Assembly (NCBI GenBank): GCA_026983775.1
Contig: JALSTK010000006.1
Location: 1 to 64,000 of the forward strand
DNA from: Calditrichia bacterium
GTDB taxonomy: Bacteria > Calditrichota > Calditrichia > Calditrichales > Calditrichaceae
Reading direction: 5' to 3'
Length of the DNA stretch: 64,000 bases
Shown in pieces: positions 1 to 64,000 of this stretch (the first letter of the stretch is position 1; each line of letters starts with the position of its first letter). The position numbers were made by a program, and so were the translations under genes. The notes below the pieces were generated by a model that saw only the letters and a program-made list of their open reading frames with translations, ran no database searches and was not told where the DNA came from.

Positions 1-763
1 CCTGGTTTGATGTAGGTAGCAGTATAACCTTCAGTAACAGCAGCACGGCGAATTTCACGGTAACGGATACGACGGCGGGCAGTTTTACGGTTCATGCCGA
101 GAACAGCACGGACAGCGGAGTGAACGGAGAGAGCGGTTTAATCACGGTGGCAGCGGGTTCTGCGGATCATTTTACGGTGGTATCGTCGGAGTCAGCGATC
201 GAAGTGGGCACGGATCGGAATCTTCAGGTTCGCTTGTATGATGCGTGGGGCAATCCGATCAGCGGCAGCACGGTGACCTTTACGCGCAGCACGGGCAGCG
301 GGACGTTTACAGGGGGCGTATCGAGCATAGATGATGTAAGCGACGGTACGGGATTGGCGGAGGCGCTCTATACGGCCAGCGAAGATGTGAGTTACGGAAG
401 CGATGTAATAACGGTAACGAGCGGTTCGGCCAATACGACGATCACGCTACCCTTAGAGACGGGAGCGATCAGCTATTACGGATTCAGTCCTTCGTCGGCG
501 CAGAATGTAACGGCGAATACAGGCATCAATTATACGATCACGGCCTATGATCAGTATGACAATGCGGTCAGCAATAGTGAGACGGTGAATTTAAGTACGC
601 CGGGCAGCAGCACGGCCTGGTTTGATGTAGGTAGCAGTATAACCTTCAGTAACAGCAGCACGGCGAATTTCACGGTAACGGATACGACGGCGGGCAGTTT
701 TACGGTTCATGCCGAGAACAGCACGGACAGCGGAGTGAACGGGGAGAGCGGTTTAATCACGGT
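1..763 (+). repeat. 148-bp near-identical direct repeat, period 615 bp, inside the giant gene
   Basis: Bases 1-148 recur at 616-763 with a single mismatch that I can find (A at 128, G at 743), after which the copies diverge. The offset is 615 bp, exactly 205 codons, so the repeat keeps frame and encodes the same Ig-module segment (WFDVGSSITFSNSS...). Because copy one touches the left edge, the array probably continues outside the window. Such identity amid otherwise diverged modules suggests recent duplication or gene conversion. It is also a likely site of assembly collapse, so copy number in the published sequence may be wrong. Confidence 0.9.
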
Positions 764-3700
764 CAGTCCCTCGGCTTTAAGTTATGTCCTTATCCGTTCG
801 GAAGCGCATAACGGCGGACAGGAAGTTGGGGATCACTCTATGAGCACCGACGAAATTCTTTACCTCTATGCGGCCGGATATGATCAGTTCAATAATTATA
901 TTGCCGATACAAGTGTAACCTGGTCGACGAACGGCACCCTGGAAAGCGTGAATGCCTCGGGGAACAAATTCGGATTCGATCCAACGACTACAGGTTCCGG
1001 ACAAATTGTGGCTACCCCGGCGGGTTCGGTTACAGGTGATGCGACGGGGACTATTTCCGTAACGTCCGGAGGGTTGGCGGAACTGCGCATCCAAACCGAT
1101 ACGCAGGCAAATGGTCATGTCTTTGGAGATACAACGATTACAGCCGATGATTTCCTCACTCTGTATTCTCTGGGCTATGATGCGGATGGTAACTTCATCG
1201 GGCGCGTATCTGCCAATTGGGATAGCACGGGAGTCATTGATCAAATAACGCCTGCCAATCCCACCGATAGCATTCATTTTGAAGCAGTTCATTCCGGTAG
1301 CGGTACCATAAAGGCTTCGGCTAACAGCAATAGCCTGGTTACGGATGAAAGCGGTCTGATAACCGTAAATCCCGGTAATACAAGTTATGTATTGATCCGA
1401 ACGGCGCCGGGAGGAAACGGAAGTGAGGTTCAGGACTCCACTTTAACGGCCGGAGGCAGTATGGACCTGTATGCTGCCGGATATGATATTGATAATAATT
1501 TTACCGGCAATACGGCAGTCAACTGGCATGTGAACGGTACATTAAGCGGTTTAGGAGATAGTCTTAACACCTATTTTACAACTATAAATCCATCTCAACC
1601 CGGCTCCGGTCAGGTTTTTACCACCAACAGTAACGGCTGGACGGATGATCAAACCGGTACAATTACCGTTAATAATTCAACATTGAGTGAATTGCGAATT
1701 CAAACGGTTGCCGGTGCTGACGGAGCGGAATTAAATAGTTATACGGGAACAGCCGGAGACTCACTCGATCTTTTTGCCGCTGGATACGACCGCTATGGTA
1801 ATTATTTAGGATTGCAGGCTGTCTCCTGGACGGTCAGCGGAGACACGATCGGCTATTTTCGCAATGCGGTGAGTGATACCAATCAAAACCGTTTCTATTT
1901 CAGAATTGTAAATACGGCTCAATTCAGGATTGTTTTAAATACGTTATCGGATTATTCCGGTTTAATCAGTGTTTCACCGGGTACTCCGGCACTCGTCACC
2001 CAGAGTCCCGTAGATACCTCTTCGGCCGAGGTAAATCATGATCTCAGTGATTCTCTTCTGGTTAAGATTACCGATGTCTACGGAAATGTCGTACCCGGGG
2101 TTTCGGTCAATTGGGAGACGGCTAATGACGGTACTTTAACACCTGCTTCGGATCAGACGGATGTTCAGGGTATATCCCGTTCCAGATGGACTCTTAAGAG
2201 CACGGTTGGTCTCGACTCGGCGCGGGCCGTGATTAGCGCCATTCCGGATACCGCAGTGTTTTATGCCAATGCAGTTAGTGCGGCAGCAGATAGTTTACTA
2301 TACTGGAGCGGTGATGGCCAGCAGGATACGGTTGCTCAGCGCCTCGACAATGAATTTGTAGTTCGTGTAGTAGATAGTCTAAGTAACCCGGTAAGTGGAG
2401 TAAGTATAACTTTTAGCATGGATTCTCCTTTGGATGTACCGGAAGGCGGTTCGGATTATATAATTCACACGGTTTCCGCTCTGACGAATAGCAACGGTTT
2501 TGCCAGTACGGCGTTTACTCTGGGGAGTAAAACAGGAACATATCGGGTTTGTGCTCATAACAGTGAATTGAAAAACAACCCCATATATTTTACGGCTACA
2601 GCAGTTCCTGATGTTGCCGACAGCCTGATCCTCTATGCCGGAAATGATCAGAGCGGAACAGTCGGCCAACAATTATCCGATACGTTGAAGGTAAAGGTTC
2701 AGGATGCCTACGGCAATGCGATTTCAAATGCAGGACTAAACTGGATCCCGTCTGCTGACGGTACGGTTAGCTCGGATTCTTCTTATACGGATAGCTATGG
2801 GATTGCGCGGAATCTCTGGAGCCTGCGAACCCAATCCGGAAAGGATACTTTAACTGTGACCTCGGGTAGTCTTCCTTTAGTTCGGTTCAATGCCACGGCT
2901 AATGCCGATGTCGCTTCTACCGTTGTTTCGACATATGGGAATAATCGCTCTGCCATAGCCGGGGGCAATCAAAAGATAGAAGCCCGGGTAGAAGATCAAT
3001 ACGGAAATGTAGTTGAGGGAGCCACGGTTAGTTTTGAGCCCACTTCTAATTTTTCCAATCATACCGATTTAAGTGATGAAAACGGCCTGGTGGAAAGCGT
3101 TTATATTACTCCCACGGGAGCGGATTCATCCATTGCCAAAGCATATATTAGCGGTTTGGCAGATACGGCATATTATAAGATTTATGGAATTACCTATGTA
3201 AGCAACACTTTGGAACCGAAAGTTGCCAATCCTGGAGATACGGTTATATTTCGTGTACAGGTCTCCAATCCCGGGCCCAATACGGTTGAACTGGATCAGG
3301 CCAATACCATTTTTTCTTTTACGGATGATTTGGATACGATGTTTGCTGCAGTGGATTCTCCGGCCGTATTATCTGCATCCAGTCAGAATATTAGCTTACG
3401 ATTTCAGCAGATAATCATCGATTCGGCTTTCAGTTCGGGGAATTACACTCCTCAGATACAGTTTGCAGGAATAAACGATGATGTCAATTTGAACGGTATA
3501 TTAAATACGGATCCCGGTGAGCTGTCCATCGAACCGCTGCATATCCAATATGTACAGGTACAGGATCCGGCCTCCAAAGCGGTTGAGCGGGGCGGAACCA
3601 TGAACCGGGTCATGATGCGCGTCCAGAATTCCGGTAACCGGGATATCGGTATTGATAATGCAACACTCACCTTCAATCCGGATGAAGGATTTGTAGTTCA

Positions 3701-6700
3701 GCCGGATGCGGGTAATGCTACCCAAATTCCGGCAAATGGCACCGTTGATTTGCGTTTTTCGGTACAAATACCGGATGATGCCTCTATTGGCACTGTGGAT
3801 GTGGATGGCCTTATTTTAGGCACGGTGATCACGACCGGAGGCAGCGCTTCCGACCATCACGCGGATCAGACCGATCAGTTCCGGGTAACTTCCGGTATTC
3901 AGCTTACCTATCAGAATTTTACACCGCAGACGGTATCCGAAAATCAGAATACGGCTTTTGTCCTGCAAATCCAAAACAATGGTGATTACGATTATGTACT
4001 GGATAAAGATTCGACGCGCTTCGTCTTTGGGGCGCAGACTTTTTATTTGGATGGGAATCAAACCTTAGGCCCCTCTTCGCTTACAAGTCTGCAATTTGCT
4101 ACAGCGGCAATCACTTTGCCGAGCGGGGCGACGTATCCCGGCACAGCCTTTTTATATGGTACGGTCAACGGCAGCGCAACCTATGATACGCTGTTTACGG
4201 CGGACGGCGGCGATAGTTTACATGTCCAGTCCGTGGCGGATTTGGAAATAACGGCTATTCAACTAACCGATACCCTGGTTACCCAGGGCGAAGAAGGAGA
4301 TACCTTAAAAATCGCCATTACCAATATCGGTCAGGCTTCCGCTCTTATAAACAGTGTAGACAGTATATCCATTTCATATAATTCATCTTATACACTTACA
4401 CCGGTGCAGAATTTCCCTTATACTTTGCACGGTAATGAAAGCGATACCCTGTTTTTCAAAATTAAAGTTGCTGCGGATGCGCCTACCGGTCCGGATACCT
4501 TCCGGGTGGCCATCTCTTTCAGTGACGTAAACAGTGAACTCGTTTATCAGGAGGAGAAACCCGCTCTTTACGCTGCCTGGCGTATCATTAGTCCGGGGGC
4601 TCTGCATCTATTATCCGTTCAGGCGGATTATGATTCGGTAAGTACCGGTCAGAGCAACATTCCCGTATTGGTCCGCCTGGAAAATAACGGTGCCTATACG
4701 ATTCAGGTAGACAGCGTCCGGCTGACTCTGCCGACGCAGAACTATGTAACCAACACACTACTGCGCACGATTTCCCGTCAATTACAATCCGGCGAGCAGG
4801 ATACGGTCTGGTTTCATGTGGAAGTACGGAGCGATGCCAGCAGCGGAACCGACGCTCTCAATGCCAGTGCTTTCGGTATAAATTCTTATGATCAGTCGCA
4901 GCTTTCGGATCAATCTGCAGATACGACCGATAGCTGGCTGGTTCAGCAAGCCGTTGCCATAACGGTTTTGGATAACCAGCCCGTACAAGTATCAACCGGA
5001 CAAAATATCAGTCCCACAGTCGAGGTTCGTAATACGGGAGAAGCCGACCTGTTAATCGATACAACCAACAGTCGACTGGAAATGGTGGGACAGCCGGATT
5101 TCAGCAGACGATTGACGACACCTACGGTGATCGGCGGCAAAAGTACGGTAACCCTCCATTTCGAAGCGGGTGCCATAAGCCAATCATCCGGCACCTATAC
5201 TTTGCAGTTGAATTTGGAAGGAACTGAAAATCATGCGGCTTATAATCAAACGTTACCAACTGTACATGATCTTGTTGTGCAAAACCGGGCGGCAGTTGTT
5301 ATTGATTCCGTAATTGCAGAAGCGACTCATATTGCCCAGGGAAGCGACACGTTGATAACGGTACGGGTATCCAATACGGGTGAAGCAAAACTGATTGTGG
5401 ATTCCTTGCGGATTACCGCCTATGATGTAAATCAAACCGTCACACCGACTTTACCCTTTACCATGAATGGCAATAGCTTTCAAAGATTTCAGGTTCGGTT
5501 TACTCTTCCTGATGATGCGGCTACGGGTAATCAAATTTTGGATGCAAGAACAGCGGGCCGTGATTCCAATTATGTGGCGGCAGGAAATGATTCTACAATC
5601 CGTGATGAGGGGGCGAGCGTAACGGATAACTGGTCCGTATTTACCCCCGCAGATATTACGGTTACTTCGATCACTTCTCAGGATAGTGTGGTAAATCAGG
5701 GTCAGGATAATAATCCGGTTTATATTCATATTCAAAATAACGGTCAGTCACCGGCCTTCATCACCTCTTTAAAATTGGTGGAACGAATCGGTCTCTATGT
5801 TCACCACTATCCGGATCTGAATTTCACAGTTCAGGGTGGAAGTGATACCACTGTTACGGATTTGGTGGATGTTAAAATAAATTCAGCGACTGGCAAAGAT
5901 ACACTGCAGGCACAGGTAGGCTACCGGGATCAGTATTCCGGTAAGAAGTATAGTTATCAGAGTATCGATTCACTGGTATGGCGGGTTACGAGCGGCCGTT
6001 CTGCAGTAAGCATTACTTCGGTTGCTGCTTCTCAAAACAGTGTCTCTCTCGGACAGAATACGGCTAATGTCAGGGTGCACATCGTCAATGACAGCGATGG
6101 ACCGATCACAATTGATTCGCTCCAGCTTCGCTTTACGCATAACGATACCTCTGCATACGGCTACGGGGATCCGATCCCACCTCTGGGTTCGATCGACGGG
6201 GGACTTGAACAAACATATACCATTCCCATAACGGTTCGGGAAAGCGCCTTAACCGGTCCGGATACTATTTCATCCAGAATCCATATTCACGAAGAGATAT
6301 CGGGTAAATCGTATTGGTTCGAAAACTCTTCTGTGAACGATTCGTGGCTTGTGGAACAACGGCCGCAAGTTACGATTGCCAGTGTGCAAATAGCTCCGGA
6401 TACGGCCTCAACCGGCCAGCAAAATATAACGGGTACGGTGGTCGTTGCCAATGCCTCCGGAACCTACAGGGCCAATGCGCGGGTCGATTCCGTGCAATTA
6501 CACTTAAATCTGGGTGCTCAAAACCAGGATGACCGATTTATAATCATTCGAGCCGGTAGTCCCTCCCTGCCGCTTGAGATCGGAGCCGGAACGAATGTCA
6601 GTTTTCCCTTTGATGTGGCTGTTACCGACACGGCCCAATCGGGCGTTCATACCGCTACCGGCCGGGTCGTCAGTTCGGACGTAAATGACGATGCCCAAAG

Positions 6701-9700
6701 TGTGGTGGATACAACTTCTTCTCCGGGTAGTCTGACCATCCAGCAAAAGGCGGCCGTTCAGATCAGCTCGGTCCGCGTGGTGCCCGATACGATGCATCAG
6801 GGGCAGCAAAACGGTTTGGTGTATGTGGCAGTGACGAATAGCAGTGAAGCCACGGCGATCATTAATCAAGCCGATCTGTCCTTCAGCCAGATGATTGATT
6901 TTAACCCGGTACTAACAAACCACAGCACCCCCTTCAATTTAAGTGGCGGTCAGTCGGATACGTTGATCTTTTCCATTACAATAAATACGAATGTTTATTC
7001 CGGCCCCGTAGATGTAAGCGCTTCAATTTCAGCTCAGGATATAAATTCGGAACAAACCATCTCAGCCGATGCGGTAAATGCAGCCCGTTTTGAAATTCAG
7101 ACTCCTGCAGACATTAGTTGGTTAAGTACAGACCCCACTCAAAGTGCCGGCAATGATTCGGTCGTTTTTTATGTGGATTTGAGGAATGACGGACAGGCCG
7201 CGGTTGATATCGATTCCAGCCATACCCGGTTGCAGATTTTAGATAATAATTTAAACCCCACCGGTTATTCCATACCCATGGCCGATTCCAGTTTGTTACG
7301 CCTTCCCGGAGACCACCAATCAACCCGACTTATCTTCCGCCGGACATATTTAAGCGGTCTGAGCGGCTCTACGTACTATTACCGGTTGAACCTGAGAGGA
7401 AATTCGAATCACGAGGCCTCTGTGGATCAATCCATCGATGCCGGAATCCTGCATTATGGAGATAGTCTGGTTGTGATCACTCAGATAGCGGCCAATAAAA
7501 ATAATGCGGTATGGGGGGAAACGGGGTTGATGGTTTCCATGGTCGTTTCCAATGGTGTCGGACCGCAAACCATCGACCAGGAAGGTACAAAATTGATTTT
7601 TACGGATCAAAACGGGGGCCTTGTTCAGGTTGCTAATTATCAAAGGACCGATACCTTAACGGTTCTGCAACAACAGAATAATAATCAACTTACCTTTTCA
7701 TTCGATGTTCCCCATGAATTTTTTACCGGTACGTTAAATATTTACGGTCAAATTAGCCTGGAAAACGGGACGAATGTGGTGGAGTCCCAGAGTACGCATG
7801 CCGAAATACAGGTAGCATCGGGTGGTGCGGCCCATTACGTGGAACAGACTCTGTCTCCCGATACGATTATCTCCAGAGAAATAGTGGCATTTCATATGGC
7901 TTTTGTTGATTCGGGAACAGCAGATCTAACACTTCTGCCTGATTCCACCTTTATTCGAATTGTAGGTGCAGGAGTGAATGATATTTATTTGTCGGGGCGT
8001 TACACTTTAAAGGGTAAGGATGAATCGGACGGCCGGGTTGAGAATACAAATGTAGTCTTTAACAATGCCACCTTACCTGAACATTTAACAACCGGTGTTT
8101 ATGATCTGTATTGGTCGGCGGTAGGAGAATTGCCGGACGGCCAGACGATTCATTCGGAAGGTACAAGTCCGTCGGCCGTAACCATTATTAATCCGGCAAA
8201 TTTAATCTTTACTCAGGTGTCTGTGGATTCTCAAATTGTACGTCAAGGCCAAACCGATATTCCTTTGCGAACGGTTATTACAAATCAGGGCCAATCACCG
8301 GCCGTGTTACGGGCCATTCAGTTTGACTTTCGTCAGACTCAAACCGATCAATTGGTCAGCTCCGAATGGCTCCAAAAGAGCAGTTCGGCCCTTTTACCCG
8401 ATACGCTAACTGCCGGACAAAGTACCAGCTATCAATTTACATTTAATTTAGATGCGGAAGCGACTCTCGGTTCGGTTACTGCTCAGCCTGCAGGACTCTT
8501 TTCGGACCTGCGGACGGAACAGATCAATGATACAAGCCGCACGATTCTCGCCGCGGATACGGTTGTAGTCATTTCACCGGCGCTGTTCCGGATCGATTCT
8601 CTGACGATACCGAAAGACGCACTGGCACCCAATGCTCCCTTCGTTAATGTGGGAGATAGTTTTCATCTGAATATCCGGATGCACAATGCAGGTTCTGATG
8701 AAATCCCAAGAGCCTATCTCAGTTTATACAGAGGATCGACCCGCCTTGTCGGATTTACAGTCGAATCGATTATGCCGGGTAGCACGGTTATGCATCAGGA
8801 AGAAACCGTTCTGAATCAAACGGGTGCCTACCAGTTTAAGGTGGTCGTCGATTCCGCGATGGATAAAACGGGTAAAAGAATTACCATTAATCAACCGCTT
8901 GATAATGTGGAAACGGTTCAGGCGGTGCTGCCCGCTTTGTTAAATGTTGCTGCCTCTGTTAGCGCACCGGTCGGGGCTCAGGATTCCATACTATCCCGCG
9001 GACAACAGTTTACAATCCGGGCTGCCGTTTCGAATAACGGGCAAGCCGAATATGGCAACGGAAAATTGAAACTGATCCTACCTGCAGGATATAATTTGGT
9101 TGCCGATACCCTTAGCCTGCGTAGTTTTAACCCTTCGACGAAGTATGTGGAATGGACTGTCTCGGCCAATCAGCTCACCTCCGGACCGGATTTCGATTCT
9201 CTGCAGGTAGCGATTTTCGAAGCACCGATCGACCTGAACAGCGGAAGCCCCTCTGTACTCGGTAAACGTATCTCTGTCGTTCCTGTGCGTGTCGTCCCGG
9301 CCGGTATAATCCAGGCGACCTCTATTAGCGTTACTGAACCGGCGGGAGCTACGGATAACATTATTTCCACCACCCAGGTTTTTACCATTCATGCGCTATT
9401 CGATTATTCTACTGCGATGAACGATAGCAATCGCCTGGCTCGTATTATCCTGCCCTCCGGATATTCGTTACTGGATAGTGGCAGAATCAATCTAAGCACG
9501 GCAGGTCTGCAGGATCATGTGGACTGGAGGGTCGTTGCGCCGGAGACGGTCTCTTCTCAGCCGGATTCGATCTACATAATTTTAAGCGGAAACGATGAAA
9601 ACAGCGGGCAGTTCAAACAAACCGAATCACCCAAACTGGGCCTGCATATTATCAACCGTACCAGTCTGGCCTTGAACCTGAAGATCGTTGAACCTACCGG

Positions 9701-11711
9701 TGCTATGGATGATACGGTATCAGCCGGTCAGATTTTCCGCTTACAGGCCACGGTAACCAATAAACCCGGTGCTGCAAATGCGCAAGGTACAGGAGAGGCG
9801 GTTATTCGTCTTGGCGATCGCTTTGAGCTGGTGGACAATCAAGGTCAAGCCCTGCCAGCGGATTCATTACGGACATTCTCTGCGAATAATCCTTTTGACT
9901 GGTGGTTAAAAGTTAAGCCGCTCAGTACGAACCCGGAGCAGGCTATGGCACAGCGTTTTATTCCGGGCTTCCGGCCACAAAATTCCAACCACCTTCTGAC
10001 TCTGCTCGACAACCAGTTTTCCGTCTATCTGAATCAGTTACCGCTTGATGAAAACTCGCTTAAACCGGCTTATATTCAGAATGATCAGGCTTTAAAAACC
10101 ATCGCCATCGAAGGGGCTGCCCAAATTAATCAATTAACCACAACCGTTCAGGATACACTTTCCACGGGTCAGGATTATACGATTCAACTGACAGCGGATC
10201 TGACCAGTACGGTAACAAACGGCCAGGCAACTCTTATTTTACCGGTCAGTCTGGGCGCTTCTCCCAATACCCCTCTTCCCCTGAATGGCACGAATCAGGC
10301 TCAATGGAATTTAAAGGTACCCGTTGATTACAACGGCAGTGGCAACGAGATCATTCAAATTCAGCTTCAGGCCGAGGATGTGAACAGCGGCCAATTGATT
10401 CAGGGCCAGACCCAGGCTTCGGTTCATATTCAACGGTATGCTTCGTTGGTATTTCGCCATTTCTCGGTTAAACCGTATGCTGTAGCCAACACAAAACTTG
10501 TTTCCCGTGGGCAGAAAATAGAGCTGCGTATTAAACCAGGCTACGCTTCCTATGCCGGTCATCTGCAATATGCTAAATTTACGGGTAGCGGTACCGTTCT
10601 CCTGGATTCAACCATCCATGCTCAGGGCTTTGAACTGGATGCAGGCGACACCTGGGAAAAATCGTTTACAGATACCAATCAGGTGTTACAATGGGTAGTC
10701 AAGGCGCCTCAGGCCGATTTAACGGCCAATTTCGTATTACGGTATAATAAAATGCCAGTCGATTACAATAGCGGGCAACCCGTACATATCGGCTCGGATT
10801 CGGGCCTCGTTGTTTTCCCGATTCGGGTGCGCCAGAAAACAATTATGGTGACGATGGACAATAGCTTCATATCCGACACCTCTTTTACCCAGGCCGAAAG
10901 TGATGTACCGTTGATGGGCTTCAGAGTATCGAATGAGGATTATGATGATGTGCTTAAAGTTCACGGATTGAAGATTGGATTTTATCAATCCATTGGCGAA
11001 GCCTCAGCGGATAATCTCCTTAATTCCATGGCTCTGTTTACAATGCTTAAATCTATCCGTGTCGTGAGTATGGATGATTACCAGGCTCAATTAAAGAAAA
11101 AGGGCTCCCTGGCCGCCATTCAGGATTATATTAATTTCCAAATTACAGATACCACATCCAATCCCGTGGAATTGACTTTTGCGCCGGAAGCGGAATTAAA
11201 TGCCCGCACTATCGGCGACTTTGTAGTCTTAACTTCTTTTCAGGATAAGGCCATAAACAGGGGTTTCCGTGCGGTGCTGAGAGATGTAAATGTCTATGAT
11301 TTTGATGCTGCGCATCCTTTGAGAATAATCGATTCTACCGGAGCCAAAATCGGAGAAAGTGAATTGATGGGTTCCAAAGCGATAACGATTCTTTCCGAAA
11401 ATGTGGCAGAATCCTTTGGAAACTATCCGAATCCTTTCGGAAGAAGGTATGAATCTACCAATATTACTTTCCGCCTCCTGGATCCTTCCGATGTACGGAT
11501 TCGCATATTTACACTGACCGGCGAATTGGTTTGGACGCGGCAGATCAACGGTTTGGCACCGGGATTTTATCAGAATATGGTCAAGTGGGACGGCCGGAAC
11601 GACAGGGGATATCGGGTGCTGAACGGAATTTACTTATGCGCTATTGAGCTGGTGCCGCGTAACGGGAAACCTAAAGTAAGGCATATTATAAAAATCGGAT
11701 ACTTAAAATAA
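1..11711 (+). CDS. Giant repetitive surface protein with C-terminal T9SS-type sorting tail (5' partial)
   Basis: The reading frame is open from base 3 to the TAA at 11709-11711, so the true start lies left of the window and at least 3,900 residues are visible. Up to about 3180 it consists of Ig-like modules of the invasin/filamin kind (motifs such as YDxxGNxxxG and VTFT), including four related modules near 778, 1075, 1381 and 1684 that share an AAGYD...N core. From about 3200 to 10830 follow roughly 21 diverged modules of about 116 residues, resembling CARDB-type domains, with a recurring VxxGQxN...V.N.G.A...DS pattern. The last ~100 residues carry YPNPFG and end in a FlgD-like/T9SS type A tail. 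I could find only two cysteines. It is probably an extracellular adhesin or stalk secreted through T9SS; ligand unknown. The downstream PorV-like gene starts 13 nt later. Confidence 0.9.
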   Translation, partial: WFDVGSSITFSNSSTANFTVTDTTAGSFTVHAENSTDSGVNGESGLITVAAGSADHFTVVSSESAIEVGTDRNLQVRLYDAWGNPISGSTVTFTRSTGSGTFTGGVSSIDDVSDGTGLAEALYTASEDVSYGSDVITVTSGSANTTITLPLETGAISYYGFSPSSAQNVTANTGINYTITAYDQYDNAVSNSETVNLSTPGSSTAWFDVGSSITFSNSSTANFTVTDTTAGSFTVHAENSTDSGVNGESGLITVSPSALSYVLIRSEAHNGGQEVGDHSMSTDEILYLYAAGYDQFNNYIADTSVTWSTNGTLESVNASGNKFGFDPTTTGSGQIVATPAGSVTGDATGTISVTSGGLAELRIQTDTQANGHVFGDTTITADDFLTLYSLGYDADGNFIGRVSANWDSTGVIDQITPANPTDSIHFEAVHSGSGTIKASANSNSLVTDESGLITVNPGNTSYVLIRTAPGGNGSEVQDSTLTAGGSMDLYAAGYDIDNNFTGNTAVNWHVNGTLSGLGDSLNTYFTTINPSQPGSGQVFTTNSNGWTDDQTGTITVNNSTLSELRIQTVAGADGAELNSYTGTAGDSLDLFAAGYDRYGNYLGLQAVSWTVSGDTIGYFRNAVSDTNQNRFYFRIVNTAQFRIVLNTLSDYSGLISVSPGTPALVTQSPVDTSSAEVNHDLSDSLLVKITDVYGNVVPGVSVNWETANDGTLTPASDQTDVQGISRSRWTLKSTVGLDSARAVISAIPDTAVFYANAVSAAADSLLYWSGDGQQDTVAQRLDNEFVVRVVDSLSNPVSGVSITFSMDSPLDVPEGGSDYIIHTVSALTNSNGFASTAFTLGSKTGTYRVCAHNSELKNNPIYFTATAVPDVADSLILYAGNDQSGTVGQQLSDTLKVKVQDAYGNAISNAGLNWIPSADGTVSSDSSYTDSYGIARNLWSLRTQSGKDTLTVTSGSLPLVRFNATANADVASTVVSTYGNNRSAIAGGNQKIEARVEDQYGNVVEGATVSFEPTSNFSNHTDLSDENGLVESVYITPTGADSSIAKAYISGLADTAYYKIYGITYVSNTLEPKVANPGDTVIFRVQVSNPGPNTVELDQANTIFSFTDDLDTMFAAVDSPAVLSASSQNISLRFQQIIIDSAFSSGNYTPQIQFAGINDDVNLNGILNTDPGELSIEPLHIQYVQVQDPASKAVERGGTMNRVMMRVQNSGNRDIGIDNATLTFNPDEGFVVQPDAGNATQIPANGTVDLRFSVQIPDDASIGTVDVDGLILGTVITTGGSASDHHADQTDQFRVTSGIQLTYQNFTPQTVSENQNTAFVLQIQNNGDYDYVLDKDSTRFVFGAQTFYLDGNQTLGPSSLTSLQFATAAITLPSGATYPGTAFLYGTVNGSATYDTLFTADGGDSLHVQSVADLEITAIQLTDTLVTQGEEGDTLKIAITNIGQASALINSVDSISISYNSSYTLTPVQNFPYTLHGNESDTLFFKIKVAADAPTGPDTFRVAISFSDVNSELVYQEEKPALYAAWRIISPGALHLLSVQADYDSVSTGQSNIPVLVRLENNGAYTIQVDSVRLTLPTQNYVTNTLLRTISRQLQSGEQDTVWFHVEVRSDASSGTDALNASAFGINSYDQSQLSDQSADTTDSWLVQQAVAITVLDNQPVQVSTGQNISPTVEVRNTGEADLLIDTTNSRLEMVGQPDFSRRLTTPTVIGGKSTVTLHFEAGAISQSSGTYTLQLNLEGTENHAAYNQTLPTVHDLVVQNRAAVVIDSVIAEATHIAQGSDTLITVRVSNTGEAKLIVDSLRITAYDVNQTVTPTLPFTMNGNSFQRFQVRFTLPDDAATGNQILDARTAGRDSNYVAAGNDSTIRDEGASVTDNWSVFTPADITVTSITSQDSVVNQGQDNNPVYIHIQNNGQSPAFITSLKLVERIGLYVHHYPDLNFTVQGGSDTTVTDLVDVKINSATGKDTLQAQVGYRDQYSGKKYSYQSIDSLVWRVTSGRSAVSITSVAASQNSVSLGQNTANVRVHIVNDSDGPITIDSLQLRFTHNDTSAYGYGDPIPPLGSIDGGLEQTYTIPITVRESALTGPDTISSRIHIHEEISGKSYWFENSSVNDSWLVEQRPQVTIASVQIAPDTASTGQQNITGTVVVANASGTYRANARVDSVQLHLNLGAQNQDDRFIIIRAGSPSLPLEIGAGTNVSFPFDVAVTDTAQSGVHTATGRVVSSDVNDDAQSVVDTTSSPGSLTIQQKAAVQISSVRVVPDTMHQGQQNGLVYVAVTNSSEATAIINQADLSFSQMIDFNPVLTNHSTPFNLSGGQSDTLIFSITINTNVYSGPVDVSASISAQDINSEQTISADAVNAARFEIQTPADISWLSTDPTQSAGNDSVVFYVDLRNDGQAAVDIDSSHTRLQILDNNLNPTGYSIPMADSSLLRLPGDHQSTRLIFRRTYLSGLSGSTYYYRLNLRGNSNHEASVDQSIDAGILHYGDSLVVITQIAANKNNAVWGETGLMVSMVVSNGVGPQTIDQEGTKLIFTDQNGGLVQVANYQRTDTLTVLQQQNNNQLTFSFDVPHEFFTGTLNIYGQISLENGTNVVESQSTHAEIQVASGGAAHYVEQTLSPDTIISREIVAFHMAFVDSGTADLTLLPDSTFIRIVGAGVNDIYLSGRYTLKGKDESDGRVENTNVVFNNATLPEHLTTGVYDLYWSAVGELPDGQTIHSEGTSPSAVTIINPANLIFTQVSVDSQIVRQGQTDIPLRTVITNQGQSPAVLRAIQFDFRQTQTDQLVSSEWLQKSSSALLPDTLTAGQSTSYQFTFNLDAEATLGSVTAQPAGLFSDLRTEQINDTSRTILAADTVVVISPALFRIDSLTIPKDALAPNAPFVNVGDSFHLNIRMHNAGSDEIPRAYLSLYRGSTRLVGFTVESIMPGSTVMHQEETVLNQTGAYQFKVVVDSAMDKTGKRITINQPLDNVETVQAVLPALLNVAASVSAPVGAQDSILSRGQQFTIRAAVSNNGQAEYGNGKLKLILPAGYNLVADTLSLRSFNPSTKYVEWTVSANQLTSGPDFDSLQVAIFEAPIDLNSGSPSVLGKRISVVPVRVVPAGIIQATSISVTEPAGATDNIISTTQVFTIHALFDYSTAMNDSNRLARIILPSGYSLLDSGRINLSTAGLQDHVDWRVVAPETVSSQPDSIYIILSGNDENSGQFKQTESPKLGLHIINRTSLALNLKIVEPTGAMDDTVSAGQIFRLQATVTNKPGAANAQGTGEAVIRLGDRFELVDNQGQALPADSLRTFSANNPFDWWLKVKPLSTNPEQAMAQRFIPGFRPQNSNHLLTLLDNQFSVYLNQLPLDENSLKPAYIQNDQALKTIAIEGAAQINQLTTTVQDTLSTGQDYTIQLTADLTSTVTNGQATLILPVSLGASPNTPLPLNGTNQAQWNLKVPVDYNGSGNEIIQIQLQAEDVNSGQLIQGQTQASVHIQRYASLVFRHFSVKPYAVANTKLVSRGQKIELRIKPGYASYAGHLQYAKFTGSGTVLLDSTIHAQGFELDAGDTWEKSFTDTNQVLQWVVKAPQADLTANFVLRYNKMPVDYNSGQPVHIGSDSGLVVFPIRVRQKTIMVTMDNSFISDTSFTQAESDVPLMGFRVSNEDYDDVLKVHGLKIGFYQSIGEASADNLLNSMALFTMLKSIRVVSMDDYQAQLKKKGSLAAIQDYINFQITDTTSNPVELTFAPEAELNARTIGDFVVLTSFQDKAINRGFRAVLRDVNVYDFDAAHPLRIIDSTGAKIGESELMGSKAITILSENVAESFGNYPNPFGRRYESTNITFRLLDPSDVRIRIFTLTGELVWTRQINGLAPGFYQNMVKWDGRNDRGYRVLNGIYLCAIELVPRNGKPKVRHIIKIGYLK

Positions 11712-11724
11712 GAGAGATAAATTT

Positions 11725-13638
11725 ATGAGCAGGCGTTTTCTCATATCACAATTTATCATGGTTCTGATTGCACTTCTGTTTGCCGGAAAAGAAGTGATGG
11801 CCCAGGAGAAGGGTCAGGGCGGAACGGAAAGCAATCTCAGCATGGGTTACGGTGCGCGGGCTTTGGGCATGGGGCAGGCCTTTACGGCCATGGCCGATGA
11901 TCCCACGGCTGTGTTTTGGAATCCGGCAGGATTGGAATATGTCTATCAGCAGAGTGTCAGTTTTTTCCATTCCACTCTGTTCGAAGGTACCATGTATGAT
12001 TTTCTGGGCTATGCGTATCCCACATTGAATCTGGGTACTTTCGGTATGGGTATAGGCCGGATCGGCATCGGGCAAATACCGCAGCGTGATGCGTTTAATA
12101 ATTACTTGGGTACCTTCTCCTGGGATGAAGTTCAGGGCTATTTCTCTTACGCCAAGAAAATCTTCTGGGATTTAACCCCGGGCATTACCGTCAAGGTTGT
12201 CCGCAAGGCCTGGAACAACCTATATAGTGAAGGAAGTAAAATAGACTACGGCGTGGGTATGGATTTAGGGTTTATGTACCGACCCGAAATTTTTACTTCC
12301 GCGTTGTTACGTGACTGGTCCTTCGGATTCAATCTACGCAATATATTTACTCCTCAAATAAAAGAGGGAATTGATACCGACGCTCTGCCCCTTTCCATTC
12401 GCGCCGGTTTGATGCGCCGGATTTTATTTAGCGGTGCGAATACGTTAAATGTTCTGCTGGATTTTGATTATTCGCAGCACCGTGATTTGCGGATTCATTT
12501 CGGTACCGAGTACCGTTTCAGAAATCTGGGCATGGTTCGTTTGGGCTATGACGGAAAGAATCCCACCTTTGGGGCGGGGGTTAAATATAGTATCTTTCAG
12601 ATTGATTATGCTTTTGGGAATACCAGTTATTCGGACGTTTTATCTGCCATGCACCGGTTTTCTCTGTCTTTTAATTTCGGTTTGAACCGGGATCAACTAT
12701 TCGAAATTGCCCAGGCCAAACGAAAAGCTGAAGAAGAACGAATTATTGCCGATATAAGAGAAAAGGATCGGCAAAAATTTGTAGCCGAGCATCTGAGTAA
12801 AGCCGATAAATATTTTTCCAATGGTAAATATTTGGACGCAATTGTCGAGTATCAACAAGTAATGGGTCGGGATGCCTTTAATCCACGGGCCAAGATCATG
12901 CTCGATTCTTCGGATGTAATGTTAAAAAGGCAGCTGGATTCGGAACGAGCCCTGGCCGTTCGCAATGCCATAGATAAAGATCGGGCGGAAAATACCCGTG
13001 CCTTTGTAAACGAACATTTCGAGAAGGGCAGAACTTTTCTCAATAAGAACCGCTTTACCGAAGCATTGATGGAATTTAACCTCGCTCTGGATAAAGCGCC
13101 GAATGATCCGACTCTGGTGAGTGCCATTCGTACCACCAAGAGGCGTATGAATGAAGAGGTAAAACGTTTAATCGTGCAGAGCCGTAAACAATTCAAGCAG
13201 GGAAATTATGCCAATGCACTGAACCTTTTGGCAGATGCCAGCGTGCTGGGCGGAGATAATCAACCCATCCAGAATGAGATCCAAACGCTTACCCAGCGGA
13301 TCAGACTTCAGGAAGATATCCAGAAAGGATTAGGACTTTTCGATATCGGTCAATATGACCAGGCTTTGAAAATTTTTGAACAAGCTCTGAAGATCAGCCC
13401 GGAAAACAAACTGGCTAAACAATATTATGAAAAATCAAAAGTAGAAACCGTGGGTAAGACGGAGAAACTGGATCCGATCAATGAACGGCGTTTTCTGCAA
13501 GGGGTTGATTTCTTTGTAAAAGGGAAATATACTCGGGCCATAACGATTTGGGATGAGATATTAAAGAAATATCCTTATAATAAAAAGGTATTAAAGGCGA
13601 TACAGGGAGCCAGAGACCGGCTGAAAAAGACCAGGTAA
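11725..13638 (+). CDS. PorV/PorQ-like outer-membrane protein with C-terminal TPR domain
   Basis: The 637-residue product has an N-terminal signal peptide ending near AQE (about residue 27). The following GYGARALGMGQAFTAMADD and FWNPAGL are the hallmark of the PorV/PorQ/UPF0164 barrel family, which fills about residues 30-330. PorV shuttles T9SS cargo and PorQ acts in attachment, so a role in handling the giant protein just upstream is a reasonable inference. Residues about 335-637 are a charged helix followed by at least four or five TPR-like repeats (for example YFSNGKYLDAIVEYQQV and GLFDIGQYDQALKIFEQAL), which should lie in the periplasm. Family members usually end after the barrel, so the TPR extension is an accessory. 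The start follows the giant gene by 13 nt and has an AGAGAG-type ribosome site. Confidence 0.85.
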   Translation: MSRRFLISQFIMVLIALLFAGKEVMAQEKGQGGTESNLSMGYGARALGMGQAFTAMADDPTAVFWNPAGLEYVYQQSVSFFHSTLFEGTMYDFLGYAYPTLNLGTFGMGIGRIGIGQIPQRDAFNNYLGTFSWDEVQGYFSYAKKIFWDLTPGITVKVVRKAWNNLYSEGSKIDYGVGMDLGFMYRPEIFTSALLRDWSFGFNLRNIFTPQIKEGIDTDALPLSIRAGLMRRILFSGANTLNVLLDFDYSQHRDLRIHFGTEYRFRNLGMVRLGYDGKNPTFGAGVKYSIFQIDYAFGNTSYSDVLSAMHRFSLSFNFGLNRDQLFEIAQAKRKAEEERIIADIREKDRQKFVAEHLSKADKYFSNGKYLDAIVEYQQVMGRDAFNPRAKIMLDSSDVMLKRQLDSERALAVRNAIDKDRAENTRAFVNEHFEKGRTFLNKNRFTEALMEFNLALDKAPNDPTLVSAIRTTKRRMNEEVKRLIVQSRKQFKQGNYANALNLLADASVLGGDNQPIQNEIQTLTQRIRLQEDIQKGLGLFDIGQYDQALKIFEQALKISPENKLAKQYYEKSKVETVGKTEKLDPINERRFLQGVDFFVKGKYTRAITIWDEILKKYPYNKKVLKAIQGARDRLKKTR

Positions 13639-13660
13639 AGTATTTTAAGCGGATAGTTTT

Positions 13661-16600
13661 ATGTTTAAAAATGTAAAAAAGGAAGAAATTACCATTCCGG
13701 CCCAGATGAGTTATCTCATCCAGGTACGGGATTTTATTGATCATATCGGTAAACGCTATAGATTCGAAGAGAAAATTGTCAACTCTTTTAAACTGGTTGT
13801 TGATGAAGCATGCACCAACATTATCCGTCATGGCTACCGCGATATCAAAAATGGTGAAATAACCATTAAAGCCATTGTTCGTCGATTAAGTTTAACCATT
13901 CTGATTGTCGATCAGGGTAAAAGTTTTGATCCCCGACAGGCGGCCACTCCCGATTTGGCCAAATATGTAAATATCGGCAAAAAAGGCGGCCTGGGTATCA
14001 TGATGATGCGTAAGTTGATGGATGACATGAGTTATTCCGTCACCGAGCGTGGGAACGAATTTCGGTTAACCAAATATCGTGATCAGAGCCATGAATCGAA
14101 AGTAATGTTGTGGTGGCACGGCCTTAATTTGAAAGCTAAATATTCCATCTTTGCTTCGGTTATTTTTACGGTTTTGGTCCTGGCTATTTTTATCCCGATT
14201 TATATGAATACGAACGAAAAAGTCCTGGTGGATGCCTTATCCGTAACCGGGGCGGCTTGCCAGGCTATGGCCGATAATTCGGTGGATGATTTGCTGAATG
14301 ATAATAGCGCCGTACTGTTTGAAAACGCTTATTCTTTCAGAAATTCCGATTCCCTTCTGATCAAAGATGTCTTTGTGGTCGATACAGCGGGAGCAATCCT
14401 CGCCTGGGGTAATACCTCCCGAACTTATGAATTTTCAACTTATCCCAAGCCCGGGAATGCGGCTTTGGTCGATACTTTTAAAAACGCACGGGTATTCAGT
14501 TACGCTCTAAATGATACCGTGAAGATTTACGACGTTTCGGCAGAAATTACCCTGGGCGGCGTTAAAAAGATCGGTGAAGTACATGCCTGGATTGACCAGC
14601 AAACTATTGTTGACCGGGTCAATCATAAAAAACTTCGCCAGATTATATTTCTGATCATTATTTTAGTGGCCGGATATATTCCGCTAGTCTATTTAATTAA
14701 CCGTATCTTATCTCCATTTCATAGTCTGGCCGAATGGGTTCGAGAAGTGATTCATGGAAAAGTAGACCAGGACGAAATCGATATTGACGCTTCGGATGAG
14801 ATTGGTGAGATTGCTCAGGCCTTTAACGAAATGACTAGTAAATTTCGTGAGGCCCAGGTTAATTTAATGGAGCAGCAAAAATTGCAGAAGGAGTTGCAGG
14901 TTGCCCAGGAAATTCAGCAAATGCTATTGCCCAGCGATTTCCCGAAAGTTGAAGGATTTGAAATTGCTTCCTATTACGAAGCGGCCAAAGAGGTGGGCGG
15001 TGATCTATTTGATTTTGTTGAAGTAGATGATGAAACCATTGGTATTTGTGTGGCCGATGTTTCCGGAAAGGGTGTGCCGGGATCACTCATCATGACAATG
15101 ATCCGTACGGCTTTACGTCTGGAATCCCGCGGTAACAAAAATCCGGCCGATGTTCTGGCCCGGGTTAACCGCTTCGTGGCGGATGATATGAAACGCGGTA
15201 TGTTTGTTACCATGTTCTATATTATTCTGGATTCACGTAACCGTATTATTCACTATGCTAGCGCCGGTCATAATCCCATGATTCTCTACCGCGGTTCCAG
15301 CAGACAGACCTATTATCTGAATCCTACCGGATTCCCGGTCGGTATTCAATTACCCGATCTGCATCTGTTCGATAAAACCATTCAAACCGATTCCATCCGT
15401 CTGCGTGAAGATGATATTCTTGTTTTATATACGGACGGTATTACCGAGGCCATGAACGCCAAACGGGAGCTCTTCAGAGAAGAGCGCTTTCTGGAAACCA
15501 TTCGTCGTAATGCTCATCTCGATGTGGGTGAATTCGTAAAAAGTGTAAATCAGGATTTAAAAGCTTTTACCGGTGGTGCCCCTCAAAATGATGATATTAC
15601 CTTTGTGGCCGTCAAGGAACGCATGATGGCCGGTGACGTTAAGTATCGCTTACAGGAAGAACTGTTTAACATGATCGAAGAAGGGGTAAAGGTAAAAGAT
15701 GCTCTGGAAAAGTTAAAAGTATCTCCTCATCAGTATTATAAATACAAAGAGATCATCCAGCGCAAAGGGATGAAAGGTCTGCGTGATTATTTTGAAGAGC
15801 AGGACTATGTAGAGAAAAAGCACCTATCCATAGAGGCAAAGACAAAGATTTTTGATATTATACGCAAACATCCGGATTACGGACCTAAATTAATTTCCTA
15901 TGAATTGCGTAAAGACGAATATGGCAATATGAGAATCGATGCGGACCGGATTTATAATGAACTGATTAAACTGCGTTTAAATACGCAAACCTTACGGGAA
16001 CGCTATCTGCGTAAGAGCAGTAAACGTCCTTTAAAACAACCCGGTACCCCGCTGCTGACTCTCGATGGGAAAGTTATTTTGGACTTCGAATCCAGTGAAA
16101 GAGAGATAGCCAAACGTCATGAAGTAGAAGCTAAAGCCATGCGGGCTATCAAACCGGAGGAAACCGAAGAGCGGAAGCCGACGACCATTCACCTTACCAC
16201 TACAGAAGCGGAAGAGGAACTCTCCGGGAAATTCATGCATCAGGCAGCTACTATGCCGCCTGAAAAAGAAAAACGATCTGCAGCTCAGCCAGAACCGGAA
16301 GTAAAGGAAAAGGCAGCGGATTCTAAGCCGGATGTGAAACCGAAAACCGAGCCAAAAGCAAAGCCGAAGCCGAGAGCTGTGCCTGCTGCACCTAAGCCCC
16401 AGGCGGAGCCGGAAATGAAAGCTGAACCCGCGCAACCGGAAGAAAAGGGTACTCCGCAAATCAGGGAGGATCATCCGCCCGAGAAGGAAGTTTCCAGGAA
16501 AGACTTATTGCAGTCCGTCACTGCGGATCTGAATAAGGACGATATACTGCACTATTTTGATTTGGTGAAAGATGATTTTACAAAGATACGTACGATTATA

Positions 16601-17026
16601 GGGAATATAGAAGAAAGCGAACATTTAAAACAAGATATAAAGACTCTTAATGTATTATTGAAAATCAGCTTAAAACATCCTCATTTAAAGAAAATTCCTG
16701 ATGTCAAAGGACTTTTTGAACAAATTCAGCACATATTTGATATAACCTATAAAGATTTTGAACATATTGATGCTAAAGTTATTTATATTAATTACAAAGA
16801 ATTATTGAAATATTTCAAAAAAGACAATAAATTTAAAGATTATTCCAGTTTATTCGAAAATATAAATACAATCGGATTAATTCATCGCCATATACAACGG
16901 AGTGTAAGCGAACATTCTAAGGGAAAAACAGATAGTTATAAACAGATTCGGGAAAAATTAGCCAGTAAAAAAGTAATATCAAATACTGCATTATTAGAAG
17001 CGATAGAAAAAAATAAAGAACAATAA
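13661..17026 (+). CDS. Membrane RsbW-type kinase / SpoIIE-type phosphatase fusion with bipartite HTH
   Basis: This 1121-residue protein appears to combine both enzymes of a partner-switching circuit. Residues 1-145 form an anti-sigma-factor-like HATPase with N-box E49...N53 and a GGLGIMMM lid. A TM helix (about 157-180), an extracytoplasmic sensor region and a second TM (about 327-350) lead to a HAMP domain. A SpoIIE/PP2C phosphatase follows at about 413-651 (GGDLFDF with D448, ADVSGKG, YTDGI, NDDIT). Residues about 660-715 (VSPHQYYKYKEI, KGMKGL) and 722-786 (IIRKHPDYGPKLISYEL) read as the two consecutive HTH units seen at the N-terminus of IS481/IS3-like transposases. A Pro/Glu/Lys-rich linker (about 830-965) and an AT-rich helical tail (about 968-1121) end the protein. 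It lies 22 nt after the PorV-like gene and 45 nt before its STAS partner. The enzymatic assignment is strong; the role of the HTH is unknown. Confidence 0.88.
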   Translation: MFKNVKKEEITIPAQMSYLIQVRDFIDHIGKRYRFEEKIVNSFKLVVDEACTNIIRHGYRDIKNGEITIKAIVRRLSLTILIVDQGKSFDPRQAATPDLAKYVNIGKKGGLGIMMMRKLMDDMSYSVTERGNEFRLTKYRDQSHESKVMLWWHGLNLKAKYSIFASVIFTVLVLAIFIPIYMNTNEKVLVDALSVTGAACQAMADNSVDDLLNDNSAVLFENAYSFRNSDSLLIKDVFVVDTAGAILAWGNTSRTYEFSTYPKPGNAALVDTFKNARVFSYALNDTVKIYDVSAEITLGGVKKIGEVHAWIDQQTIVDRVNHKKLRQIIFLIIILVAGYIPLVYLINRILSPFHSLAEWVREVIHGKVDQDEIDIDASDEIGEIAQAFNEMTSKFREAQVNLMEQQKLQKELQVAQEIQQMLLPSDFPKVEGFEIASYYEAAKEVGGDLFDFVEVDDETIGICVADVSGKGVPGSLIMTMIRTALRLESRGNKNPADVLARVNRFVADDMKRGMFVTMFYIILDSRNRIIHYASAGHNPMILYRGSSRQTYYLNPTGFPVGIQLPDLHLFDKTIQTDSIRLREDDILVLYTDGITEAMNAKRELFREERFLETIRRNAHLDVGEFVKSVNQDLKAFTGGAPQNDDITFVAVKERMMAGDVKYRLQEELFNMIEEGVKVKDALEKLKVSPHQYYKYKEIIQRKGMKGLRDYFEEQDYVEKKHLSIEAKTKIFDIIRKHPDYGPKLISYELRKDEYGNMRIDADRIYNELIKLRLNTQTLRERYLRKSSKRPLKQPGTPLLTLDGKVILDFESSEREIAKRHEVEAKAMRAIKPEETEERKPTTIHLTTTEAEEELSGKFMHQAATMPPEKEKRSAAQPEPEVKEKAADSKPDVKPKTEPKAKPKPRAVPAAPKPQAEPEMKAEPAQPEEKGTPQIREDHPPEKEVSRKDLLQSVTADLNKDDILHYFDLVKDDFTKIRTIIGNIEESEHLKQDIKTLNVLLKISLKHPHLKKIPDVKGLFEQIQHIFDITYKDFEHIDAKVIYINYKELLKYFKKDNKFKDYSSLFENINTIGLIHRHIQRSVSEHSKGKTDSYKQIREKLASKKVISNTALLEAIEKNKEQ

Positions 17027-17071
17027 AACGCTTCCCGATCAATTATTGCATTCCTGCAAGAGGAGGATTGA

Positions 17072-17788
17072 ATGGAAGGAATTCAGGTCTCGACAGAGAT
17101 CGCTGGCAGCCACAATCAGATTTCAATTATCAAAGTGGGTGGTTATATCGATACGACTACCTCTTCAGAGTTGGAACGTGCTCTGGACTCATTACTGAAA
17201 CAAGGTCGGTTTTTCATTATTGTCGATCTGGGCAATGTAGATTACATAAGCAGTGCTGGCTGGGGTATTTTTATCAGTGAAATTAAATCCATTCGTGAGA
17301 ATGGCGGTGATCTGAAATTGGTTCGCATGGTACCTGATGTATATGAAATTTTTGAATTGCTGGAATTTCATCATATTTTGGATGTCTATGATACGGTGGA
17401 TGAGGCCGTAAATAAATTTGAGATGCTCCAGGCCGCCGGCAAACCTGTTGCCAAGGAGATTACATTACCCAAACCCGAACCGGTTAAACAACCGAGTACG
17501 GCTCCGGCAAGCTCCGAATCAGTGGCTCGGTCGGCAGAGGGAGAAGTGGAACAAACGGATGAAGTCGAAACCACCCAACAGGTGGATATCGCCGATTTAA
17601 CGGTTGACGAAAAAATTAAAATCATTGTCAAAGAAAATCCGGCATTAGGTGCATTTAAAATAAAAAAAGAATTAAATACAGCCCGTTTTGGTTATACCAA
17701 GATGGGATGGTTCCAGGTACGGGCGGAATTGGCCAAATTGAATCTGAATTCCAAAGCCCGTCGTTATCAGTTTGCCACGGCTAGTTAA
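17072..17788 (+). CDS. STAS-domain anti-sigma factor antagonist with C-terminal winged-helix-like domain
   Basis: Residues 1-115 form a STAS domain. YISSAGWGI aligns with the SpoIIAA phosphorylation loop, making Ser61 the likely acceptor for the kinase half of the upstream protein and the substrate of its phosphatase half. A low-complexity linker (about 120-170) leads to a C-terminal domain at about 177-238 (KIIVKENPALGAFKIKKEL, LNLNSKARRY). This domain aligns with residues 722-786 of the upstream kinase/phosphatase: K-I-x-x-I, P-x-x-G, I-x-x-E-L, L-x-L-N and R-x-Y are shared. Typical RsbV/SpoIIAA proteins are about 110 residues, so the extension is unusual. The GAGGAGG ribosome site at 17060-17066 fixes the start at 17072. 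Confidence 0.88.
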   Translation: MEGIQVSTEIAGSHNQISIIKVGGYIDTTTSSELERALDSLLKQGRFFIIVDLGNVDYISSAGWGIFISEIKSIRENGGDLKLVRMVPDVYEIFELLEFHHILDVYDTVDEAVNKFEMLQAAGKPVAKEITLPKPEPVKQPSTAPASSESVARSAEGEVEQTDEVETTQQVDIADLTVDEKIKIIVKENPALGAFKIKKELNTARFGYTKMGWFQVRAELAKLNLNSKARRYQFATAS

Positions 17789-17827
17789 TTAATTATTTGT
17801 TTTATTATTTGGTAAGGTAGGTGTTCA

Positions 17828-18328
17828 ATGCCTGTAATAGTCGACATAGCCCTGATTACGGTTATCGGGGTAGGTATTATGTCCAATTTTTTTGGTTTAC
17901 CCGGCAATATTTTAATTGCCTTAAGTACGCTCTTCATGGGTATTACGACCGGTTTTAATCAATTCTCGGTTACTTTTATTTTAACGGTCTTCGCCGTTCT
18001 TTTAGCGTTCGAACTGGTTGAGTTTGTGATGATCTCTTTTACGGCTAGAAGGTTCGGTTCTTCCCGTTGGGGAATCGTCGGTGGAATTATCGGCGGTCTG
18101 TTGGGTGCCGCAACCGGCGCTTTTTTCACACCCATTTTAAGTGTGATTATCTGCTCGATCATCGGGGTTTTTATCGGCGCATTTAGTTTGGAATTCATTA
18201 AACAAGGAAATCTGAAAAGCAGCTTACGCAGTGGTCTGGGTGCCTTTATCGGCAAGATTGGCGGAGTAGCCGTCAAAACCATTGGTGCGTTAACCATGGG
18301 GATCATGATCTTGCAGCGTGCGCTTTAA
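17828..18328 (+). CDS. DUF456-family membrane protein
   Basis: The 166-residue product is almost entirely hydrophobic, with about four to five TM segments. The early FFGLPGNILIAL and the glycine-rich GIVGGIIGGLLGAATGAFF segment are characteristic of DUF456 proteins, whose function is not known. It starts 39 nt after the STAS gene, with GGTAGGTG just before the ATG, and is probably the last gene of the operon, since a hairpin with a T-run follows at 18359-18392. No catalytic residues are apparent. Confidence 0.8.
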   Translation: MPVIVDIALITVIGVGIMSNFFGLPGNILIALSTLFMGITTGFNQFSVTFILTVFAVLLAFELVEFVMISFTARRFGSSRWGIVGGIIGGLLGAATGAFFTPILSVIICSIIGVFIGAFSLEFIKQGNLKSSLRSGLGAFIGKIGGVAVKTIGALTMGIMILQRAL

Positions 18329-18358
18329 CTTGTTATTAATAAGGAAAGCATGTAATTT

Positions 18359-18392
18359 CCCGGAATAGGTAAAATCTGTTTCGGGTTTTTTT
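18359..18392 (+). terminator. Probable intrinsic terminator after the DUF456 gene
   Basis: CCCGGAA (18359-18365) can pair with TTTCGGG (18379-18385) around a 13-nt loop, with one G-T wobble, and is followed directly by seven Ts (18386-18392). The T-run abuts the ATG of the next gene, so the hairpin would both end the upstream operon and sit in the initiation region of the DUF4159 gene, which has no visible Shine-Dalgarno sequence. The stem is modest, hence the limited confidence. Confidence 0.5.
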
Positions 18393-19037
18393 ATGATAAA
18401 GATCTTCTTTTCCGTTTTTCTGATCATATCGTTCTCCTGCAGTCAACCGATTGCACCGGTACGTATTCATTACAGCGGTGGCGGTGACTGGTACGGGAAC
18501 AAAACCACCTGGCTGAATATCCTGCGTGAAGTACATCAGGTGGTAGGGGTGAATACGGCAAAGAGAGAAGTTGCCTATCGGATCACAGACCCGCAATTTA
18601 AAAATTATCCGATTGCTTATATAGCCGGCCACGGCAATATATTTTTCTCTCGGGAAGAAACGGCTGCTTTGCGTCGGTATCTAATTCATGGGGGCTTTTT
18701 GTATGCGGATGATGACTACGGTATGGATATCTCCTTTCGACGAGAAATGAAAAAGGTTTTTCCGGAGTTGAAATTCGTTGAGCTTCCCTTCTCGCATCCC
18801 ATTTATCACGATTATTACCAATTTAAAAACGGGCTGCCTAAAGTACACGAGCATGCCGGAGGCCCTGCCCACGGGTTGGCCCTGATCTATCAAGGACGAA
18901 TGGTTTGTTTCTATAGCTTCAATACGGACATCAGTGATGGTTGCGAAAATGCGGAAATCCATCATGATCCGGAACCGATACGACGCCAGGCCCTGAAGAT
19001 GGCTGTGAACATTTTTTTGTATGCGCTGTTAAATTAA
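18393..19037 (+). CDS. DUF4159-domain exported protein
   Basis: The 214-residue protein has a hydrophobic N-terminus ending in FSC, a possible but non-canonical lipobox. The rest matches the DUF4159 pattern: YSGGGDWYGNKTTW near the start, YIAGHG, a FLYADDDYG segment, and a C-terminal histidine-containing stretch (NAEIHHDPEP). The fold is thought to be glutamine-amidotransferase-like, but no activity is established. In Bacteroidota-type genomes DUF4159 genes often sit beside DUF4175 and BatA/MoxR genes, and here a DUF4175-like gene follows. The start is uncertain because the ATG is preceded by the T-run of a putative terminator and lacks a ribosome site; no better in-frame ATG exists upstream. 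Confidence 0.8.
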   Translation: MIKIFFSVFLIISFSCSQPIAPVRIHYSGGGDWYGNKTTWLNILREVHQVVGVNTAKREVAYRITDPQFKNYPIAYIAGHGNIFFSREETAALRRYLIHGGFLYADDDYGMDISFRREMKKVFPELKFVELPFSHPIYHDYYQFKNGLPKVHEHAGGPAHGLALIYQGRMVCFYSFNTDISDGCENAEIHHDPEPIRRQALKMAVNIFLYALLN

Positions 19038-19164
19038 ATCGGGCCCCGGTTGATCCCTTAAAAGAAATAGAGTGAGAAATATCAGGCCAAAAGGTTGTTG
19101 CAGTTTATCAGATTTTACATTTTAGTAAAAAATATCCTGCGACAAGGTGCAGGAATTTATTTAT

Positions 19165-22100
19165 ATGAATGAAAAAGAACAATATTTTTTAAGCAGTTTA
19201 AGGCGGTATGCCAAACGCTGGTTATGGTTTAATTTTTGGGGCGGATTTACAAGATTCGTACTCATCGTATTGATCTTGTGGATTAGCGTTGCCCTGGCTG
19301 ACCATTTGTTCTTTTTTTCCAGAATAACCCGCTGGGGCCTCTGGTTTGTAAACGCTCCCCTATTGATCGCTTTAGTTTATAAATTGTTATACCCGCCGCT
19401 TTATGCCCTGAGAAAATATAACAGAGACAAAGACTTAACTCCTTTTGCCCGAATGCTTGGGGCCTCTTTCTCTGTTCAGGAGGATGAATTTGTTATTGCC
19501 TGGCAATTGATGACGGACCATGAGCAGCCGGGTACATCACCGGGATTACGTGCCGAAGCTGTGCGGCATTTTTTAAATAAATACGACTCCTCTGTTTTTG
19601 CTTCGAAAATTCATCTGGCCGACTTTTTCCCTTCTATTAAATGGGTTTTAGCCATTATTCTGGGCGCCTTGTTGATAATGGGTTTTCGTTTTCAGGATAT
19701 TTCTATCGCTACCCTTCGTCTGCTTAATCCAACGGCTGATTATTTGCCGACTCCTCAATATCGATTTCGGGTTGAGCCGGGTAATGCCTATTGTTTAAAA
19801 GGTAAACCCATCCAGTTTTCAGTTCATTATAGCGGGCCACCTTTGCAGGAGGTCCATCTGGAGTTGGCTTTGCAAGATAAACCGAAGGAAACCCGCAGTT
19901 ATGTAATGCAAAAGTCGGATTCGGTTTATGTGTTAAAGATGAGAGATATTCGTCAAACCGTTTATTATTATGTGTGGGGTCTGCCTGTTGATGAAAACCA
20001 TTTTGGCGACCGGATCAAATCGGAACGCTATATGATTAAGGTATTGGTGCCTCCGCGGGTGGAAGACCTGCAGGTTGTGGTTATCCCTCCTTCTTATAGT
20101 GCTTTAAAGAAAAGTCGAATGGATAAAAATGTAGGTGATATTTCGGCCCTAACCGGGTCGGAAGTGGAACTTCATTTACATTCCAATAAACTTCTGGCGA
20201 GCGGACAGGTTGTATTTGCTTCCGGGAAAGAAATCCCGTTAAACATCAGCGGGCCCAGAATTTCAGCCCGGTTTACCGTAAAAAAGGAAGATTCCTATCA
20301 TATCATGATACGCGATACATCGGGGTTGGAAAATCAGAAGCCGATTGAATATCAGATCGGCCTGATTCCGGATGATCCTCCTTCTGTGGATATTATACAA
20401 CCCGAAGGCGATGTGGAATCGAATCTGGACGGTCTTTTAATAGTAAAAATGGAAGTCCATGACGATTACGGTATCCGTAACGTCGGGCTGAAGTACCGGA
20501 TTTTAAAAACGCAAAAATCGGAGACGGATTCTTCCTGGCAGTACATTCCGATTGAAAAAGGACAGAGGCGGGTAAAACAGGAGAATCCCCGATTCATCTG
20601 GGATTTTAATACATTGCCGCTTACCTTCGAGGATGTTATCGAATACTACGGACAGGCGGTTGATAATAATGTAATCAGTGGGCCGGGTATCGGTAAAAGC
20701 AAAATTTTACAGATACGGTTTCCTTCACTGCAGGATATATTCGCCGATTTCGATCAAAAGCAGGAAAAACAGGTTGAAGAATTGGAGGATGTGAGTGACA
20801 AGGCCAAAGAGCTTAAAAAAGCTCTGAAGGATTTAGATCGGGAAATGCATCGTGAAAAAAAGATAAACTGGGAAAAGAAGCAGGAGATAGAGAAGAGCAT
20901 CCGAAAGCAGAAGGAGATGCAGAAGCGGGTAGAAGAGATCAAAAAGAATCTGGATGAAATGATCCGGAAATTGGATCAGAAAAATATGCTCTCCCCGAAG
21001 ATACTCGAGAAATACACCAAACTTCAGGAACTTTTTCAAAAGGTGGTTACTCCCGAGCTTATGAAAGCACTTCAAAATCTTCAGAAGGCGATGGATAAAG
21101 CGGACGCACGGCAAGTGAAACAAGCTCTTCAACAATTAAAACTTAATCAGGAAGCATTCGAACGGAATATTGAACGGGCTATGGAATTACTCAAACAGGT
21201 TCAGTTCGAGCAGCGTCTTGATGCATTGATTCAAAAAGCACGCCATCTGAAAGAAGAGCAAAAAAAAATATCGGAACGCATAGAAGATCAGCAAAATCAA
21301 AGGGATCAATCCGCACAGGATATTGCAAAAACCGAAAAGAACCAGGAAAAGGCTTTTAAGGATTTCAGGCAGAGTCTCGAGCGCTTTCGCCGAGAAGAGC
21401 GCTTAGCACAATTTCCTGAAACCCAACAGCAGGTCGATTCCCTTTCAGCTCATGTGAAGAGCGACAGGATGGCTGAGAAAATGCAACAGATGCAGCAGAG
21501 TCTACAGAAAAACCGACTGAATTCGGCCCAACAGAGCTCTCAAAATATGGAACGAAATTTCAGCCGATATCTTCAGTCCTTACAGATGGCTCAGAAGCAC
21601 ATGCTGCAAAAGAGTAAGAAAAAGATTCAGCAAGCGATGCGACGCGCCTTACAACAAATTCTGGAATTATCTCAGAAGCAGGAATCGCTGCAACGCCGTA
21701 CCGGGAAATTGTCACCGCTGAGCGATCAATACAGTAAAATTGCAGAGCAGCAGGAAGGAATCCTGCAAAATTTTAATAAAACGATCAACGATATCATCCG
21801 ATTATCGAAAAAAACATTTTTCATCTCTCCGAACATGAATATGCCTTTACAGGCGGCACGACAAAATATGCAACGCTCGCTTAATCAACTATCCGAGCGC
21901 AATCGTTCCCTGGCACAGGGGAATCAACGGCAAGCAATGAGCTCTATGAATATCAGTGCCCTGCAATTAAAAGCCGCTCTTTCTCAATTAGGTAAGTCAA
22001 AATCGGGAACAGGCTTTGCTCAATTTATGAAGCAATTACAAAAAATGGCCGGATTACAGGGACAAATCAATAACCAGAGTATGAACCTCTTTCAACAACA

Positions 22101-22569
22101 GGGAAATGGAGGCATGCTTTCTGCTCAGCAAAGGGCACAGATGCGAAGACTGGCGGCTCAGCAGGCGGCGATGAGTCAGGCTTTAAAGCAGTTGAGCGAA
22201 CAGAAGAGTCAGCAGGAAAATACTCTGGGGCAGTTGGGCAAGGTGGCCCGGGACATGGAAGAGGTGGCAAAAGATTTGCTGAAACAAAATCTGAATAGAC
22301 GTACTATCGAGCGGCAGCAAAAAATTCTGTCCCGTTTATTGGATGCGCAAAAGTCAGTAAGACAGAGAAAGTATTCCAAGAAACGGAAAGCGGAACAGGC
22401 TAAAAAGTATGCGGTAAAAGACCCCGGGGAAATCGGGGCAACCACGGTTGCCGAAAAAGAAAAGATCGAGCAGGCCTTACGCGCTGCCATGCAGGCCGGT
22501 TATGAGCATGACTATCGTGAGCTGATTGAGGCCTACTTTAAACAGTTGTTACAACGGGAAAGCAAATAA
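19165..22569 (+). CDS. DUF4175-like membrane protein with very long coiled coil
   Basis: The product has about 1134 residues. Three N-terminal hydrophobic segments (about 17-48, 55-75 and 156-174) are followed by a beta-rich periplasmic part and, from about residue 525 to the end, a very long Gln/Glu/Lys-rich coiled coil with many QQ and MQQ runs. This layout matches the DUF4175 group, whose function is unknown. An upstream GTG at 19147 is in frame, but the ATG at 19165 has AGGA about 10 nt ahead and is preferred. It lies 127 nt after the DUF4159 gene, a conserved partnership in related phyla. A structural or tethering role is inference only. Confidence 0.75.
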   Translation: MNEKEQYFLSSLRRYAKRWLWFNFWGGFTRFVLIVLILWISVALADHLFFFSRITRWGLWFVNAPLLIALVYKLLYPPLYALRKYNRDKDLTPFARMLGASFSVQEDEFVIAWQLMTDHEQPGTSPGLRAEAVRHFLNKYDSSVFASKIHLADFFPSIKWVLAIILGALLIMGFRFQDISIATLRLLNPTADYLPTPQYRFRVEPGNAYCLKGKPIQFSVHYSGPPLQEVHLELALQDKPKETRSYVMQKSDSVYVLKMRDIRQTVYYYVWGLPVDENHFGDRIKSERYMIKVLVPPRVEDLQVVVIPPSYSALKKSRMDKNVGDISALTGSEVELHLHSNKLLASGQVVFASGKEIPLNISGPRISARFTVKKEDSYHIMIRDTSGLENQKPIEYQIGLIPDDPPSVDIIQPEGDVESNLDGLLIVKMEVHDDYGIRNVGLKYRILKTQKSETDSSWQYIPIEKGQRRVKQENPRFIWDFNTLPLTFEDVIEYYGQAVDNNVISGPGIGKSKILQIRFPSLQDIFADFDQKQEKQVEELEDVSDKAKELKKALKDLDREMHREKKINWEKKQEIEKSIRKQKEMQKRVEEIKKNLDEMIRKLDQKNMLSPKILEKYTKLQELFQKVVTPELMKALQNLQKAMDKADARQVKQALQQLKLNQEAFERNIERAMELLKQVQFEQRLDALIQKARHLKEEQKKISERIEDQQNQRDQSAQDIAKTEKNQEKAFKDFRQSLERFRREERLAQFPETQQQVDSLSAHVKSDRMAEKMQQMQQSLQKNRLNSAQQSSQNMERNFSRYLQSLQMAQKHMLQKSKKKIQQAMRRALQQILELSQKQESLQRRTGKLSPLSDQYSKIAEQQEGILQNFNKTINDIIRLSKKTFFISPNMNMPLQAARQNMQRSLNQLSERNRSLAQGNQRQAMSSMNISALQLKAALSQLGKSKSGTGFAQFMKQLQKMAGLQGQINNQSMNLFQQQGNGGMLSAQQRAQMRRLAAQQAAMSQALKQLSEQKSQQENTLGQLGKVARDMEEVAKDLLKQNLNRRTIERQQKILSRLLDAQKSVRQRKYSKKRKAEQAKKYAVKDPGEIGATTVAEKEKIEQALRAAMQAGYEHDYRELIEAYFKQLLQRESK

Positions 22570-22575
22570 AAAGTT

Positions 22576-23058
22576 CTATTGATTTTCGTATTCTTGTACG
22601 GTTTTTTCTACGACGACCAACTCAACCCCCGCTTTTTTAAATAGCTCACGGGTCTCCTCCCCGGCATGGTAATAGCGTTTGGCTATAACCTTTTTAATCC
22701 CTACACTGATAATCAACATGGCACATACCCGGCACGGCTCCATTGTGCAATACAGGGTTGTCCCCTCCAGAGGAATACCATAGCGAGCCGCCTGGGCAAT
22801 GGCATTTTGTTCGGCATGGATAGTACGGACGCAATGCTGACGCACCGTGCCGTCTTCATCAATGACTTTACGCAACAGATGCCCTACTTCATCGCAGTGG
22901 GGAAGTCCCGGAGGAGAGCCCACATACCCCGTGCATAAAATACGTTTATCCCGGACAATGATCGCTCCGCTTTTACCGCGATCGCAGGTTGCCCGTTTGG
23001 CCACTTCATCGACCAAATGCATAAAATATTCATCCCAGCTGGGGCGATTTTTGTTCAT
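22576..23058 (-). CDS. dCMP/cytidine deaminase family protein
   Basis: This 160-residue protein is of the usual length for a deoxycytidylate deaminase (ComEB-like), which converts dCMP to dUMP for thymidylate synthesis. The zinc ligands and catalytic glutamate are present: HAEQNAI (His and Glu) and MEPCRVC (two Cys). An extra Cys/His-containing stretch (LPHCDEVGH...) matches the second zinc site found in dCMP deaminases. GGAG precedes the ATG. It converges with the coiled-coil gene, with only 6 nt between stops, and shares a direction with the MBL gene 25 nt upstream. Confidence 0.9.
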   Translation of the reverse strand: MNKNRPSWDEYFMHLVDEVAKRATCDRGKSGAIIVRDKRILCTGYVGSPPGLPHCDEVGHLLRKVIDEDGTVRQHCVRTIHAEQNAIAQAARYGIPLEGTTLYCTMEPCRVCAMLIISVGIKKVIAKRYYHAGEETRELFKKAGVELVVVEKTVQEYENQ

Positions 23059-23083
23059 TAAAAAGCTCCATTCGATTAAAGCA

Positions 23084-23932
23084 CTAAGCTCCTAAGGTGT
23101 CCAGGTCCAGTGTATCGCCTACATTAAGTAATTTTACCCTGTCTTTAAAACGGCGAAACATCATCTGAATAGCCTCAAAACCGGTGCAATGCAAAGGAAC
23201 AATAAACCGAGGATTAATGCGCCTCAGATTTCCAATAATTTGTTCCAATCGTTCTTTAGGGACGTGCGAAAGATGCATGCCGCCCATGATGACAAAAATA
23301 TTTTTGGTGCCCAGTATTCGCATGGCATGACGCGCTGTATTAATCACACCGGAATGGCCGCAGCCCATAAGAATAACCAGCCCTTTGACCGTATTCAATA
23401 TCAAAGCCATATCATCATGCAACTCATCATGAATATAACTCTCCAGTACCCGTTCCTGGTAGCGTTCATCGATATGTTCGTATTTGGAATTGCGGGGGAT
23501 CTCTCCGCTGATCCAGATATCGGGCATAATCTGGGCGGGATTTGTTTTAAAAACAAATTCAGCACCGGAAGAGTGAAGTTTACGCTCCTCCCAGGGAACA
23601 CCTATATCCAGCCTGCCGCCGGGATAAACTTCAAACTTTTTGTTAACCACCGCCGGATGACAGATTACCCTGGTTTTACCGAACTTTTTAATAAAAAAGG
23701 GCAAACCGCCGGTATGATCGTAATGACCGTGACTGAGCACAACCGTATTGATGGAAGCTAAATCGATTTTTAACTGTCCGGCATTCCGTAAAAAAGCATC
23801 CGTCTGTCCTGTATCAAACAGCAGTGAGCCCCGGGGACTGCGCACTAAGATGGAAAGACCCTGTTCTGCTAAAAGATGAGGATTGGCGGCTCTGTTCTCC
23901 GTTAAAATAGTTAATTTAAGATGTTCTAACAT
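23084..23932 (-). CDS. MBL-fold metallohydrolase
   Basis: The 282-residue product belongs to the metallo-beta-lactamase fold. The metal motif is SHGHYDHTGG, with further His in GCGHSGV, GGMHL and PLHCTG. The arrangement matches the COG1237 group annotated as dihydropterin / aminobenzene phosphate synthases (MptA-related to methanopterin work), but bacterial members are mostly uncharacterised and the substrate cannot be read from the sequence. There is no signal peptide, so it is cytoplasmic. An AGGAGG site ahead of the ATG at 23932 gives a firm start. It probably forms a two-gene unit with the deaminase. Confidence 0.85.
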   Translation of the reverse strand: MLEHLKLTILTENRAANPHLLAEQGLSILVRSPRGSLLFDTGQTDAFLRNAGQLKIDLASINTVVLSHGHYDHTGGLPFFIKKFGKTRVICHPAVVNKKFEVYPGGRLDIGVPWEERKLHSSGAEFVFKTNPAQIMPDIWISGEIPRNSKYEHIDERYQERVLESYIHDELHDDMALILNTVKGLVILMGCGHSGVINTARHAMRILGTKNIFVIMGGMHLSHVPKERLEQIIGNLRRINPRFIVPLHCTGFEAIQMMFRRFKDRVKLLNVGDTLDLDTLGA

Positions 23933-24043
23933 GGCCGTTCCTCCTGCTCAAACTATCACACTACCCTTAATATATTCATTTTCTATGAAGAAGGAAATGA
24001 ATTTTAAGAAATATCATCCCCGATCATATAACTGAATTTCCGA

Positions 24044-24877
24044 TTATTTTTTTGGTCTTTCTTTAGGACTCGGTTTTTCTTTTACCGATCGGGTAATCTT
24101 ATCGGCTTCCCATTTTCCCTGCCGGGAAAGAATATAAATACCCAACAAAACCAATGGGATGCTTAGTAATTGTCCCATATCCAATGGCAAATGCGCTTCG
24201 AAAGGTTCCTGAACGGCTTTAAAAAATTCTACGAAGAAACGGAAACTGAAGACCAAAATCAGAAACCATCCAAAGAGCTGCCCCCGTGGTGTTTCGGCTC
24301 CTTTCTTTTTATACAGCATAAGCAGGATAATAAAAATGATCAAATAGGCCAGAGATTCATAAATTTGGGAGGGGTGCCGCGGAATATTATCGACGCGCAC
24401 AAAAATAAAAGCCCAGGGGACATGGGTCGGCCTGCCGATAATTTCGGAATTAAAAAGATTCCCCAGGCGAATGAATGACCCGGCCAAAGCTACAGTAATC
24501 ACAATGCGATCTGTAATCCAAAAAAAGGGTTGATCCGGTTTCTTTTTCGAGTAAAGCCATAAGGCAATCAAAATCCCAATCGCCGCCCCATGGCTGGCCA
24601 GACCTCCCTCCCAGACCATCAATATTTTTATAGGATGGCTCAAATAATAGCCCGGGTCATAAAATAAACAATGACCCAAACGGGCACCGATGACCGTGCC
24701 GAGAAGCATATAGATAAGCAGCGTATCCAGGTCTTGCGGAGGTTTATGCTCTTTCTTGTAAATCCAGTTGAAAATGTATAAACCGACTACGAAAGCAAGC
24801 ATAAATAACAAGCTGTACCAGCGAATCGCAATAAAACCGATACGAAAAATTTCAGGATCAACATCCCATCGAATCAT
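24044..24877 (-). CDS. lgt: Prolipoprotein diacylglyceryl transferase
   Basis: The 277-residue polytopic membrane protein transfers diacylglycerol from phosphatidylglycerol to the lipobox cysteine of prolipoproteins. The family signature GSFIRLGNLFNSEIIGRPT is intact, as are HGAAIG (the conserved His region) and RHPSQIYE. About seven TM segments are seen. A GAGGTC ribosome site lies a few bases ahead of the ATG. Length is typical, with a short basic tail. Lipoprotein candidates at 53200 and 55356 would be its substrates. Confidence 0.95.
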   Translation of the reverse strand: MIRWDVDPEIFRIGFIAIRWYSLLFMLAFVVGLYIFNWIYKKEHKPPQDLDTLLIYMLLGTVIGARLGHCLFYDPGYYLSHPIKILMVWEGGLASHGAAIGILIALWLYSKKKPDQPFFWITDRIVITVALAGSFIRLGNLFNSEIIGRPTHVPWAFIFVRVDNIPRHPSQIYESLAYLIIFIILLMLYKKKGAETPRGQLFGWFLILVFSFRFFVEFFKAVQEPFEAHLPLDMGQLLSIPLVLLGIYILSRQGKWEADKITRSVKEKPSPKERPKK

Positions 24878-24952
24878 TTTGACCTCAGTGATATAATTTT
24901 ATTTCTTGTAAACTAATGGAGTTCGCTCTAAAAACCATGCATTTCACCACGC

Positions 24953-25273
24953 CTAAGGCAAGAGAATGGCCACCAATGTTTTCAACGTAAGCTCAATAAA
25001 AACAATCGGTGTGTTGGGGTGAAAATCAGTAGCCAACCCTTTTTTAATAGTCTCATAAATACAAATCAAATCCTCTGATTATTCATTGCCGCATTTCCGG
25101 AGCAGCCGTGTGTTTATCATCCTGTGCTCTATAAATACAATACGGATGATCGTTTAGTTCCCCCGATCTACAAGAACCGTATCCGGTCTGTTGAAAACAG
25201 AAATCCAAAGTTCACCCGGCCCTATCGGGAAAACAGGTATGAGGAATAAGAAGGCCGATAAAAATCGTTTCAT
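24953..25273 (-). pseudogene. Decayed small secreted-protein gene (possible)
   Basis: On the minus strand an ATG at 25273 with GGAG ahead of it opens a frame that starts with a convincing signal peptide (MKRFLSAFLFLIPVFP) but stops after about 39 codons. Further along the same strand, a stop-free stretch from about 25077 to a TAG at 24953 reads like protein (YETIKKGL, PNTPIVFIELTLKTLVAI) but has no start of its own. The simplest reading is one exported-protein gene broken by frameshift or deletion. No family was recognised. It may equally be a short genuine peptide gene plus chance sequence. Confidence 0.35.
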
Positions 25274-25413
25274 TAAGAGCTCCGAATTCGCATATATAGC
25301 TAAAAATAAAAGAAAAATAAAATAGTTACAAATGGATTTTCATTCTGGATTTAAATACGGAAAAAGCATTATATTCCGAACAGTTCACAAAAATAAATTA
25401 AAGGAGTTGTAAA
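25274..25413. other. AT-rich spacer ahead of ferritin
   Basis: Together with the decayed gene beside it, this region makes up the 536-nt gap between lgt and ferritin. It is strongly AT-rich and should hold the ferritin promoter. A TATATT-like element occurs near 25372, but no convincing -35 partner was found. GGAG lies about 8 nt ahead of the ferritin ATG. No Fur-box palindrome or RNA gene was recognised. Confidence 0.4.
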
Positions 25414-25926
25414 ATGATCAGTAAAAAAATCGAAAAAGCCATAAACCAACAAATCAATGATGAATTTTATTCTTCCTATTACTACATGGCCATGTCGGCC
25501 TATTGCGAAGGTATCGATTTGCCCGGATTTGCCCAGTGGATGATGGTCCAGGCCGATGAAGAGCAAGAACATGGAAAGCGCTTTTATCAATTTCTCTTAG
25601 CGCGGGACGGAAAAGTAGTCTTAGATAAAATAGATAAACCACAGGGCGAATTTAAGTCCATTCTGGATATGTTTGAACATGTCCTGGAACATGAAAAATT
25701 TGTGACCAAGAAAATCAACGAGTTGTATGAATTGGCTTTAAAGGAAAACGACTATCCGCTACAAGTTGAATTACAATGGTTTATCCAGGAGCAGGTGGAA
25801 GAAGAAAAGACGGCCAAAGATATTATCCGGCAAATTAAATGGATCGGCGATCAGTCTACGGCCCTGTTTATGCTGGATCAGAAGATGGCGGAACGGGGCG
25901 GTTCACCTTCGTCTTCTGCGGAATAA
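25414..25926 (+). CDS. ftnA: Bacterial non-haem ferritin
   Basis: The 170-residue protein is the usual size for a bacterial ferritin, a 24-subunit iron-storage shell that oxidises Fe(II). The ferroxidase ligands line up with known members: Glu17 in the first helix, Glu50 and His53 in ADEEQEHG, a further Glu in helix three and the QEQVEEE motif in helix four. No bacterioferritin haem Met is evident. GGAG precedes the ATG. The gene appears to be a single transcription unit, with a 69-nt gap to the crotonase gene. Confidence 0.93.
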   Translation: MISKKIEKAINQQINDEFYSSYYYMAMSAYCEGIDLPGFAQWMMVQADEEQEHGKRFYQFLLARDGKVVLDKIDKPQGEFKSILDMFEHVLEHEKFVTKKINELYELALKENDYPLQVELQWFIQEQVEEEKTAKDIIRQIKWIGDQSTALFMLDQKMAERGGSPSSSAE

Positions 25927-25995
25927 TGAATGCCGAAATTAGTGGGCCTAAAAAAGCTTACCGGATAGGAATGTATAACCACTCCCAGGGATTTT

Positions 25996-26754
25996 ATGAG
26001 TTATTTACAGGTTGAAATCACGGATCAAATTGCCACAGTGACGCTGAACCGTCCCGAAAAACACAATGCATTTCATTTACCCTTTTTGGATGAGATTCAG
26101 GATACAATGGCCGGGCTGGCTGAGAATACGGCAGTGCGGTTGGTTATTTTAACCGGGGCAGGGGAAAAATCTTTTTCATCCGGAGTGGACCTGAATGCCC
26201 TGGTGCATTTTAAATCTATCGCAGAGGCCCGGACATTTGCACTCTCTCTGGAAAAGGCCAACACGGCTCTCTTGCGTTTCCCAAAGCCGGTCATTGCTGC
26301 CATCAACGGTTATGCTTTTGGCGGAGGTTATGGTCTGGCCTCTTCCACAGATGTGCGTCTGCTGGCCCGGGGAGCCAAAATAGGATTTCCGGCGGTTCGT
26401 TTAGGTGCGATTCTTCCCATTGGCTGCACCTTGCGATTAAATGTGCTGATCGGTGCGGGGCGAAGCCGTGAGCTTTTGCTGAGCGGCCGGGTGATTGATG
26501 ATCGGGAGGCACTCCATATCGGGCTGGTGAATGAGATTGTTCCCTGGGAAAATCTGCTCTCCCGTTCCCGAGAAATTGCAGATGAAATTTTGAAGGGCTC
26601 GGACCTGGCCCTGGAAATGACCAAAAAAATGACCAATCAGGAATTATTGGTTAAGATCGAACAGTATTCGCTTACCGCGGCAGAAAATTTTGCCTTCCTC
26701 GCTTTTAGCGATGAATGGAAAACCCGTATCCTTAATTTTATTTCAGGAAAATAG
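25996..26754 (+). CDS. Crotonase-superfamily protein lacking both hydratase glutamates
   Basis: At 252 residues this is a full-length enoyl-CoA hydratase/isomerase fold, with the N-terminal TLNRPEKHNA motif and the oxyanion-hole segment GEKSFSSGVDL plus YAFGGGYGL. However, the positions of the two catalytic glutamates of rat crotonase (E144 and E164) are Gly113 (GGGYGL) and Ala133 (FPAVRLG), with the same 20-residue spacing. It is therefore unlikely to be a classical hydratase. Other crotonases (isomerases, thioesterases, decarboxylases) use different residues, so an acyl-CoA-linked activity remains possible. It is followed after 8 nt by a phosphoesterase gene. Confidence 0.85.
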   Translation: MSYLQVEITDQIATVTLNRPEKHNAFHLPFLDEIQDTMAGLAENTAVRLVILTGAGEKSFSSGVDLNALVHFKSIAEARTFALSLEKANTALLRFPKPVIAAINGYAFGGGYGLASSTDVRLLARGAKIGFPAVRLGAILPIGCTLRLNVLIGAGRSRELLLSGRVIDDREALHIGLVNEIVPWENLLSRSREIADEILKGSDLALEMTKKMTNQELLVKIEQYSLTAAENFAFLAFSDEWKTRILNFISGK

Positions 26755-26762
26755 CACTTATA

Positions 26763-27656
26763 ATGCGTATTTTCGCTCTTTCCGATATTCATATCGATTT
26801 CGAAGAAAATCGTGCCTGGATCGACACCCTGTTTACAAAGGATTATCACCGGGATGCTTTGATATTGGCAGGCGATATTTGTCACGATACGATTCTTTTA
26901 AAAGAAACGCTTCTGCAATTTAAGGAGCGGTTTAAGTATCTGTTTTTCGTTCCCGGTAATCATGATTTATGGATTCGGGACCAGCGTTTTCCGGATTCGG
27001 TTCGGAAGTTCGAAGACATCAAAAGGTTTTGTCAACAGCAGAAGATCCAAATCCAACCTGTGCTGCTGGGCGAAAATACCGATCCGGCTCCGGTTTGGGT
27101 CGTACCTCTTGTATCATGGTATTCCCTTCCGGAGGAGGGGCCGGATTCATTATTCCTGCCGAAGCCGGGGGAAGATGAGAATAATCGTTTATGGAGCGAC
27201 AATTATTTCATTCGCTGGCCCCAAACTAAGGGTTTATTTCACCCGGCTCAATTTTTTTTACGACTCAATAAAAACGAGAAACCAGTTCTAAGCGAATTTC
27301 CGGTCATTACCTTCAGTCACTTCCTTCCGAGAAAGGAAATGATGTTCGGTGAATCTCTTAAACCGGATGCGGAAAAGATTAAAAAATTTGATCGTAATCC
27401 GCGCTTTAATTTCAGCCGGGTTGCCGGGTCTTCTCTGATCGAAGAAGAAATTCGACGCCTGGGCTCCGTTCTTCATGTTTATGGGCACCAGCATATTAAT
27501 CGCGATCGGGTGCTTAGCGGTGTCCGCTATGTGGCTCATTGTTTGGGCTATCCCCATGAGCGGTCACGGGGTATGCCGGGCAAAATCGATCGGGAATTGA
27601 AATGGATCTGGGATACGCAGAGTGGAATGGTCGGTGGAACTCAATTCCCGGGCTAA
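26763..27656 (+). CDS. Cytoplasmic calcineurin-like metallophosphoesterase
   Basis: The 297-residue protein carries the metallophosphoesterase motifs in order: SDIHID (Asp8, His10), LAGDI, PGNHDLW, a central FSHFLP with a His, and YGHQHINRD near the end. It has no signal peptide or TM helix. The family hydrolyses phosphomono- or diesters with a dinuclear metal centre; the substrate is not predictable here. It lies in a run of closely spaced + strand genes (crotonase, this, a 4-TM protein, a HAD phosphatase), suggesting one operon. Confidence 0.87.
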   Translation: MRIFALSDIHIDFEENRAWIDTLFTKDYHRDALILAGDICHDTILLKETLLQFKERFKYLFFVPGNHDLWIRDQRFPDSVRKFEDIKRFCQQQKIQIQPVLLGENTDPAPVWVVPLVSWYSLPEEGPDSLFLPKPGEDENNRLWSDNYFIRWPQTKGLFHPAQFFLRLNKNEKPVLSEFPVITFSHFLPRKEMMFGESLKPDAEKIKKFDRNPRFNFSRVAGSSLIEEEIRRLGSVLHVYGHQHINRDRVLSGVRYVAHCLGYPHERSRGMPGKIDRELKWIWDTQSGMVGGTQFPG

Positions 27657-27657
27657 A

Positions 27658-28185
27658 ATGGATATCTTTTCCAGAGACATGCGCATGAAACCAAAGCATT
27701 CGATCCTTTTTATAGTAGTATTCGCCATACTGAGTGGGGCAATTTTTGCATTCATGATCATGAGAATCGGTCCGCAGTTAGAACACGTATACGGTTTCGG
27801 CATGGTTGAACTGCAAAGTGCGGGAAGTAGTACAAATCTACAGCGAATGCTTGCAGTTATCCGGGCCAGGGGAAGCCATGCCTTTATTTCCGGTCTGTGG
27901 GTTGATAATTTTTACGCGCTTTGTTACACCCTGTTTTTCTGGCTTAGTCTGAGCGCCTGTAACGAGGGACGGCTTATCGGGTGGAGCATCCTTTCCCTTA
28001 TCCCCGGAGGGTTGGACCTGGGCGAAAATTTTCTTGAAATGTATTTTATTCATAAGGGATTGAGTGATTTGGACGGTTGGACGTATTTGCATAATTTAGT
28101 GGTGATTCTGAAATGGGATACTGCATTTATCCTGATCCTTTTTCTTCTCGGGTGCCTGTTTTATAAGATGAGAATTTTACGTTGA
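27658..28185 (+). CDS. Four-TM membrane protein of unknown function
   Basis: About 175 residues with four hydrophobic segments: one at the N-terminus (SILFIVVFAILSGAIFAF), a second around NFYALCYTLFFWLSL, a third in WSILSLIPGG and one at the C-terminus (FILILFLLGCLFY). I do not recognise the family. The chosen ATG at 27658 follows the upstream TAA by one base, which suits translational coupling. An in-frame GTG at 27622 and an ATG at 27679, the latter with AGAGAC ahead, are alternatives. The stop overlaps the next gene's TTG start. Confidence 0.65.
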   Translation: MDIFSRDMRMKPKHSILFIVVFAILSGAIFAFMIMRIGPQLEHVYGFGMVELQSAGSSTNLQRMLAVIRARGSHAFISGLWVDNFYALCYTLFFWLSLSACNEGRLIGWSILSLIPGGLDLGENFLEMYFIHKGLSDLDGWTYLHNLVVILKWDTAFILILFLLGCLFYKMRILR

Positions 28186-28874
28186 ATAAAAAGCTGCTTT
28201 TATTTGATATAGACGGTACCCTGCTTTCGGCACAAGGTGTACCCAAAAAGGTGTTTATGCAGATCCTTCACCGCCGTTTTCCCGAGTATGCGCATGGCAG
28301 CAGCCTTAATTTCTCCGGGATGACCGATCCGCAGATTGCTATGAATATTCTCAAAATGAATCACTCTCAGCATAGCGACAATAGGCAATTGATTCAGGAT
28401 TTGCTAAATGATTTTCTGGATGAACTATCGCTTCATATAACATCCCGGAATCCGCCCCGGATTTATCCGGGGGTGATCGAGCTTCTGGAGACCTGTCGTT
28501 ACCGTCGCGGATGTTTTCTGGGGCTGGTCACCGGGAATATGCAACGTGGGGCTTATATTAAACTGAGTGCCTGTGGTTTGCAAAACTACTTCCCGGTAGG
28601 CGCTTTTGGCAGCGATTCCCCCGATCGTAATCAATTACCACCGATTGCCACTCAACGGGCGGAAGCATTTTACGGGCGGCAATTTAAAAAAGAAGATATC
28701 TGGATTATAGGTGACAGTATTTATGATGTGCGTTGTGCCAGGGTTAATAATCTGCATTGCCTGGCGGTCTGTACCGGACTAACGGAGGCCGCTATCTTGA
28801 AAGCAGAGCATCCCGATGCTATAGTATCGGATTTTCGTGATACACAGAAGATCATGGAAATCCTCTGTTCATAA
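28182..28874 (+). CDS. HAD-superfamily hydrolase, phosphoglycolate-phosphatase-like
   Basis: The 230-residue product has the HAD motifs: FDIDGTLL (nucleophile Asp9, Asp11), a cap domain, VTGNM (motif II Thr), a conserved Lys-containing stretch and IGDSIYDVRCA (motif IV). This is the subclass-I cap arrangement of Gph-like phosphatases, acting on small phosphorylated metabolites. The start is a TTG at 28182 that overlaps the upstream TGA (TTGA), since no ATG fits the N-terminus of the fold. Translational coupling to the 4-TM gene is likely. Confidence 0.83.
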   Translation: MNKKLLLFDIDGTLLSAQGVPKKVFMQILHRRFPEYAHGSSLNFSGMTDPQIAMNILKMNHSQHSDNRQLIQDLLNDFLDELSLHITSRNPPRIYPGVIELLETCRYRRGCFLGLVTGNMQRGAYIKLSACGLQNYFPVGAFGSDSPDRNQLPPIATQRAEAFYGRQFKKEDIWIIGDSIYDVRCARVNNLHCLAVCTGLTEAAILKAEHPDAIVSDFRDTQKIMEILCS

Positions 28875-29016
28875 GCTCACTTATAACCCTTCATCATCTT
28901 TAATTTTCCATTTGTCGCGGATTTTCGCCATTGGTCGTTAAATGCTTTGATTTTTTTTCTGTTTGGTTATCTTTTCTCCGTATTCATATGCAACTCATTA
29001 ATCGTAAAGGAGAAAA

Positions 29017-30132
29017 ATGATGCGTCTAACAATTTTTGGTCTTATTTTACTTTTAACATCTCAGCTTTTGGCCTTCAAATCCGGCACAAGTTACAAGAGC
29101 GGCCGATCATTCACGGTAAGTGAACAAGATACTCTGCAGAGAGACCTCTATTTCGGTGGCGCTGATCTAAATGTGGATGGTATCGTTAAAGGAGATGTTA
29201 TTGCCGGAGCCCGGGAAGTTTATGTTCGGGGAGAAATAGGAGATGATTTATATGCTTTTTGCGAGAGTGTCTATTTAGAGGGTAAGGTTAAGGATTCTTT
29301 TGTAGGTTTTGGCAAAGAAATAACGATTCGCGGAGTTGTTGACGGAGATGTGATCGCCTATGCCGGGACTGTCCGTTTAAACGATGGTGCCCGGATCAAT
29401 GGCAACTTATATGTGGGCTGCGGAAAATTAATTATCAATAATGCGCTAATTAAAGGAACCATTAAAGGAGGGGCAGGAAGGGCTTTTTTAAATAACAAGG
29501 TGGAGCAGCCAATCCGCTTAAATGTCGGATCGATCCGCTTCGGAGACCGTTTTAAAAGTGATCAGGTCGTAGCAATTACCTTGCATAAAAAGCCGCAGCA
29601 AGCTCTGGAAAATGCGCCTGTAAACCTGAAAATTACGATTAAGCCTCAAACCTATTTTTATGAACGGGCCCTATTTTACTGGTTATTACTATCAGCGGTC
29701 ATAATCGGCATTTTATGCATGATTCTCTGTCCGAAACTTTATGATAATCTGGCCGGATTCGGTCGGCAAAAACCATGGACAAATCTGGGTATGGGCGTGA
29801 TCCTGGTGATCGGTATGCCTGTTGTAACCGTGATCGCCATTATTGTTCTGCCGCTGGCTTTTATTTTAGGAGCCGTATATCTTATTTTATTATATCTAAG
29901 TAAAATTTTTGCTGCTTATATCATTGGAGAGTGGCTTAATCGAACCCTGTTTCCGGAGAAACGGATCAATAGATATGTACTCTTTAGTGTAACGATACTT
30001 GTACTGATCCTTCTTTTTGAAATTCCGGTGATAGGATTTTTAATTAGACTCTTGACAATTATCTTCGGCAGTGGCACATTTTTATATTATCTGTTGCAAA
30101 AGAGAAACAACGGGAAACCGGCTCTTGTATAA
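29017..30132 (+). CDS. Exported bactofilin-like beta-helix protein with C-terminal membrane domain
   Basis: The 371-residue protein begins with a signal peptide (to about residue 20). It continues with short hydrophobic repeats typical of a bactofilin/polymer-forming right-handed beta-helix (GIVKGDVIAG, GEIGDDLYAF, GVVDGDVIAYAG, about residues 45-160). The last ~150 residues form about four TM helices. Classical bactofilins are cytoplasmic and lack TMs, so this is the exported membrane variant sometimes called a polymer-forming cytoskeletal or DUF8173-type protein. AAAGGAG precedes tandem ATGs at 29017 and 29020. Its end overlaps the downstream sensor kinase gene, suggesting a shared function in envelope-stress sensing (inference). 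Confidence 0.78.
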   Translation: MMRLTIFGLILLLTSQLLAFKSGTSYKSGRSFTVSEQDTLQRDLYFGGADLNVDGIVKGDVIAGAREVYVRGEIGDDLYAFCESVYLEGKVKDSFVGFGKEITIRGVVDGDVIAYAGTVRLNDGARINGNLYVGCGKLIINNALIKGTIKGGAGRAFLNNKVEQPIRLNVGSIRFGDRFKSDQVVAITLHKKPQQALENAPVNLKITIKPQTYFYERALFYWLLLSAVIIGILCMILCPKLYDNLAGFGRQKPWTNLGMGVILVIGMPVVTVIAIIVLPLAFILGAVYLILLYLSKIFAAYIIGEWLNRTLFPEKRINRYVLFSVTILVLILLFEIPVIGFLIRLLTIIFGSGTFLYYLLQKRNNGKPALV

Positions 30133-31231
30133 AAAATATCTCACATACGGAATCCTCGTAATTCTTTTATGGGGATTCTTTTTTCTTCTTTTTCGTAGCT
30201 CTTTCACCTCCTTAGGCGGTCAGTTCCTCTGGTCTTTAGCCTATGCCTCGTTTATTTCTCTGGCCGTCTTTTCGGTGAATCAGTTGTTTATCTCCAAGCT
30301 TCTCGCATACAGAATGAGTGTTCAGATTTTTTTAAAAGCAATATTATATGTGATTGCGATTTTAATTGCCTTCCTAACCGTCTTTAGTCTGCGTACTTTT
30401 TTAACGGTTTCCATGCAATCCACAGCAGACAGCGTTCTTCCCAATCTATTCGGCGGCATTGCCGCCCTGCTTTCAGCACCTATCCGCGGAATGCAGATTC
30501 AACAGATTATTCCCATGCCGGTAATTTCGATTTTGGTCTCGCTTTTTATTTTAATTTTACTGATCGCCATATTTAGTATTGTAATCAGTCTGGTCGATAC
30601 CCAGTGGCGACAGATTCAGTTTCAAAAAAAGATGCAGGAGGCGCGTTTAAAAATTCTGGAAATGCAAATGCAGCCCCATTTTTTATTTAATACGCTGAAT
30701 ATGATCGTTTCCGTTCTTGCTAACGATGCACCAAAAGCCGAGCAGTTACTGGTACAATTATCCGATTTTTTACGTTTTAATTTTACACTGGCGGATCGTC
30801 AGGAAATAACTCTCAAAGAGGAACTGGAATTTATTTCGAATTATTTAACATTAATAAAAGCCCGTTTCGGTGAAAAAGTAATTTGGAAAATAGAAGCGGA
30901 TGCGCAGTGTTCGGAATACAAAATACCCACGATGCTTTTTCAACCCGTACTGGAAAATGTATTTAAACATGGCTGGAGTGAAGATCACCTTCAGTTGAAG
31001 ATAATTATTCGATGCAAAGTAACCGATCACAAGATCTTGCTTGAGATCAATGATAACGGCAACGGTTTTGATCCCAAGCGGTTGCAAGGGTTTCCCAAAG
31101 AAGGACATTCCCTTCAGAATTTGCAAAACCGTCTGCAATTACGCTACGGTTCCAATAATTTGTTACAAATCAATTCCGAACCGGGGCAGGGAACACGTGT
31201 GTTGATTGAAATTCCGGAGAAAAAACTATGA
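30125..31231 (+). CDS. LytS/YehU-type sensor histidine kinase
   Basis: About 368 residues. Four N-terminal TM segments lead to a His_kinase domain with the typical QMQPHFLFNTLN motif (phosphoacceptor His185 by this start) and a C-terminal HATPase with NDNGNGFDP. The frame can be extended to a start at 30071 inside the bactofilin-like gene. I prefer the TTG at 30125, which begins just before the first TM segment and overlaps the upstream stop by only 8 nt. The stop overlaps the response regulator ATG by 4 nt, so the pair is translationally coupled. Confidence 0.87.
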   Translation: MYKKYLTYGILVILLWGFFFLLFRSSFTSLGGQFLWSLAYASFISLAVFSVNQLFISKLLAYRMSVQIFLKAILYVIAILIAFLTVFSLRTFLTVSMQSTADSVLPNLFGGIAALLSAPIRGMQIQQIIPMPVISILVSLFILILLIAIFSIVISLVDTQWRQIQFQKKMQEARLKILEMQMQPHFLFNTLNMIVSVLANDAPKAEQLLVQLSDFLRFNFTLADRQEITLKEELEFISNYLTLIKARFGEKVIWKIEADAQCSEYKIPTMLFQPVLENVFKHGWSEDHLQLKIIIRCKVTDHKILLEINDNGNGFDPKRLQGFPKEGHSLQNLQNRLQLRYGSNNLLQINSEPGQGTRVLIEIPEKKL

Positions 31232-31980
31232 TTACAACGATGATCATCGAAGATGAACAAGCGGCTCGTGAGCGGATGATGTCGCTCATCGCAGAGTGTC
31301 CGGATTTGACACTGCTCGGTATATGTGAAAACGGTAAAGAGGCGATTCAAAAAATAGATGCTTTGAAACCACAGTTAATTTTCTTAGATATTCAGCTTCC
31401 TGATATGAACGGGCTGGATGTGTTGAGAATGATTACACACCAGCCCAAGGTCATCTTTACCACGGCTTTCGATCAATATGCAGTACAGGCTTTTGATCAC
31501 AATGCCCTGGATTTTTTATTAAAACCCTTTAGTCGGCAACGTTTTTCTCAGGCCGTACAAAAAATCATTCAAAGTTATGATCAAAACCGGAACATAACCG
31601 GTCAACTCCGCCGGATGATGCAAAACTGGCAGGAACCCCGCCAATTTCTTACCCGAATCCCGGCTAAGGTGGGTGATAAAATATACATTTTAAAAACTTC
31701 GGACATTGTCTATTTTAAAAGCGAAGAAAAAATCGTTACCGTTCATTTACAAAAAGAATATTTTATGGTCAATTACACACTCGAAGAGTTGCAGAATCGT
31801 CTTAATCCGGAAATATTTTTTCGTATACATCGTTCAACCATTGTCAATTTAAACTATGCCTTGTCCATTCAGCCCTTATTTGGCGGCACTTATGTGATGA
31901 AAGTAAAGGATGCTCATCATACGGAACTCAATGTCAGTCGAAGTGCCGGTAAAACCATTCGTCAACGCTTGGGCTGGTAA
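31228..31980 (+). CDS. LytTR-family response regulator
   Basis: The 250-residue protein has a receiver domain at about 1-120 (acidic EDE pocket, phosphoacceptor Asp54 in FLDIQLPD, Thr in FTTAF, Lys in LLKPF) and a C-terminal LytTR DNA-binding domain (about 145-250) with YFKSEEKIVTV and FFRIHRSTIVNL. It is the cognate partner of the kinase immediately upstream (ATGA overlap). LytTR regulators bind paired direct repeats; none was identified in the adjacent spacers. Confidence 0.92.
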   Translation: MITTMIIEDEQAARERMMSLIAECPDLTLLGICENGKEAIQKIDALKPQLIFLDIQLPDMNGLDVLRMITHQPKVIFTTAFDQYAVQAFDHNALDFLLKPFSRQRFSQAVQKIIQSYDQNRNITGQLRRMMQNWQEPRQFLTRIPAKVGDKIYILKTSDIVYFKSEEKIVTVHLQKEYFMVNYTLEELQNRLNPEIFFRIHRSTIVNLNYALSIQPLFGGTYVMKVKDAHHTELNVSRSAGKTIRQRLGW

Positions 31981-32072
31981 ATTTAGATTAAACCGTCCCA
32001 CGGAAAACCCCATAAATATTTGCATAACCCTTTTATTATCTCCACATTGGGTTAAAAAATTACAGGATTCTT

Positions 32073-34406
32073 ATGCTTTATAAGATTATGGCTGGCCTTT
32101 TGATCTGGATGGTGTTGTTCGGCAGACTTTGGGCGGATGGGAGTTGGAAAATTTACGATGATTCCCAGGTTGCGCTTATTCAAATAAGCGTGGATCCCGA
32201 TGATTTACAATGGATGTATGAGGAGGATAACTGGAAAAGCGACTCTTTGCATGTGGCAACTATCCATTTTAGAAATGCTCTGATCGATGAGGTCGTGGAT
32301 TCCGTTGGATTTCGTTTGAGAGGCAATACCTCTCGATCGGCTCAAAAGAAATCGTTTAAAGTTTCCTTTAACGGATTTATTTCCGGAAAAAAATTTCATG
32401 ATGTAGAAAAACTAAACTTAAACGGTGAGCATAACGATCCCTCCGTTATTCGCAGCAAATTGTGCTGGGATTTTTTTAATAAGATGGGGGTTCCGTCGAG
32501 CAGGGCCGCCCATGCCGCCGTTTATATTAATGGTGCGTACTATGGTTTATACATCATGGTGGAGCACATAGACGAGCAATTTTTAAAGACCCGCTTTGCC
32601 GATGCCGGGGGTAATCTTTGGAAATGTCTGTGGCCGGCAGACCTTAATTACCGCGGTGCCGATGCAGAGGATTACTACCCTTTTTACGACGATCAGCGGC
32701 CGTATGAGTTGAAAACCAACAAAAAAGTCTATGATTATAAACCCCTGGCCCACCTGATCGATATTATCAACAATACGCCGGATGATCTTTTTGCCGACTC
32801 TCTTCAGGCTAATCTGGATGTAGCCGGTGTACTGAAATACTTCGCTTTAAATATTTTTAGCGGCAGTTGGGATGATTACTGGTCATTAATGAATAATTAC
32901 TATGTATATTATGAACCGATTACCCGCCGGTTTCACTGGATTCCCTATGATTATGACAACACTTTCGGAGTCGACTGGTTTAATATAGATTGGGCGGAAG
33001 CCGATCCCTATCACTTTCCGAAAGTGAATGACGGCCCTCGTCCTCTCTCGGAAAGAATGATGCAGAACGGAGGATTGCGCAATCTGTATACCCATTTTTT
33101 ATATTTCTATTTGGATCATCTCCTGGATTTATCTCAATGGCAAGGTCGTTTGGATAGTCTGCAGGATCGGATTACATACTGGGCATCTATTGATACTTTT
33201 CGTACTCTGGATTACGGATTTACCATGGCTGATTTTTTTAATTCCTATGACCGGACCGATTATTCCAATCAGCATGTAAAATATTCTATAAAAGAATTTG
33301 CCCTGAAGCGTGCCGCTACGCTTCGCGACCAACTGGACTGGCAACAGGGAAAGCCTGTAATATACGACCTTACCTGGTATCCCCACTACCCCCTGGCAAC
33401 GGATACCATTTATATCGAAGCGGCTGGATTCAGTCATGCCGGCCTGACCGAGGTTACCCTTGATTTGCAGGGCCGGGGCATCCTTCCCATGCAGTATAAG
33501 CCGCTTGCCAACACAACCCATGTGGAATATGCCGATCGCTGGCTTGGGAAGATCCCGCCCCTGGGAGCCAAAGGAGAAGTGCATTTCAGGATTCATGTTT
33601 TGGACAACGATGATCAGGAAACGAGCTATCCGCCCGATAAACCGATTTTCATCCGCGTACCGGGAGAAAGCGACAGTGCTTTGCTTATTAACGAATTTCT
33701 TGCTAAAAATGACAATACGAACCGGGATTCGGCCGGTGAATATGATGACTGGATAGAACTATATAATCCTTCGGACAGCATAATGCCCCTGGCCGGCAAG
33801 TATTTGACCGATTCTCCCGAAAATTTTAGCAAATGGCGTTTTCCGCAGAATGCTCCGTCTGTGGATGAGCATGGCTTTGTACTCATCTGGTGTGATGATG
33901 ATCCGGGTCAGAGTGGCCTGCATACCAATTTCAAACTCTCTGCCGCCGGTGAATTTATTGGTCTTATTGCCGAAGACGGTATCACAGTGATCGATTCGAT
34001 AACCTTTCAAAGGCAGCAGGCGGATGTATCGTTTGGAAGGTATCCGGATGGCAGTGAAAATTGGCTGGCACTGAAGCCGACGCCGGCAGGCAGCAATAGT
34101 CCCACAGCACTCACTGCAGGGGAAGTGGTTCGCTCCTTTGATTTGATCATTTATCCCAATCCTTTTAACAATGAAGCGATCTTGCAATATGAGCTTCCCC
34201 AAAGCGGAAAGGTTACTATTCGTATGTATAATTCGATTGGAAAATCGATATGGACAAAACAATTGTCCCATCAAGGGGGAGGATATCATCAATTAAAATG
34301 GGCAGGAAAAAATAATAACGGCCGGGCGGTTAGCTCCGGTATTTTTTTCTGCCAACTTAAATTCGGGAATCGATCTATCACGAAAAAATTGATTCTTATC
34401 CGATAA
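32073..34406 (+). CDS. Secreted CotH-kinase-like protein with lamin-tail domain and T9SS tail
   Basis: The 777-residue protein has a signal peptide (about 1-21). A CotH-like atypical kinase domain follows (about 35-430), with LRGNTSR, LNLNGEHNDPS and YIMVEHIDEQF, the last being the likely catalytic region. A linker/Ig-like stretch leads to a lamin-tail domain at about 530-670 (LLINEFLAKN, YDDWIELYNPS). The final ~90 residues form a T9SS type A sorting domain (YPNPFNNEA, SSGIFFCQLK, KKLILIR). CotH kinases phosphorylate spore-coat proteins in Bacillus; in FCB bacteria CotH plus LTD proteins are extracellular with unknown substrates. Export to the cell surface is well supported, kinase activity less so. 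Confidence 0.88.
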   Translation: MLYKIMAGLLIWMVLFGRLWADGSWKIYDDSQVALIQISVDPDDLQWMYEEDNWKSDSLHVATIHFRNALIDEVVDSVGFRLRGNTSRSAQKKSFKVSFNGFISGKKFHDVEKLNLNGEHNDPSVIRSKLCWDFFNKMGVPSSRAAHAAVYINGAYYGLYIMVEHIDEQFLKTRFADAGGNLWKCLWPADLNYRGADAEDYYPFYDDQRPYELKTNKKVYDYKPLAHLIDIINNTPDDLFADSLQANLDVAGVLKYFALNIFSGSWDDYWSLMNNYYVYYEPITRRFHWIPYDYDNTFGVDWFNIDWAEADPYHFPKVNDGPRPLSERMMQNGGLRNLYTHFLYFYLDHLLDLSQWQGRLDSLQDRITYWASIDTFRTLDYGFTMADFFNSYDRTDYSNQHVKYSIKEFALKRAATLRDQLDWQQGKPVIYDLTWYPHYPLATDTIYIEAAGFSHAGLTEVTLDLQGRGILPMQYKPLANTTHVEYADRWLGKIPPLGAKGEVHFRIHVLDNDDQETSYPPDKPIFIRVPGESDSALLINEFLAKNDNTNRDSAGEYDDWIELYNPSDSIMPLAGKYLTDSPENFSKWRFPQNAPSVDEHGFVLIWCDDDPGQSGLHTNFKLSAAGEFIGLIAEDGITVIDSITFQRQQADVSFGRYPDGSENWLALKPTPAGSNSPTALTAGEVVRSFDLIIYPNPFNNEAILQYELPQSGKVTIRMYNSIGKSIWTKQLSHQGGGYHQLKWAGKNNNGRAVSSGIFFCQLKFGNRSITKKLILIR

Positions 34407-34435
34407 ATAAATCAAATGATCTAAAGGCAAAAAAG

Positions 34436-34837
34436 ATGAAAGACGATAAAAAAATTATCATTGTGGGCGACCGGGTACTTATTCGCCCGGATGAAGAGCG
34501 CATGCGAACTTCCTTCGGTTTGTACCTTCCCCAGGGGGTGGAATCCAAGGAAAAAGTTCAGGGGGGTATGATAGTTAAAGTAGGCCCCGGTTATCCTCTA
34601 CCCGATCCCAACAGCATGGGAGAAGAGCCGTGGGATAAATCCCGTATGGAGCCCAAGTATCTCCCGCTTCAGGCCGAAGAAGGGGATTATGCTTTATTTT
34701 TACGTAAAGCTGCAATCGAAATTGAATTTGATCATGAGAAATTTATTATTGTGCCGCAGGCTGCGATTCTTCTGCTAATCAGGGATGATATCCTGGAGAG
34801 AATTCAAGACGGCTTAGATGAAGAGTCCGAATCCTGA
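34436..34837 (+). CDS. GroES-like orphan co-chaperonin
   Basis: The 133-residue protein has a GroES beta-barrel signature: VGDRVLIRPDE at the start, GMIVKVGPGYPLPD in the middle and KFIIVPQAAILLLI near the end. It is longer than the ~95 residues of GroES because of an insert rich in Pro, Glu and Trp (around PNSMGEEPWDKSRMEPKY) and an acidic tail. The region aligning with the mobile loop is short (RTSFGLYLP). No groEL lies nearby, so it is a paralogue outside the standard operon. Whether it caps GroEL or acts alone cannot be told. An AAAGG ribosome site precedes the start. Confidence 0.8.
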   Translation: MKDDKKIIIVGDRVLIRPDEERMRTSFGLYLPQGVESKEKVQGGMIVKVGPGYPLPDPNSMGEEPWDKSRMEPKYLPLQAEEGDYALFLRKAAIEIEFDHEKFIIVPQAAILLLIRDDILERIQDGLDEESES

Positions 34838-34903
34838 ACGGAATAAAAATTCCTCTTTATCGTTTCATAGAATAATCAATCGGTTATTCAATTATCAATC
34901 AAT

Positions 34904-36103
34904 TTGGGCTGTTACTTGTATATTTTTCTTATTCTCATTCTATTCATCCTTTTCATTATAGGTCTGCCCTTTGCAGCCCGGCGTCTTTTTCATATAGCCA
35001 ATCGTAGAATTTGGCAGCTTCCCGCGCTGGATAGGTGGATGACCTTTCTACCGATAGTGACGCTTTCCTCCGTGGCACTGTTTCTTCTTGCCGTGAGCCT
35101 GCATTTTTTTTATGCGCTGTCCATATTGGGACTTATTTTTGTCTTTTGCGAAATCTCTGCCCTGGTTTTGCTTCTGACCCTGCCGGTTTCATTGCTGATT
35201 TCCAAACAGTTCCCGAACAGGCCTCAGCAGAACACGACCTTCTCTTCTTCCCGCAGATTTTTTCTAAAATCATCCACCTCAATTCTTCCCGCTTTGGCCG
35301 TTGGAGGTACGATCCGCGGAATAGGTGGGGCCTATGAAAGGGTTCGAATACCCAAAATAAGATTTCTTTTTAAACAATTACCTCCGGCTTTAAATGGATT
35401 TAAAATTCTTCATCTCAGTGATCTTCATTTGGGATATTATCGAGGTATGGATGATTTGGAGAATCTCTTATCCCGGGTAGCCGATCAAGGCATCGATTTG
35501 GTCCTTATTACGGGAGATGTGGCCGACGACCTGGACTTGCTCTCTCCTGCTTTAAGGTTAATCGATCAGGTACCGAGCCGCTTTCCCAAGATCATGTCCC
35601 TGGGCAATCATGAATATTACCGGGGGATAAACATCGTACTTCATATCCTGTCCAGAAGCCCGATTCGTTTACTGGTTAACACCGGAATTTCGTTGCCGGT
35701 TAACGGCCGCATTGTTTATGTAGGCGGTGCCGATGATCCGGTAACGTTAAGGAATGATATCTCCGGATTCTTGCAGGAGACCGCATTTAAAGCGATGAAA
35801 ATGGCACCGAGGGATTCCTTTAAGATTTTGATGAGTCATCGGCCGCGGGCTTTAAATGTTGCCCCGCCATATAAAGTTGATCTGATTTTGTCGGGACATA
35901 CTCATGGCGGGCAGATCGGCATCAATGGCCGGAGTGTGTTAGAAGGGCTGGACAGGAATCGCTATTGGTGGGGCAAATACCGTAGGCAAGGCACTCAAAT
36001 GTATACCTCTTCCGGGATCGGCCACTGGTTCCCGTTTCGGCTGGGATGCCCGCCCGAAGCTCCGGTTATCGAACTTAGGAGTGATCAGCGGATAATGGTT
36101 TAA
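34904..36103 (+). CDS. Membrane-anchored metallophosphoesterase (YkuE/YaeI-like)
   Basis: About 399 residues. The N-terminal ~110 residues have three hydrophobic segments, and a twin-Arg-free TM anchor precedes the catalytic domain. Metal-binding motifs from about residue 165 onward are complete: LHLSDLHLG, ITGDVADD, LGNHEYY, MSHRPR and LSGHTHGGQIG. The family includes YkuE and YaeI, which act at the membrane on phospholipid-like or lipid A-precursor substrates; the exact substrate is open. The start is uncertain: TTG at 34904 is the longest option after an in-frame stop, a TTG at 34916 is equally possible, and neither has a clear ribosome site. The stop overlaps that of the convergent gene by 3 bases. 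Confidence 0.83.
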   Translation: MGCYLYIFLILILFILFIIGLPFAARRLFHIANRRIWQLPALDRWMTFLPIVTLSSVALFLLAVSLHFFYALSILGLIFVFCEISALVLLLTLPVSLLISKQFPNRPQQNTTFSSSRRFFLKSSTSILPALAVGGTIRGIGGAYERVRIPKIRFLFKQLPPALNGFKILHLSDLHLGYYRGMDDLENLLSRVADQGIDLVLITGDVADDLDLLSPALRLIDQVPSRFPKIMSLGNHEYYRGINIVLHILSRSPIRLLVNTGISLPVNGRIVYVGGADDPVTLRNDISGFLQETAFKAMKMAPRDSFKILMSHRPRALNVAPPYKVDLILSGHTHGGQIGINGRSVLEGLDRNRYWWGKYRRQGTQMYTSSGIGHWFPFRLGCPPEAPVIELRSDQRIMV

Positions 36104-37962
36104 TTGAGCGGTAATATTTGTCCGTAAACCACTTTTAGGATTCTTGCGAAGTTATTATACCGTTTTTTGCCGATATGAAACGTACAATAAATACCACTGT
36201 AAATAGGGGCCTCTTCTATATAATCTGCGATATTGTGCCGGTTTACGGAATGCTCGTTTCCGGATACGGCCGATAGAATAAAATTGAATGCGTCGTAGCC
36301 GATTAAAGACAATTTATCGGGCGTTCGTTTATAGGTCATCCGAAAATCATTGCGGAATTTCCTGAAATCCCAACTCTGATCATTTAAATATCCGTCGGAG
36401 ACAAATATTAAACCGTTAATATAATTTTTATTTTTTTTAAGAGCCTGCTCATCGTACCAATCACTATTGCCGAGGAGTTGAGCCTGAATATTCCAATAAG
36501 CAAACTGAGCGGCCATCATTCCGATATCTTCTTTGTAAATCGGCAAGAAAAAGCCGTCGAAGGATTTTACAGGTATATCAGCAGAGTCGATTTTGCTATG
36601 AAATGTTTTCAGTTTTTCCTCTGCTTTATTTAAATAGATATGGTAGAGCGAATCCACAGCATGGTCTGTTAAGGTGGAATCGGTTTGTAGAACGGAATCC
36701 TGAAAAGCCAGTTTGAGTCCTACACGCTTTATAGCTTTAAAATGGCGGGTAATATCCTGATCCTGAGGATAATACCATTGTTCGGCAACAACTTCGTTAC
36801 CGAAATCTTTCTGGAATTTAATAAAGTCATTAGTAAAGTGGATAAAATAACTGTCAATCGGAGAAAGAGAGGCGTAGCGGTGTAAGTGCAGGGAGTCCTG
36901 AGCAAACCGGGCCAGCTTTTGGGCCTGAACATCGATCGGTGCAGATAGTTGAATCAAGTTTGTGGAAAGGTTGCGAAGATTGTCATTCGTTGCCGTGGGT
37001 GTGATGAGAAGTAGATCTTCATAATCGGCAATTACGGCACAAGCTGCGGTAATATCATTCTCAACGGGACCCCAGACGGCGGAGATGGATGGATCGCGGG
37101 CAATTTCTTTCATCTTTTCCAGGGCGGTAGTCAAGTCGGTACCGTAATCCACAGGAACGATTTCCACCAGAGGATCATTGGACTGCAGATAGTTATTTAA
37201 AGCGAGTTTGGCTCCGTCCAGAAGGGCCCGGCCGAAATCCTGATTATCTCCGCTCAGGGGGAGCAAGGCGGCGATTCTTAGAACCCGTCCGTTCTTATTT
37301 TCAAGAACGTCATAAAGTTGTTGTGCCTGATCATAGATATCCGCAGCCGCCCTGGGCAGGTGTAATAATTTTTGCAATGAAACCATGGCCAACCTGGTTT
37401 TACCAAGACGATAGTAACGTTTGGCCAGGTGGTAGAAGATAACTTCTCTGGTAAAATCATCTTCCTGCTTTTTTGCCAGATCCTCCACTTCATCTGTAGT
37501 AAGACGATAGCTCATAGTCTCTTGTGCCAAATGTTCGGCCTTGCGGATTAAGCGTTTATCCCCGCTTTTTTCCATTACATAGAGCCAGTTAGTAATGGCG
37601 GAACGGATGCGGTTAAGTCGGAAATAGTTTTCCCCGATGAGGAAATAGATATCATCGGTATATTGGCTGGCGGGAAATTTCTTTAAAAATTTTTGGCTGT
37701 AAGTTAATGACTTTTTATACTTTTTTTCTTTGTAGAAGGTTTTGGCCAGCATAAGCCAATTGGCCGTAGTCAACTTGCTGTCCGGTAGTTTTTCAATAAT
37801 TGTGCTGAATATTTTTTCGGCAGCGGACCAATTCTCGCTGCGGTATTCTTTTACCCCTTTTTGAAAAATAGCCCATTCCCGCCGGGAAGCTTTCTGGGCG
37901 AAACTATGATTCGTTAAGAGAAGGAATAAGATAAAGACCAATATCCATCGATGATTATGCAT
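36100..37962 (-). CDS. TPR plus periplasmic-binding-protein (LpoA-like) exported protein
   Basis: The 620-residue product has a signal peptide cleaved near SFAQ (about residue 22). Several TPR-like repeats follow (about 30-215, such as NWSAAEKIFSTII and KKYKKSLTYSQKFLKKFP). From about residue 226 (RIAALLPLSGDN) to the end it resembles a type 1 periplasmic binding protein. The same two-part layout is seen in LpoA, which activates a penicillin-binding protein in E. coli, and in FCB homologues annotated as ABC substrate-binding or PBP activator proteins. No lipobox Cys is present, so it would be soluble in the periplasm. It sits 38 nt downstream of glmS, which fits a cell-wall role. Confidence 0.75.
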   Translation of the reverse strand: MHNHRWILVFILFLLLTNHSFAQKASRREWAIFQKGVKEYRSENWSAAEKIFSTIIEKLPDSKLTTANWLMLAKTFYKEKKYKKSLTYSQKFLKKFPASQYTDDIYFLIGENYFRLNRIRSAITNWLYVMEKSGDKRLIRKAEHLAQETMSYRLTTDEVEDLAKKQEDDFTREVIFYHLAKRYYRLGKTRLAMVSLQKLLHLPRAAADIYDQAQQLYDVLENKNGRVLRIAALLPLSGDNQDFGRALLDGAKLALNNYLQSNDPLVEIVPVDYGTDLTTALEKMKEIARDPSISAVWGPVENDITAACAVIADYEDLLLITPTATNDNLRNLSTNLIQLSAPIDVQAQKLARFAQDSLHLHRYASLSPIDSYFIHFTNDFIKFQKDFGNEVVAEQWYYPQDQDITRHFKAIKRVGLKLAFQDSVLQTDSTLTDHAVDSLYHIYLNKAEEKLKTFHSKIDSADIPVKSFDGFFLPIYKEDIGMMAAQFAYWNIQAQLLGNSDWYDEQALKKNKNYINGLIFVSDGYLNDQSWDFRKFRNDFRMTYKRTPDKLSLIGYDAFNFILSAVSGNEHSVNRHNIADYIEEAPIYSGIYCTFHIGKKRYNNFARILKVVYGQILPLN

Positions 37963-38000
37963 GTTTTGAGAACCTTTTCGTTTCTGCGCGCAAATCTAAT

Positions 38001-39827
38001 TTATTCAACTGTTACACTCTTCGCAAGATTCCTTGGCTGATCCACATCGCAACCACGCATTACGGCGATATGATAGGCCAGGAGTTGTAAAGGAATGACG
38101 GAAAGCAGGGGGGTTAAAGCCTGGGCGGTACGGGGAATGTAGATTACATGATCGGCGTGTTTTTCAATTTTCGTATCACCTTCGTTGGCAATACAGATAA
38201 TTCTTCCCTTACGGGCTTTTACTTCTTCGATATTACTGATTACTTTATCATAAATGGAATCTTTTGTGGCGATAAAAACCACCGGCATATTTTCATCGAT
38301 GAGAGCAATCGGTCCGTGTTTCATCTCTGCTGCCGGATAGCCTTCGGCGTGGATGTAGGAAATTTCTTTTAGTTTGAGGGCCCCTTCAAGGGCTACCGGG
38401 AAATTGTATCCACGGCCCAGGTAGAGGAAATTGCGCTCGTCTTTATATTGGGCGGCAATACTGTGGATGAAATCGTTCTGATCCAATATTTTTTGCACAT
38501 TCCCGGGGATCATCAGCATTTCATCAATCAGCTCTTTTCCCTGGACAACGGACATGTGTTTTCTACGGGCAATCATCAGGGTAATGAGGAAGAGGGCGGT
38601 GACTTGTGATGTAAATGCTTTTGTACTGGCCACACCGATCTCCGGGCCGGCGTGGATATAAACGCCGGCATCTGTCTCGCGGGCAATTGTGGAACCGACG
38701 GCGTTTACGATTCCCAGGACCATGGCCCCTTTATGCTTGCCTTCGCGCAGAGCGGCTAAAGTGTCTGCGGTTTCACCGGATTGGGAGATGGCAAGGACTA
38801 CTTCGTGATCGTGAATGATGGGATTACGATAGCGGAATTCGGAAGCATATTCCACTTCGACCGGAATACGGCAATATTCTTCCATCAGATATTCCCCGAT
38901 TAAAGCGGCATGCCAGGAAGTTCCGGAAGCAGTGATATAAATTTTATTGGCATTGGTCAATTTGTCTTCAACGGCGGTCAGTCCGCCAAGTTTAACCAGC
39001 CCTTCTTCCCGTAACAGTCGTCCACGCATGGTGTCCATAATGGTTTGCGGTTGTTCGAAGATTTCTTTCAGCATATAATGCTCGAAACCGCCCTTTTCGA
39101 TATCATTCAGACGCATGGTCACTTTAACCAATTGTTTCTCAATCGGTTTGTTGAAAATAGTTTTAGTGATCACACCCTGGGGAGATAAAATGGCCATCTC
39201 ATCATCATCGAGATAGAATACATTTCTGGTATGAGGAATTAACGGCGTTACATCCGATGCTACAAAAAGAGCATCTTCACCGACTCCGATAACGATGGGA
39301 CTTCCCTTGCGGGCTACGTAAATTTTTTCCGGATCATAGTTACTGATAACCGCTACGCCGAAGGTGCCTTCCACCTGTAAGAGGGCTTCGCGAAAGGACT
39401 TCTCGAAATCTCCGTCATAATTCTCGGCCATTAAATGGGCAATGACTTCGGTATCGGTCTCGGAGCTGAATTTATGTCCCTTTTCTATTAAAAATTTTTT
39501 CAGACTGGCATAATTTTCAATTATACCGTTGTGAATAAGGGCAATATTACCGGATTCGTCGGTATGAGGGTGGGCATTATTCTGAGTAGGCTTACCATGG
39601 GTTGCCCAGCGGGTATGGGCGATGCCCATATGCCCGAGCAGTGTATGACCGGCCAGGTGGTTTTCCAGATTACGTATTTTCCCTACTTCACGGACCACTT
39701 CAATATGATGATTGTTTAAAACGGCAATACCGGCCGAATCGTATCCGCGATATTCCAGTCGTTTCAGGCCGTTTATCAAGATCGGCGTTGCCTGCTCTTT
39801 ACCGATGTAACCGACGATTCCACACAT
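38001..39827 (-). CDS. glmS: Glutamine-fructose-6-phosphate aminotransferase (isomerizing)
   Basis: The 608-residue enzyme makes glucosamine-6-phosphate from fructose-6-phosphate and glutamine, the first step toward UDP-GlcNAc. The N-terminal glutaminase begins MCGIVGYIG, with the catalytic Cys exposed after Met removal, and has HTRWATHG and HNGIIENY. Two SIS domains follow, with TASGTSWHA, ISQSGETADT and STKAFTSQ. It ends AKSVTVE, the conserved C-terminal tail that closes the active site. The 15-nt gap to guaA leaves no room for a glmS ribozyme. Confidence 0.97.
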   Translation of the reverse strand: MCGIVGYIGKEQATPILINGLKRLEYRGYDSAGIAVLNNHHIEVVREVGKIRNLENHLAGHTLLGHMGIAHTRWATHGKPTQNNAHPHTDESGNIALIHNGIIENYASLKKFLIEKGHKFSSETDTEVIAHLMAENYDGDFEKSFREALLQVEGTFGVAVISNYDPEKIYVARKGSPIVIGVGEDALFVASDVTPLIPHTRNVFYLDDDEMAILSPQGVITKTIFNKPIEKQLVKVTMRLNDIEKGGFEHYMLKEIFEQPQTIMDTMRGRLLREEGLVKLGGLTAVEDKLTNANKIYITASGTSWHAALIGEYLMEEYCRIPVEVEYASEFRYRNPIIHDHEVVLAISQSGETADTLAALREGKHKGAMVLGIVNAVGSTIARETDAGVYIHAGPEIGVASTKAFTSQVTALFLITLMIARRKHMSVVQGKELIDEMLMIPGNVQKILDQNDFIHSIAAQYKDERNFLYLGRGYNFPVALEGALKLKEISYIHAEGYPAAEMKHGPIALIDENMPVVFIATKDSIYDKVISNIEEVKARKGRIICIANEGDTKIEKHADHVIYIPRTAQALTPLLSVIPLQLLAYHIAVMRGCDVDQPRNLAKSVTVE

Positions 39828-39842
39828 AAAATATTCCCTTCT

Positions 39843-41408
39843 TTATTCCCATTCAATGGTTGCCGGTGGTTTGGAACTGACGTCGTAAACGACCCGGTTA
39901 ATGCCCGGCACTTCGTTAATAATCCGATTGGATATCCGGCTTATTAAATCATAAGGCATGGGATACCAATCGGCCGTCATCCCGTCCATGCTGGTTACGG
40001 CCCGCAAGGCAACCACATTTTCATAGGTTCGCTGGTCGCCCATAACTCCGACACTTTGTACAGGTAAAAGTACGGCAAAAGCCTGCCATATCTTGTTATA
40101 TTCGTCCGCATTGTGCAATTCGTTAATAAAAATAGCATCCGCTTTTTGTAAAAGAGCAACGCGTTGCGGGGTGATTTCACCTAAAATGCGAACGGCCAAA
40201 CCCGGTCCCGGAAAAGGATGCCGACCGATGAGGGTCTCAGGCATTTCCAATTGCCGTCCCACCTGACGTACTTCATCTTTAAACAATTCACGTAAGGGCT
40301 CGATCAGCTTAAAATCGAAATGTTCGGGTAACCCGCCCACATTATGGTGCGACTTGATAGTGGCCGACGGCCCTTTGAAAGAGACACTCTCAATAACATC
40401 CGGATAAAGGGTACCCTGGGCTAAGAAATCAAAATGGCCCAGGCGTTTCGCCTCTTCTTCAAAGATGCGGATAAATTCATTACCGATTATTTTCCGTTTT
40501 TGTTCCGGATCGGTAACGCCTTGCAATTTATTATAAAAGCGCCGACGGCTATTGACGGAGGTCAAATTAATGTCGAAATATTGGGAAAAAACGCGTTCCA
40601 CCTCCTCCGCTTCCCGCTGTCTGAGCAAGCCCGTATCTACAAACATACAATGCAGTTGATTCCCGATGGCCCGATGCAGAAGTACTGCGACTACACTCGA
40701 ATCCACGCCGCCGCTCAAGGCACAGAGAACCTTTCGGTCTCCAACTTCTAAGCGGATCCTTTTCACGCTTTCCTCAATAAACGATTGAGGCGACCAATCA
40801 CCTTGGCAACGACAAATTTCAAACAGGAAATTGGCAATGATCCGGGCTCCATATTCGGTATGAACCACTTCGGGATGAAACTGAAGTCCGTAAACGGTTC
40901 GCGTTGCATTCTCAATGGCCGCATACGGAGAATTATCGGTTCGGGCAATGGTATGAAATTCGGAGGGAAGGGCCGATACCTTATCCCCGTGACTCATCCA
41001 GACCTTACTTTCTTTCGGAACGTTTTTAAAAAGGGGGTTTTCCAGCGATAGATGAAGTTCGGCCGGACCATATTCTTTCTCTTTAGCGGGAGCCACCGTT
41101 CCGCCAAACAAATGGGTGATTAATTGCAATCCGTAACAAATACCCAGAACCGGTACGCCCAGGGTGAAGAGTTCCGCATCGATTTGGGGTGCTTCCTGCT
41201 CATATACGGAAGAAGGGCCGCCGGAGAGAATGATCCCTTTTAAGTTCTCAGTATTCAGAGAATGAAGGTTTACATTAAAGGGATGGATTTCACAATAAAC
41301 TTGTTGTTCCCGGATTCGGCGGGCAATAAGCTGAGTGTACTGGGAACCGAAGTCCAGGATGATAACGGTTTCGTGACCCGTAACGGCTATTCTGTCCGGA
41401 AGCGCCAT
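39843..41408 (-). CDS. guaA: GMP synthase (glutamine-hydrolysing)
   Basis: At 521 residues this is a standard two-domain GMP synthase converting XMP to GMP. The amidotransferase half has the nucleophile in GICYGLQL and the His-Glu pair in GLQFHPEV. The ATP-pyrophosphatase half has the P-loop ALSGGVDSS, and the dimerisation domain ends in KPPATIEWE. The start at 41408 overlaps surE by 22 nt and has GAGGA about 10 nt ahead. It is in the same direction as glmS, accD and the tsa genes, so probably part of a long housekeeping operon. Confidence 0.97.
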
Positions 41409-42157
41409 GTTTTTAATTCCTCGCTAAAATGATGGTTGGTCAGATCGTAGTGAATGGGAGTCACAGAAACCTTATTGTGCATCACAACGATATCGTCTAC
41501 ATCATCATCCGTATCCAGGATCATCCGTTTCCCGGTGAGCCAATAATAGGTGCGATTGTTGGGATCCGTGCGTCGATCAAAGGATTCCTCATAGCGGCCT
41601 TTCCCCTGGCGGGTGATCTCGATGCCTTCAATCTCGGATTCGGGGACGGCGGGCACGTTTACATTGAGCAAGGTTCCGGAAGGTAAACCGTTCTCAATGA
41701 TTTTGCTTGCCATGGAACGGGCTATTTTTTTGGCATAGGAGAATTCCTGTTTGCTGAAGGAGGCCAGCGATACGGCCAGAGAAGGAATTCCCATAATCGT
41801 TCCTTCGGCTGCCGCAGAAACCGTACCCGAATAAATAATATTAATGGCCGTATTGGGGCCCTGATTTATACCGCTTACAACCAGGTCGGGTTTTTTCTTG
41901 AGCAGGCAATGAACACCCAATTTCACGCAATCGGCTGGTGTGCCGTTTACGGCATAACCGAAGAAACGACCCTGGCGATCGATTTCCTGGACACGGAGGG
42001 GGTCGGACAGAGTGATGGCATGGCCCACAGCACTTTTTTCGGCAACCGGAGCAACGACAATTACCTGCCCGAGATCATTTAATGCTTCCTTAAGATGCCA
42101 GATACCGGGTGCATAAATACCGTCGTCATTCGTAATTAAAATGGATAAGTCCGGCAT
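41387..42157 (-). CDS. surE: 5'/3'-nucleotidase SurE
   Basis: The 256-residue protein starts with [15 protein letters not shown], the SurE metal site (Asp-Asp), and continues with [34 protein letters not shown] and [11 protein letters not shown], all conserved. SurE dephosphorylates nucleoside monophosphates and is important in stationary phase. Length is typical. Its 3' end overlaps the start of guaA by 22 nt, suggesting coupled translation. The ribosome site is weak. Confidence 0.95.
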
Positions 42158-42200
42158 GAATGATTCGCTTTTAATTGGTGCGTCCTGAGTTTAATTTTGA

Positions 42201-43055
42201 TTAAGCCACATTGTTCTGGTGAGCGAAGAAATCCAGCAGGCTGGCAATTCGCTGTTTTAATTCATGGCGATGAACGATGATGTCGATAAAACCGTGATCC
42301 TGAACGAATTCGGACCTCTGGAATCCGGGCGGCAGGTCCTGACCGATTGTTTGTTTAATGACCCGCGGGCCGGCAAAGCCAATCAGAGCACCCGGCTCGG
42401 CAATATGAACATCGCCCAGCATAGCGTAACTGGCGGTAGTACCGCCGGTAGTCGGATTGGTCAAAATTGAAATATATGGGATCTTATGTTCGGCCAGACG
42501 GGCCAGCTTGGCGCTGGTTTTGGCCATCTGCATCAAACTCAATATACCCTCATGCATACGGGCTCCGCCGGAAGAAGAAAGGATCAGCATCGGCTGTTTG
42601 TTCTCCAGGGCAAGATCAATTGCTCTTGAAATTTTTTCACCGACAACAGAACCCATGCTGCCACCCAGAAATTTAAAATCCATTAAAGCCATGACTACTT
42701 TGTGCTTCTCGATCTGGCCCGTACCGGTAACGACCGCTTCGTTCATTCCGGTTTTTTTAACGGTAGCCTTGTACTTATCGCTGTATTTTCGGGAATCTTT
42801 AAAATTAAGCGGATCGGCTGCCTTCATGCTCTGATTAAATTCAGTAAACGTACCCTTATCAAACAAAATAGAGATATAGATATCACTACCTATGCGGAAA
42901 TGGAAATCACATTTAGGACAGACATAGAGCTTTTTTTCCAGTTCCTTTTTGTAGATAATTTCTCCGCAATTATCACATTTTATCCATAATCCATCGGGTA
43001 ATTCTTTTTTCTCAACCGGTTTAAGAGCCTCTTTTTTTCTTTTAAACCAATCCAT
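42201..43055 (-). CDS. accD: Acetyl-CoA carboxylase carboxyltransferase beta subunit
   Basis: The 284-residue product has an N-terminal zinc ribbon with C-x2-C-x15-C-x2-C spacing (CDNCG...VCPKC). The carboxyltransferase core follows (GGSMGSVVGEK, SSSGGARMHEG, TNPTTGGTTASYAMLGD, IGFAGPRVI). Together with AccA it transfers carboxyl from biotin to acetyl-CoA, the first committed step of fatty-acid synthesis. The alpha subunit is not in the window. An AAGGGGC site lies ahead of the ATG. Confidence 0.96.
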   Translation of the reverse strand: MDWFKRKKEALKPVEKKELPDGLWIKCDNCGEIIYKKELEKKLYVCPKCDFHFRIGSDIYISILFDKGTFTEFNQSMKAADPLNFKDSRKYSDKYKATVKKTGMNEAVVTGTGQIEKHKVVMALMDFKFLGGSMGSVVGEKISRAIDLALENKQPMLILSSSGGARMHEGILSLMQMAKTSAKLARLAEHKIPYISILTNPTTGGTTASYAMLGDVHIAEPGALIGFAGPRVIKQTIGQDLPPGFQRSEFVQDHGFIDIIVHRHELKQRIASLLDFFAHQNNVA

Positions 43056-43072
43056 AAATGCCCCTTATCGAA

Positions 43073-43519
43073 TTAAATGTTCTTTCTTATTTTATTGACC
43101 ATTACCAAGGCATCTTCTCCGTCTTCATAATAGGCGCTACGAACATAGAGCGCTTCAAATCCGTTCTTTTTATATAAAGCGATGGCCGGTTTATTCGAAA
43201 TCCGAACTTCGAGAAAAGCCTCCTGGTAAGCACTGAATTTTTTTAAAATATGATCCAATAAAAGTTGTCCGTACCCTTTCCTTCTTTGCTCCGCTACAAT
43301 GGCAAAGTTACTGATATGTAATTCACCGCTAAAATGCCAGACTACGGCATAGCCGATGATTTTTTCTCCTTCCTGCATGATACAGGGATAGGAAATATTT
43401 TTATTTTCAATTTCCGCTAAAAAATGGTTTTCCGTCCAGGCATCTTTAAAAATTGTTTTTTCCAGATGGACTATTTGCGGAACATCATCCTTTTTCATCC
43501 TTCTGAACCGGATATTCAT
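43073..43519 (-). CDS. rimI: Ribosomal-protein-alanine N-acetyltransferase RimI-like
   Basis: This is a 148-residue GNAT acetyltransferase. The acetyl-CoA loop reads EQRRKGYGQLLL, and EVRISNKPAIALYKKNGFEAL is the RimI-type C-terminal pattern. RimI acetylates the N-terminal alanine of ribosomal protein S18. The gene overlaps tsaB by 4 nt (ATGA), and the tsaE-tsaB-rimI order is widely conserved, which supports the assignment over a generic GNAT. Confidence 0.92.
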   Translation of the reverse strand: MNIRFRRMKKDDVPQIVHLEKTIFKDAWTENHFLAEIENKNISYPCIMQEGEKIIGYAVVWHFSGELHISNFAIVAEQRRKGYGQLLLDHILKKFSAYQEAFLEVRISNKPAIALYKKNGFEALYVRSAYYEDGEDALVMVNKIRKNI

Positions 43520-44202
43520 AGCACTCCGGCAAAGGGTCTGATATAAAGAGGTTCGATGTTCTCCGGATCGTCTGCTCCGGCAGTTTTGAATTTTTCGTCG
43601 CCCAGTATCGCCAGATAATGTGCCGGATAATCGGCCTTGGCATGGAGTAAAACATTTTTTTGCTCAAGCAGCTCCACGGTTTCTTTATCTAAATGAAGAC
43701 TATGATGCACAATCAGCTGTCCATGGGCTTCGATCTCGGATGCCAATTGTTCTTTGGCAACAACCTGATGTCTTTCCAATTCACTAAGCAGACCACCTGT
43801 AAAACGATGACGTGCCAGGTAAACTTCTCCCCGCCGGGCCTCGATAGCAGTGTAAACAGGTTCCTCTTTTAATGATCTCTGTAAAGATAATATTTGATGG
43901 TTGGAAATGCCAACCAAAGGTATGTTTTGTCCCAGACAAAAACCCTGGGCAAAACTCAAACCGATACGTAAACCGGTAAATGATCCCGGGCCGAGAGCAA
44001 TGACAACTAAGCGGATATTTTCCTTATTGAATTTTTGCAGTTTGTCCACATTTCTTAAGAAAGCCAGACCCTGTTCGATGATTTGTCCCAATATAGTGGC
44101 ATGCTGCAAGGGTAATTCCAGATTGTATTCGAGCAAAGTCCGCTCTTCATAACGAAAGGCAATGCTGCACAAAATATCCGAGGTTTCAATGGCTAAGATC
44201 AT
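43516..44202 (-). CDS. tsaB: tRNA threonylcarbamoyladenosine biosynthesis protein TsaB
   Basis: The 228-residue protein has an ASKHA-type fold: AIETSDILCSIAF at the start and VIALGPGSFTGLRIGLSFAQG, the TsaB signature. TsaB scaffolds TsaD in forming t6A at position 37 of ANN-decoding tRNAs. It overlaps tsaE by 4 nt upstream and rimI by 4 nt downstream. tsaD is not in the window. Confidence 0.95.
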   Translation of the reverse strand: MILAIETSDILCSIAFRYEERTLLEYNLELPLQHATILGQIIEQGLAFLRNVDKLQKFNKENIRLVVIALGPGSFTGLRIGLSFAQGFCLGQNIPLVGISNHQILSLQRSLKEEPVYTAIEARRGEVYLARHRFTGGLLSELERHQVVAKEQLASEIEAHGQLIVHHSLHLDKETVELLEQKNVLLHAKADYPAHYLAILGDEKFKTAGADDPENIEPLYIRPFAGVL

Positions 44203-44636
44203 GGGCTTTTCTGTTTAGACCGTTTAAAAAAGCTGAAAATCCGTTTATCATTTTGCATGTCAATTTTAATTTCAAAAAAATCATCCAAACGATTTTCAAT
44301 CAGTTCCGGCCATTCGATAAAGGTTACGGCTCCCGTATAAAGGACTTCTTCCCAGCCCAGATTATCCAGCTCAAGAGGGTCCTCAATACGGTAAAGATCG
44401 ATATGGTTAACCGGCTGCGTGCCGCTGTATTGATTGATAATTGTGAAAGTCGGGCTCACCGCTGGTTGATCCGTGTGCCATAATCTACAGATGGCTTTCA
44501 CTAAAAATGTTTTTCCACTACCCAATTCCCCTTTGAGCAATACAACATCGTTGGGCTTTAAATAGGTGATCAGAGCTTTAGCAATCTGCTCTGTGTCTTC
44601 CGGATTCCGGGCTTCATACCGATCGATTAGCTTCAT
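44199..44636 (-). CDS. tsaE: tRNA threonylcarbamoyladenosine biosynthesis ATPase TsaE
   Basis: The 145-residue ATPase has a Walker A motif in KGELGSGKTFL, the SPTFTI segment, and HIDLYRIED characteristic of TsaE. It drives the TsaBD complex in t6A synthesis. It is the first gene of the housekeeping run and lies 88 nt downstream of the hybrid kinase gene on the same strand. Its ATG overlap with tsaB is the usual ATGA coupling. Confidence 0.95.
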   Translation of the reverse strand: MKLIDRYEARNPEDTEQIAKALITYLKPNDVVLLKGELGSGKTFLVKAICRLWHTDQPAVSPTFTIINQYSGTQPVNHIDLYRIEDPLELDNLGWEEVLYTGAVTFIEWPELIENRLDDFFEIKIDMQNDKRIFSFFKRSKQKSP

Positions 44637-44724
44637 GGATAGTTTGAGTAATTGTTAAAGCTTTTGAAGTTAAATGAAAAAGGATACGAAGGCAAGTAAA
44701 GGGATTTAAATATTTAGAAGAGGT

Positions 44725-47700
44725 TCAATTCGATAATTTAATATCACGGGTCATTACTCTTTGAACCGTGCGAAGCAGTTGTTTCACATTATAGGGCTTA
44801 GCTACAACGCCTTTGAATCCGTATTGTTCGTATTCGGCCATAATTGTATCGTTGGAATATCCGCTGGAAACAATGGCTTTAATCGTAGGATCAAATTTGA
44901 GTAATTCCTTAATAGTCCGTTTGCCTCCCATACCGCCGGGGATGGTTAAGTCCATGATAAATAGATCGATGGGATGATGGTTGTTCATGAATTCCTGATA
45001 GACCCGGAGAACTTCCTGTCCGTCCTGGCACAAGGTGACCGTATACCCGTGGCTTTCTAAAATTTCTTTAATCAATTCGCGGACACTGACTTCATCATCC
45101 AAAACCAAAATATGACCGCTTTGTTGCTCGAAACGTTCAATAGTCGGTTCATTGGAATGATCGATTTGGTGCTCTGCTGCAGGAAGGTAAAAAATGAACT
45201 GGGCCCCCTTGCCTAATTCGGATTCTACGGTGATATGCCCGTCATGTTTTTTGATAATGGAATAGGTCGAAGCCAGACCAAGCCCGCTGCCTTTTTGTTT
45301 CGTAGAGAAATAGGGATCAAAGATACGCTCGAAATTTTCTTTTTTAATTCCTATTCCCGTATCACGGAAAACAATCTTTACATAACGTCCTTCATGCAGA
45401 GGTAAGGAACGGTTGCGGTGAATAATAATATTTTCCGCTTTAATAAATATATCTCCGCCTTCGGGCATGGCCTGCATGGCATTGATCGACAGGTTATTGA
45501 GCACCTGATTGATTTGGCCTTCGTCGATTTCCACAGACCATAAATTTTGTTCGATATCAATATGAGCCCGTACATTGGACCCTCTAAGGGCAAAATCGAC
45601 GGAAGAAACAATCAACTCCTGGACGGAGGATGCTTTTTTTATGGGAGTGCCGCCTTTGGAGAAGGTCAGTAATTGTTGAGTCAGACCCTGGGCACGCAAA
45701 GAGGCTTCTTCCGCCTTTTTGAGAAGGGAATGCGCTTTAAGCTGGTCCCCGCTCTGAAGCGTGATATTTGCCAGTGAAATATTTCCGATGATCGCCGTTA
45801 GAATATTATTGAAATCATGGGCCAGGCCCCCCGCTAAGACACCTAAAGATTCCAGTTTGCGGATCTTAAGTAATTCATCTTCCAGTTCTTTCTTTTCGGA
45901 CACGTCTTCGAAGGCGATTACCGTACCCCGGATTCTTTTACCGAGTGTCCGAACCGGGGCACAGGTAAAAGAAACCAAATATTCTTCACCCTTCAGGGTG
46001 CGAAAAATAACCGGTTTTTCAGTCTGATATAATTCACCGCTTTCGATTACCCGTTGTACGGGTTCATCTTTAAATCGTTTACCCTGCTCGGTGAACAAGG
46101 TACCGACTTTATTGACCGGTTGACCGAAAAGATCGATTTCCAGTTGGCCCAGTATCATTTCTGCAGAACGGTTTACCAGGACAATTTTGCCCTCCATATC
46201 GGTGGCAATGACACCCTCGGCCAGGCTGCTCAAGGTAGCCTGGAGGCGTTCCTTCTCTTCTATGAGTTGTTTCTGGGCGATATTTTGTTCGGTAACATCC
46301 CTGCCGATGATCAGCAAAGCTTTTCGTGAACCGTCTTCGTTGAACAGAGGGACTTTAATGACATCGAAGACTTTTTGCTGGCTGCCTGCCAGGGGGATTA
46401 TTTCTTCGTTACGGAACAGGCTGCCTTTTTGCCAGGTCAGCTCATCGCTGGCTGCCGATTGGGAAAAGATTTTTTTATAGAAAGGGCTCAATTCCGCCAG
46501 TTCCGAATCGGTCTTTCCTGAGTAAGGTTTACCGTCGAGTTGAAATAAACGTATGGTAAAGCTATTAGCCATTAGCCAGCGTCCCCGGCCATCTTTGAAG
46601 CAGACGATATCGGGCATGGAATCGATAAAAGTTCGCAGACGCGTTTCATTTTCAATTAAGGCCTCTTCCGCATTCTTGCGGTTGGTGATATCAAAGGCGG
46701 TGCCCAGAGCCGCCGGTTGTCCCTTGTATATGATCGGCCGGGCCGAAAAATCTATCCAGCGAATGGCCCCGTCCGGTTTCAGCAGCATCATTTCATATCG
46801 TTCGGGAACCTGCTGCCCGGCCTGGCGATCCCGGCCCCGTTTTTTAACTAATTCCCGATAGTCAGGGTGAACCACTTCCCAGAAATTCATGGTTAGAAGC
46901 TCTTCTTCAGAATAACCGGTAAGTTCGCTGGTAGTCGGATTGACATAGACAAATTTCGTTCCCTGGTAAATAAAAATAGACGAAGAAGTGGATTCGGTCA
47001 GGGCCCGGAACAAGCTTTCATTTTCCTTAAGTACCTGGTAAGCAATCTGCACCCGGTCTTTCTCCGCCTCTAATTGTTTGGTGCGTTGCGATATCTTGAT
47101 TTCCAATAATTTGTTTTCTCTGCGGATGCGTCGGATATGGAAAAGATGAAAAGCAAAAGCGAGCAGGGCAATAAAAGCGGCAATAAGTAAATAGAACCAC
47201 CATTTCTGCCAGAAAGGCGCCAAAATTTCAAAGGAAAATTGAGCGGTTTTTAAACTGCTTTGCCCCCGGGCGTTCAGAGCCTGTACTTTAAAGATGTATT
47301 TGCCCGGGGGAATACCCACATACGTGGCGTAATGCTGATCAGTAGGTAAAGACCAATCCTCATCTAAACCATCTACTCTATATCGATAACGGATCGATTG
47401 GGCATTCGAAAAGTAGGGTCCGATGAAGTTAAAAGTCAGATAGTTCTGGTTGTATGGTAAGAGGGAGCCCTCTTTGATATACTTATTTTTCGTTCCCAAA
47501 AGAACATTTTCCAGGACGATCTTGGGAGGTACGGCAGCAGGGACTTCCCGTTCTTCATGGTAACAGACCAGACCGGCAATCGTTCCGATCCATAAATTGC
47601 CGAAGCGGTCTTCATAAAAAGCATTTTGGTTCACTTCCTGGCCGAGGAAGCCTTCATTTAAACCGAAATGTTGCAAAGAAGAATCCTTACCGGAAAACCG

Positions 47701-49479
47701 ATCCAGACCGCGACTCGTGCCGAACCAGATGTTATGATGTTTATCCATTCCTATGGTAAAGACATTTTCACCGCTGAGCCCGTTTTTCAGTGAGAAATGT
47801 CGGATTACGGAATCGGCACATTCGTAGACACCGGAGCCGCTGGTAGCAATCCAATAATGTCCTTGCCCATCCTCGGTTAACATGGTGGGTATTATGGACT
47901 CATTGGTGCTTTTATGGAAAGGAATGAAAGTGTTCCCGTCATATTTCAGCAGCCCTGCCTCTTTAGTAGATAAAACAATGTCGCCGTTCCGGGAAATGTA
48001 AATGCTGTTGATCTTATTGCTGGGCAAGCCTTGCGGTGCCAGATAATTACGGATTTTATAATTCCACGGCTGAATTCTTGAGACCCCTCTTTCCAGAGTG
48101 GCCACCCAAATGTTTTTATTCCGATCTTGCTTTATATCCACAATATAGTCGGAAGCCAGACCGTTTTGGGTACTGAAATATTTTTTTATCCCGAACCATT
48201 GATTAAAAACAAGCAAACCGCCTCCGTAGAGTCCGGCCCATATGTCTCCGTTTCGGGCCAGCATTAGAGAGGTTACAAAAGCGGTTTTAAGTCCGTTCTT
48301 CTTGCTTATGGTATGAATTTTCTGAAGGTATCTGCCCTGTTTTTCCATTCTGTAGATGGTAATACCCCCTTCGGTAGCAACCCAGAGTCGTCCTTTAAGG
48401 TCTTCAACCGTTCGCCAGACCGTATTGTTTAAAAGACCCTCGGCCGTGGTGAATAATTCGAAGTTACCGGGTCGGTATTTATTAACCCCGCCTCCCCAGG
48501 TCCCGAAGTACATATTCCCTTCACGATCCTGGTAAATGGCGGATACGCCATTATAACTCAGGCCGTTCTTTTCCGTAATATTGCTAATTACAGCCGGAAT
48601 TGTACCGTCGGCAGCATGCTCAATCATCGAGACGCCGGAGAAGGTGCCGATCCACAGGTTCCCTTTCCTGTCCTGATAGATATCCCATACCCATTTCCCG
48701 GCCAAACCGTTTCGCGGGGAATACTGGAATCGAACGGAGGCAAATTCTTCTTCGGGCAGCAGAAACAGACCGGAATCGCGGGTTCCCACCCAGACCCGTT
48801 GCCGGTTGTCTTTCAGCAAGGCAGAGAGATTATCGGAGGGCAGACCCTGTCTCCTGGTGAGTATCCGCAAGGAAGCGGGCTCTTTAAAATGTCCGGTATC
48901 TATTCTTACCAGACCCTTATCGGTGGCCAGATATACATATTGATCGACACAGATCACGTCGCGAACCACATTGCTGGGTAATCCGTTCGTTTCATTTATT
49001 AAGTAAGCATCGCCTTTTTTATAACAAAGTACACCCCCCTGCCCCAGACCGATCCAGATATGTCCGTTCCTGTCTTTAGCGATTCCTGTTACCGGGTGAT
49101 GCCGGGACAGGCTATCCAGTAGAATAGGGGTAAAGGTTCTTGTTTTAAAATTATATTTGGTGAGATTGCCGTCCGTATGTCCGAAGAATATTGTGCCGTC
49201 CGAATCTTGAAAGCTGCAATTTAAATCATTAAACGCCAATCCATCCCAGTGGCTGAAAGTTCGGAATTGTAATCCGTCGAAACGGGAAAGTCCGTCCGCC
49301 GTACCGAACCAGAGAAAACCGGCGCTATCCTGGACAATTGTTTTTACCTGGGATTGGGCAAGGCCGGATTCGACGTTATAGGCCACTATCGGCAATTTCT
49401 GAGCGTAGGTACGATGGGATAATACTATCACAAAAATAAAAATGAAGGCGATTAAAGAATTAAAACCAGAATTTTTCAT
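44725..49479 (-). CDS. Reg_prop hybrid sensor kinase with three PAS domains and a terminal receiver
   Basis: The 1584-residue protein begins with a signal peptide (about 1-26). Some 14 two-component-regulator propeller repeats (D..G..WIGT/WVGT pattern) and a Y_Y_Y domain fill the periplasmic part to about 780, and a TM helix lies at about 788-808. The cytoplasm has three PAS domains, a HisKA domain with GGLAHDFNNILT (His1221), an HATPase (NLSINAMQAM, GSGLGLAS) and a C-terminal receiver (Asp1510 in IMDLTIPGG). Unlike Bacteroides hybrid systems that end in an AraC-type HTH, this one has no DNA-binding output and must signal through phosphotransfer. It lies 278 nt downstream of porX on the same strand. 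Confidence 0.92.
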   Translation of the reverse strand: MKNSGFNSLIAFIFIFVIVLSHRTYAQKLPIVAYNVESGLAQSQVKTIVQDSAGFLWFGTADGLSRFDGLQFRTFSHWDGLAFNDLNCSFQDSDGTIFFGHTDGNLTKYNFKTRTFTPILLDSLSRHHPVTGIAKDRNGHIWIGLGQGGVLCYKKGDAYLINETNGLPSNVVRDVICVDQYVYLATDKGLVRIDTGHFKEPASLRILTRRQGLPSDNLSALLKDNRQRVWVGTRDSGLFLLPEEEFASVRFQYSPRNGLAGKWVWDIYQDRKGNLWIGTFSGVSMIEHAADGTIPAVISNITEKNGLSYNGVSAIYQDREGNMYFGTWGGGVNKYRPGNFELFTTAEGLLNNTVWRTVEDLKGRLWVATEGGITIYRMEKQGRYLQKIHTISKKNGLKTAFVTSLMLARNGDIWAGLYGGGLLVFNQWFGIKKYFSTQNGLASDYIVDIKQDRNKNIWVATLERGVSRIQPWNYKIRNYLAPQGLPSNKINSIYISRNGDIVLSTKEAGLLKYDGNTFIPFHKSTNESIIPTMLTEDGQGHYWIATSGSGVYECADSVIRHFSLKNGLSGENVFTIGMDKHHNIWFGTSRGLDRFSGKDSSLQHFGLNEGFLGQEVNQNAFYEDRFGNLWIGTIAGLVCYHEEREVPAAVPPKIVLENVLLGTKNKYIKEGSLLPYNQNYLTFNFIGPYFSNAQSIRYRYRVDGLDEDWSLPTDQHYATYVGIPPGKYIFKVQALNARGQSSLKTAQFSFEILAPFWQKWWFYLLIAAFIALLAFAFHLFHIRRIRRENKLLEIKISQRTKQLEAEKDRVQIAYQVLKENESLFRALTESTSSSIFIYQGTKFVYVNPTTSELTGYSEEELLTMNFWEVVHPDYRELVKKRGRDRQAGQQVPERYEMMLLKPDGAIRWIDFSARPIIYKGQPAALGTAFDITNRKNAEEALIENETRLRTFIDSMPDIVCFKDGRGRWLMANSFTIRLFQLDGKPYSGKTDSELAELSPFYKKIFSQSAASDELTWQKGSLFRNEEIIPLAGSQQKVFDVIKVPLFNEDGSRKALLIIGRDVTEQNIAQKQLIEEKERLQATLSSLAEGVIATDMEGKIVLVNRSAEMILGQLEIDLFGQPVNKVGTLFTEQGKRFKDEPVQRVIESGELYQTEKPVIFRTLKGEEYLVSFTCAPVRTLGKRIRGTVIAFEDVSEKKELEDELLKIRKLESLGVLAGGLAHDFNNILTAIIGNISLANITLQSGDQLKAHSLLKKAEEASLRAQGLTQQLLTFSKGGTPIKKASSVQELIVSSVDFALRGSNVRAHIDIEQNLWSVEIDEGQINQVLNNLSINAMQAMPEGGDIFIKAENIIIHRNRSLPLHEGRYVKIVFRDTGIGIKKENFERIFDPYFSTKQKGSGLGLASTYSIIKKHDGHITVESELGKGAQFIFYLPAAEHQIDHSNEPTIERFEQQSGHILVLDDEVSVRELIKEILESHGYTVTLCQDGQEVLRVYQEFMNNHHPIDLFIMDLTIPGGMGGKRTIKELLKFDPTIKAIVSSGYSNDTIMAEYEQYGFKGVVAKPYNVKQLLRTVQRVMTRDIKLSN

Positions 49480-49757
49480 GGATCTATTAAATTTAGCCTG
49501 TTGCGAATTTCAGCGTTATCTTTTACTCGGCATAAACGGGATTTTTTTTAACTAAATCTTTTTAAGCTGCCCGGTAAGGTTGAATTCTGATCCATGCCGA
49601 ATGGTACCTAAATGTTTTACAACCCCGGAAAATCACTGTTCATATACGATATGGGTAGCTCCCGGGAAGGTTCGGGTCGATCGAAACCTTACCCTCTACA
49701 GGATTTGTAAAGATAGAAAGGTAAAAAGGAATTAGGACTAAATCAAATTATGGAGGT
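49480..49757. other. Spacer between porX and the hybrid kinase, with an inverted repeat
   Basis: No gene was seen. An imperfect inverted repeat pairs AAGGTTCG (49667-49674) with CGAAACCTT (49682-49690), one unpaired A, around a 7-nt loop. On the minus strand it would form a hairpin about 70 nt after the porX stop and 190 nt before the kinase ATG. No T-run follows, so it is not a clear intrinsic terminator; a processing site or protein-binding site is possible. Confidence 0.35.
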
Positions 49758-51311
49758 CTATTTCCCTTCTAAATAAATAACCGGTAATATCATTTCCTCG
49801 ATGGATACACCGCCATGCTGAAAACTATCCTTGTAATAATTAAGATACTTATTATAATTAGTGGGATAGACGAAATAAAAATCTTCTTTGGCAAAAATAT
49901 AGGTTGTATTAATACCATGCATGGGAAGTTTCCAGTCGGCCGGATTTTTAACAAAGATAGCATGTTTGCTGTCGGCTTTGAGACTTCGGCCGTATTTGTA
50001 GCGGAGATTGGTAGACGCTTCGCGATCGCCGATCACCTTGGTAGCATGGAGACCTCTTACACTGCCATGATCGGAAGTAATAACCAACGGTATTTTGCTG
50101 GAGGCAATGGCTTTTAGAACTCCCATGATTGGAGAATGGGCAAACCAGGAGAGAGTAAGGGAACGGAAGGCGGCTTCATCCGGGACAATTTCTTTTAAAA
50201 TCGGCAAATCGGATCGGCTGTGGGCCAAAATATCCACAAAATTAATGACAATGGCCAGAACTCGTGAGTCTAAATAGTTACTCATGTTTTTTTCAAGATT
50301 ACGCATATCTTCGGTATTCATAATCTTGACATATTTTAAATCATTGCCCAGATCAAGACCGTGCCTTTTTAACTGCAGATCGAGCAGCTCTTTTTCATAG
50401 CGGTTGAGACTCTCATCATCTTCATTGAGCGACCATAGTTCGGGATACTTCTTCTCGATTTCCAGAGGAAAGAGGCCGCTGAACAAGGCATTCCTGGAAA
50501 AAGGGGTAGCGGTGGGCAGAATGGAATAGTAATAGTCCCGATGAATACGAAACCAGTCATAAAAATTGGTTTCCAGGGTCAACCATTGATCCAAACGCAG
50601 ACAATCGATGACCATGAATACGGCTTTCCCGCCTTTCTTCACCTGAGGAATAATATATTTTTCAATAATATCGGTAGACAGAACAGGTCGATTATTATCT
50701 GCGGGATTTTGGACCCATTGGCCATAATTCCGTTCAATGAATTTGCCGAATTCCACATTGATTTCATTGCGCTGGTCATACAAAATTTGTCGATAGTCCT
50801 GGTCATCGGCATTGTCCAGCTCAATATCCATTTTCGATATTTTAAGAGTATGTTCAATCCAATCATCGGGATGCAGGGCATTCATCAGGGAAACGGATAT
50901 CTGGGACAATTCCTGAGCATAGGTGGCACTACGTTTTTCGGTAATGATATCGCGGCGATTGAGGATTTTTTTCACGGCCATTAAAATTTGGCTGGGATTC
51001 ACAGGTTTCGTCAGATAATCGTCGATCCGACGACCTATGGCTTCTTCCATCAGGCTTTCTTCCTCATTTTTGGTAATCATGATAACCGGAATATGGGGAA
51101 ATAGGTCTTTAATTTCGTTGAGGGTAGTTAAACCGTCCTTGCCACTCATCATTTCATCCAGGAGCACAATATCATAAGCCGTATTTTTTACTTTATACAG
51201 GGCGTCGTCACCATTGGTGGCCGTATCGACCTCATATCCCTTTTTTTGCAGGAACAGAATGTGGCCCTTCAAGAGCTCTATCTCGTCATCAGCCCAAAGA
51301 ATTTTATGCAT
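49758..51311 (-). CDS. porX: PorX-like response regulator (receiver plus PglZ phosphatase-fold domain)
   Basis: The 517-residue protein has a receiver domain (about 1-125) with ADDE, phosphoacceptor Asp52 in LLDEMM, IMITK and LTKPV. A helical linker follows, and from about residue 210 a PglZ/alkaline-phosphatase-superfamily domain with VIDCLRLDQW and ITSDHGSVRGLHATK, the metal-binding segments. This is the architecture of PorX, which in Porphyromonas controls T9SS genes and has been reported to have phosphodiesterase activity. T9SS tails on several proteins in the window fit. The usual sensor PorY is not here; the neighbouring kinase is a reg_prop hybrid. AGGAG ahead of the ATG fixes the start. 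Confidence 0.9.
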   Translation of the reverse strand: MHKILWADDEIELLKGHILFLQKKGYEVDTATNGDDALYKVKNTAYDIVLLDEMMSGKDGLTTLNEIKDLFPHIPVIMITKNEEESLMEEAIGRRIDDYLTKPVNPSQILMAVKKILNRRDIITEKRSATYAQELSQISVSLMNALHPDDWIEHTLKISKMDIELDNADDQDYRQILYDQRNEINVEFGKFIERNYGQWVQNPADNNRPVLSTDIIEKYIIPQVKKGGKAVFMVIDCLRLDQWLTLETNFYDWFRIHRDYYYSILPTATPFSRNALFSGLFPLEIEKKYPELWSLNEDDESLNRYEKELLDLQLKRHGLDLGNDLKYVKIMNTEDMRNLEKNMSNYLDSRVLAIVINFVDILAHSRSDLPILKEIVPDEAAFRSLTLSWFAHSPIMGVLKAIASSKIPLVITSDHGSVRGLHATKVIGDREASTNLRYKYGRSLKADSKHAIFVKNPADWKLPMHGINTTYIFAKEDFYFVYPTNYNKYLNYYKDSFQHGGVSIEEMILPVIYLEGK

Positions 51312-51407
51312 TACTTCTCCTGAGAAATTTATAGTTATATTTCTAAACTTTACTCGTTTCCTAAATTAAGCGGCAAACCGATTGGACACAATAGATGAAA
51401 AAACCTC

Positions 51408-52163
51408 TCAATCGGTGAAGTGGCGCTGGCGGACCGCTTCGAATAAAATTACCCCCGTAGAAACAGACGCATTTAATGAATTCACTTTACCAAATTGGGG
51501 AATAGCTATTTGTCGGTCGCAAAAAGAGAGTAAATGTTTTCGTACTCCCCGTCCTTCATTACCGATTACAATAGCAACTGCAGCGGATAAATCCGTCTCA
51601 TACATGGTTTGAGTGGAAGCAGGCATGGTGGCTAAAATATTAATTCCCAGAGTTTTTAATTCGGTTAAAGTTTTCGTTAAGTCGGGGCTGAAATAATAAG
51701 TAAGATTGAACATTGCCCCTGCGGACGTTTTGGCCACAGTGGCATTCAATTCCGCGCTGCCTTTTACCGGCAATATAATCAAATCCACTCCGCTGATTTC
51801 TGCGGTACGCAAGATGGCCCCCAGATTATGGGGGTCCTGAATCTGATCCAAAATCAAAAGCAAGGGTTCATTAATTTTTCTTAACAACTCTTTCACCAGG
51901 GGAAGGGAAAGTATCGGAGGCTTTTGAACCAGGGCGACGACTCCCTGGTGAACCACAGCACCGACAAATCGTTGTAAGTCGTTTTTTGCTATTTCCTGAA
52001 GCGGGACCGATCGTTTACCGGTCTGACGGATGATTTGTCCGATTCCTTTTCCCTGCAAATTTTTGGCAAGCCACACCTGTTCTACTTTCAGTGAAGAACG
52101 TAGAGCCTGTAACACGGGTTGTCTGCCGTATATATAGAGCTGCTCATTCTTTGTTTTCATCAT
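51408..52163 (-). CDS. rlmB: 23S rRNA (guanosine-2'-O-)-methyltransferase RlmB / SpoU family
   Basis: About 251 residues. An N-terminal substrate-binding domain (YIYGRQPVLQAL) precedes the SPOUT methyltransferase core with the three SpoU motifs: LDQIQDPHNLGAILRTAE, VIGNEGRGV and IPQFGKVNSLNASVSTG. RlmB methylates a conserved guanosine in 23S rRNA, though TrmH-like relatives act on tRNA. A longer frame exists from 52199, but it would overlap the DUF190 gene by 56 nt. The tandem ATGs at 52163/52160 have AAAGGA ahead and begin where the family N-terminus should, so 52163 is chosen. Confidence 0.9.
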   Translation of the reverse strand: MMKTKNEQLYIYGRQPVLQALRSSLKVEQVWLAKNLQGKGIGQIIRQTGKRSVPLQEIAKNDLQRFVGAVVHQGVVALVQKPPILSLPLVKELLRKINEPLLLILDQIQDPHNLGAILRTAEISGVDLIILPVKGSAELNATVAKTSAGAMFNLTYYFSPDLTKTLTELKTLGINILATMPASTQTMYETDLSAAVAIVIGNEGRGVRKHLLSFCDRQIAIPQFGKVNSLNASVSTGVILFEAVRQRHFTD

Positions 52164-52518
52164 CCGCTTCTTTTCCTTTGCGATAGCGCAGAATTTCAAC
52201 CGATTCCTGGGTCATCAGGGCGCCGTTGCCTCCCTCTTCCAGCATTTTACTAAAGGCCTCGATAGCCGTCCGGATACGATGCTCCGTGTCTACGATTTCG
52301 ATCAGAAGAGGTAAATCCTGAGACAAGCGTAGGATATTGGCGCGATGAATGGTACGGCTGTCCGCACCGAAACCTTCAATACCTCGAATGACGGTACTTC
52401 CGGCCAGGCCCATCTCTTTGGCTTTAACCACAATGGCCTCATAGAGCGGTTGACCGTGGTAACGATCCTGAACTCCGATGTAGATACGCAGAAGTTTACC
52501 GATCCCTTCAATTTTCAT
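52144..52518 (-). CDS. DUF190 family protein (CrcB-associated)
   Basis: The 124-residue protein matches DUF190: LLRIYIGVQDRYHGQPLYEAIV, GLAGSTVIRGIEGFG and LPLLIEIVD. The fold is ferredoxin-like, similar to PII signalling proteins. Genes of this family very often accompany the fluoride channel gene crcB, as here (16 nt apart), so a regulatory role on fluoride export is suspected but unproven. An AAGGGGTG ribosome site precedes the ATG. Confidence 0.88.
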   Translation of the reverse strand: MKIEGIGKLLRIYIGVQDRYHGQPLYEAIVVKAKEMGLAGSTVIRGIEGFGADSRTIHRANILRLSQDLPLLIEIVDTEHRIRTAIEAFSKMLEEGGNGALMTQESVEILRYRKGKEADDENKE

Positions 52519-52534
52519 GGTTCACCCCTTTCTG

Positions 52535-52906
52535 TTAAAGAACTCGTCCTGTGATGATTCCCACCCAAACGGCTATGAGGGCAAGAAATACATTTAACAG
52601 GATATTTACAAGCGCTTTTAAAATCAATCCGTTTTGGACCAAAGCGATGGTCTCATAGGAAAAAGTTGAAAAGGTGGTAAAAGCGCCCAATAAACCGATG
52701 GCAATCAGATTGCGGGTCACATCACTGACAATAAACTTAGTAGTAACCAGGGTAATAAATAGGCCCAAACAAAAGCTGCCGATCACGTTTACAATTAAGG
52801 TTCCGTAGGGAAGTTTTGCCCCAAGTATATTATAAGACCATCCCGAAAGCCAGTAACGAAAAACGGCTCCGATAAATCCTCCGGCTCCTATAGCGATAAT
52901 CTGCAT
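52535..52906 (-). CDS. crcB: Fluoride-specific ion channel CrcB/FluC
   Basis: The 123-residue protein has four TM helices. The signature GAGGFIGAVFRYWLSG begins the first, N in VNVIGSFCLG is the conserved pore residue, and GAFTTFSTFSYE holds the TTFSTF motif with the fluoride-lining phenylalanines and the Na+-site glycine-rich turn. FluC works as an antiparallel homodimer, and one gene copy is enough. AGGAAG precedes the ATG. I looked for a fluoride riboswitch in the 5' leader and did not see its conserved pattern. Confidence 0.95.
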   Translation of the reverse strand: MQIIAIGAGGFIGAVFRYWLSGWSYNILGAKLPYGTLIVNVIGSFCLGLFITLVTTKFIVSDVTRNLIAIGLLGAFTTFSTFSYETIALVQNGLILKALVNILLNVFLALIAVWVGIITGRVL

Positions 52907-53199
52907 CGATACTTCCTGTTTTAAATTCTCTTTCTGCCGAGCTTACGCATTATTATTTTTTAATTCCAGTAAAAAAAAGTTGTTCCCGAAGTAAAAAGAT
53001 ACCGATTACGACGATAAGGAAAATCATTGTCCGTTAAGTTGTCTGCAGTACGAATTTAATTTTAATCCGAATAAAAAATGAGTAAACACCACTACGGATA
53101 TTCGAGGTTTCCAGTAGTAATTTTGTATTGCAATCTACGCACTAAAATAGTAAGATATGCCATGATCCGGAGAGGTCATTCATCTGGGAGGAGAGCCTT

Positions 53200-53757
53200 A
53201 TGGGCAGAATATTTATCTTTTTGTTGATAATTTTGATGGATTTTGCTGCTTGTAAAAAACAGAATACCCGACAGACGAAACATAAAGGAGGGAAAATCAT
53301 GGCGCTGACTATTACCAGCTCTGCATTTGAGGATGGCGGCCTTATTCCCACACAATATACTTGTGATGGTAAGAATATCTCTCCGCCGTTAAGCTGGACC
53401 AACCTGCCGGCAGGCACGAAGAGTTTGGCTCTGATTGCCGATGATCCCGATGCGCCGGTCGGCACATGGGTGCACTGGGTGGTTTTTAATATTCCCCCGG
53501 AGAAGAAGGGACTTCCCGAAAAGGTTCCGACCAAAGGGGTTTTACCGGATGGTTCACTTCAGGGACTGAATGATTTTCAGAAATTCGGATATGGAGGGCC
53601 GTGCCCACCCGGTGGTACTCATCGTTATTTTTTTAAATTGTATGCCCTGGATGTGGTTCTAAAAGAGGAGGCGGGTCTTACTAAAATGGAGCTATTAGAC
53701 GTCATGGAAGGGCATATTTTATCCCAGGCGCAATTGATGGGACGTTACCATCGCTGA
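53200..53757 (+). CDS. YbhB/YbcL-type PEBP-family protein, putative lipoprotein with internal start
   Basis: The 185-residue protein has a PEBP (Raf-kinase-inhibitor-like) domain from residue 34 on: YTCDGKNISPPLSW, DDPDAP, HWVVFNIP and GTHRYFFKLYALD, the conserved ligand-pocket residues. Function in bacteria is unclear. From the ATG at 53200 it starts with a lipoprotein signal (hydrophobic stretch then DFAAC, Cys18). A second ATG at 53299 begins exactly at the domain and has a perfect GGAGGG 6-7 nt ahead, while the first ATG also has GGGAGGAG. Two products, one lipid-anchored and one cytoplasmic, are therefore possible. A clear terminator follows at 53768. Confidence 0.88.
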   Translation: MGRIFIFLLIILMDFAACKKQNTRQTKHKGGKIMALTITSSAFEDGGLIPTQYTCDGKNISPPLSWTNLPAGTKSLALIADDPDAPVGTWVHWVVFNIPPEKKGLPEKVPTKGVLPDGSLQGLNDFQKFGYGGPCPPGGTHRYFFKLYALDVVLKEEAGLTKMELLDVMEGHILSQAQLMGRYHR

Positions 53758-53767
53758 TCCTTTTTAA

Positions 53768-53794
53768 AAAACCAGGTTGCACAGACCTGGTTTT
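53768..53794 (+). terminator. Intrinsic terminator after the PEBP gene
   Basis: AAAACCAGGT (53768-53777) pairs perfectly with ACCTGGTTTT (53785-53794) around a 7-nt loop, and the 3' arm ends in a run of four Ts. It begins 10 nt after the PEBP stop codon. The A/T symmetry means it may also work on the opposite strand, though no minus-strand gene ends here. Confidence 0.75.
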
Positions 53795-53989
53795 GTACGA
53801 GTAAGAATTTACGATATAAATGGTAAAATGGTAAGAACCCTTTTAAGAAAAAAACAAAACAGCGACGTTTACAAAATGGTTCGGGGTGCAAAAGAGGGTC
53901 GAGGCGTAAACGTTTCTACGAGCCTCTATTTTCATCGTATTATCGTTAATAAAAAAATTGAAACTAAAAAGATGCTGTTTATCCGATGA
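53795..53989 (+). pseudogene. Orphan fragment of a T9SS C-terminal sorting domain
   Basis: A frame ending at 53989 reads VRVRIYDINGKMVRTLL, then a degraded middle, SLYFHRIIVNKK and KKMLFIR. This is the pattern of a T9SS type A tail (V.VRIYD..GK.VRTL...YF.R...KKM.LIR) without any protein in front of it. The usual W-x-G and G-x-Y core is eroded. The frame opens only at a TTG inside the terminator loop, which is not a credible start. It is probably the 3' remnant of a deleted T9SS cargo gene. Confidence 0.65.
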
Positions 53990-54051
53990 CAGGTTTCTTT
54001 CCCCATACAATTGTGATATAAAATGGCATAAAGAGAGGAGGTCTGTCATGC

Positions 54052-54114
54052 ATGGAATATGAATGGTTCCATTGGCTATTACTGTTTGTATTATGCGGAT
54101 TCCCGTTTTATTAA
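54052..54114 (+). CDS. Possible 20-residue hydrophobic micro-ORF
   Basis: ATG at 54052 opens a 20-codon frame (MEYEWFHWLLLFVLCGFPFY) ending in TAA at 54112-54114. GAGGAGG stands about 10 nt ahead, an unusually strong ribosome site for an intergenic region, and a TATAAAAT-like stretch lies near 54017-54024. An ATG at 54048 with the same ribosome site would give only a four-residue peptide. The 3' end overlaps the end of the LacI-type gene on the other strand. This may be chance. Confidence 0.22.
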   Translation: MEYEWFHWLLLFVLCGFPFY

Positions 54115-55095
54115 TTTCACCTTCATAAAACGGTGCACAGGCGGTTGTAACTTTTTAGCGACCAGGTCAAGCAAAATTCTGGCGGCGGCTTCGCCCATAT
54201 CGAACATTGGCTGACGAACGGTAGTTAAGGCTGGTTTTACATAAGTGGCCAACTCGATATCATCAAAACCGATTATGGCAATGTCTTCCGGTATGCGCAG
54301 TCCGGCTTCCTTAAAACGTAGCATAGCGCCGATAGCCATATAATCATCAGAACAAAAAAGTGCTGTTGGTCTACTGGAAAGTTTTAAAATATCTCCAACC
54401 GCTTCATAGGCTTTATGCTGGTCAAAATTACCGGTGACAATCCAATTTTTGTTAATCGATAAGTTCAGTTTTTTCATCTCTTTTATAAAACCGCTATATC
54501 GATCCTGGGCATTAACTTCCGCCATAAAACCTTTCATAAAACCAATATTTCTATGACCGTTATCATAAAGGTATTTTACCGCCATCCGGGCGCCGCGGAT
54601 GTTTTCGCTATCCACAAAATTACAAAAGGGAGTATCCTGTTTAAAATTCACCAGAATAGAGGGAAATCCGCTTTCAAATAATGGCTGAAGGCGTGGATCG
54701 GCGGAAGTAATTTTAAGCAGGATAAGACCGTCAACCAAATTGTTGAGAGCGATATTCAGATATTCCTGATGGTCGCTGTTGTTCTTTTCCACAGGATAGA
54801 GTATAAGGCGGTAATTATTTTCCTGCAAAATGTCGCTTATTCCACTTAGTATTTGGGCCAGGTAATTATCCAGAAAAAGATGTTCGGTTTTAGGAATAAT
54901 TACGCCAATCATCATAGTGCGCTTGCTGGACAAACTGCGGGCAAGCAAATTGGGTTGGTAATTCAGTTCTTCTATCAGTTTTCGGATGCGTTCGGCGGTT
55001 TCTTTTTTTACCGGGCCCGTACCGTTGATCACCCGGGAAACGGTCATAGCCGAAACATTGGCCAGGCGGGCAATATCGGAGATAGTGGTTTTCAT
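54091..55095 (-). CDS. LacI-family transcriptional regulator
   Basis: The 334-residue protein has a LacI-type HTH at 1-50 (ISDIARLANVSAMTVSRVINGTGPV), a hinge helix (LARSLSS) and a periplasmic-binding-like effector domain (IGVIIPKTEH, FVDSENIRGA, FCSDDYMAIG, IIGFDDIELA). The normal length and intact motifs indicate a working repressor. It is divergent from the GH2 glycosidase gene. The shared 260-nt spacer has a promoter and a matching palindrome for each direction, so it probably represses both and responds to a sugar released by the locus. AGGAA precedes the ATG. Confidence 0.93.
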   Translation of the reverse strand: MKTTISDIARLANVSAMTVSRVINGTGPVKKETAERIRKLIEELNYQPNLLARSLSSKRTMMIGVIIPKTEHLFLDNYLAQILSGISDILQENNYRLILYPVEKNNSDHQEYLNIALNNLVDGLILLKITSADPRLQPLFESGFPSILVNFKQDTPFCNFVDSENIRGARMAVKYLYDNGHRNIGFMKGFMAEVNAQDRYSGFIKEMKKLNLSINKNWIVTGNFDQHKAYEAVGDILKLSSRPTALFCSDDYMAIGAMLRFKEAGLRIPEDIAIIGFDDIELATYVKPALTTVRQPMFDMGEAAARILLDLVAKKLQPPVHRFMKVKLIKRESA

Positions 55096-55124
55096 AATAT
55101 ATTCCTACCGCATATACAACTTTA

Positions 55125-55138
55125 TGTTACCGTTATCA
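55125..55138 (-). promoter_or_regulatory. LacI-type operator at the regulator's own promoter
   Basis: TGTTACCGTTATCA matches the palindrome at 55308-55321 in 12 of 14 positions and has the same central CG. It begins 9 nt after the predicted -10 of the regulator's promoter in the direction of transcription, a position expected for autorepression. Confidence 0.65.
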
Positions 55139-55147
55139 ACACCTGTT

Positions 55148-55176
55148 ATTATAATAATAAAACTAAAAAGTACCAA
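55148..55176 (-). promoter_or_regulatory. Sigma70-like promoter for the LacI-family gene
   Basis: On the minus strand TTGGTA (55176-55171) and TATAAT (55153-55148) are separated by exactly 17 nt. The -10 hexamer is a perfect consensus. The start of transcription would fall at the edge of the operator at 55125-55138, about 45 nt before the ATG. Confidence 0.65.
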
Positions 55177-55267
55177 TTTTTTTTGTCGGAAAGCGTTTAT
55201 TTTGAAGCGATATTTTTCCAAAAATAGGGTAATACTCCTTTGCTAACGAATAAAAAATAAAAAAATA

Positions 55268-55296
55268 TTGCATAATCTGTTTTGCTTCATTATATT
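55268..55296 (+). promoter_or_regulatory. Sigma70-like promoter for the GH2 operon
   Basis: TTGCAT (55268-55273) and TATATT (55291-55296) are separated by exactly 17 nt. The predicted start, about 55303, lies just ahead of the palindrome at 55308-55321. The layout mirrors that of the divergent promoter for the regulator. Confidence 0.65.
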
Positions 55297-55307
55297 TTTA
55301 CACAGAG

Positions 55308-55321
55308 TGTTAACGTTAACA
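55308..55321 (+). promoter_or_regulatory. Perfect 14-bp LacI-type operator
   Basis: TGTTAACGTTAACA is a perfect palindrome with a central CG, as is usual for LacI-family operators. It starts 11 nt after the -10 of the GH2 promoter. A weaker half-conserved copy (AGAGAACGATAACA, 10 of 14) follows at 55321-55334 with its centre 13 bp further on. Binding here would block transcription of the glycosidase operon. Confidence 0.8.
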
Positions 55322-55355
55322 GAGAACGATAACATTAGGAAGGATTGTCTAAATT

Positions 55356-57992
55356 ATGTCATTAAAAATGACCTTTCGCTTTCTTACCCTTTTAATTATT
55401 GTTTTATTAATTGCCTGCCAATCTTCCCCGACGCCGAAAAAAGGCGATATTGATCTCTCTGAAAACTGGTGGATCGCCAACTCCGCACAATTGGATGCCG
55501 ATGTACAAACAGTCGTCGGTCCCACTGTAAATCCGGATGTCTGGTATAGAACCGGTGTTCCATCGACGGTTTTAGCGGCGCTTGTTAAGAACAATGTCTA
55601 TAAAAACATCTATTTTGGTAAGAATCTTATAAAAATCCCGGCAGAACAATTTGAGAATTCATGGTGGTATAAAACAGATTTTTTTGTTGATAAAGAACAG
55701 CTTGGCAATAATGCCTTCCTAAATTTCGACGGAATCAATTATCGTGCTAATATTTGGCTTAACGGCAAAAAAATAGCTGCGGCAGATACTATTTTCGGTT
55801 CTTTCCGTAAATTTCAATTTGATATTACCGGTCAATTACGATCCGGTAAAAACATTTTAGCTGTTGAAGTTTTTCCTCCCCGGCCCGGTGATTTTACTCT
55901 CGGTTTTGTGGATTGGAATCCCAGGCCGCCGGATAATAATATGGGAATTTGGCGGCCGGTTACCCTGCATTTTAGCGGGCCGGTTTCTATAAAGAATACC
56001 TTTGTGCAAACAAAAGTAAATCTTAAAACCTTAAAGGAAGCAGAGCTATATATTTCTACTGAACTATCTAATCATAGCAATAAAACAGTTACCGCTAGCT
56101 TAAACGGCCAAATAGATGAAATATCTTTTAACCGGAAAATCACTTTGCAACCCCGCGAAACCCGGCTGATAAAAATAACACCACAGGAACAGAGCGTGCT
56201 CAAAATAAAAAATCCACGTCTTTGGTGGCCCAATAATTACGGCCAGCCGGAATTATATCAATTGCAACTTCGTCTTTCGGTTGAAGGTAGGGACTCCGAT
56301 TATGACTCGCTTACCTTTGGTATTCGTGAAGTAGAGGACTATTTCACTAAGGAAGGCTACCGCGGATATAAAATAAACGGCAGACCAATCCTGATAAAAG
56401 GTGGCGGTTGGGTAGATGATTTGTTGCTGGCTGATACGCCGGAAAAGCTGGAAGCTCAAGTTAAATACGCCAAACACATGAATCTGAATACGTTGCGCCT
56501 GGAAGGGTTTTGGGGAAAAGACCACACCTTATACAATTTGTGCGATCGCTATGGGCTTTTAATAATGGTAGGCTGGAGCTGCCAATGGGAATGGGAAGAA
56601 TACGTAGGCAAAGCCTGTGATGATTTCGGCGGTATTAAAACAGATGAAGAAATCGGTTTAATCGTTAAATCCTGGAATGACCAAATCACTATGTTCCGTA
56701 ACCATCCTTCTATTTTAGTCTGGCTTGGTGGAAGTGATAAATTGCCCCGACCGGCTTTGGAAAAGAGGTATCTTGAAGTATTAAAAAAAATAGACCCTTC
56801 CAGGCCATACCTTGCCGCAGCAGGCGGTATGAAGAGCGAAATAAGCGGGCCGACCGGTGTGAAAATGAACGGTCCGTATGCCTACACGCCCCCGGTTTAC
56901 TGGTATGAGGATAAAGAGAACGGCGGGGCTTTCGGCTTTAATACAGAAACCGGGCCGGGCCCGCAGGTTCCCCCGCTGGAAAGCATCAAAAAAATGATTC
57001 CCCAGGAGCATCTATGGCCGATTGACCATTATTGGGAATATCATTGCGGACGCAATAATTTTAATACTTTGAATCGCTTTGTAAAAGCTATGAATGAGCG
57101 ATACGGACAGGTGAAGAACCCGCAACAATTTGCCAAGGTTGCACAGGTGATGAACTATGAATTGATCCGGCCGATGTTTGAAGCTTTCGCCGTCAATAAG
57201 ACAAAAGCGACAGGCATCATTCAATGGATGTTTAACTCGGCATGGCCGGAAATGTATTGGCAGCTCTTTGACAGCTACCTGATGCCGAACGGCGCTTTTT
57301 ATGGCGTTAAAAAAGCGGCCCATCCTCTGCATCTCGTCTATAATTACGATGATAAATCGATTTATGCCGTTAACCAGTATTTTAAAGAGGCAAGGGATTT
57401 AAAAGCGGTAATAAAGGTTATTAACATAGATTCAAAAGAAGTATGGAATGAATCCCTGACCTTTGAGCTTGGCAAAAACAGCGTAAAAAAAATATTGCCA
57501 GCCGATGTAATGGGAACGACAGGGATGGCTGAGTTAAGCGAAACCTATTTCCTTAGTTTAAAATTACTGGATACGGAACGGCGGGAAATCAGCAATAATT
57601 TTTACTGGCTATCTCAAAAAGCGGATATTCCAGATTACGCAAGGTCAGAATGGTATTACACTCCCATTAAACAATATGGGGATTTTAAAGCGCTTCATTC
57701 TCTGCCGCAAATTGAGATTGAGGCCGAGCACACATTTGTAGATGATGCCAATGGATGGCAAAGAATTAAGGTAAAACTTCATAACCCCACGGATGTGTTG
57801 GCCTTCTTTATCGAACTGAAGGTGGAGAAGGGTGCCAGTGGTCAATCGGTTCTGCCGATATTTTGGGATGATAATTATATAACTCTGCTGCCGGGAGAGA
57901 GGAAAAGTCTGTCGGCAAAGTATAAAAAAAGTGATTTAGACGGCAATGAACCGGTTTTTAAATATAGCGGCTGGAATGTAAAAAATAATTAG
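55356..57992 (+). CDS. GH2 exo-beta-D-glucosaminidase-like lipoprotein
   Basis: The 878-residue protein starts with a lipoprotein signal (LLIAC, Cys21), so it is anchored at the membrane, probably the outer one. The GH2 fold follows: sugar-binding jelly roll (NFDGINYRANIWLNGKKI), Ig-like domain, TIM barrel (GGWVDDLLL, LEGFWGKD) and C-terminal beta domains. Where most GH2 enzymes have Asn-Glu as acid/base, it has WLGGSDKLP, so Asp461 takes that role; the nucleophile is probably Glu531 in NTETGPG. This Ser-Asp form and the 70-residue spacing match CsxA-type exo-glucosaminidases (Asp469 and Glu541), which release glucosamine from chitosan ends. Activity on other amino-sugar or mannose ends remains possible. 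It lies downstream of the operator and promoter. Confidence 0.88.
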   Translation: MSLKMTFRFLTLLIIVLLIACQSSPTPKKGDIDLSENWWIANSAQLDADVQTVVGPTVNPDVWYRTGVPSTVLAALVKNNVYKNIYFGKNLIKIPAEQFENSWWYKTDFFVDKEQLGNNAFLNFDGINYRANIWLNGKKIAAADTIFGSFRKFQFDITGQLRSGKNILAVEVFPPRPGDFTLGFVDWNPRPPDNNMGIWRPVTLHFSGPVSIKNTFVQTKVNLKTLKEAELYISTELSNHSNKTVTASLNGQIDEISFNRKITLQPRETRLIKITPQEQSVLKIKNPRLWWPNNYGQPELYQLQLRLSVEGRDSDYDSLTFGIREVEDYFTKEGYRGYKINGRPILIKGGGWVDDLLLADTPEKLEAQVKYAKHMNLNTLRLEGFWGKDHTLYNLCDRYGLLIMVGWSCQWEWEEYVGKACDDFGGIKTDEEIGLIVKSWNDQITMFRNHPSILVWLGGSDKLPRPALEKRYLEVLKKIDPSRPYLAAAGGMKSEISGPTGVKMNGPYAYTPPVYWYEDKENGGAFGFNTETGPGPQVPPLESIKKMIPQEHLWPIDHYWEYHCGRNNFNTLNRFVKAMNERYGQVKNPQQFAKVAQVMNYELIRPMFEAFAVNKTKATGIIQWMFNSAWPEMYWQLFDSYLMPNGAFYGVKKAAHPLHLVYNYDDKSIYAVNQYFKEARDLKAVIKVINIDSKEVWNESLTFELGKNSVKKILPADVMGTTGMAELSETYFLSLKLLDTERREISNNFYWLSQKADIPDYARSEWYYTPIKQYGDFKALHSLPQIEIEAEHTFVDDANGWQRIKVKLHNPTDVLAFFIELKVEKGASGQSVLPIFWDDNYITLLPGERKSLSAKYKKSDLDGNEPVFKYSGWNVKNN

Positions 57993-58177
57993 AATTATTT
58001 TCATTGTGTGTGATTAATGAAAACACAAAATATCCTGTTCAGAAGATGTTCAATATTACAAACATGTGTACATGAACTGTGAATTATACGGTTTAGCGAT
58101 TTTTCCCTCAATCCTGGTACTTAAATTAAGCGGAAGGCAGCATCGAGAGCTTAATACAATTTATAAAGAAAGAAAAA
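57993..58177. other. Spacer between the GH2 gene and the T9SS-tailed gene
   Basis: This 185-nt spacer has an AT-rich inverted repeat, TTTTCATT (57998-58005) with AATGAAAA (58016-58023), but no T-run after it. No copy of the LacI-type operator was found. Nothing else was recognised. Confidence 0.35.
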
Positions 58178-59674
58178 ATGAGTACAAAAAAAATTACATC
58201 TACTGCCTGTGAAGTTAAACAGACCGCTATAATCCGCTTGCTATTGATAACGTTGCTTTTATTTTCTCTGGTGCAAGCCCAGGAAGACCTGCGCGAATAC
58301 CAACATGGTATCGATTTTGTTCCCCGTACGGACGGTACCTATTGGCTTATCTGGGCCAGCTCAGGCAACCCGCCCACGGGTTCTGCGCCGGACGGGAGTT
58401 GGACCCATGATATTTATTATTCCTTGATCGAGCCGTCCAATCCTGTCCTGAATCCGGTCAGGATCATTTCCAAAGATGAAGCGCAGGAACCAGCCAGTTC
58501 GGCCGTTGCAAGTGACGGAAACATAATGATAACCAATGAAGACGGCTGGAATGTAAATAACACGATTGGTCAGCGTTACGGCGTTTACGATAATGACTTA
58601 GCGGATGTAAAACCTTATCCTAACATGGTGCTGGACGGTGGCCACTCCGGGCATGTAGCGGCGGTATCGAACCGTTTTGTCGTCTTCTACTCCGAAGGTT
58701 GGGTTGATGGAGGTGGTGTAGATGACTTAGGCTCCGGGGACGATGTCATGTTGAAAGTTTATAATTCCGCAGGGAATTATAAGCGGGAAAGAAATATATC
58801 CGTTGGAAATACATACCGAGACTGGTGGCCGCTTGTAGCAGGGTCTCCTCAGCATGCCCTGTTATTATGGCAAAGATTTGTTAATGGTAAAGAGTATGTG
58901 GATTTAATGTACGCGGTGTACAACCCGGCTAATGGCAACACGGTAAAAGGCAATACCCGGATCGCTCAACAAGTAAAATACTATACGTATGATGTGGAGT
59001 ACATTCCATCCATTCAACGCTTTCTAATTATCGGCACTTACCATAATGGGGGGGGCTTTTCCTTTTTACTGGATGAAAATGGGCAAAAAACAGCACAAAA
59101 TTTTTCATTACCGGAGATTGTTCGCGAAGCTCAGCCCGCCGTCAAAGACAGTAGCAATATTGCCTATGCCGTTTATCCGTCAAGCCCCAATGGCCTGGCA
59201 GTGTTGGAACTAAGCGCTGCGAGCATTGCTTTGAATAATGTGATATCCGATTCTTATGACTGGTCATATATGGGAACGGACGGCATATTTACGGGAGAAA
59301 ACTCGGTTTATTTCGTTTCGCTATCCAAGAACGGCTGTGTGGAAAAAATATTTGATAATGTAATATCGCCCGCAAGCTTGAACGGGGATAATACCTTAGA
59401 TAAAGCCACAGGTTTTTATCTGGAACAGAATTATCCCAATCCGTTTAACCCGCAAACGACAATACCCTTTTACCTACCGCGCAAGGCATCTGTTTTTATC
59501 GGAATATATGATGTACAGGGTAATCTGATTGATACATTAATTAACGAGGAGGTATCGGCGGGCAAGTATGAATATACTTTTAACGGAAGTCTTCTGCCGA
59601 CCGGGTTTTATTATTACCAGGTAAAATTAGATAATCGTATTATCGGTGCGAAAAAAATGGTATTACTACGGTAA
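58178..59674 (+). CDS. T9SS-secreted protein of unknown function, possibly beta-propeller
   Basis: The 498-residue protein has an N-terminal signal segment (hydrophobic LLLITLLLFSLVQAQ, cleavage near residue 35, with a somewhat long polar lead). The middle part (about 40-400) shows repeated beta-strand blocks of the type seen in sialidase-like propellers (YWLIWASS, AVSNRFVVFYSEGW, HALLLWQRF), but no family was identified and no Asp-box was seen. Residues about 410-498 are a T9SS type A sorting domain (YPNPFNPQTTIPFYL, TGFYYYQVKL, KKMVLLR). Position in a glycan locus suggests a surface glycan-binding or -degrading role; this is inference. Confidence 0.8.
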   Translation: MSTKKITSTACEVKQTAIIRLLLITLLLFSLVQAQEDLREYQHGIDFVPRTDGTYWLIWASSGNPPTGSAPDGSWTHDIYYSLIEPSNPVLNPVRIISKDEAQEPASSAVASDGNIMITNEDGWNVNNTIGQRYGVYDNDLADVKPYPNMVLDGGHSGHVAAVSNRFVVFYSEGWVDGGGVDDLGSGDDVMLKVYNSAGNYKRERNISVGNTYRDWWPLVAGSPQHALLLWQRFVNGKEYVDLMYAVYNPANGNTVKGNTRIAQQVKYYTYDVEYIPSIQRFLIIGTYHNGGGFSFLLDENGQKTAQNFSLPEIVREAQPAVKDSSNIAYAVYPSSPNGLAVLELSAASIALNNVISDSYDWSYMGTDGIFTGENSVYFVSLSKNGCVEKIFDNVISPASLNGDNTLDKATGFYLEQNYPNPFNPQTTIPFYLPRKASVFIGIYDVQGNLIDTLINEEVSAGKYEYTFNGSLLPTGFYYYQVKLDNRIIGAKKMVLLR

Positions 59675-59770
59675 AGGACCGGAAACATAAGGGGGCCATT
59701 TCGACTTGGTAATTTAGGCAAAATAATAATAGCCTATTGCTAATCAAACAGAGGTTAAATTAATATTATT

Positions 59771-59971
59771 ATGAAACGTAATTACTCGATCGTTATTCTG
59801 ATAATGTACACTTTTTTTGTTATTTCTTTTTTAACAAATATTCTTGGACCGTTAATTCCGGATATTATTGATAGCTTCGGACTGAGTTTGGCGATGGCCA
59901 CCTGCAGCATGGCCATCAATCCGTTGCTAAAAGTAGTCGGAGGCGAAGAACATTTTGCCTTTAATTACTAA
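59771..59971 (+). pseudogene. Remnant of an MFS sugar permease (FucP-like)
   Basis: The 66-codon frame begins like an intact fucose-permease-type transporter (first TM, then NILGPLIPDIIDSFGLSLAMA). It then jumps to INPLLKVVGGEEHFAFN, a segment that lies after the third or fourth TM in family members, and stops. The pattern fits an internal deletion of roughly 70-80 codons plus loss of the rest of the gene, where about 400 residues would be expected. It lies between the T9SS cargo and the sugar kinase, where a permease would be expected in such a locus. Confidence 0.75.
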
Positions 59972-60011
59972 TGAAACTGTTCAGATAAAGAAAAACGGAG
60001 AAAGTTGAAAA

Positions 60012-60923
60012 ATGGAACTGGATATGGAAGATAAGTCAATAATAGGTGTTGATCTGGGTGGAACCTCAATAAGCTCGGGCTTAATTAAAAATAATAAAGT
60101 GGCTAAACTATTTACCCAAGCTGTATCTGCCGGAGATTCGGAACAAAAAGTGTTGGGCGAGGTAGTTCTTGCCATCGAAGAAGTGTCGAACGGAAATGTA
60201 GCTGGTATAGGAATTGGCGTACCCAGCCCGGTTGACATCGAAAAGGGGATTGTTTACGCTGTACAAAACATTCCCTCGTGGCAGGAAGTACATCTTAAAA
60301 AGCATCTTGAAAATCATTTTAACCTGCCGGTTTATGTAAATAACGATGCAAATTGTTTCGTGGCGGGGGTTAAATATTTCGGAGCCGGTAAGAATTATAA
60401 AAATATTGTAGGACTTATCCTTGGTACTGGAGTAGGAGCGGGATTAATTATTGATGAAAAGTTATATTGTGGGCTGAGTGGCAGTGCAGGTGAAGTCGGT
60501 TTGCTCCTTTATTTAGGCCATACCTATGAATACTATTGCAGCGGACAATTTTTTAAAATTGAATATGGGGTTTCCGGAGAAGAACTGTACAATAAAGCTA
60601 AACAAGGCGACCGCAAGGCCTTGGAAATCTTTGCCATATTTGGAGAACATGTAGGTATGCTTATCAGAACCATTCTTTTGGCGTACGATCCGGAAATTAT
60701 TGTTTTGGGCGGTTCCGTAAGTAAGGCATTTCCTTTCTTCAAAAAAAGTATGCAGGAGAGGATTAATACATTTGAATATAAACATATAGTAAACAGATTT
60801 ACCATAAAAGTAAACATGGTTCCTGAAATCGCTGTGCTGGGTGCTGCGGCGCTTTACCTTGATGCACACAATGCACATAAAAGATTGAATATCGAAAGAC
60901 CGGCTTCGTTGGTTGAGCATTAA
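60012..60923 (+). CDS. ROK-family sugar kinase without the usual zinc cysteines
   Basis: The 303-residue protein has the ATP-binding GVDLGGTSI, the IGIGVPSPVD segment, NNDANCF (substrate and catalytic Asp) and LILGTGVGAGLI of ROK kinases. The consensus zinc motif (CxCGxxGCxE) is reduced to YYCSGQFFKIEYG, with one Cys and no GC pair. It is a kinase by all other marks, and glucosamine or N-acetylglucosamine is a plausible substrate given the GH2 enzyme, but this is inference. GGAGAAAG precedes the ATG at 60012; an ATG at 60024 is a weaker option. The TonB-dependent receptor gene starts 28 nt later. Confidence 0.87.
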   Translation: MELDMEDKSIIGVDLGGTSISSGLIKNNKVAKLFTQAVSAGDSEQKVLGEVVLAIEEVSNGNVAGIGIGVPSPVDIEKGIVYAVQNIPSWQEVHLKKHLENHFNLPVYVNNDANCFVAGVKYFGAGKNYKNIVGLILGTGVGAGLIIDEKLYCGLSGSAGEVGLLLYLGHTYEYYCSGQFFKIEYGVSGEELYNKAKQGDRKALEIFAIFGEHVGMLIRTILLAYDPEIIVLGGSVSKAFPFFKKSMQERINTFEYKHIVNRFTIKVNMVPEIAVLGAAALYLDAHNAHKRLNIERPASLVEH

Positions 60924-60951
60924 AAAATAAATTATCTAAGGAATTCGTATC

Positions 60952-63900
60952 ATGAGTAAAAGAAAAATTTTAACAATTTTCATTTTTGCTTTAATTCCAA
61001 TCTTATGTTTTGGCGCAACCACTGGTAAAATCAGCGGATTGATAAAAGACTCACAAACAGGAGAAGCTTTACCGGGTGCTAACATCTCAATAGTAGGCAC
61101 ATTTCTGGGAGCCTCAACCGATTTGGATGGATATTTTACCATTATTAATGTTCCGCCCGGCTTGTACAACCTTAAGATTACATATATCGGTTATACTGAA
61201 AAGGTTATACAGGGTGTCCGAGTACATATTGACCTTACAACAAATTTAAATATCGAACTCGAATCTGAGTTATTAATGACAGATGTGATTACTGTTGTCG
61301 CAAAGCACGAAAAAGTACGACGAGATGTTTCCGCCAGCGTAACAAATATTGAAATGAAGCAAGCTGAAAGTCTTCCTATTCTGGATATGGCTGCTATAAT
61401 TGGACTGCAAGCGGGAATAGAACGGAATTTATCTATTCGAGGGGGAGGGCTTGAACAAACCGGGTTTTTATTGGACGGTTTTAGTTTTAAAGACAACCGT
61501 ACCAATATGCCTTTGACTACTTCATTACCATTGAATGCGGTTCAGGAAATCGCTGTACAAACGGGCGGGTTTAATGCCGAATATGGCAATGTACGCTCCG
61601 GTATAATAAATACGGTGATCAAGGACGGAAACAGAGAAAAATATAGCGGAGCCATCACCGTGAACTATAGCCCACCAGCTCCCAAAAATTTTGGAATTTC
61701 ACCTTTTGATCGAAATTCATTCTGGTTACGCCCGTATTTTGATGATGCAGTTTGTTGGGAAGGCACGGATAAGGGTGGCTGGGATGAATACACACAAAGA
61801 CAGTATATTAAATTTGTAGGTTGGAATGAAATATCAAGAAGAACCTACGAGAATGATGATCCGAGCGATGACCTTTCCCCAACCGCTGCTCAACGTATTT
61901 TTGCCTGGCAGCATCGCCGGGATGGTCATATTACTAAACCGGATTATAATATTGACATAGGTTTTGGTGGGCCGGTGCCGCTTATCGGAAAAAAATTGGG
62001 TGGTTTGCGCTTTTATGCAGCTTATCGTAATTACAATACACAATATCTTGTTCCGCTTTCACGAAAAGGATATTCCAATCATAATTTTTTACTAAAACTT
62101 TCTTCCGATATTACTCCCAGCATGAAGTTAAGTGTAACAGGGGTATATGGTGAAATTTTTGGAACCGCATCCAATACCGAATCGGGAACCGCACTATTCA
62201 CGGATATTTGGAACGTTGCTGCAGGAGTAAGTGATGGCTATTTCAAAGAAACAAGACTATATTCCGATGCTTTCTTCAGCGCTTCTACCAAATATTTTTC
62301 TCTGATTTCTTTTAAGCTGACACATACCCTAAGTCCGTCAACTTACTATGAAGCCAGCCTGAAGTATTCTACAAATAAATATTTTACCCAACCCTTATAT
62401 TGGCGTGATACCAGCCGTGTACATGAAGTATTCCCCGGCTATTATCTTGATGAAGCGCCCTTTGGTTACATCGACAATTCAGTAAATGGTATGGCCGGGT
62501 TTCATATGGGCGGTCATATTGGCGAAGCACGGGACTATAGCCGTACAGGGACATTTGCAGCAAAATTGAATATGACCTCGCAATGGGGACGACATCATCT
62601 GTTCAAAGGAGGTATAGAATTATCTTCTACGGATTTGAATCTTGATTACGGCGGTCATAATTCTCAGTTTCCGGGAAATGTTTCTTGGAATAAACTGCAT
62701 AAATCACCTTTGCTCGGCGCTTTTTATTTGCAGGATAAAATAGAATTCAATGGTTTTATTGCCAATATAGGCTTGCGAGCCGATTATTATCAACCCAATA
62801 CAGATTGGCCTGATGTGAAACCCTATGATAGAGAGTTTTATTCGGACAAATATACCAAAAGTGATGAAGCTAATATTAAAATGAAATCGATTAAACCGCA
62901 GATTACATTTAGTCCGCGCCTGGGTATCGCTCATCCGATTGGAGAAAACGCCAAATTGTATTTCAATTATGGTCACTTCCGACAACTGCCCTCAGCCGAA
63001 GGGATTTACGAAATGCGGCGCACAGGATTTAATCAACTTATATCCATTGGAGATCCTTCGCTGTCTCTGGAAAAAACAGTCGCTTATGAATTGGGTTATG
63101 AACAAGCAATCGGAGATCTATTCTTAGTCCATTTGGCTGGTTATTATAAAGATATTTCAGCCCAACGAAGTTATGTACATTATGTCGATATCAGTGAAAA
63201 GGTAAACTACTGGAAAGAAGAAAACAATAATTACCAGGATATTCGTGGATTTGAAATTTCGTTACACAGAGATAATGGTCTCTGGATAAGCGGTTTTGCC
63301 AATTATACGTATATGGTGTACACCAGTGGATATTTTGGCGTGGAAGAACATTTCGAGAATCCCGCTGACCAGAGAGACTATTTGGCCAAGAATCCCTATC
63401 AGGAAAAACCTCTGCCGCAGCCTTATGCCCGCATTAACCTGAATCTATTTACGCCGGCCGATTTTGGTCCCAAATGGATAGGGTTTAACTGGCTGGCCGA
63501 CTGGAAAACGAGTTTTATTTACTATTGGCGTTCAGGAGATTGGGACACCTGGAATCCCAACGATCGTCCGGGCCTGCAATATAATATTCAATGGAAGGAT
63601 TTTCATAATATGGATATGAGAATTTCCAAGGTATTCTCTTTTAACAGATTTAACTTAACCTTATTAGTTGATATTGCCAATTTATTTAATTTCAAAGAAT
63701 TCTCTTCTTATGGTTTTTATGACGGCCAGGATCGATATTATTACTTGAGGTCTTTGCACCTACCCCGAGAAACAGCTAAAAAGATAGGTAGTGTTTACAT
63801 CCCTGGGGATGATCAGCCCGGGGATAGCCGGAAACCGGGGGTCCCATTCCAACCCATCCAGCCGATTGGAAGTATTGACAATATTACGAGCCCCAAAGAA

Positions 63901-64000
63901 GGACTCATTTATTATGACATGACATCAAAAAAATATGTAGAGTATACCTCCTCCGGCTGGGCAGAGGTTGAATCCGGACGTATGAAGCGAATACTGGAAG
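60952..64000 (+). CDS. TonB-dependent receptor with N-terminal carboxypeptidase-regulatory-like domain (3' partial)
   Basis: The frame opens at ATG 60952 (CTAAGGAA about 12 nt ahead) and remains open to the right edge, over 1,016 codons. A signal peptide ends near CFGA. A CarboxypepD_reg-like domain (about 25-105, SGLIKDSQTGEALPGANI, YNLKITYIGY) is followed by a plug domain (about 120-215; IRGGGLEQTGFLLDG, GGFNAEYGNVRSGIINTV) and a long beta-barrel with many aromatic-rich strands (NYGHFRQLPSAEGIYEM, SLEKTVAYELGYEQ). The architecture is SusC-like in outline, but no SusD-like gene is seen in the window. It probably imports oligosaccharides produced outside the cell. Confidence 0.92.
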   Translation, partial: MSKRKILTIFIFALIPILCFGATTGKISGLIKDSQTGEALPGANISIVGTFLGASTDLDGYFTIINVPPGLYNLKITYIGYTEKVIQGVRVHIDLTTNLNIELESELLMTDVITVVAKHEKVRRDVSASVTNIEMKQAESLPILDMAAIIGLQAGIERNLSIRGGGLEQTGFLLDGFSFKDNRTNMPLTTSLPLNAVQEIAVQTGGFNAEYGNVRSGIINTVIKDGNREKYSGAITVNYSPPAPKNFGISPFDRNSFWLRPYFDDAVCWEGTDKGGWDEYTQRQYIKFVGWNEISRRTYENDDPSDDLSPTAAQRIFAWQHRRDGHITKPDYNIDIGFGGPVPLIGKKLGGLRFYAAYRNYNTQYLVPLSRKGYSNHNFLLKLSSDITPSMKLSVTGVYGEIFGTASNTESGTALFTDIWNVAAGVSDGYFKETRLYSDAFFSASTKYFSLISFKLTHTLSPSTYYEASLKYSTNKYFTQPLYWRDTSRVHEVFPGYYLDEAPFGYIDNSVNGMAGFHMGGHIGEARDYSRTGTFAAKLNMTSQWGRHHLFKGGIELSSTDLNLDYGGHNSQFPGNVSWNKLHKSPLLGAFYLQDKIEFNGFIANIGLRADYYQPNTDWPDVKPYDREFYSDKYTKSDEANIKMKSIKPQITFSPRLGIAHPIGENAKLYFNYGHFRQLPSAEGIYEMRRTGFNQLISIGDPSLSLEKTVAYELGYEQAIGDLFLVHLAGYYKDISAQRSYVHYVDISEKVNYWKEENNNYQDIRGFEISLHRDNGLWISGFANYTYMVYTSGYFGVEEHFENPADQRDYLAKNPYQEKPLPQPYARINLNLFTPADFGPKWIGFNWLADWKTSFIYYWRSGDWDTWNPNDRPGLQYNIQWKDFHNMDMRISKVFSFNRFNLTLLVDIANLFNFKEFSSYGFYDGQDRYYYLRSLHLPRETAKKIGSVYIPGDDQPGDSRKPGVPFQPIQPIGSIDNITSPKEGLIYYDMTSKKYVEYTSSGWAEVESGRMKRILE

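Follow-up and report, generated by a model that had tools for sequence, protein, structure and literature searches.

CapS, a repressor that combines a STAS domain with a winged helix-turn-helix (wHTH), binds DNA and is released through phosphorylation by a GHKL kinase (EMBO J 2026, PMC13373217). Its partner CapK has the architecture HTH-STAS-GHKL, is soluble, is switched on by ssDNA and is encoded near immune operons (PMC13373217). In Vibrio fischeri, the serine kinase/phosphatase SypE controls the phosphorylation of the STAS protein SypA (PMC10120452). As for substrate choice, it is loops of the phosphatase domain that make PPM phosphatases specific for their STAS proteins (PMC11418112).

Here we analysed a 64,000-nucleotide stretch of a Calditrichia bacterium genome (GCA_026983775.1, contig JALSTK010000006.1; genome G000, contig C6 in our set), called the window below, in which a kinase/phosphatase gene is followed by the gene for a STAS protein, STAS-A. 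The features are collected in Table 1. From the N terminus, the kinase/phosphatase consists of an RsbW-like HATPase, two transmembrane stretches flanking an extracytoplasmic region, a HAMP domain, a SpoIIE domain, a transposase-type tail, a disordered region and a C-terminal helical region. The closest solved structure to the HATPase is RsbW (6m36), and a Pfam search with the sensor region between the hydrophobic stretches returned no match. HATPase, SpoIIE phosphatase and STAS substrate are all components of the partner-switching kinase/phosphatase-STAS type, and their catalytic positions and serine are conserved. The ATP-site positions that we checked are conserved across orthologues, both aspartates of the QNDD motif of the SpoIIE domain are kept in 44 of 44 aligned rows, and the two candidate serines of the STAS protein are kept in 88 (S60) and 89 (S61) of 91 aligned rows. 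Given this conservation of ATP site, aspartates and serines across orthologues, the kinase and the phosphatase activities are probably both present.

Table 1. Features of the kinase/STAS locus, in positions of the window
Feature	Positions	Strand	Evidence or size
Giant repetitive surface-type protein, FlgD/T9SS-like segment at end	120..11711	+	
PorV-like outer-membrane protein with TPRs	11725..13638	+	NCBIfam PorV_fam 1.1e-46
Kinase/phosphatase ORF	13661..17026	+	1121 aa
HATPase_c_2 (RsbW-like serine kinase), residues 12-138	13694..14074	+	Pfam 2.2e-27
Two strongly hydrophobic stretches (162-180, 328-346) and sensor region between them	14144..14698	+	hydropathy
HAMP domain, residues 345-394	14693..14842	+	Pfam 5e-8
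SpoIIE/PP2C phosphatase, residues 456-652	15026..15616	+	Pfam 5.7e-51
HTH unit 1 (HTH_Tnp_1/HTH_23/HTH_28 type), residues 657-714	15629..15802	+	
HTH unit 2 (HTH_21/HTH_32 type), residues 720-788, homologous to STAS tail	15818..16024	+	
K-x-P-G-T-P-L-L-T-L-D-G-x-V motif 3' of unit 2, residues 792-805	16034..16075	+	conserved; invariant columns in kinase alignment
STAS protein STAS-A, 238 aa	17072..17788	+	Pfam STAS 2.1e-20
Candidate phosphorylated serines S60/S61	17249..17254	+	conservation
C-terminal copy of HTH unit 2 on STAS-A, residues 171-238	17582..17785	+	

The first-pass annotation of this locus had read the kinase tail by eye as two successive HTH units in the order of IS481/IS3-type transposases, and the peptides that it cited are present in the two ORFs. 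With single sequences, the Pfam matches were weak (HTH_Tnp_1 0.008, HTH_21 0.045), which bears out the annotation's call for profile support, and that support proved strong. The NCBIfam model transpos_IS481 matched the kinase tail in 36 of 36 orthologues tested (best E 4.4e-16), and the IS3 model did likewise in all 36. For the window's own kinase, the IS481 match (1.5e-8) covers residues 668-781 and profile positions 5-115 in one stretch that spans both units. Individual kinase orthologues matched HTH_28, HTH_29, HTH_23 and HTH_Tnp_1, with E-values down to 6e-11. In the opposite direction, rve-bearing transposases of other genomes matched the kinase tail profile continuously: three of them gave 1.9e-14 (L128), 7e-12 (L129) and 1.3e-13 (L131, profile positions 2-135), all E-values for a small set. 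No convincing relative came out of PDB profile searches with the tail alignments. The rve/DDE catalytic domain was sought in the kinase and in the STAS protein, without a match in either. Judged by these profile matches, the kinase tail is derived from the DNA-binding region of an IS481/IS3-type transposase; since rve is absent from both proteins, it is not a member of that family.

That STAS-A ends in a homologue of the second unit was likewise confirmed. Comparison of the STAS tail with kinase unit 2 by hhalign gave a probability of 98.5 and an E-value of 1.9e-15; among 60 column-permuted controls the lowest E-value was 0.014, and the reversed profile gave 0.12. HTH_21 was found in 25 of 31 STAS tails (best 6.5e-7). 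Among the motifs that had been placed in register between the two copies, P-x-x-G, E-L and L-x-L-N hold, but R-x-Y does not: the aligned pair reads R-x-x-(Y/F), with R779/Y782 in the kinase and R231/F234 in the STAS protein. AlphaFold predicted an HTH-like fold for both tails, with four helices in corresponding places (pLDDT 92.9 for the STAS tail and about 90 for kinase unit 2). The likeness of these folds and the conservation of the domains in orthologues, described below, go against the two outcomes that the first-pass annotation had named as refuting its reading. Foldseek matches to the predicted tails included TnsB, Pax, IstA, FapR and BlaI, all with E above 0.1 and therefore suggestive only. 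The linker before the STAS tail looks flexible.

Some STAS proteins of about 530-760 aa terminate in the unit, and a 379-aa STAS protein of genome G175 carries two tail units. In a tree of 165 unit-2 copies, most STAS tails clustered together (99/96) next to the units of the kinases, and the transposases branched outside them; other positions were taken by the long STAS proteins and by the second of the two units in the G175 protein. With only 66 usable columns and weak deep forks, the fit of this tree to a single copying event between kinase and STAS protein is only suggestive.

The sharing of one extra domain by enzyme and substrate recurs in other genomes, and several bacterial phyla that have been little studied have kept the kinase/STAS tail arrangement. 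The tail was detected on the kinase in 39 of 40 Calditrichota genomes and on a STAS protein in all 40. The relatives compared bear the names Calditrichaceae, Caldithrix and Calditrichia, and the counts for the window's genome rest on a search of that genome. Among 250 sampled genomes outside Calditrichota, five carried a tailed kinase, five a tailed STAS protein and four both (Fisher p 1.6e-7, in a test that counts genomes as independent although G084 and G229 belong to one phylum). Tail matches in G049 and G091 were set aside as transposases. A tailed kinase was found in G244 and no tailed STAS protein; in G153 it was the reverse. Within the phyla of the outside carriers, the tail profile matched in 78 of 82, 7 of 9 and 2 of 4 species. 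In the phylum with 82 species, G327 and G352 gave STAS-sized matches only, which by our reading of the table leaves 76 with a kinase-type match. A tblastn search of plasmids with the kinase tail gave no match.

The gene neighbourhood was also recurrent. Next to the kinase/STAS pair we found the PorV-like protein, the giant surface protein, DUF456, DUF4159 and DUF4175. Of 35 kinase loci, 33 have a gene of the PorV-like family, as a rule immediately 5' of the kinase, and 27 have one of the family to which the giant surface protein belongs. Where a Calditrichota locus offers enough sequence, the tailed STAS gene nearly always lies directly 3' of the tailed kinase gene, and it does so at most loci in the phylum of G229; in G092 it is present and unlinked to the kinase. 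Most other Calditrichota carry a second tailed STAS protein, STAS-B, whose gene usually belongs to an operon for polysaccharide (Bac_transf, Poly_export/SLBB, Wzz/GNVR, FemAB-like); a search for STAS-B in the genome of the window was negative. With PorV-like and surface-protein genes as neighbours and STAS-B in polysaccharide operons, the kinase/STAS system looks tied to the cell surface. An element upstream of STAS-B was considered as a target of the STAS proteins and rejected, being ops/JUMPstart-like and common to polysaccharide operons in general. A search of Rfam gave no match, and PADLOC was negative on the kinase/STAS pair.

Homology, predicted fold, conserved active-site positions, conservation, co-occurrence and gene neighbourhood were all obtained by computation; from them we infer catalysis, substrate pairing, the signal, DNA binding and the genes controlled. 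The explanation that we put first, with an even chance of being right in our judgement, is a phosphorylation switch like that of SypE/SypA whose STAS substrates would bind nucleic acid through the captured half of the HTH region. Such a system would work at the cell envelope, through reversible phosphorylation of serine. The membrane kinase/phosphatase would sense an outside signal through its extracytoplasmic region and HAMP domain; the RsbW-like domain would phosphorylate the conserved STAS serine, and the SpoIIE domain would dephosphorylate the same serine. The substrates would be STAS-A, encoded in the operon of the kinase, and in relatives also STAS-B from the polysaccharide-export operon. 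With the enzyme bearing the putative two-unit IS481-type DNA-binding region and the STAS proteins a second-unit copy on a seemingly flexible linker, the STAS tails may bind nucleic acid, and phosphorylation may, on the model of CapS, switch either this binding or the dimer of the STAS protein. The STAS proteins would then act like response regulators for cell-surface functions.

The conservation of the active sites, the position of the tailed STAS gene after the tailed kinase and the co-occurrence outside the phylum argue for this explanation as a whole. For its DNA output in particular speak the IS481 profile over both units in 36/36, HTH_21 in the STAS tails, the HTH-like folds, the flexible-looking linker, the precedent of CapS and the charge of STAS-A: its tails average a net charge of +8.9 and a pI of 10.3, which is strongly basic, against -11 and 4.5 for the acidic STAS domain of the protein in the window. 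Against it, the recognition helix of unit 2 is no more conserved than the remainder and its N-terminal residues vary, unit 1 is overall not basic, and the membrane is an unusual site for a DNA-binding domain. The element upstream of STAS-B, shared with other polysaccharide operons, gives no pointer to a STAS target.

A serious rival is that the units no longer read DNA and that kinase unit 2 pairs with its homologous copy on the STAS proteins. Docking of this kind would let the enzyme reach its own substrates selectively, even one encoded in an operon far away, in a cell with many paralogues of STAS and SpoIIE proteins. Unit 2 alone is common to kinase and STAS protein; its most conserved part in the kinase is helix 1, and the recognition helices of the two partners differ. 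Relatives have one tailed kinase and usually two tailed STAS proteins, and a search of the other STAS and SpoIIE proteins in the window's genome found the tail absent. Kinases of 1.6-2.0k aa in the phylum of G229 retain unit 2, with unit 1 lost or degraded. These points favour docking; the phosphatase-loop specificity described for PPM enzymes (PMC11418112) and the unpaired tails in G244 and G153 count against it, and we regard it as less likely than the DNA output. The difference between the recognition helices weighs the other way for a DNA scaffold, in which both tails would bind DNA and enzyme and substrate would meet on the same operator or on membrane-near nucleoid DNA, because it makes a common sequence-specific site unlikely. 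Kinase unit 2 (mean net charge +6.7, pI 9.8) is basic like the STAS tails, and unit 1 retains a transposase-like recognition helix (S-x-x-x-Y-Y-K-Y), but the gene for tailed STAS-B lies a long way from the operon of the kinase. We consider such a scaffold unlikely. DNA output, docking and DNA scaffold were graded as readings that are not fully exclusive.

Related genomes do hold IS481-type transposases, from which a functionless fragment might have become attached to the kinase. A vestigial fusion is nevertheless hardly credible and was rejected on conservation, given the invariant residues, the retention across phyla and the second copy maintained on the STAS partners. 

On a broader reading, which we judge less likely than not, a membrane kinase/phosphatase would have captured the DNA-binding module of a transposase, and half of the module would have been copied to its STAS substrates. 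This would have founded a signalling family whose enzyme and several unlinked substrates recognise each other by means of paired homologous HTH units, whether these dock or meet on a common DNA scaffold, and which would couple the secretion of surface proteins with exopolysaccharide across several phyla.

If the nucleic-acid switch is true, it would bring a widely conserved system to the few STAS switches that act directly on nucleic acid or through some other non-sigma output, and this in phyla where regulation has hardly been studied. The pair is also a clear example of how bacterial signal transduction has taken over DNA-binding parts of a transposase, and it offers a testable handle on how one kinase/phosphatase selects its STAS substrates among many paralogues, and tail-based docking, if true, would add to the phosphatase-loop picture of specificity (PMC11418112).

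Compared with IS481/IS3-type transposases, the kinase has the two successive HTH units in the same order and in one continuous match; by contrast, it has no rve catalytic domain, its units are fused to signalling domains, and only unit 2 occurs on the STAS protein. The HATPase kinase, SpoIIE phosphatase and STAS substrate domains are those of RsbW/RsbU/RsbV and SpoIIAB/SpoIIE/SpoIIAA, but here a single membrane protein unites kinase and phosphatase, and the STAS protein has an extra HTH. By analogy, the nearest functional counterpart for a kinase/phosphatase with a downstream STAS protein is SypE/SypA (PMC10120452), where the setting is polysaccharide, as for STAS-B. In the present kinase, the joining of kinase and phosphatase in a single protein is seen; control of polysaccharide would be a candidate role of STAS-B, which lies in polysaccharide operons of relatives and was not found in the window's genome. 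SypA, however, is described as a single-domain STAS protein, and a shared HTH domain is not described for it. With CapK/CapS, the present pair has in common adjacent genes for a GHKL serine kinase and a STAS protein with a C-terminal HTH-class domain (set beside CapS by description), an HTH on both partners, and the conserved STAS serine, which is the phosphorylation site in CapS and a candidate site here. The differences are that CapS has a MarR/ArsR-like winged HTH instead of an IS481 transposase-type HTH; that CapK is soluble, whereas the kinase here is membrane-bound and phosphatase-fused; that HTH-STAS-GHKL contrasts with HATPase-TM-HAMP-SpoIIE-HTH-HTH; and that immune operons adjoin CapK/CapS, in place of surface-protein genes. 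Because the kinase architecture differs and the kinase lacks a STAS domain, the present system is not a member of CapK/CapS and at most works like it. The statement in the first-pass annotation that its author knew of no described system of this kind is too strong: a DNA-binding STAS protein switched by a GHKL kinase is already known (PMC13373217). A search of open-access papers turned up no description of a transposase-type domain shared by enzyme and substrate. What is new in the present system is this type of domain and its presence on enzyme and substrate alike, together with the fusion of kinase and phosphatase in a membrane protein and a surface-linked setting that is widely conserved.

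At the same place 5' of the tailed kinase/phosphatase gene, members of the giant surface-protein and PorV-like families were recurrent across phyla. On the downstream side, the DUF4159 and DUF4175 families appeared again at most Calditrichota loci, whereas the downstream genes in other phyla differed from this set.

Coordinates of the features discussed in this part
Feature	Position	Location
Giant repetitive surface-type protein (FlgD/T9SS-like end) and PorV-like barrel with TPRs	window 120-13638	directly 5' of kinase
Near-invariant motif K-x-P-G-T-P-L-L-T-L-D-G-x-V	window 16034-16075	3' of unit 2 in kinase
DUF456, DUF4159 and DUF4175 genes	window 17828-22569	3' of STAS gene
379-aa STAS protein, two unit-2 copies	L132 5677-6816	genome G175, phylum other than Calditrichota
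Second kinase type, 1.6-2.0k aa	L164-L168	G229 phylum
Conserved element TGTAATTGACRKGGCGRAGCTRTA	L085 about 4113-4126	just 5' of STAS-B

The motif that follows unit 2, the second HTH unit of the kinase tail, was present in the kinases of Calditrichota and of the G229 phylum; those of G175 and G244, two genomes outside Calditrichota, lacked it at this place. In the long kinases of the G229 phylum, unit 1 is degraded or lost, and very long acidic disordered regions are accompanied by C-terminal TPRs. Both unit-2 copies of the G175 STAS protein are separated by a helical, charged stretch.

The element near STAS-B, the second tailed STAS of the relatives, also occurs at further Calditrichaceae loci besides L085, namely L220, L227, L235, L241 and L244. 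A pattern search with its core returned 28 matches in 15 genomes, against approximately 9 for the reversed control pattern. The element was absent from the window, and an Rfam search with it gave no match. It was also observed immediately upstream of several further polysaccharide genes. It resembles the ops/JUMPstart element.
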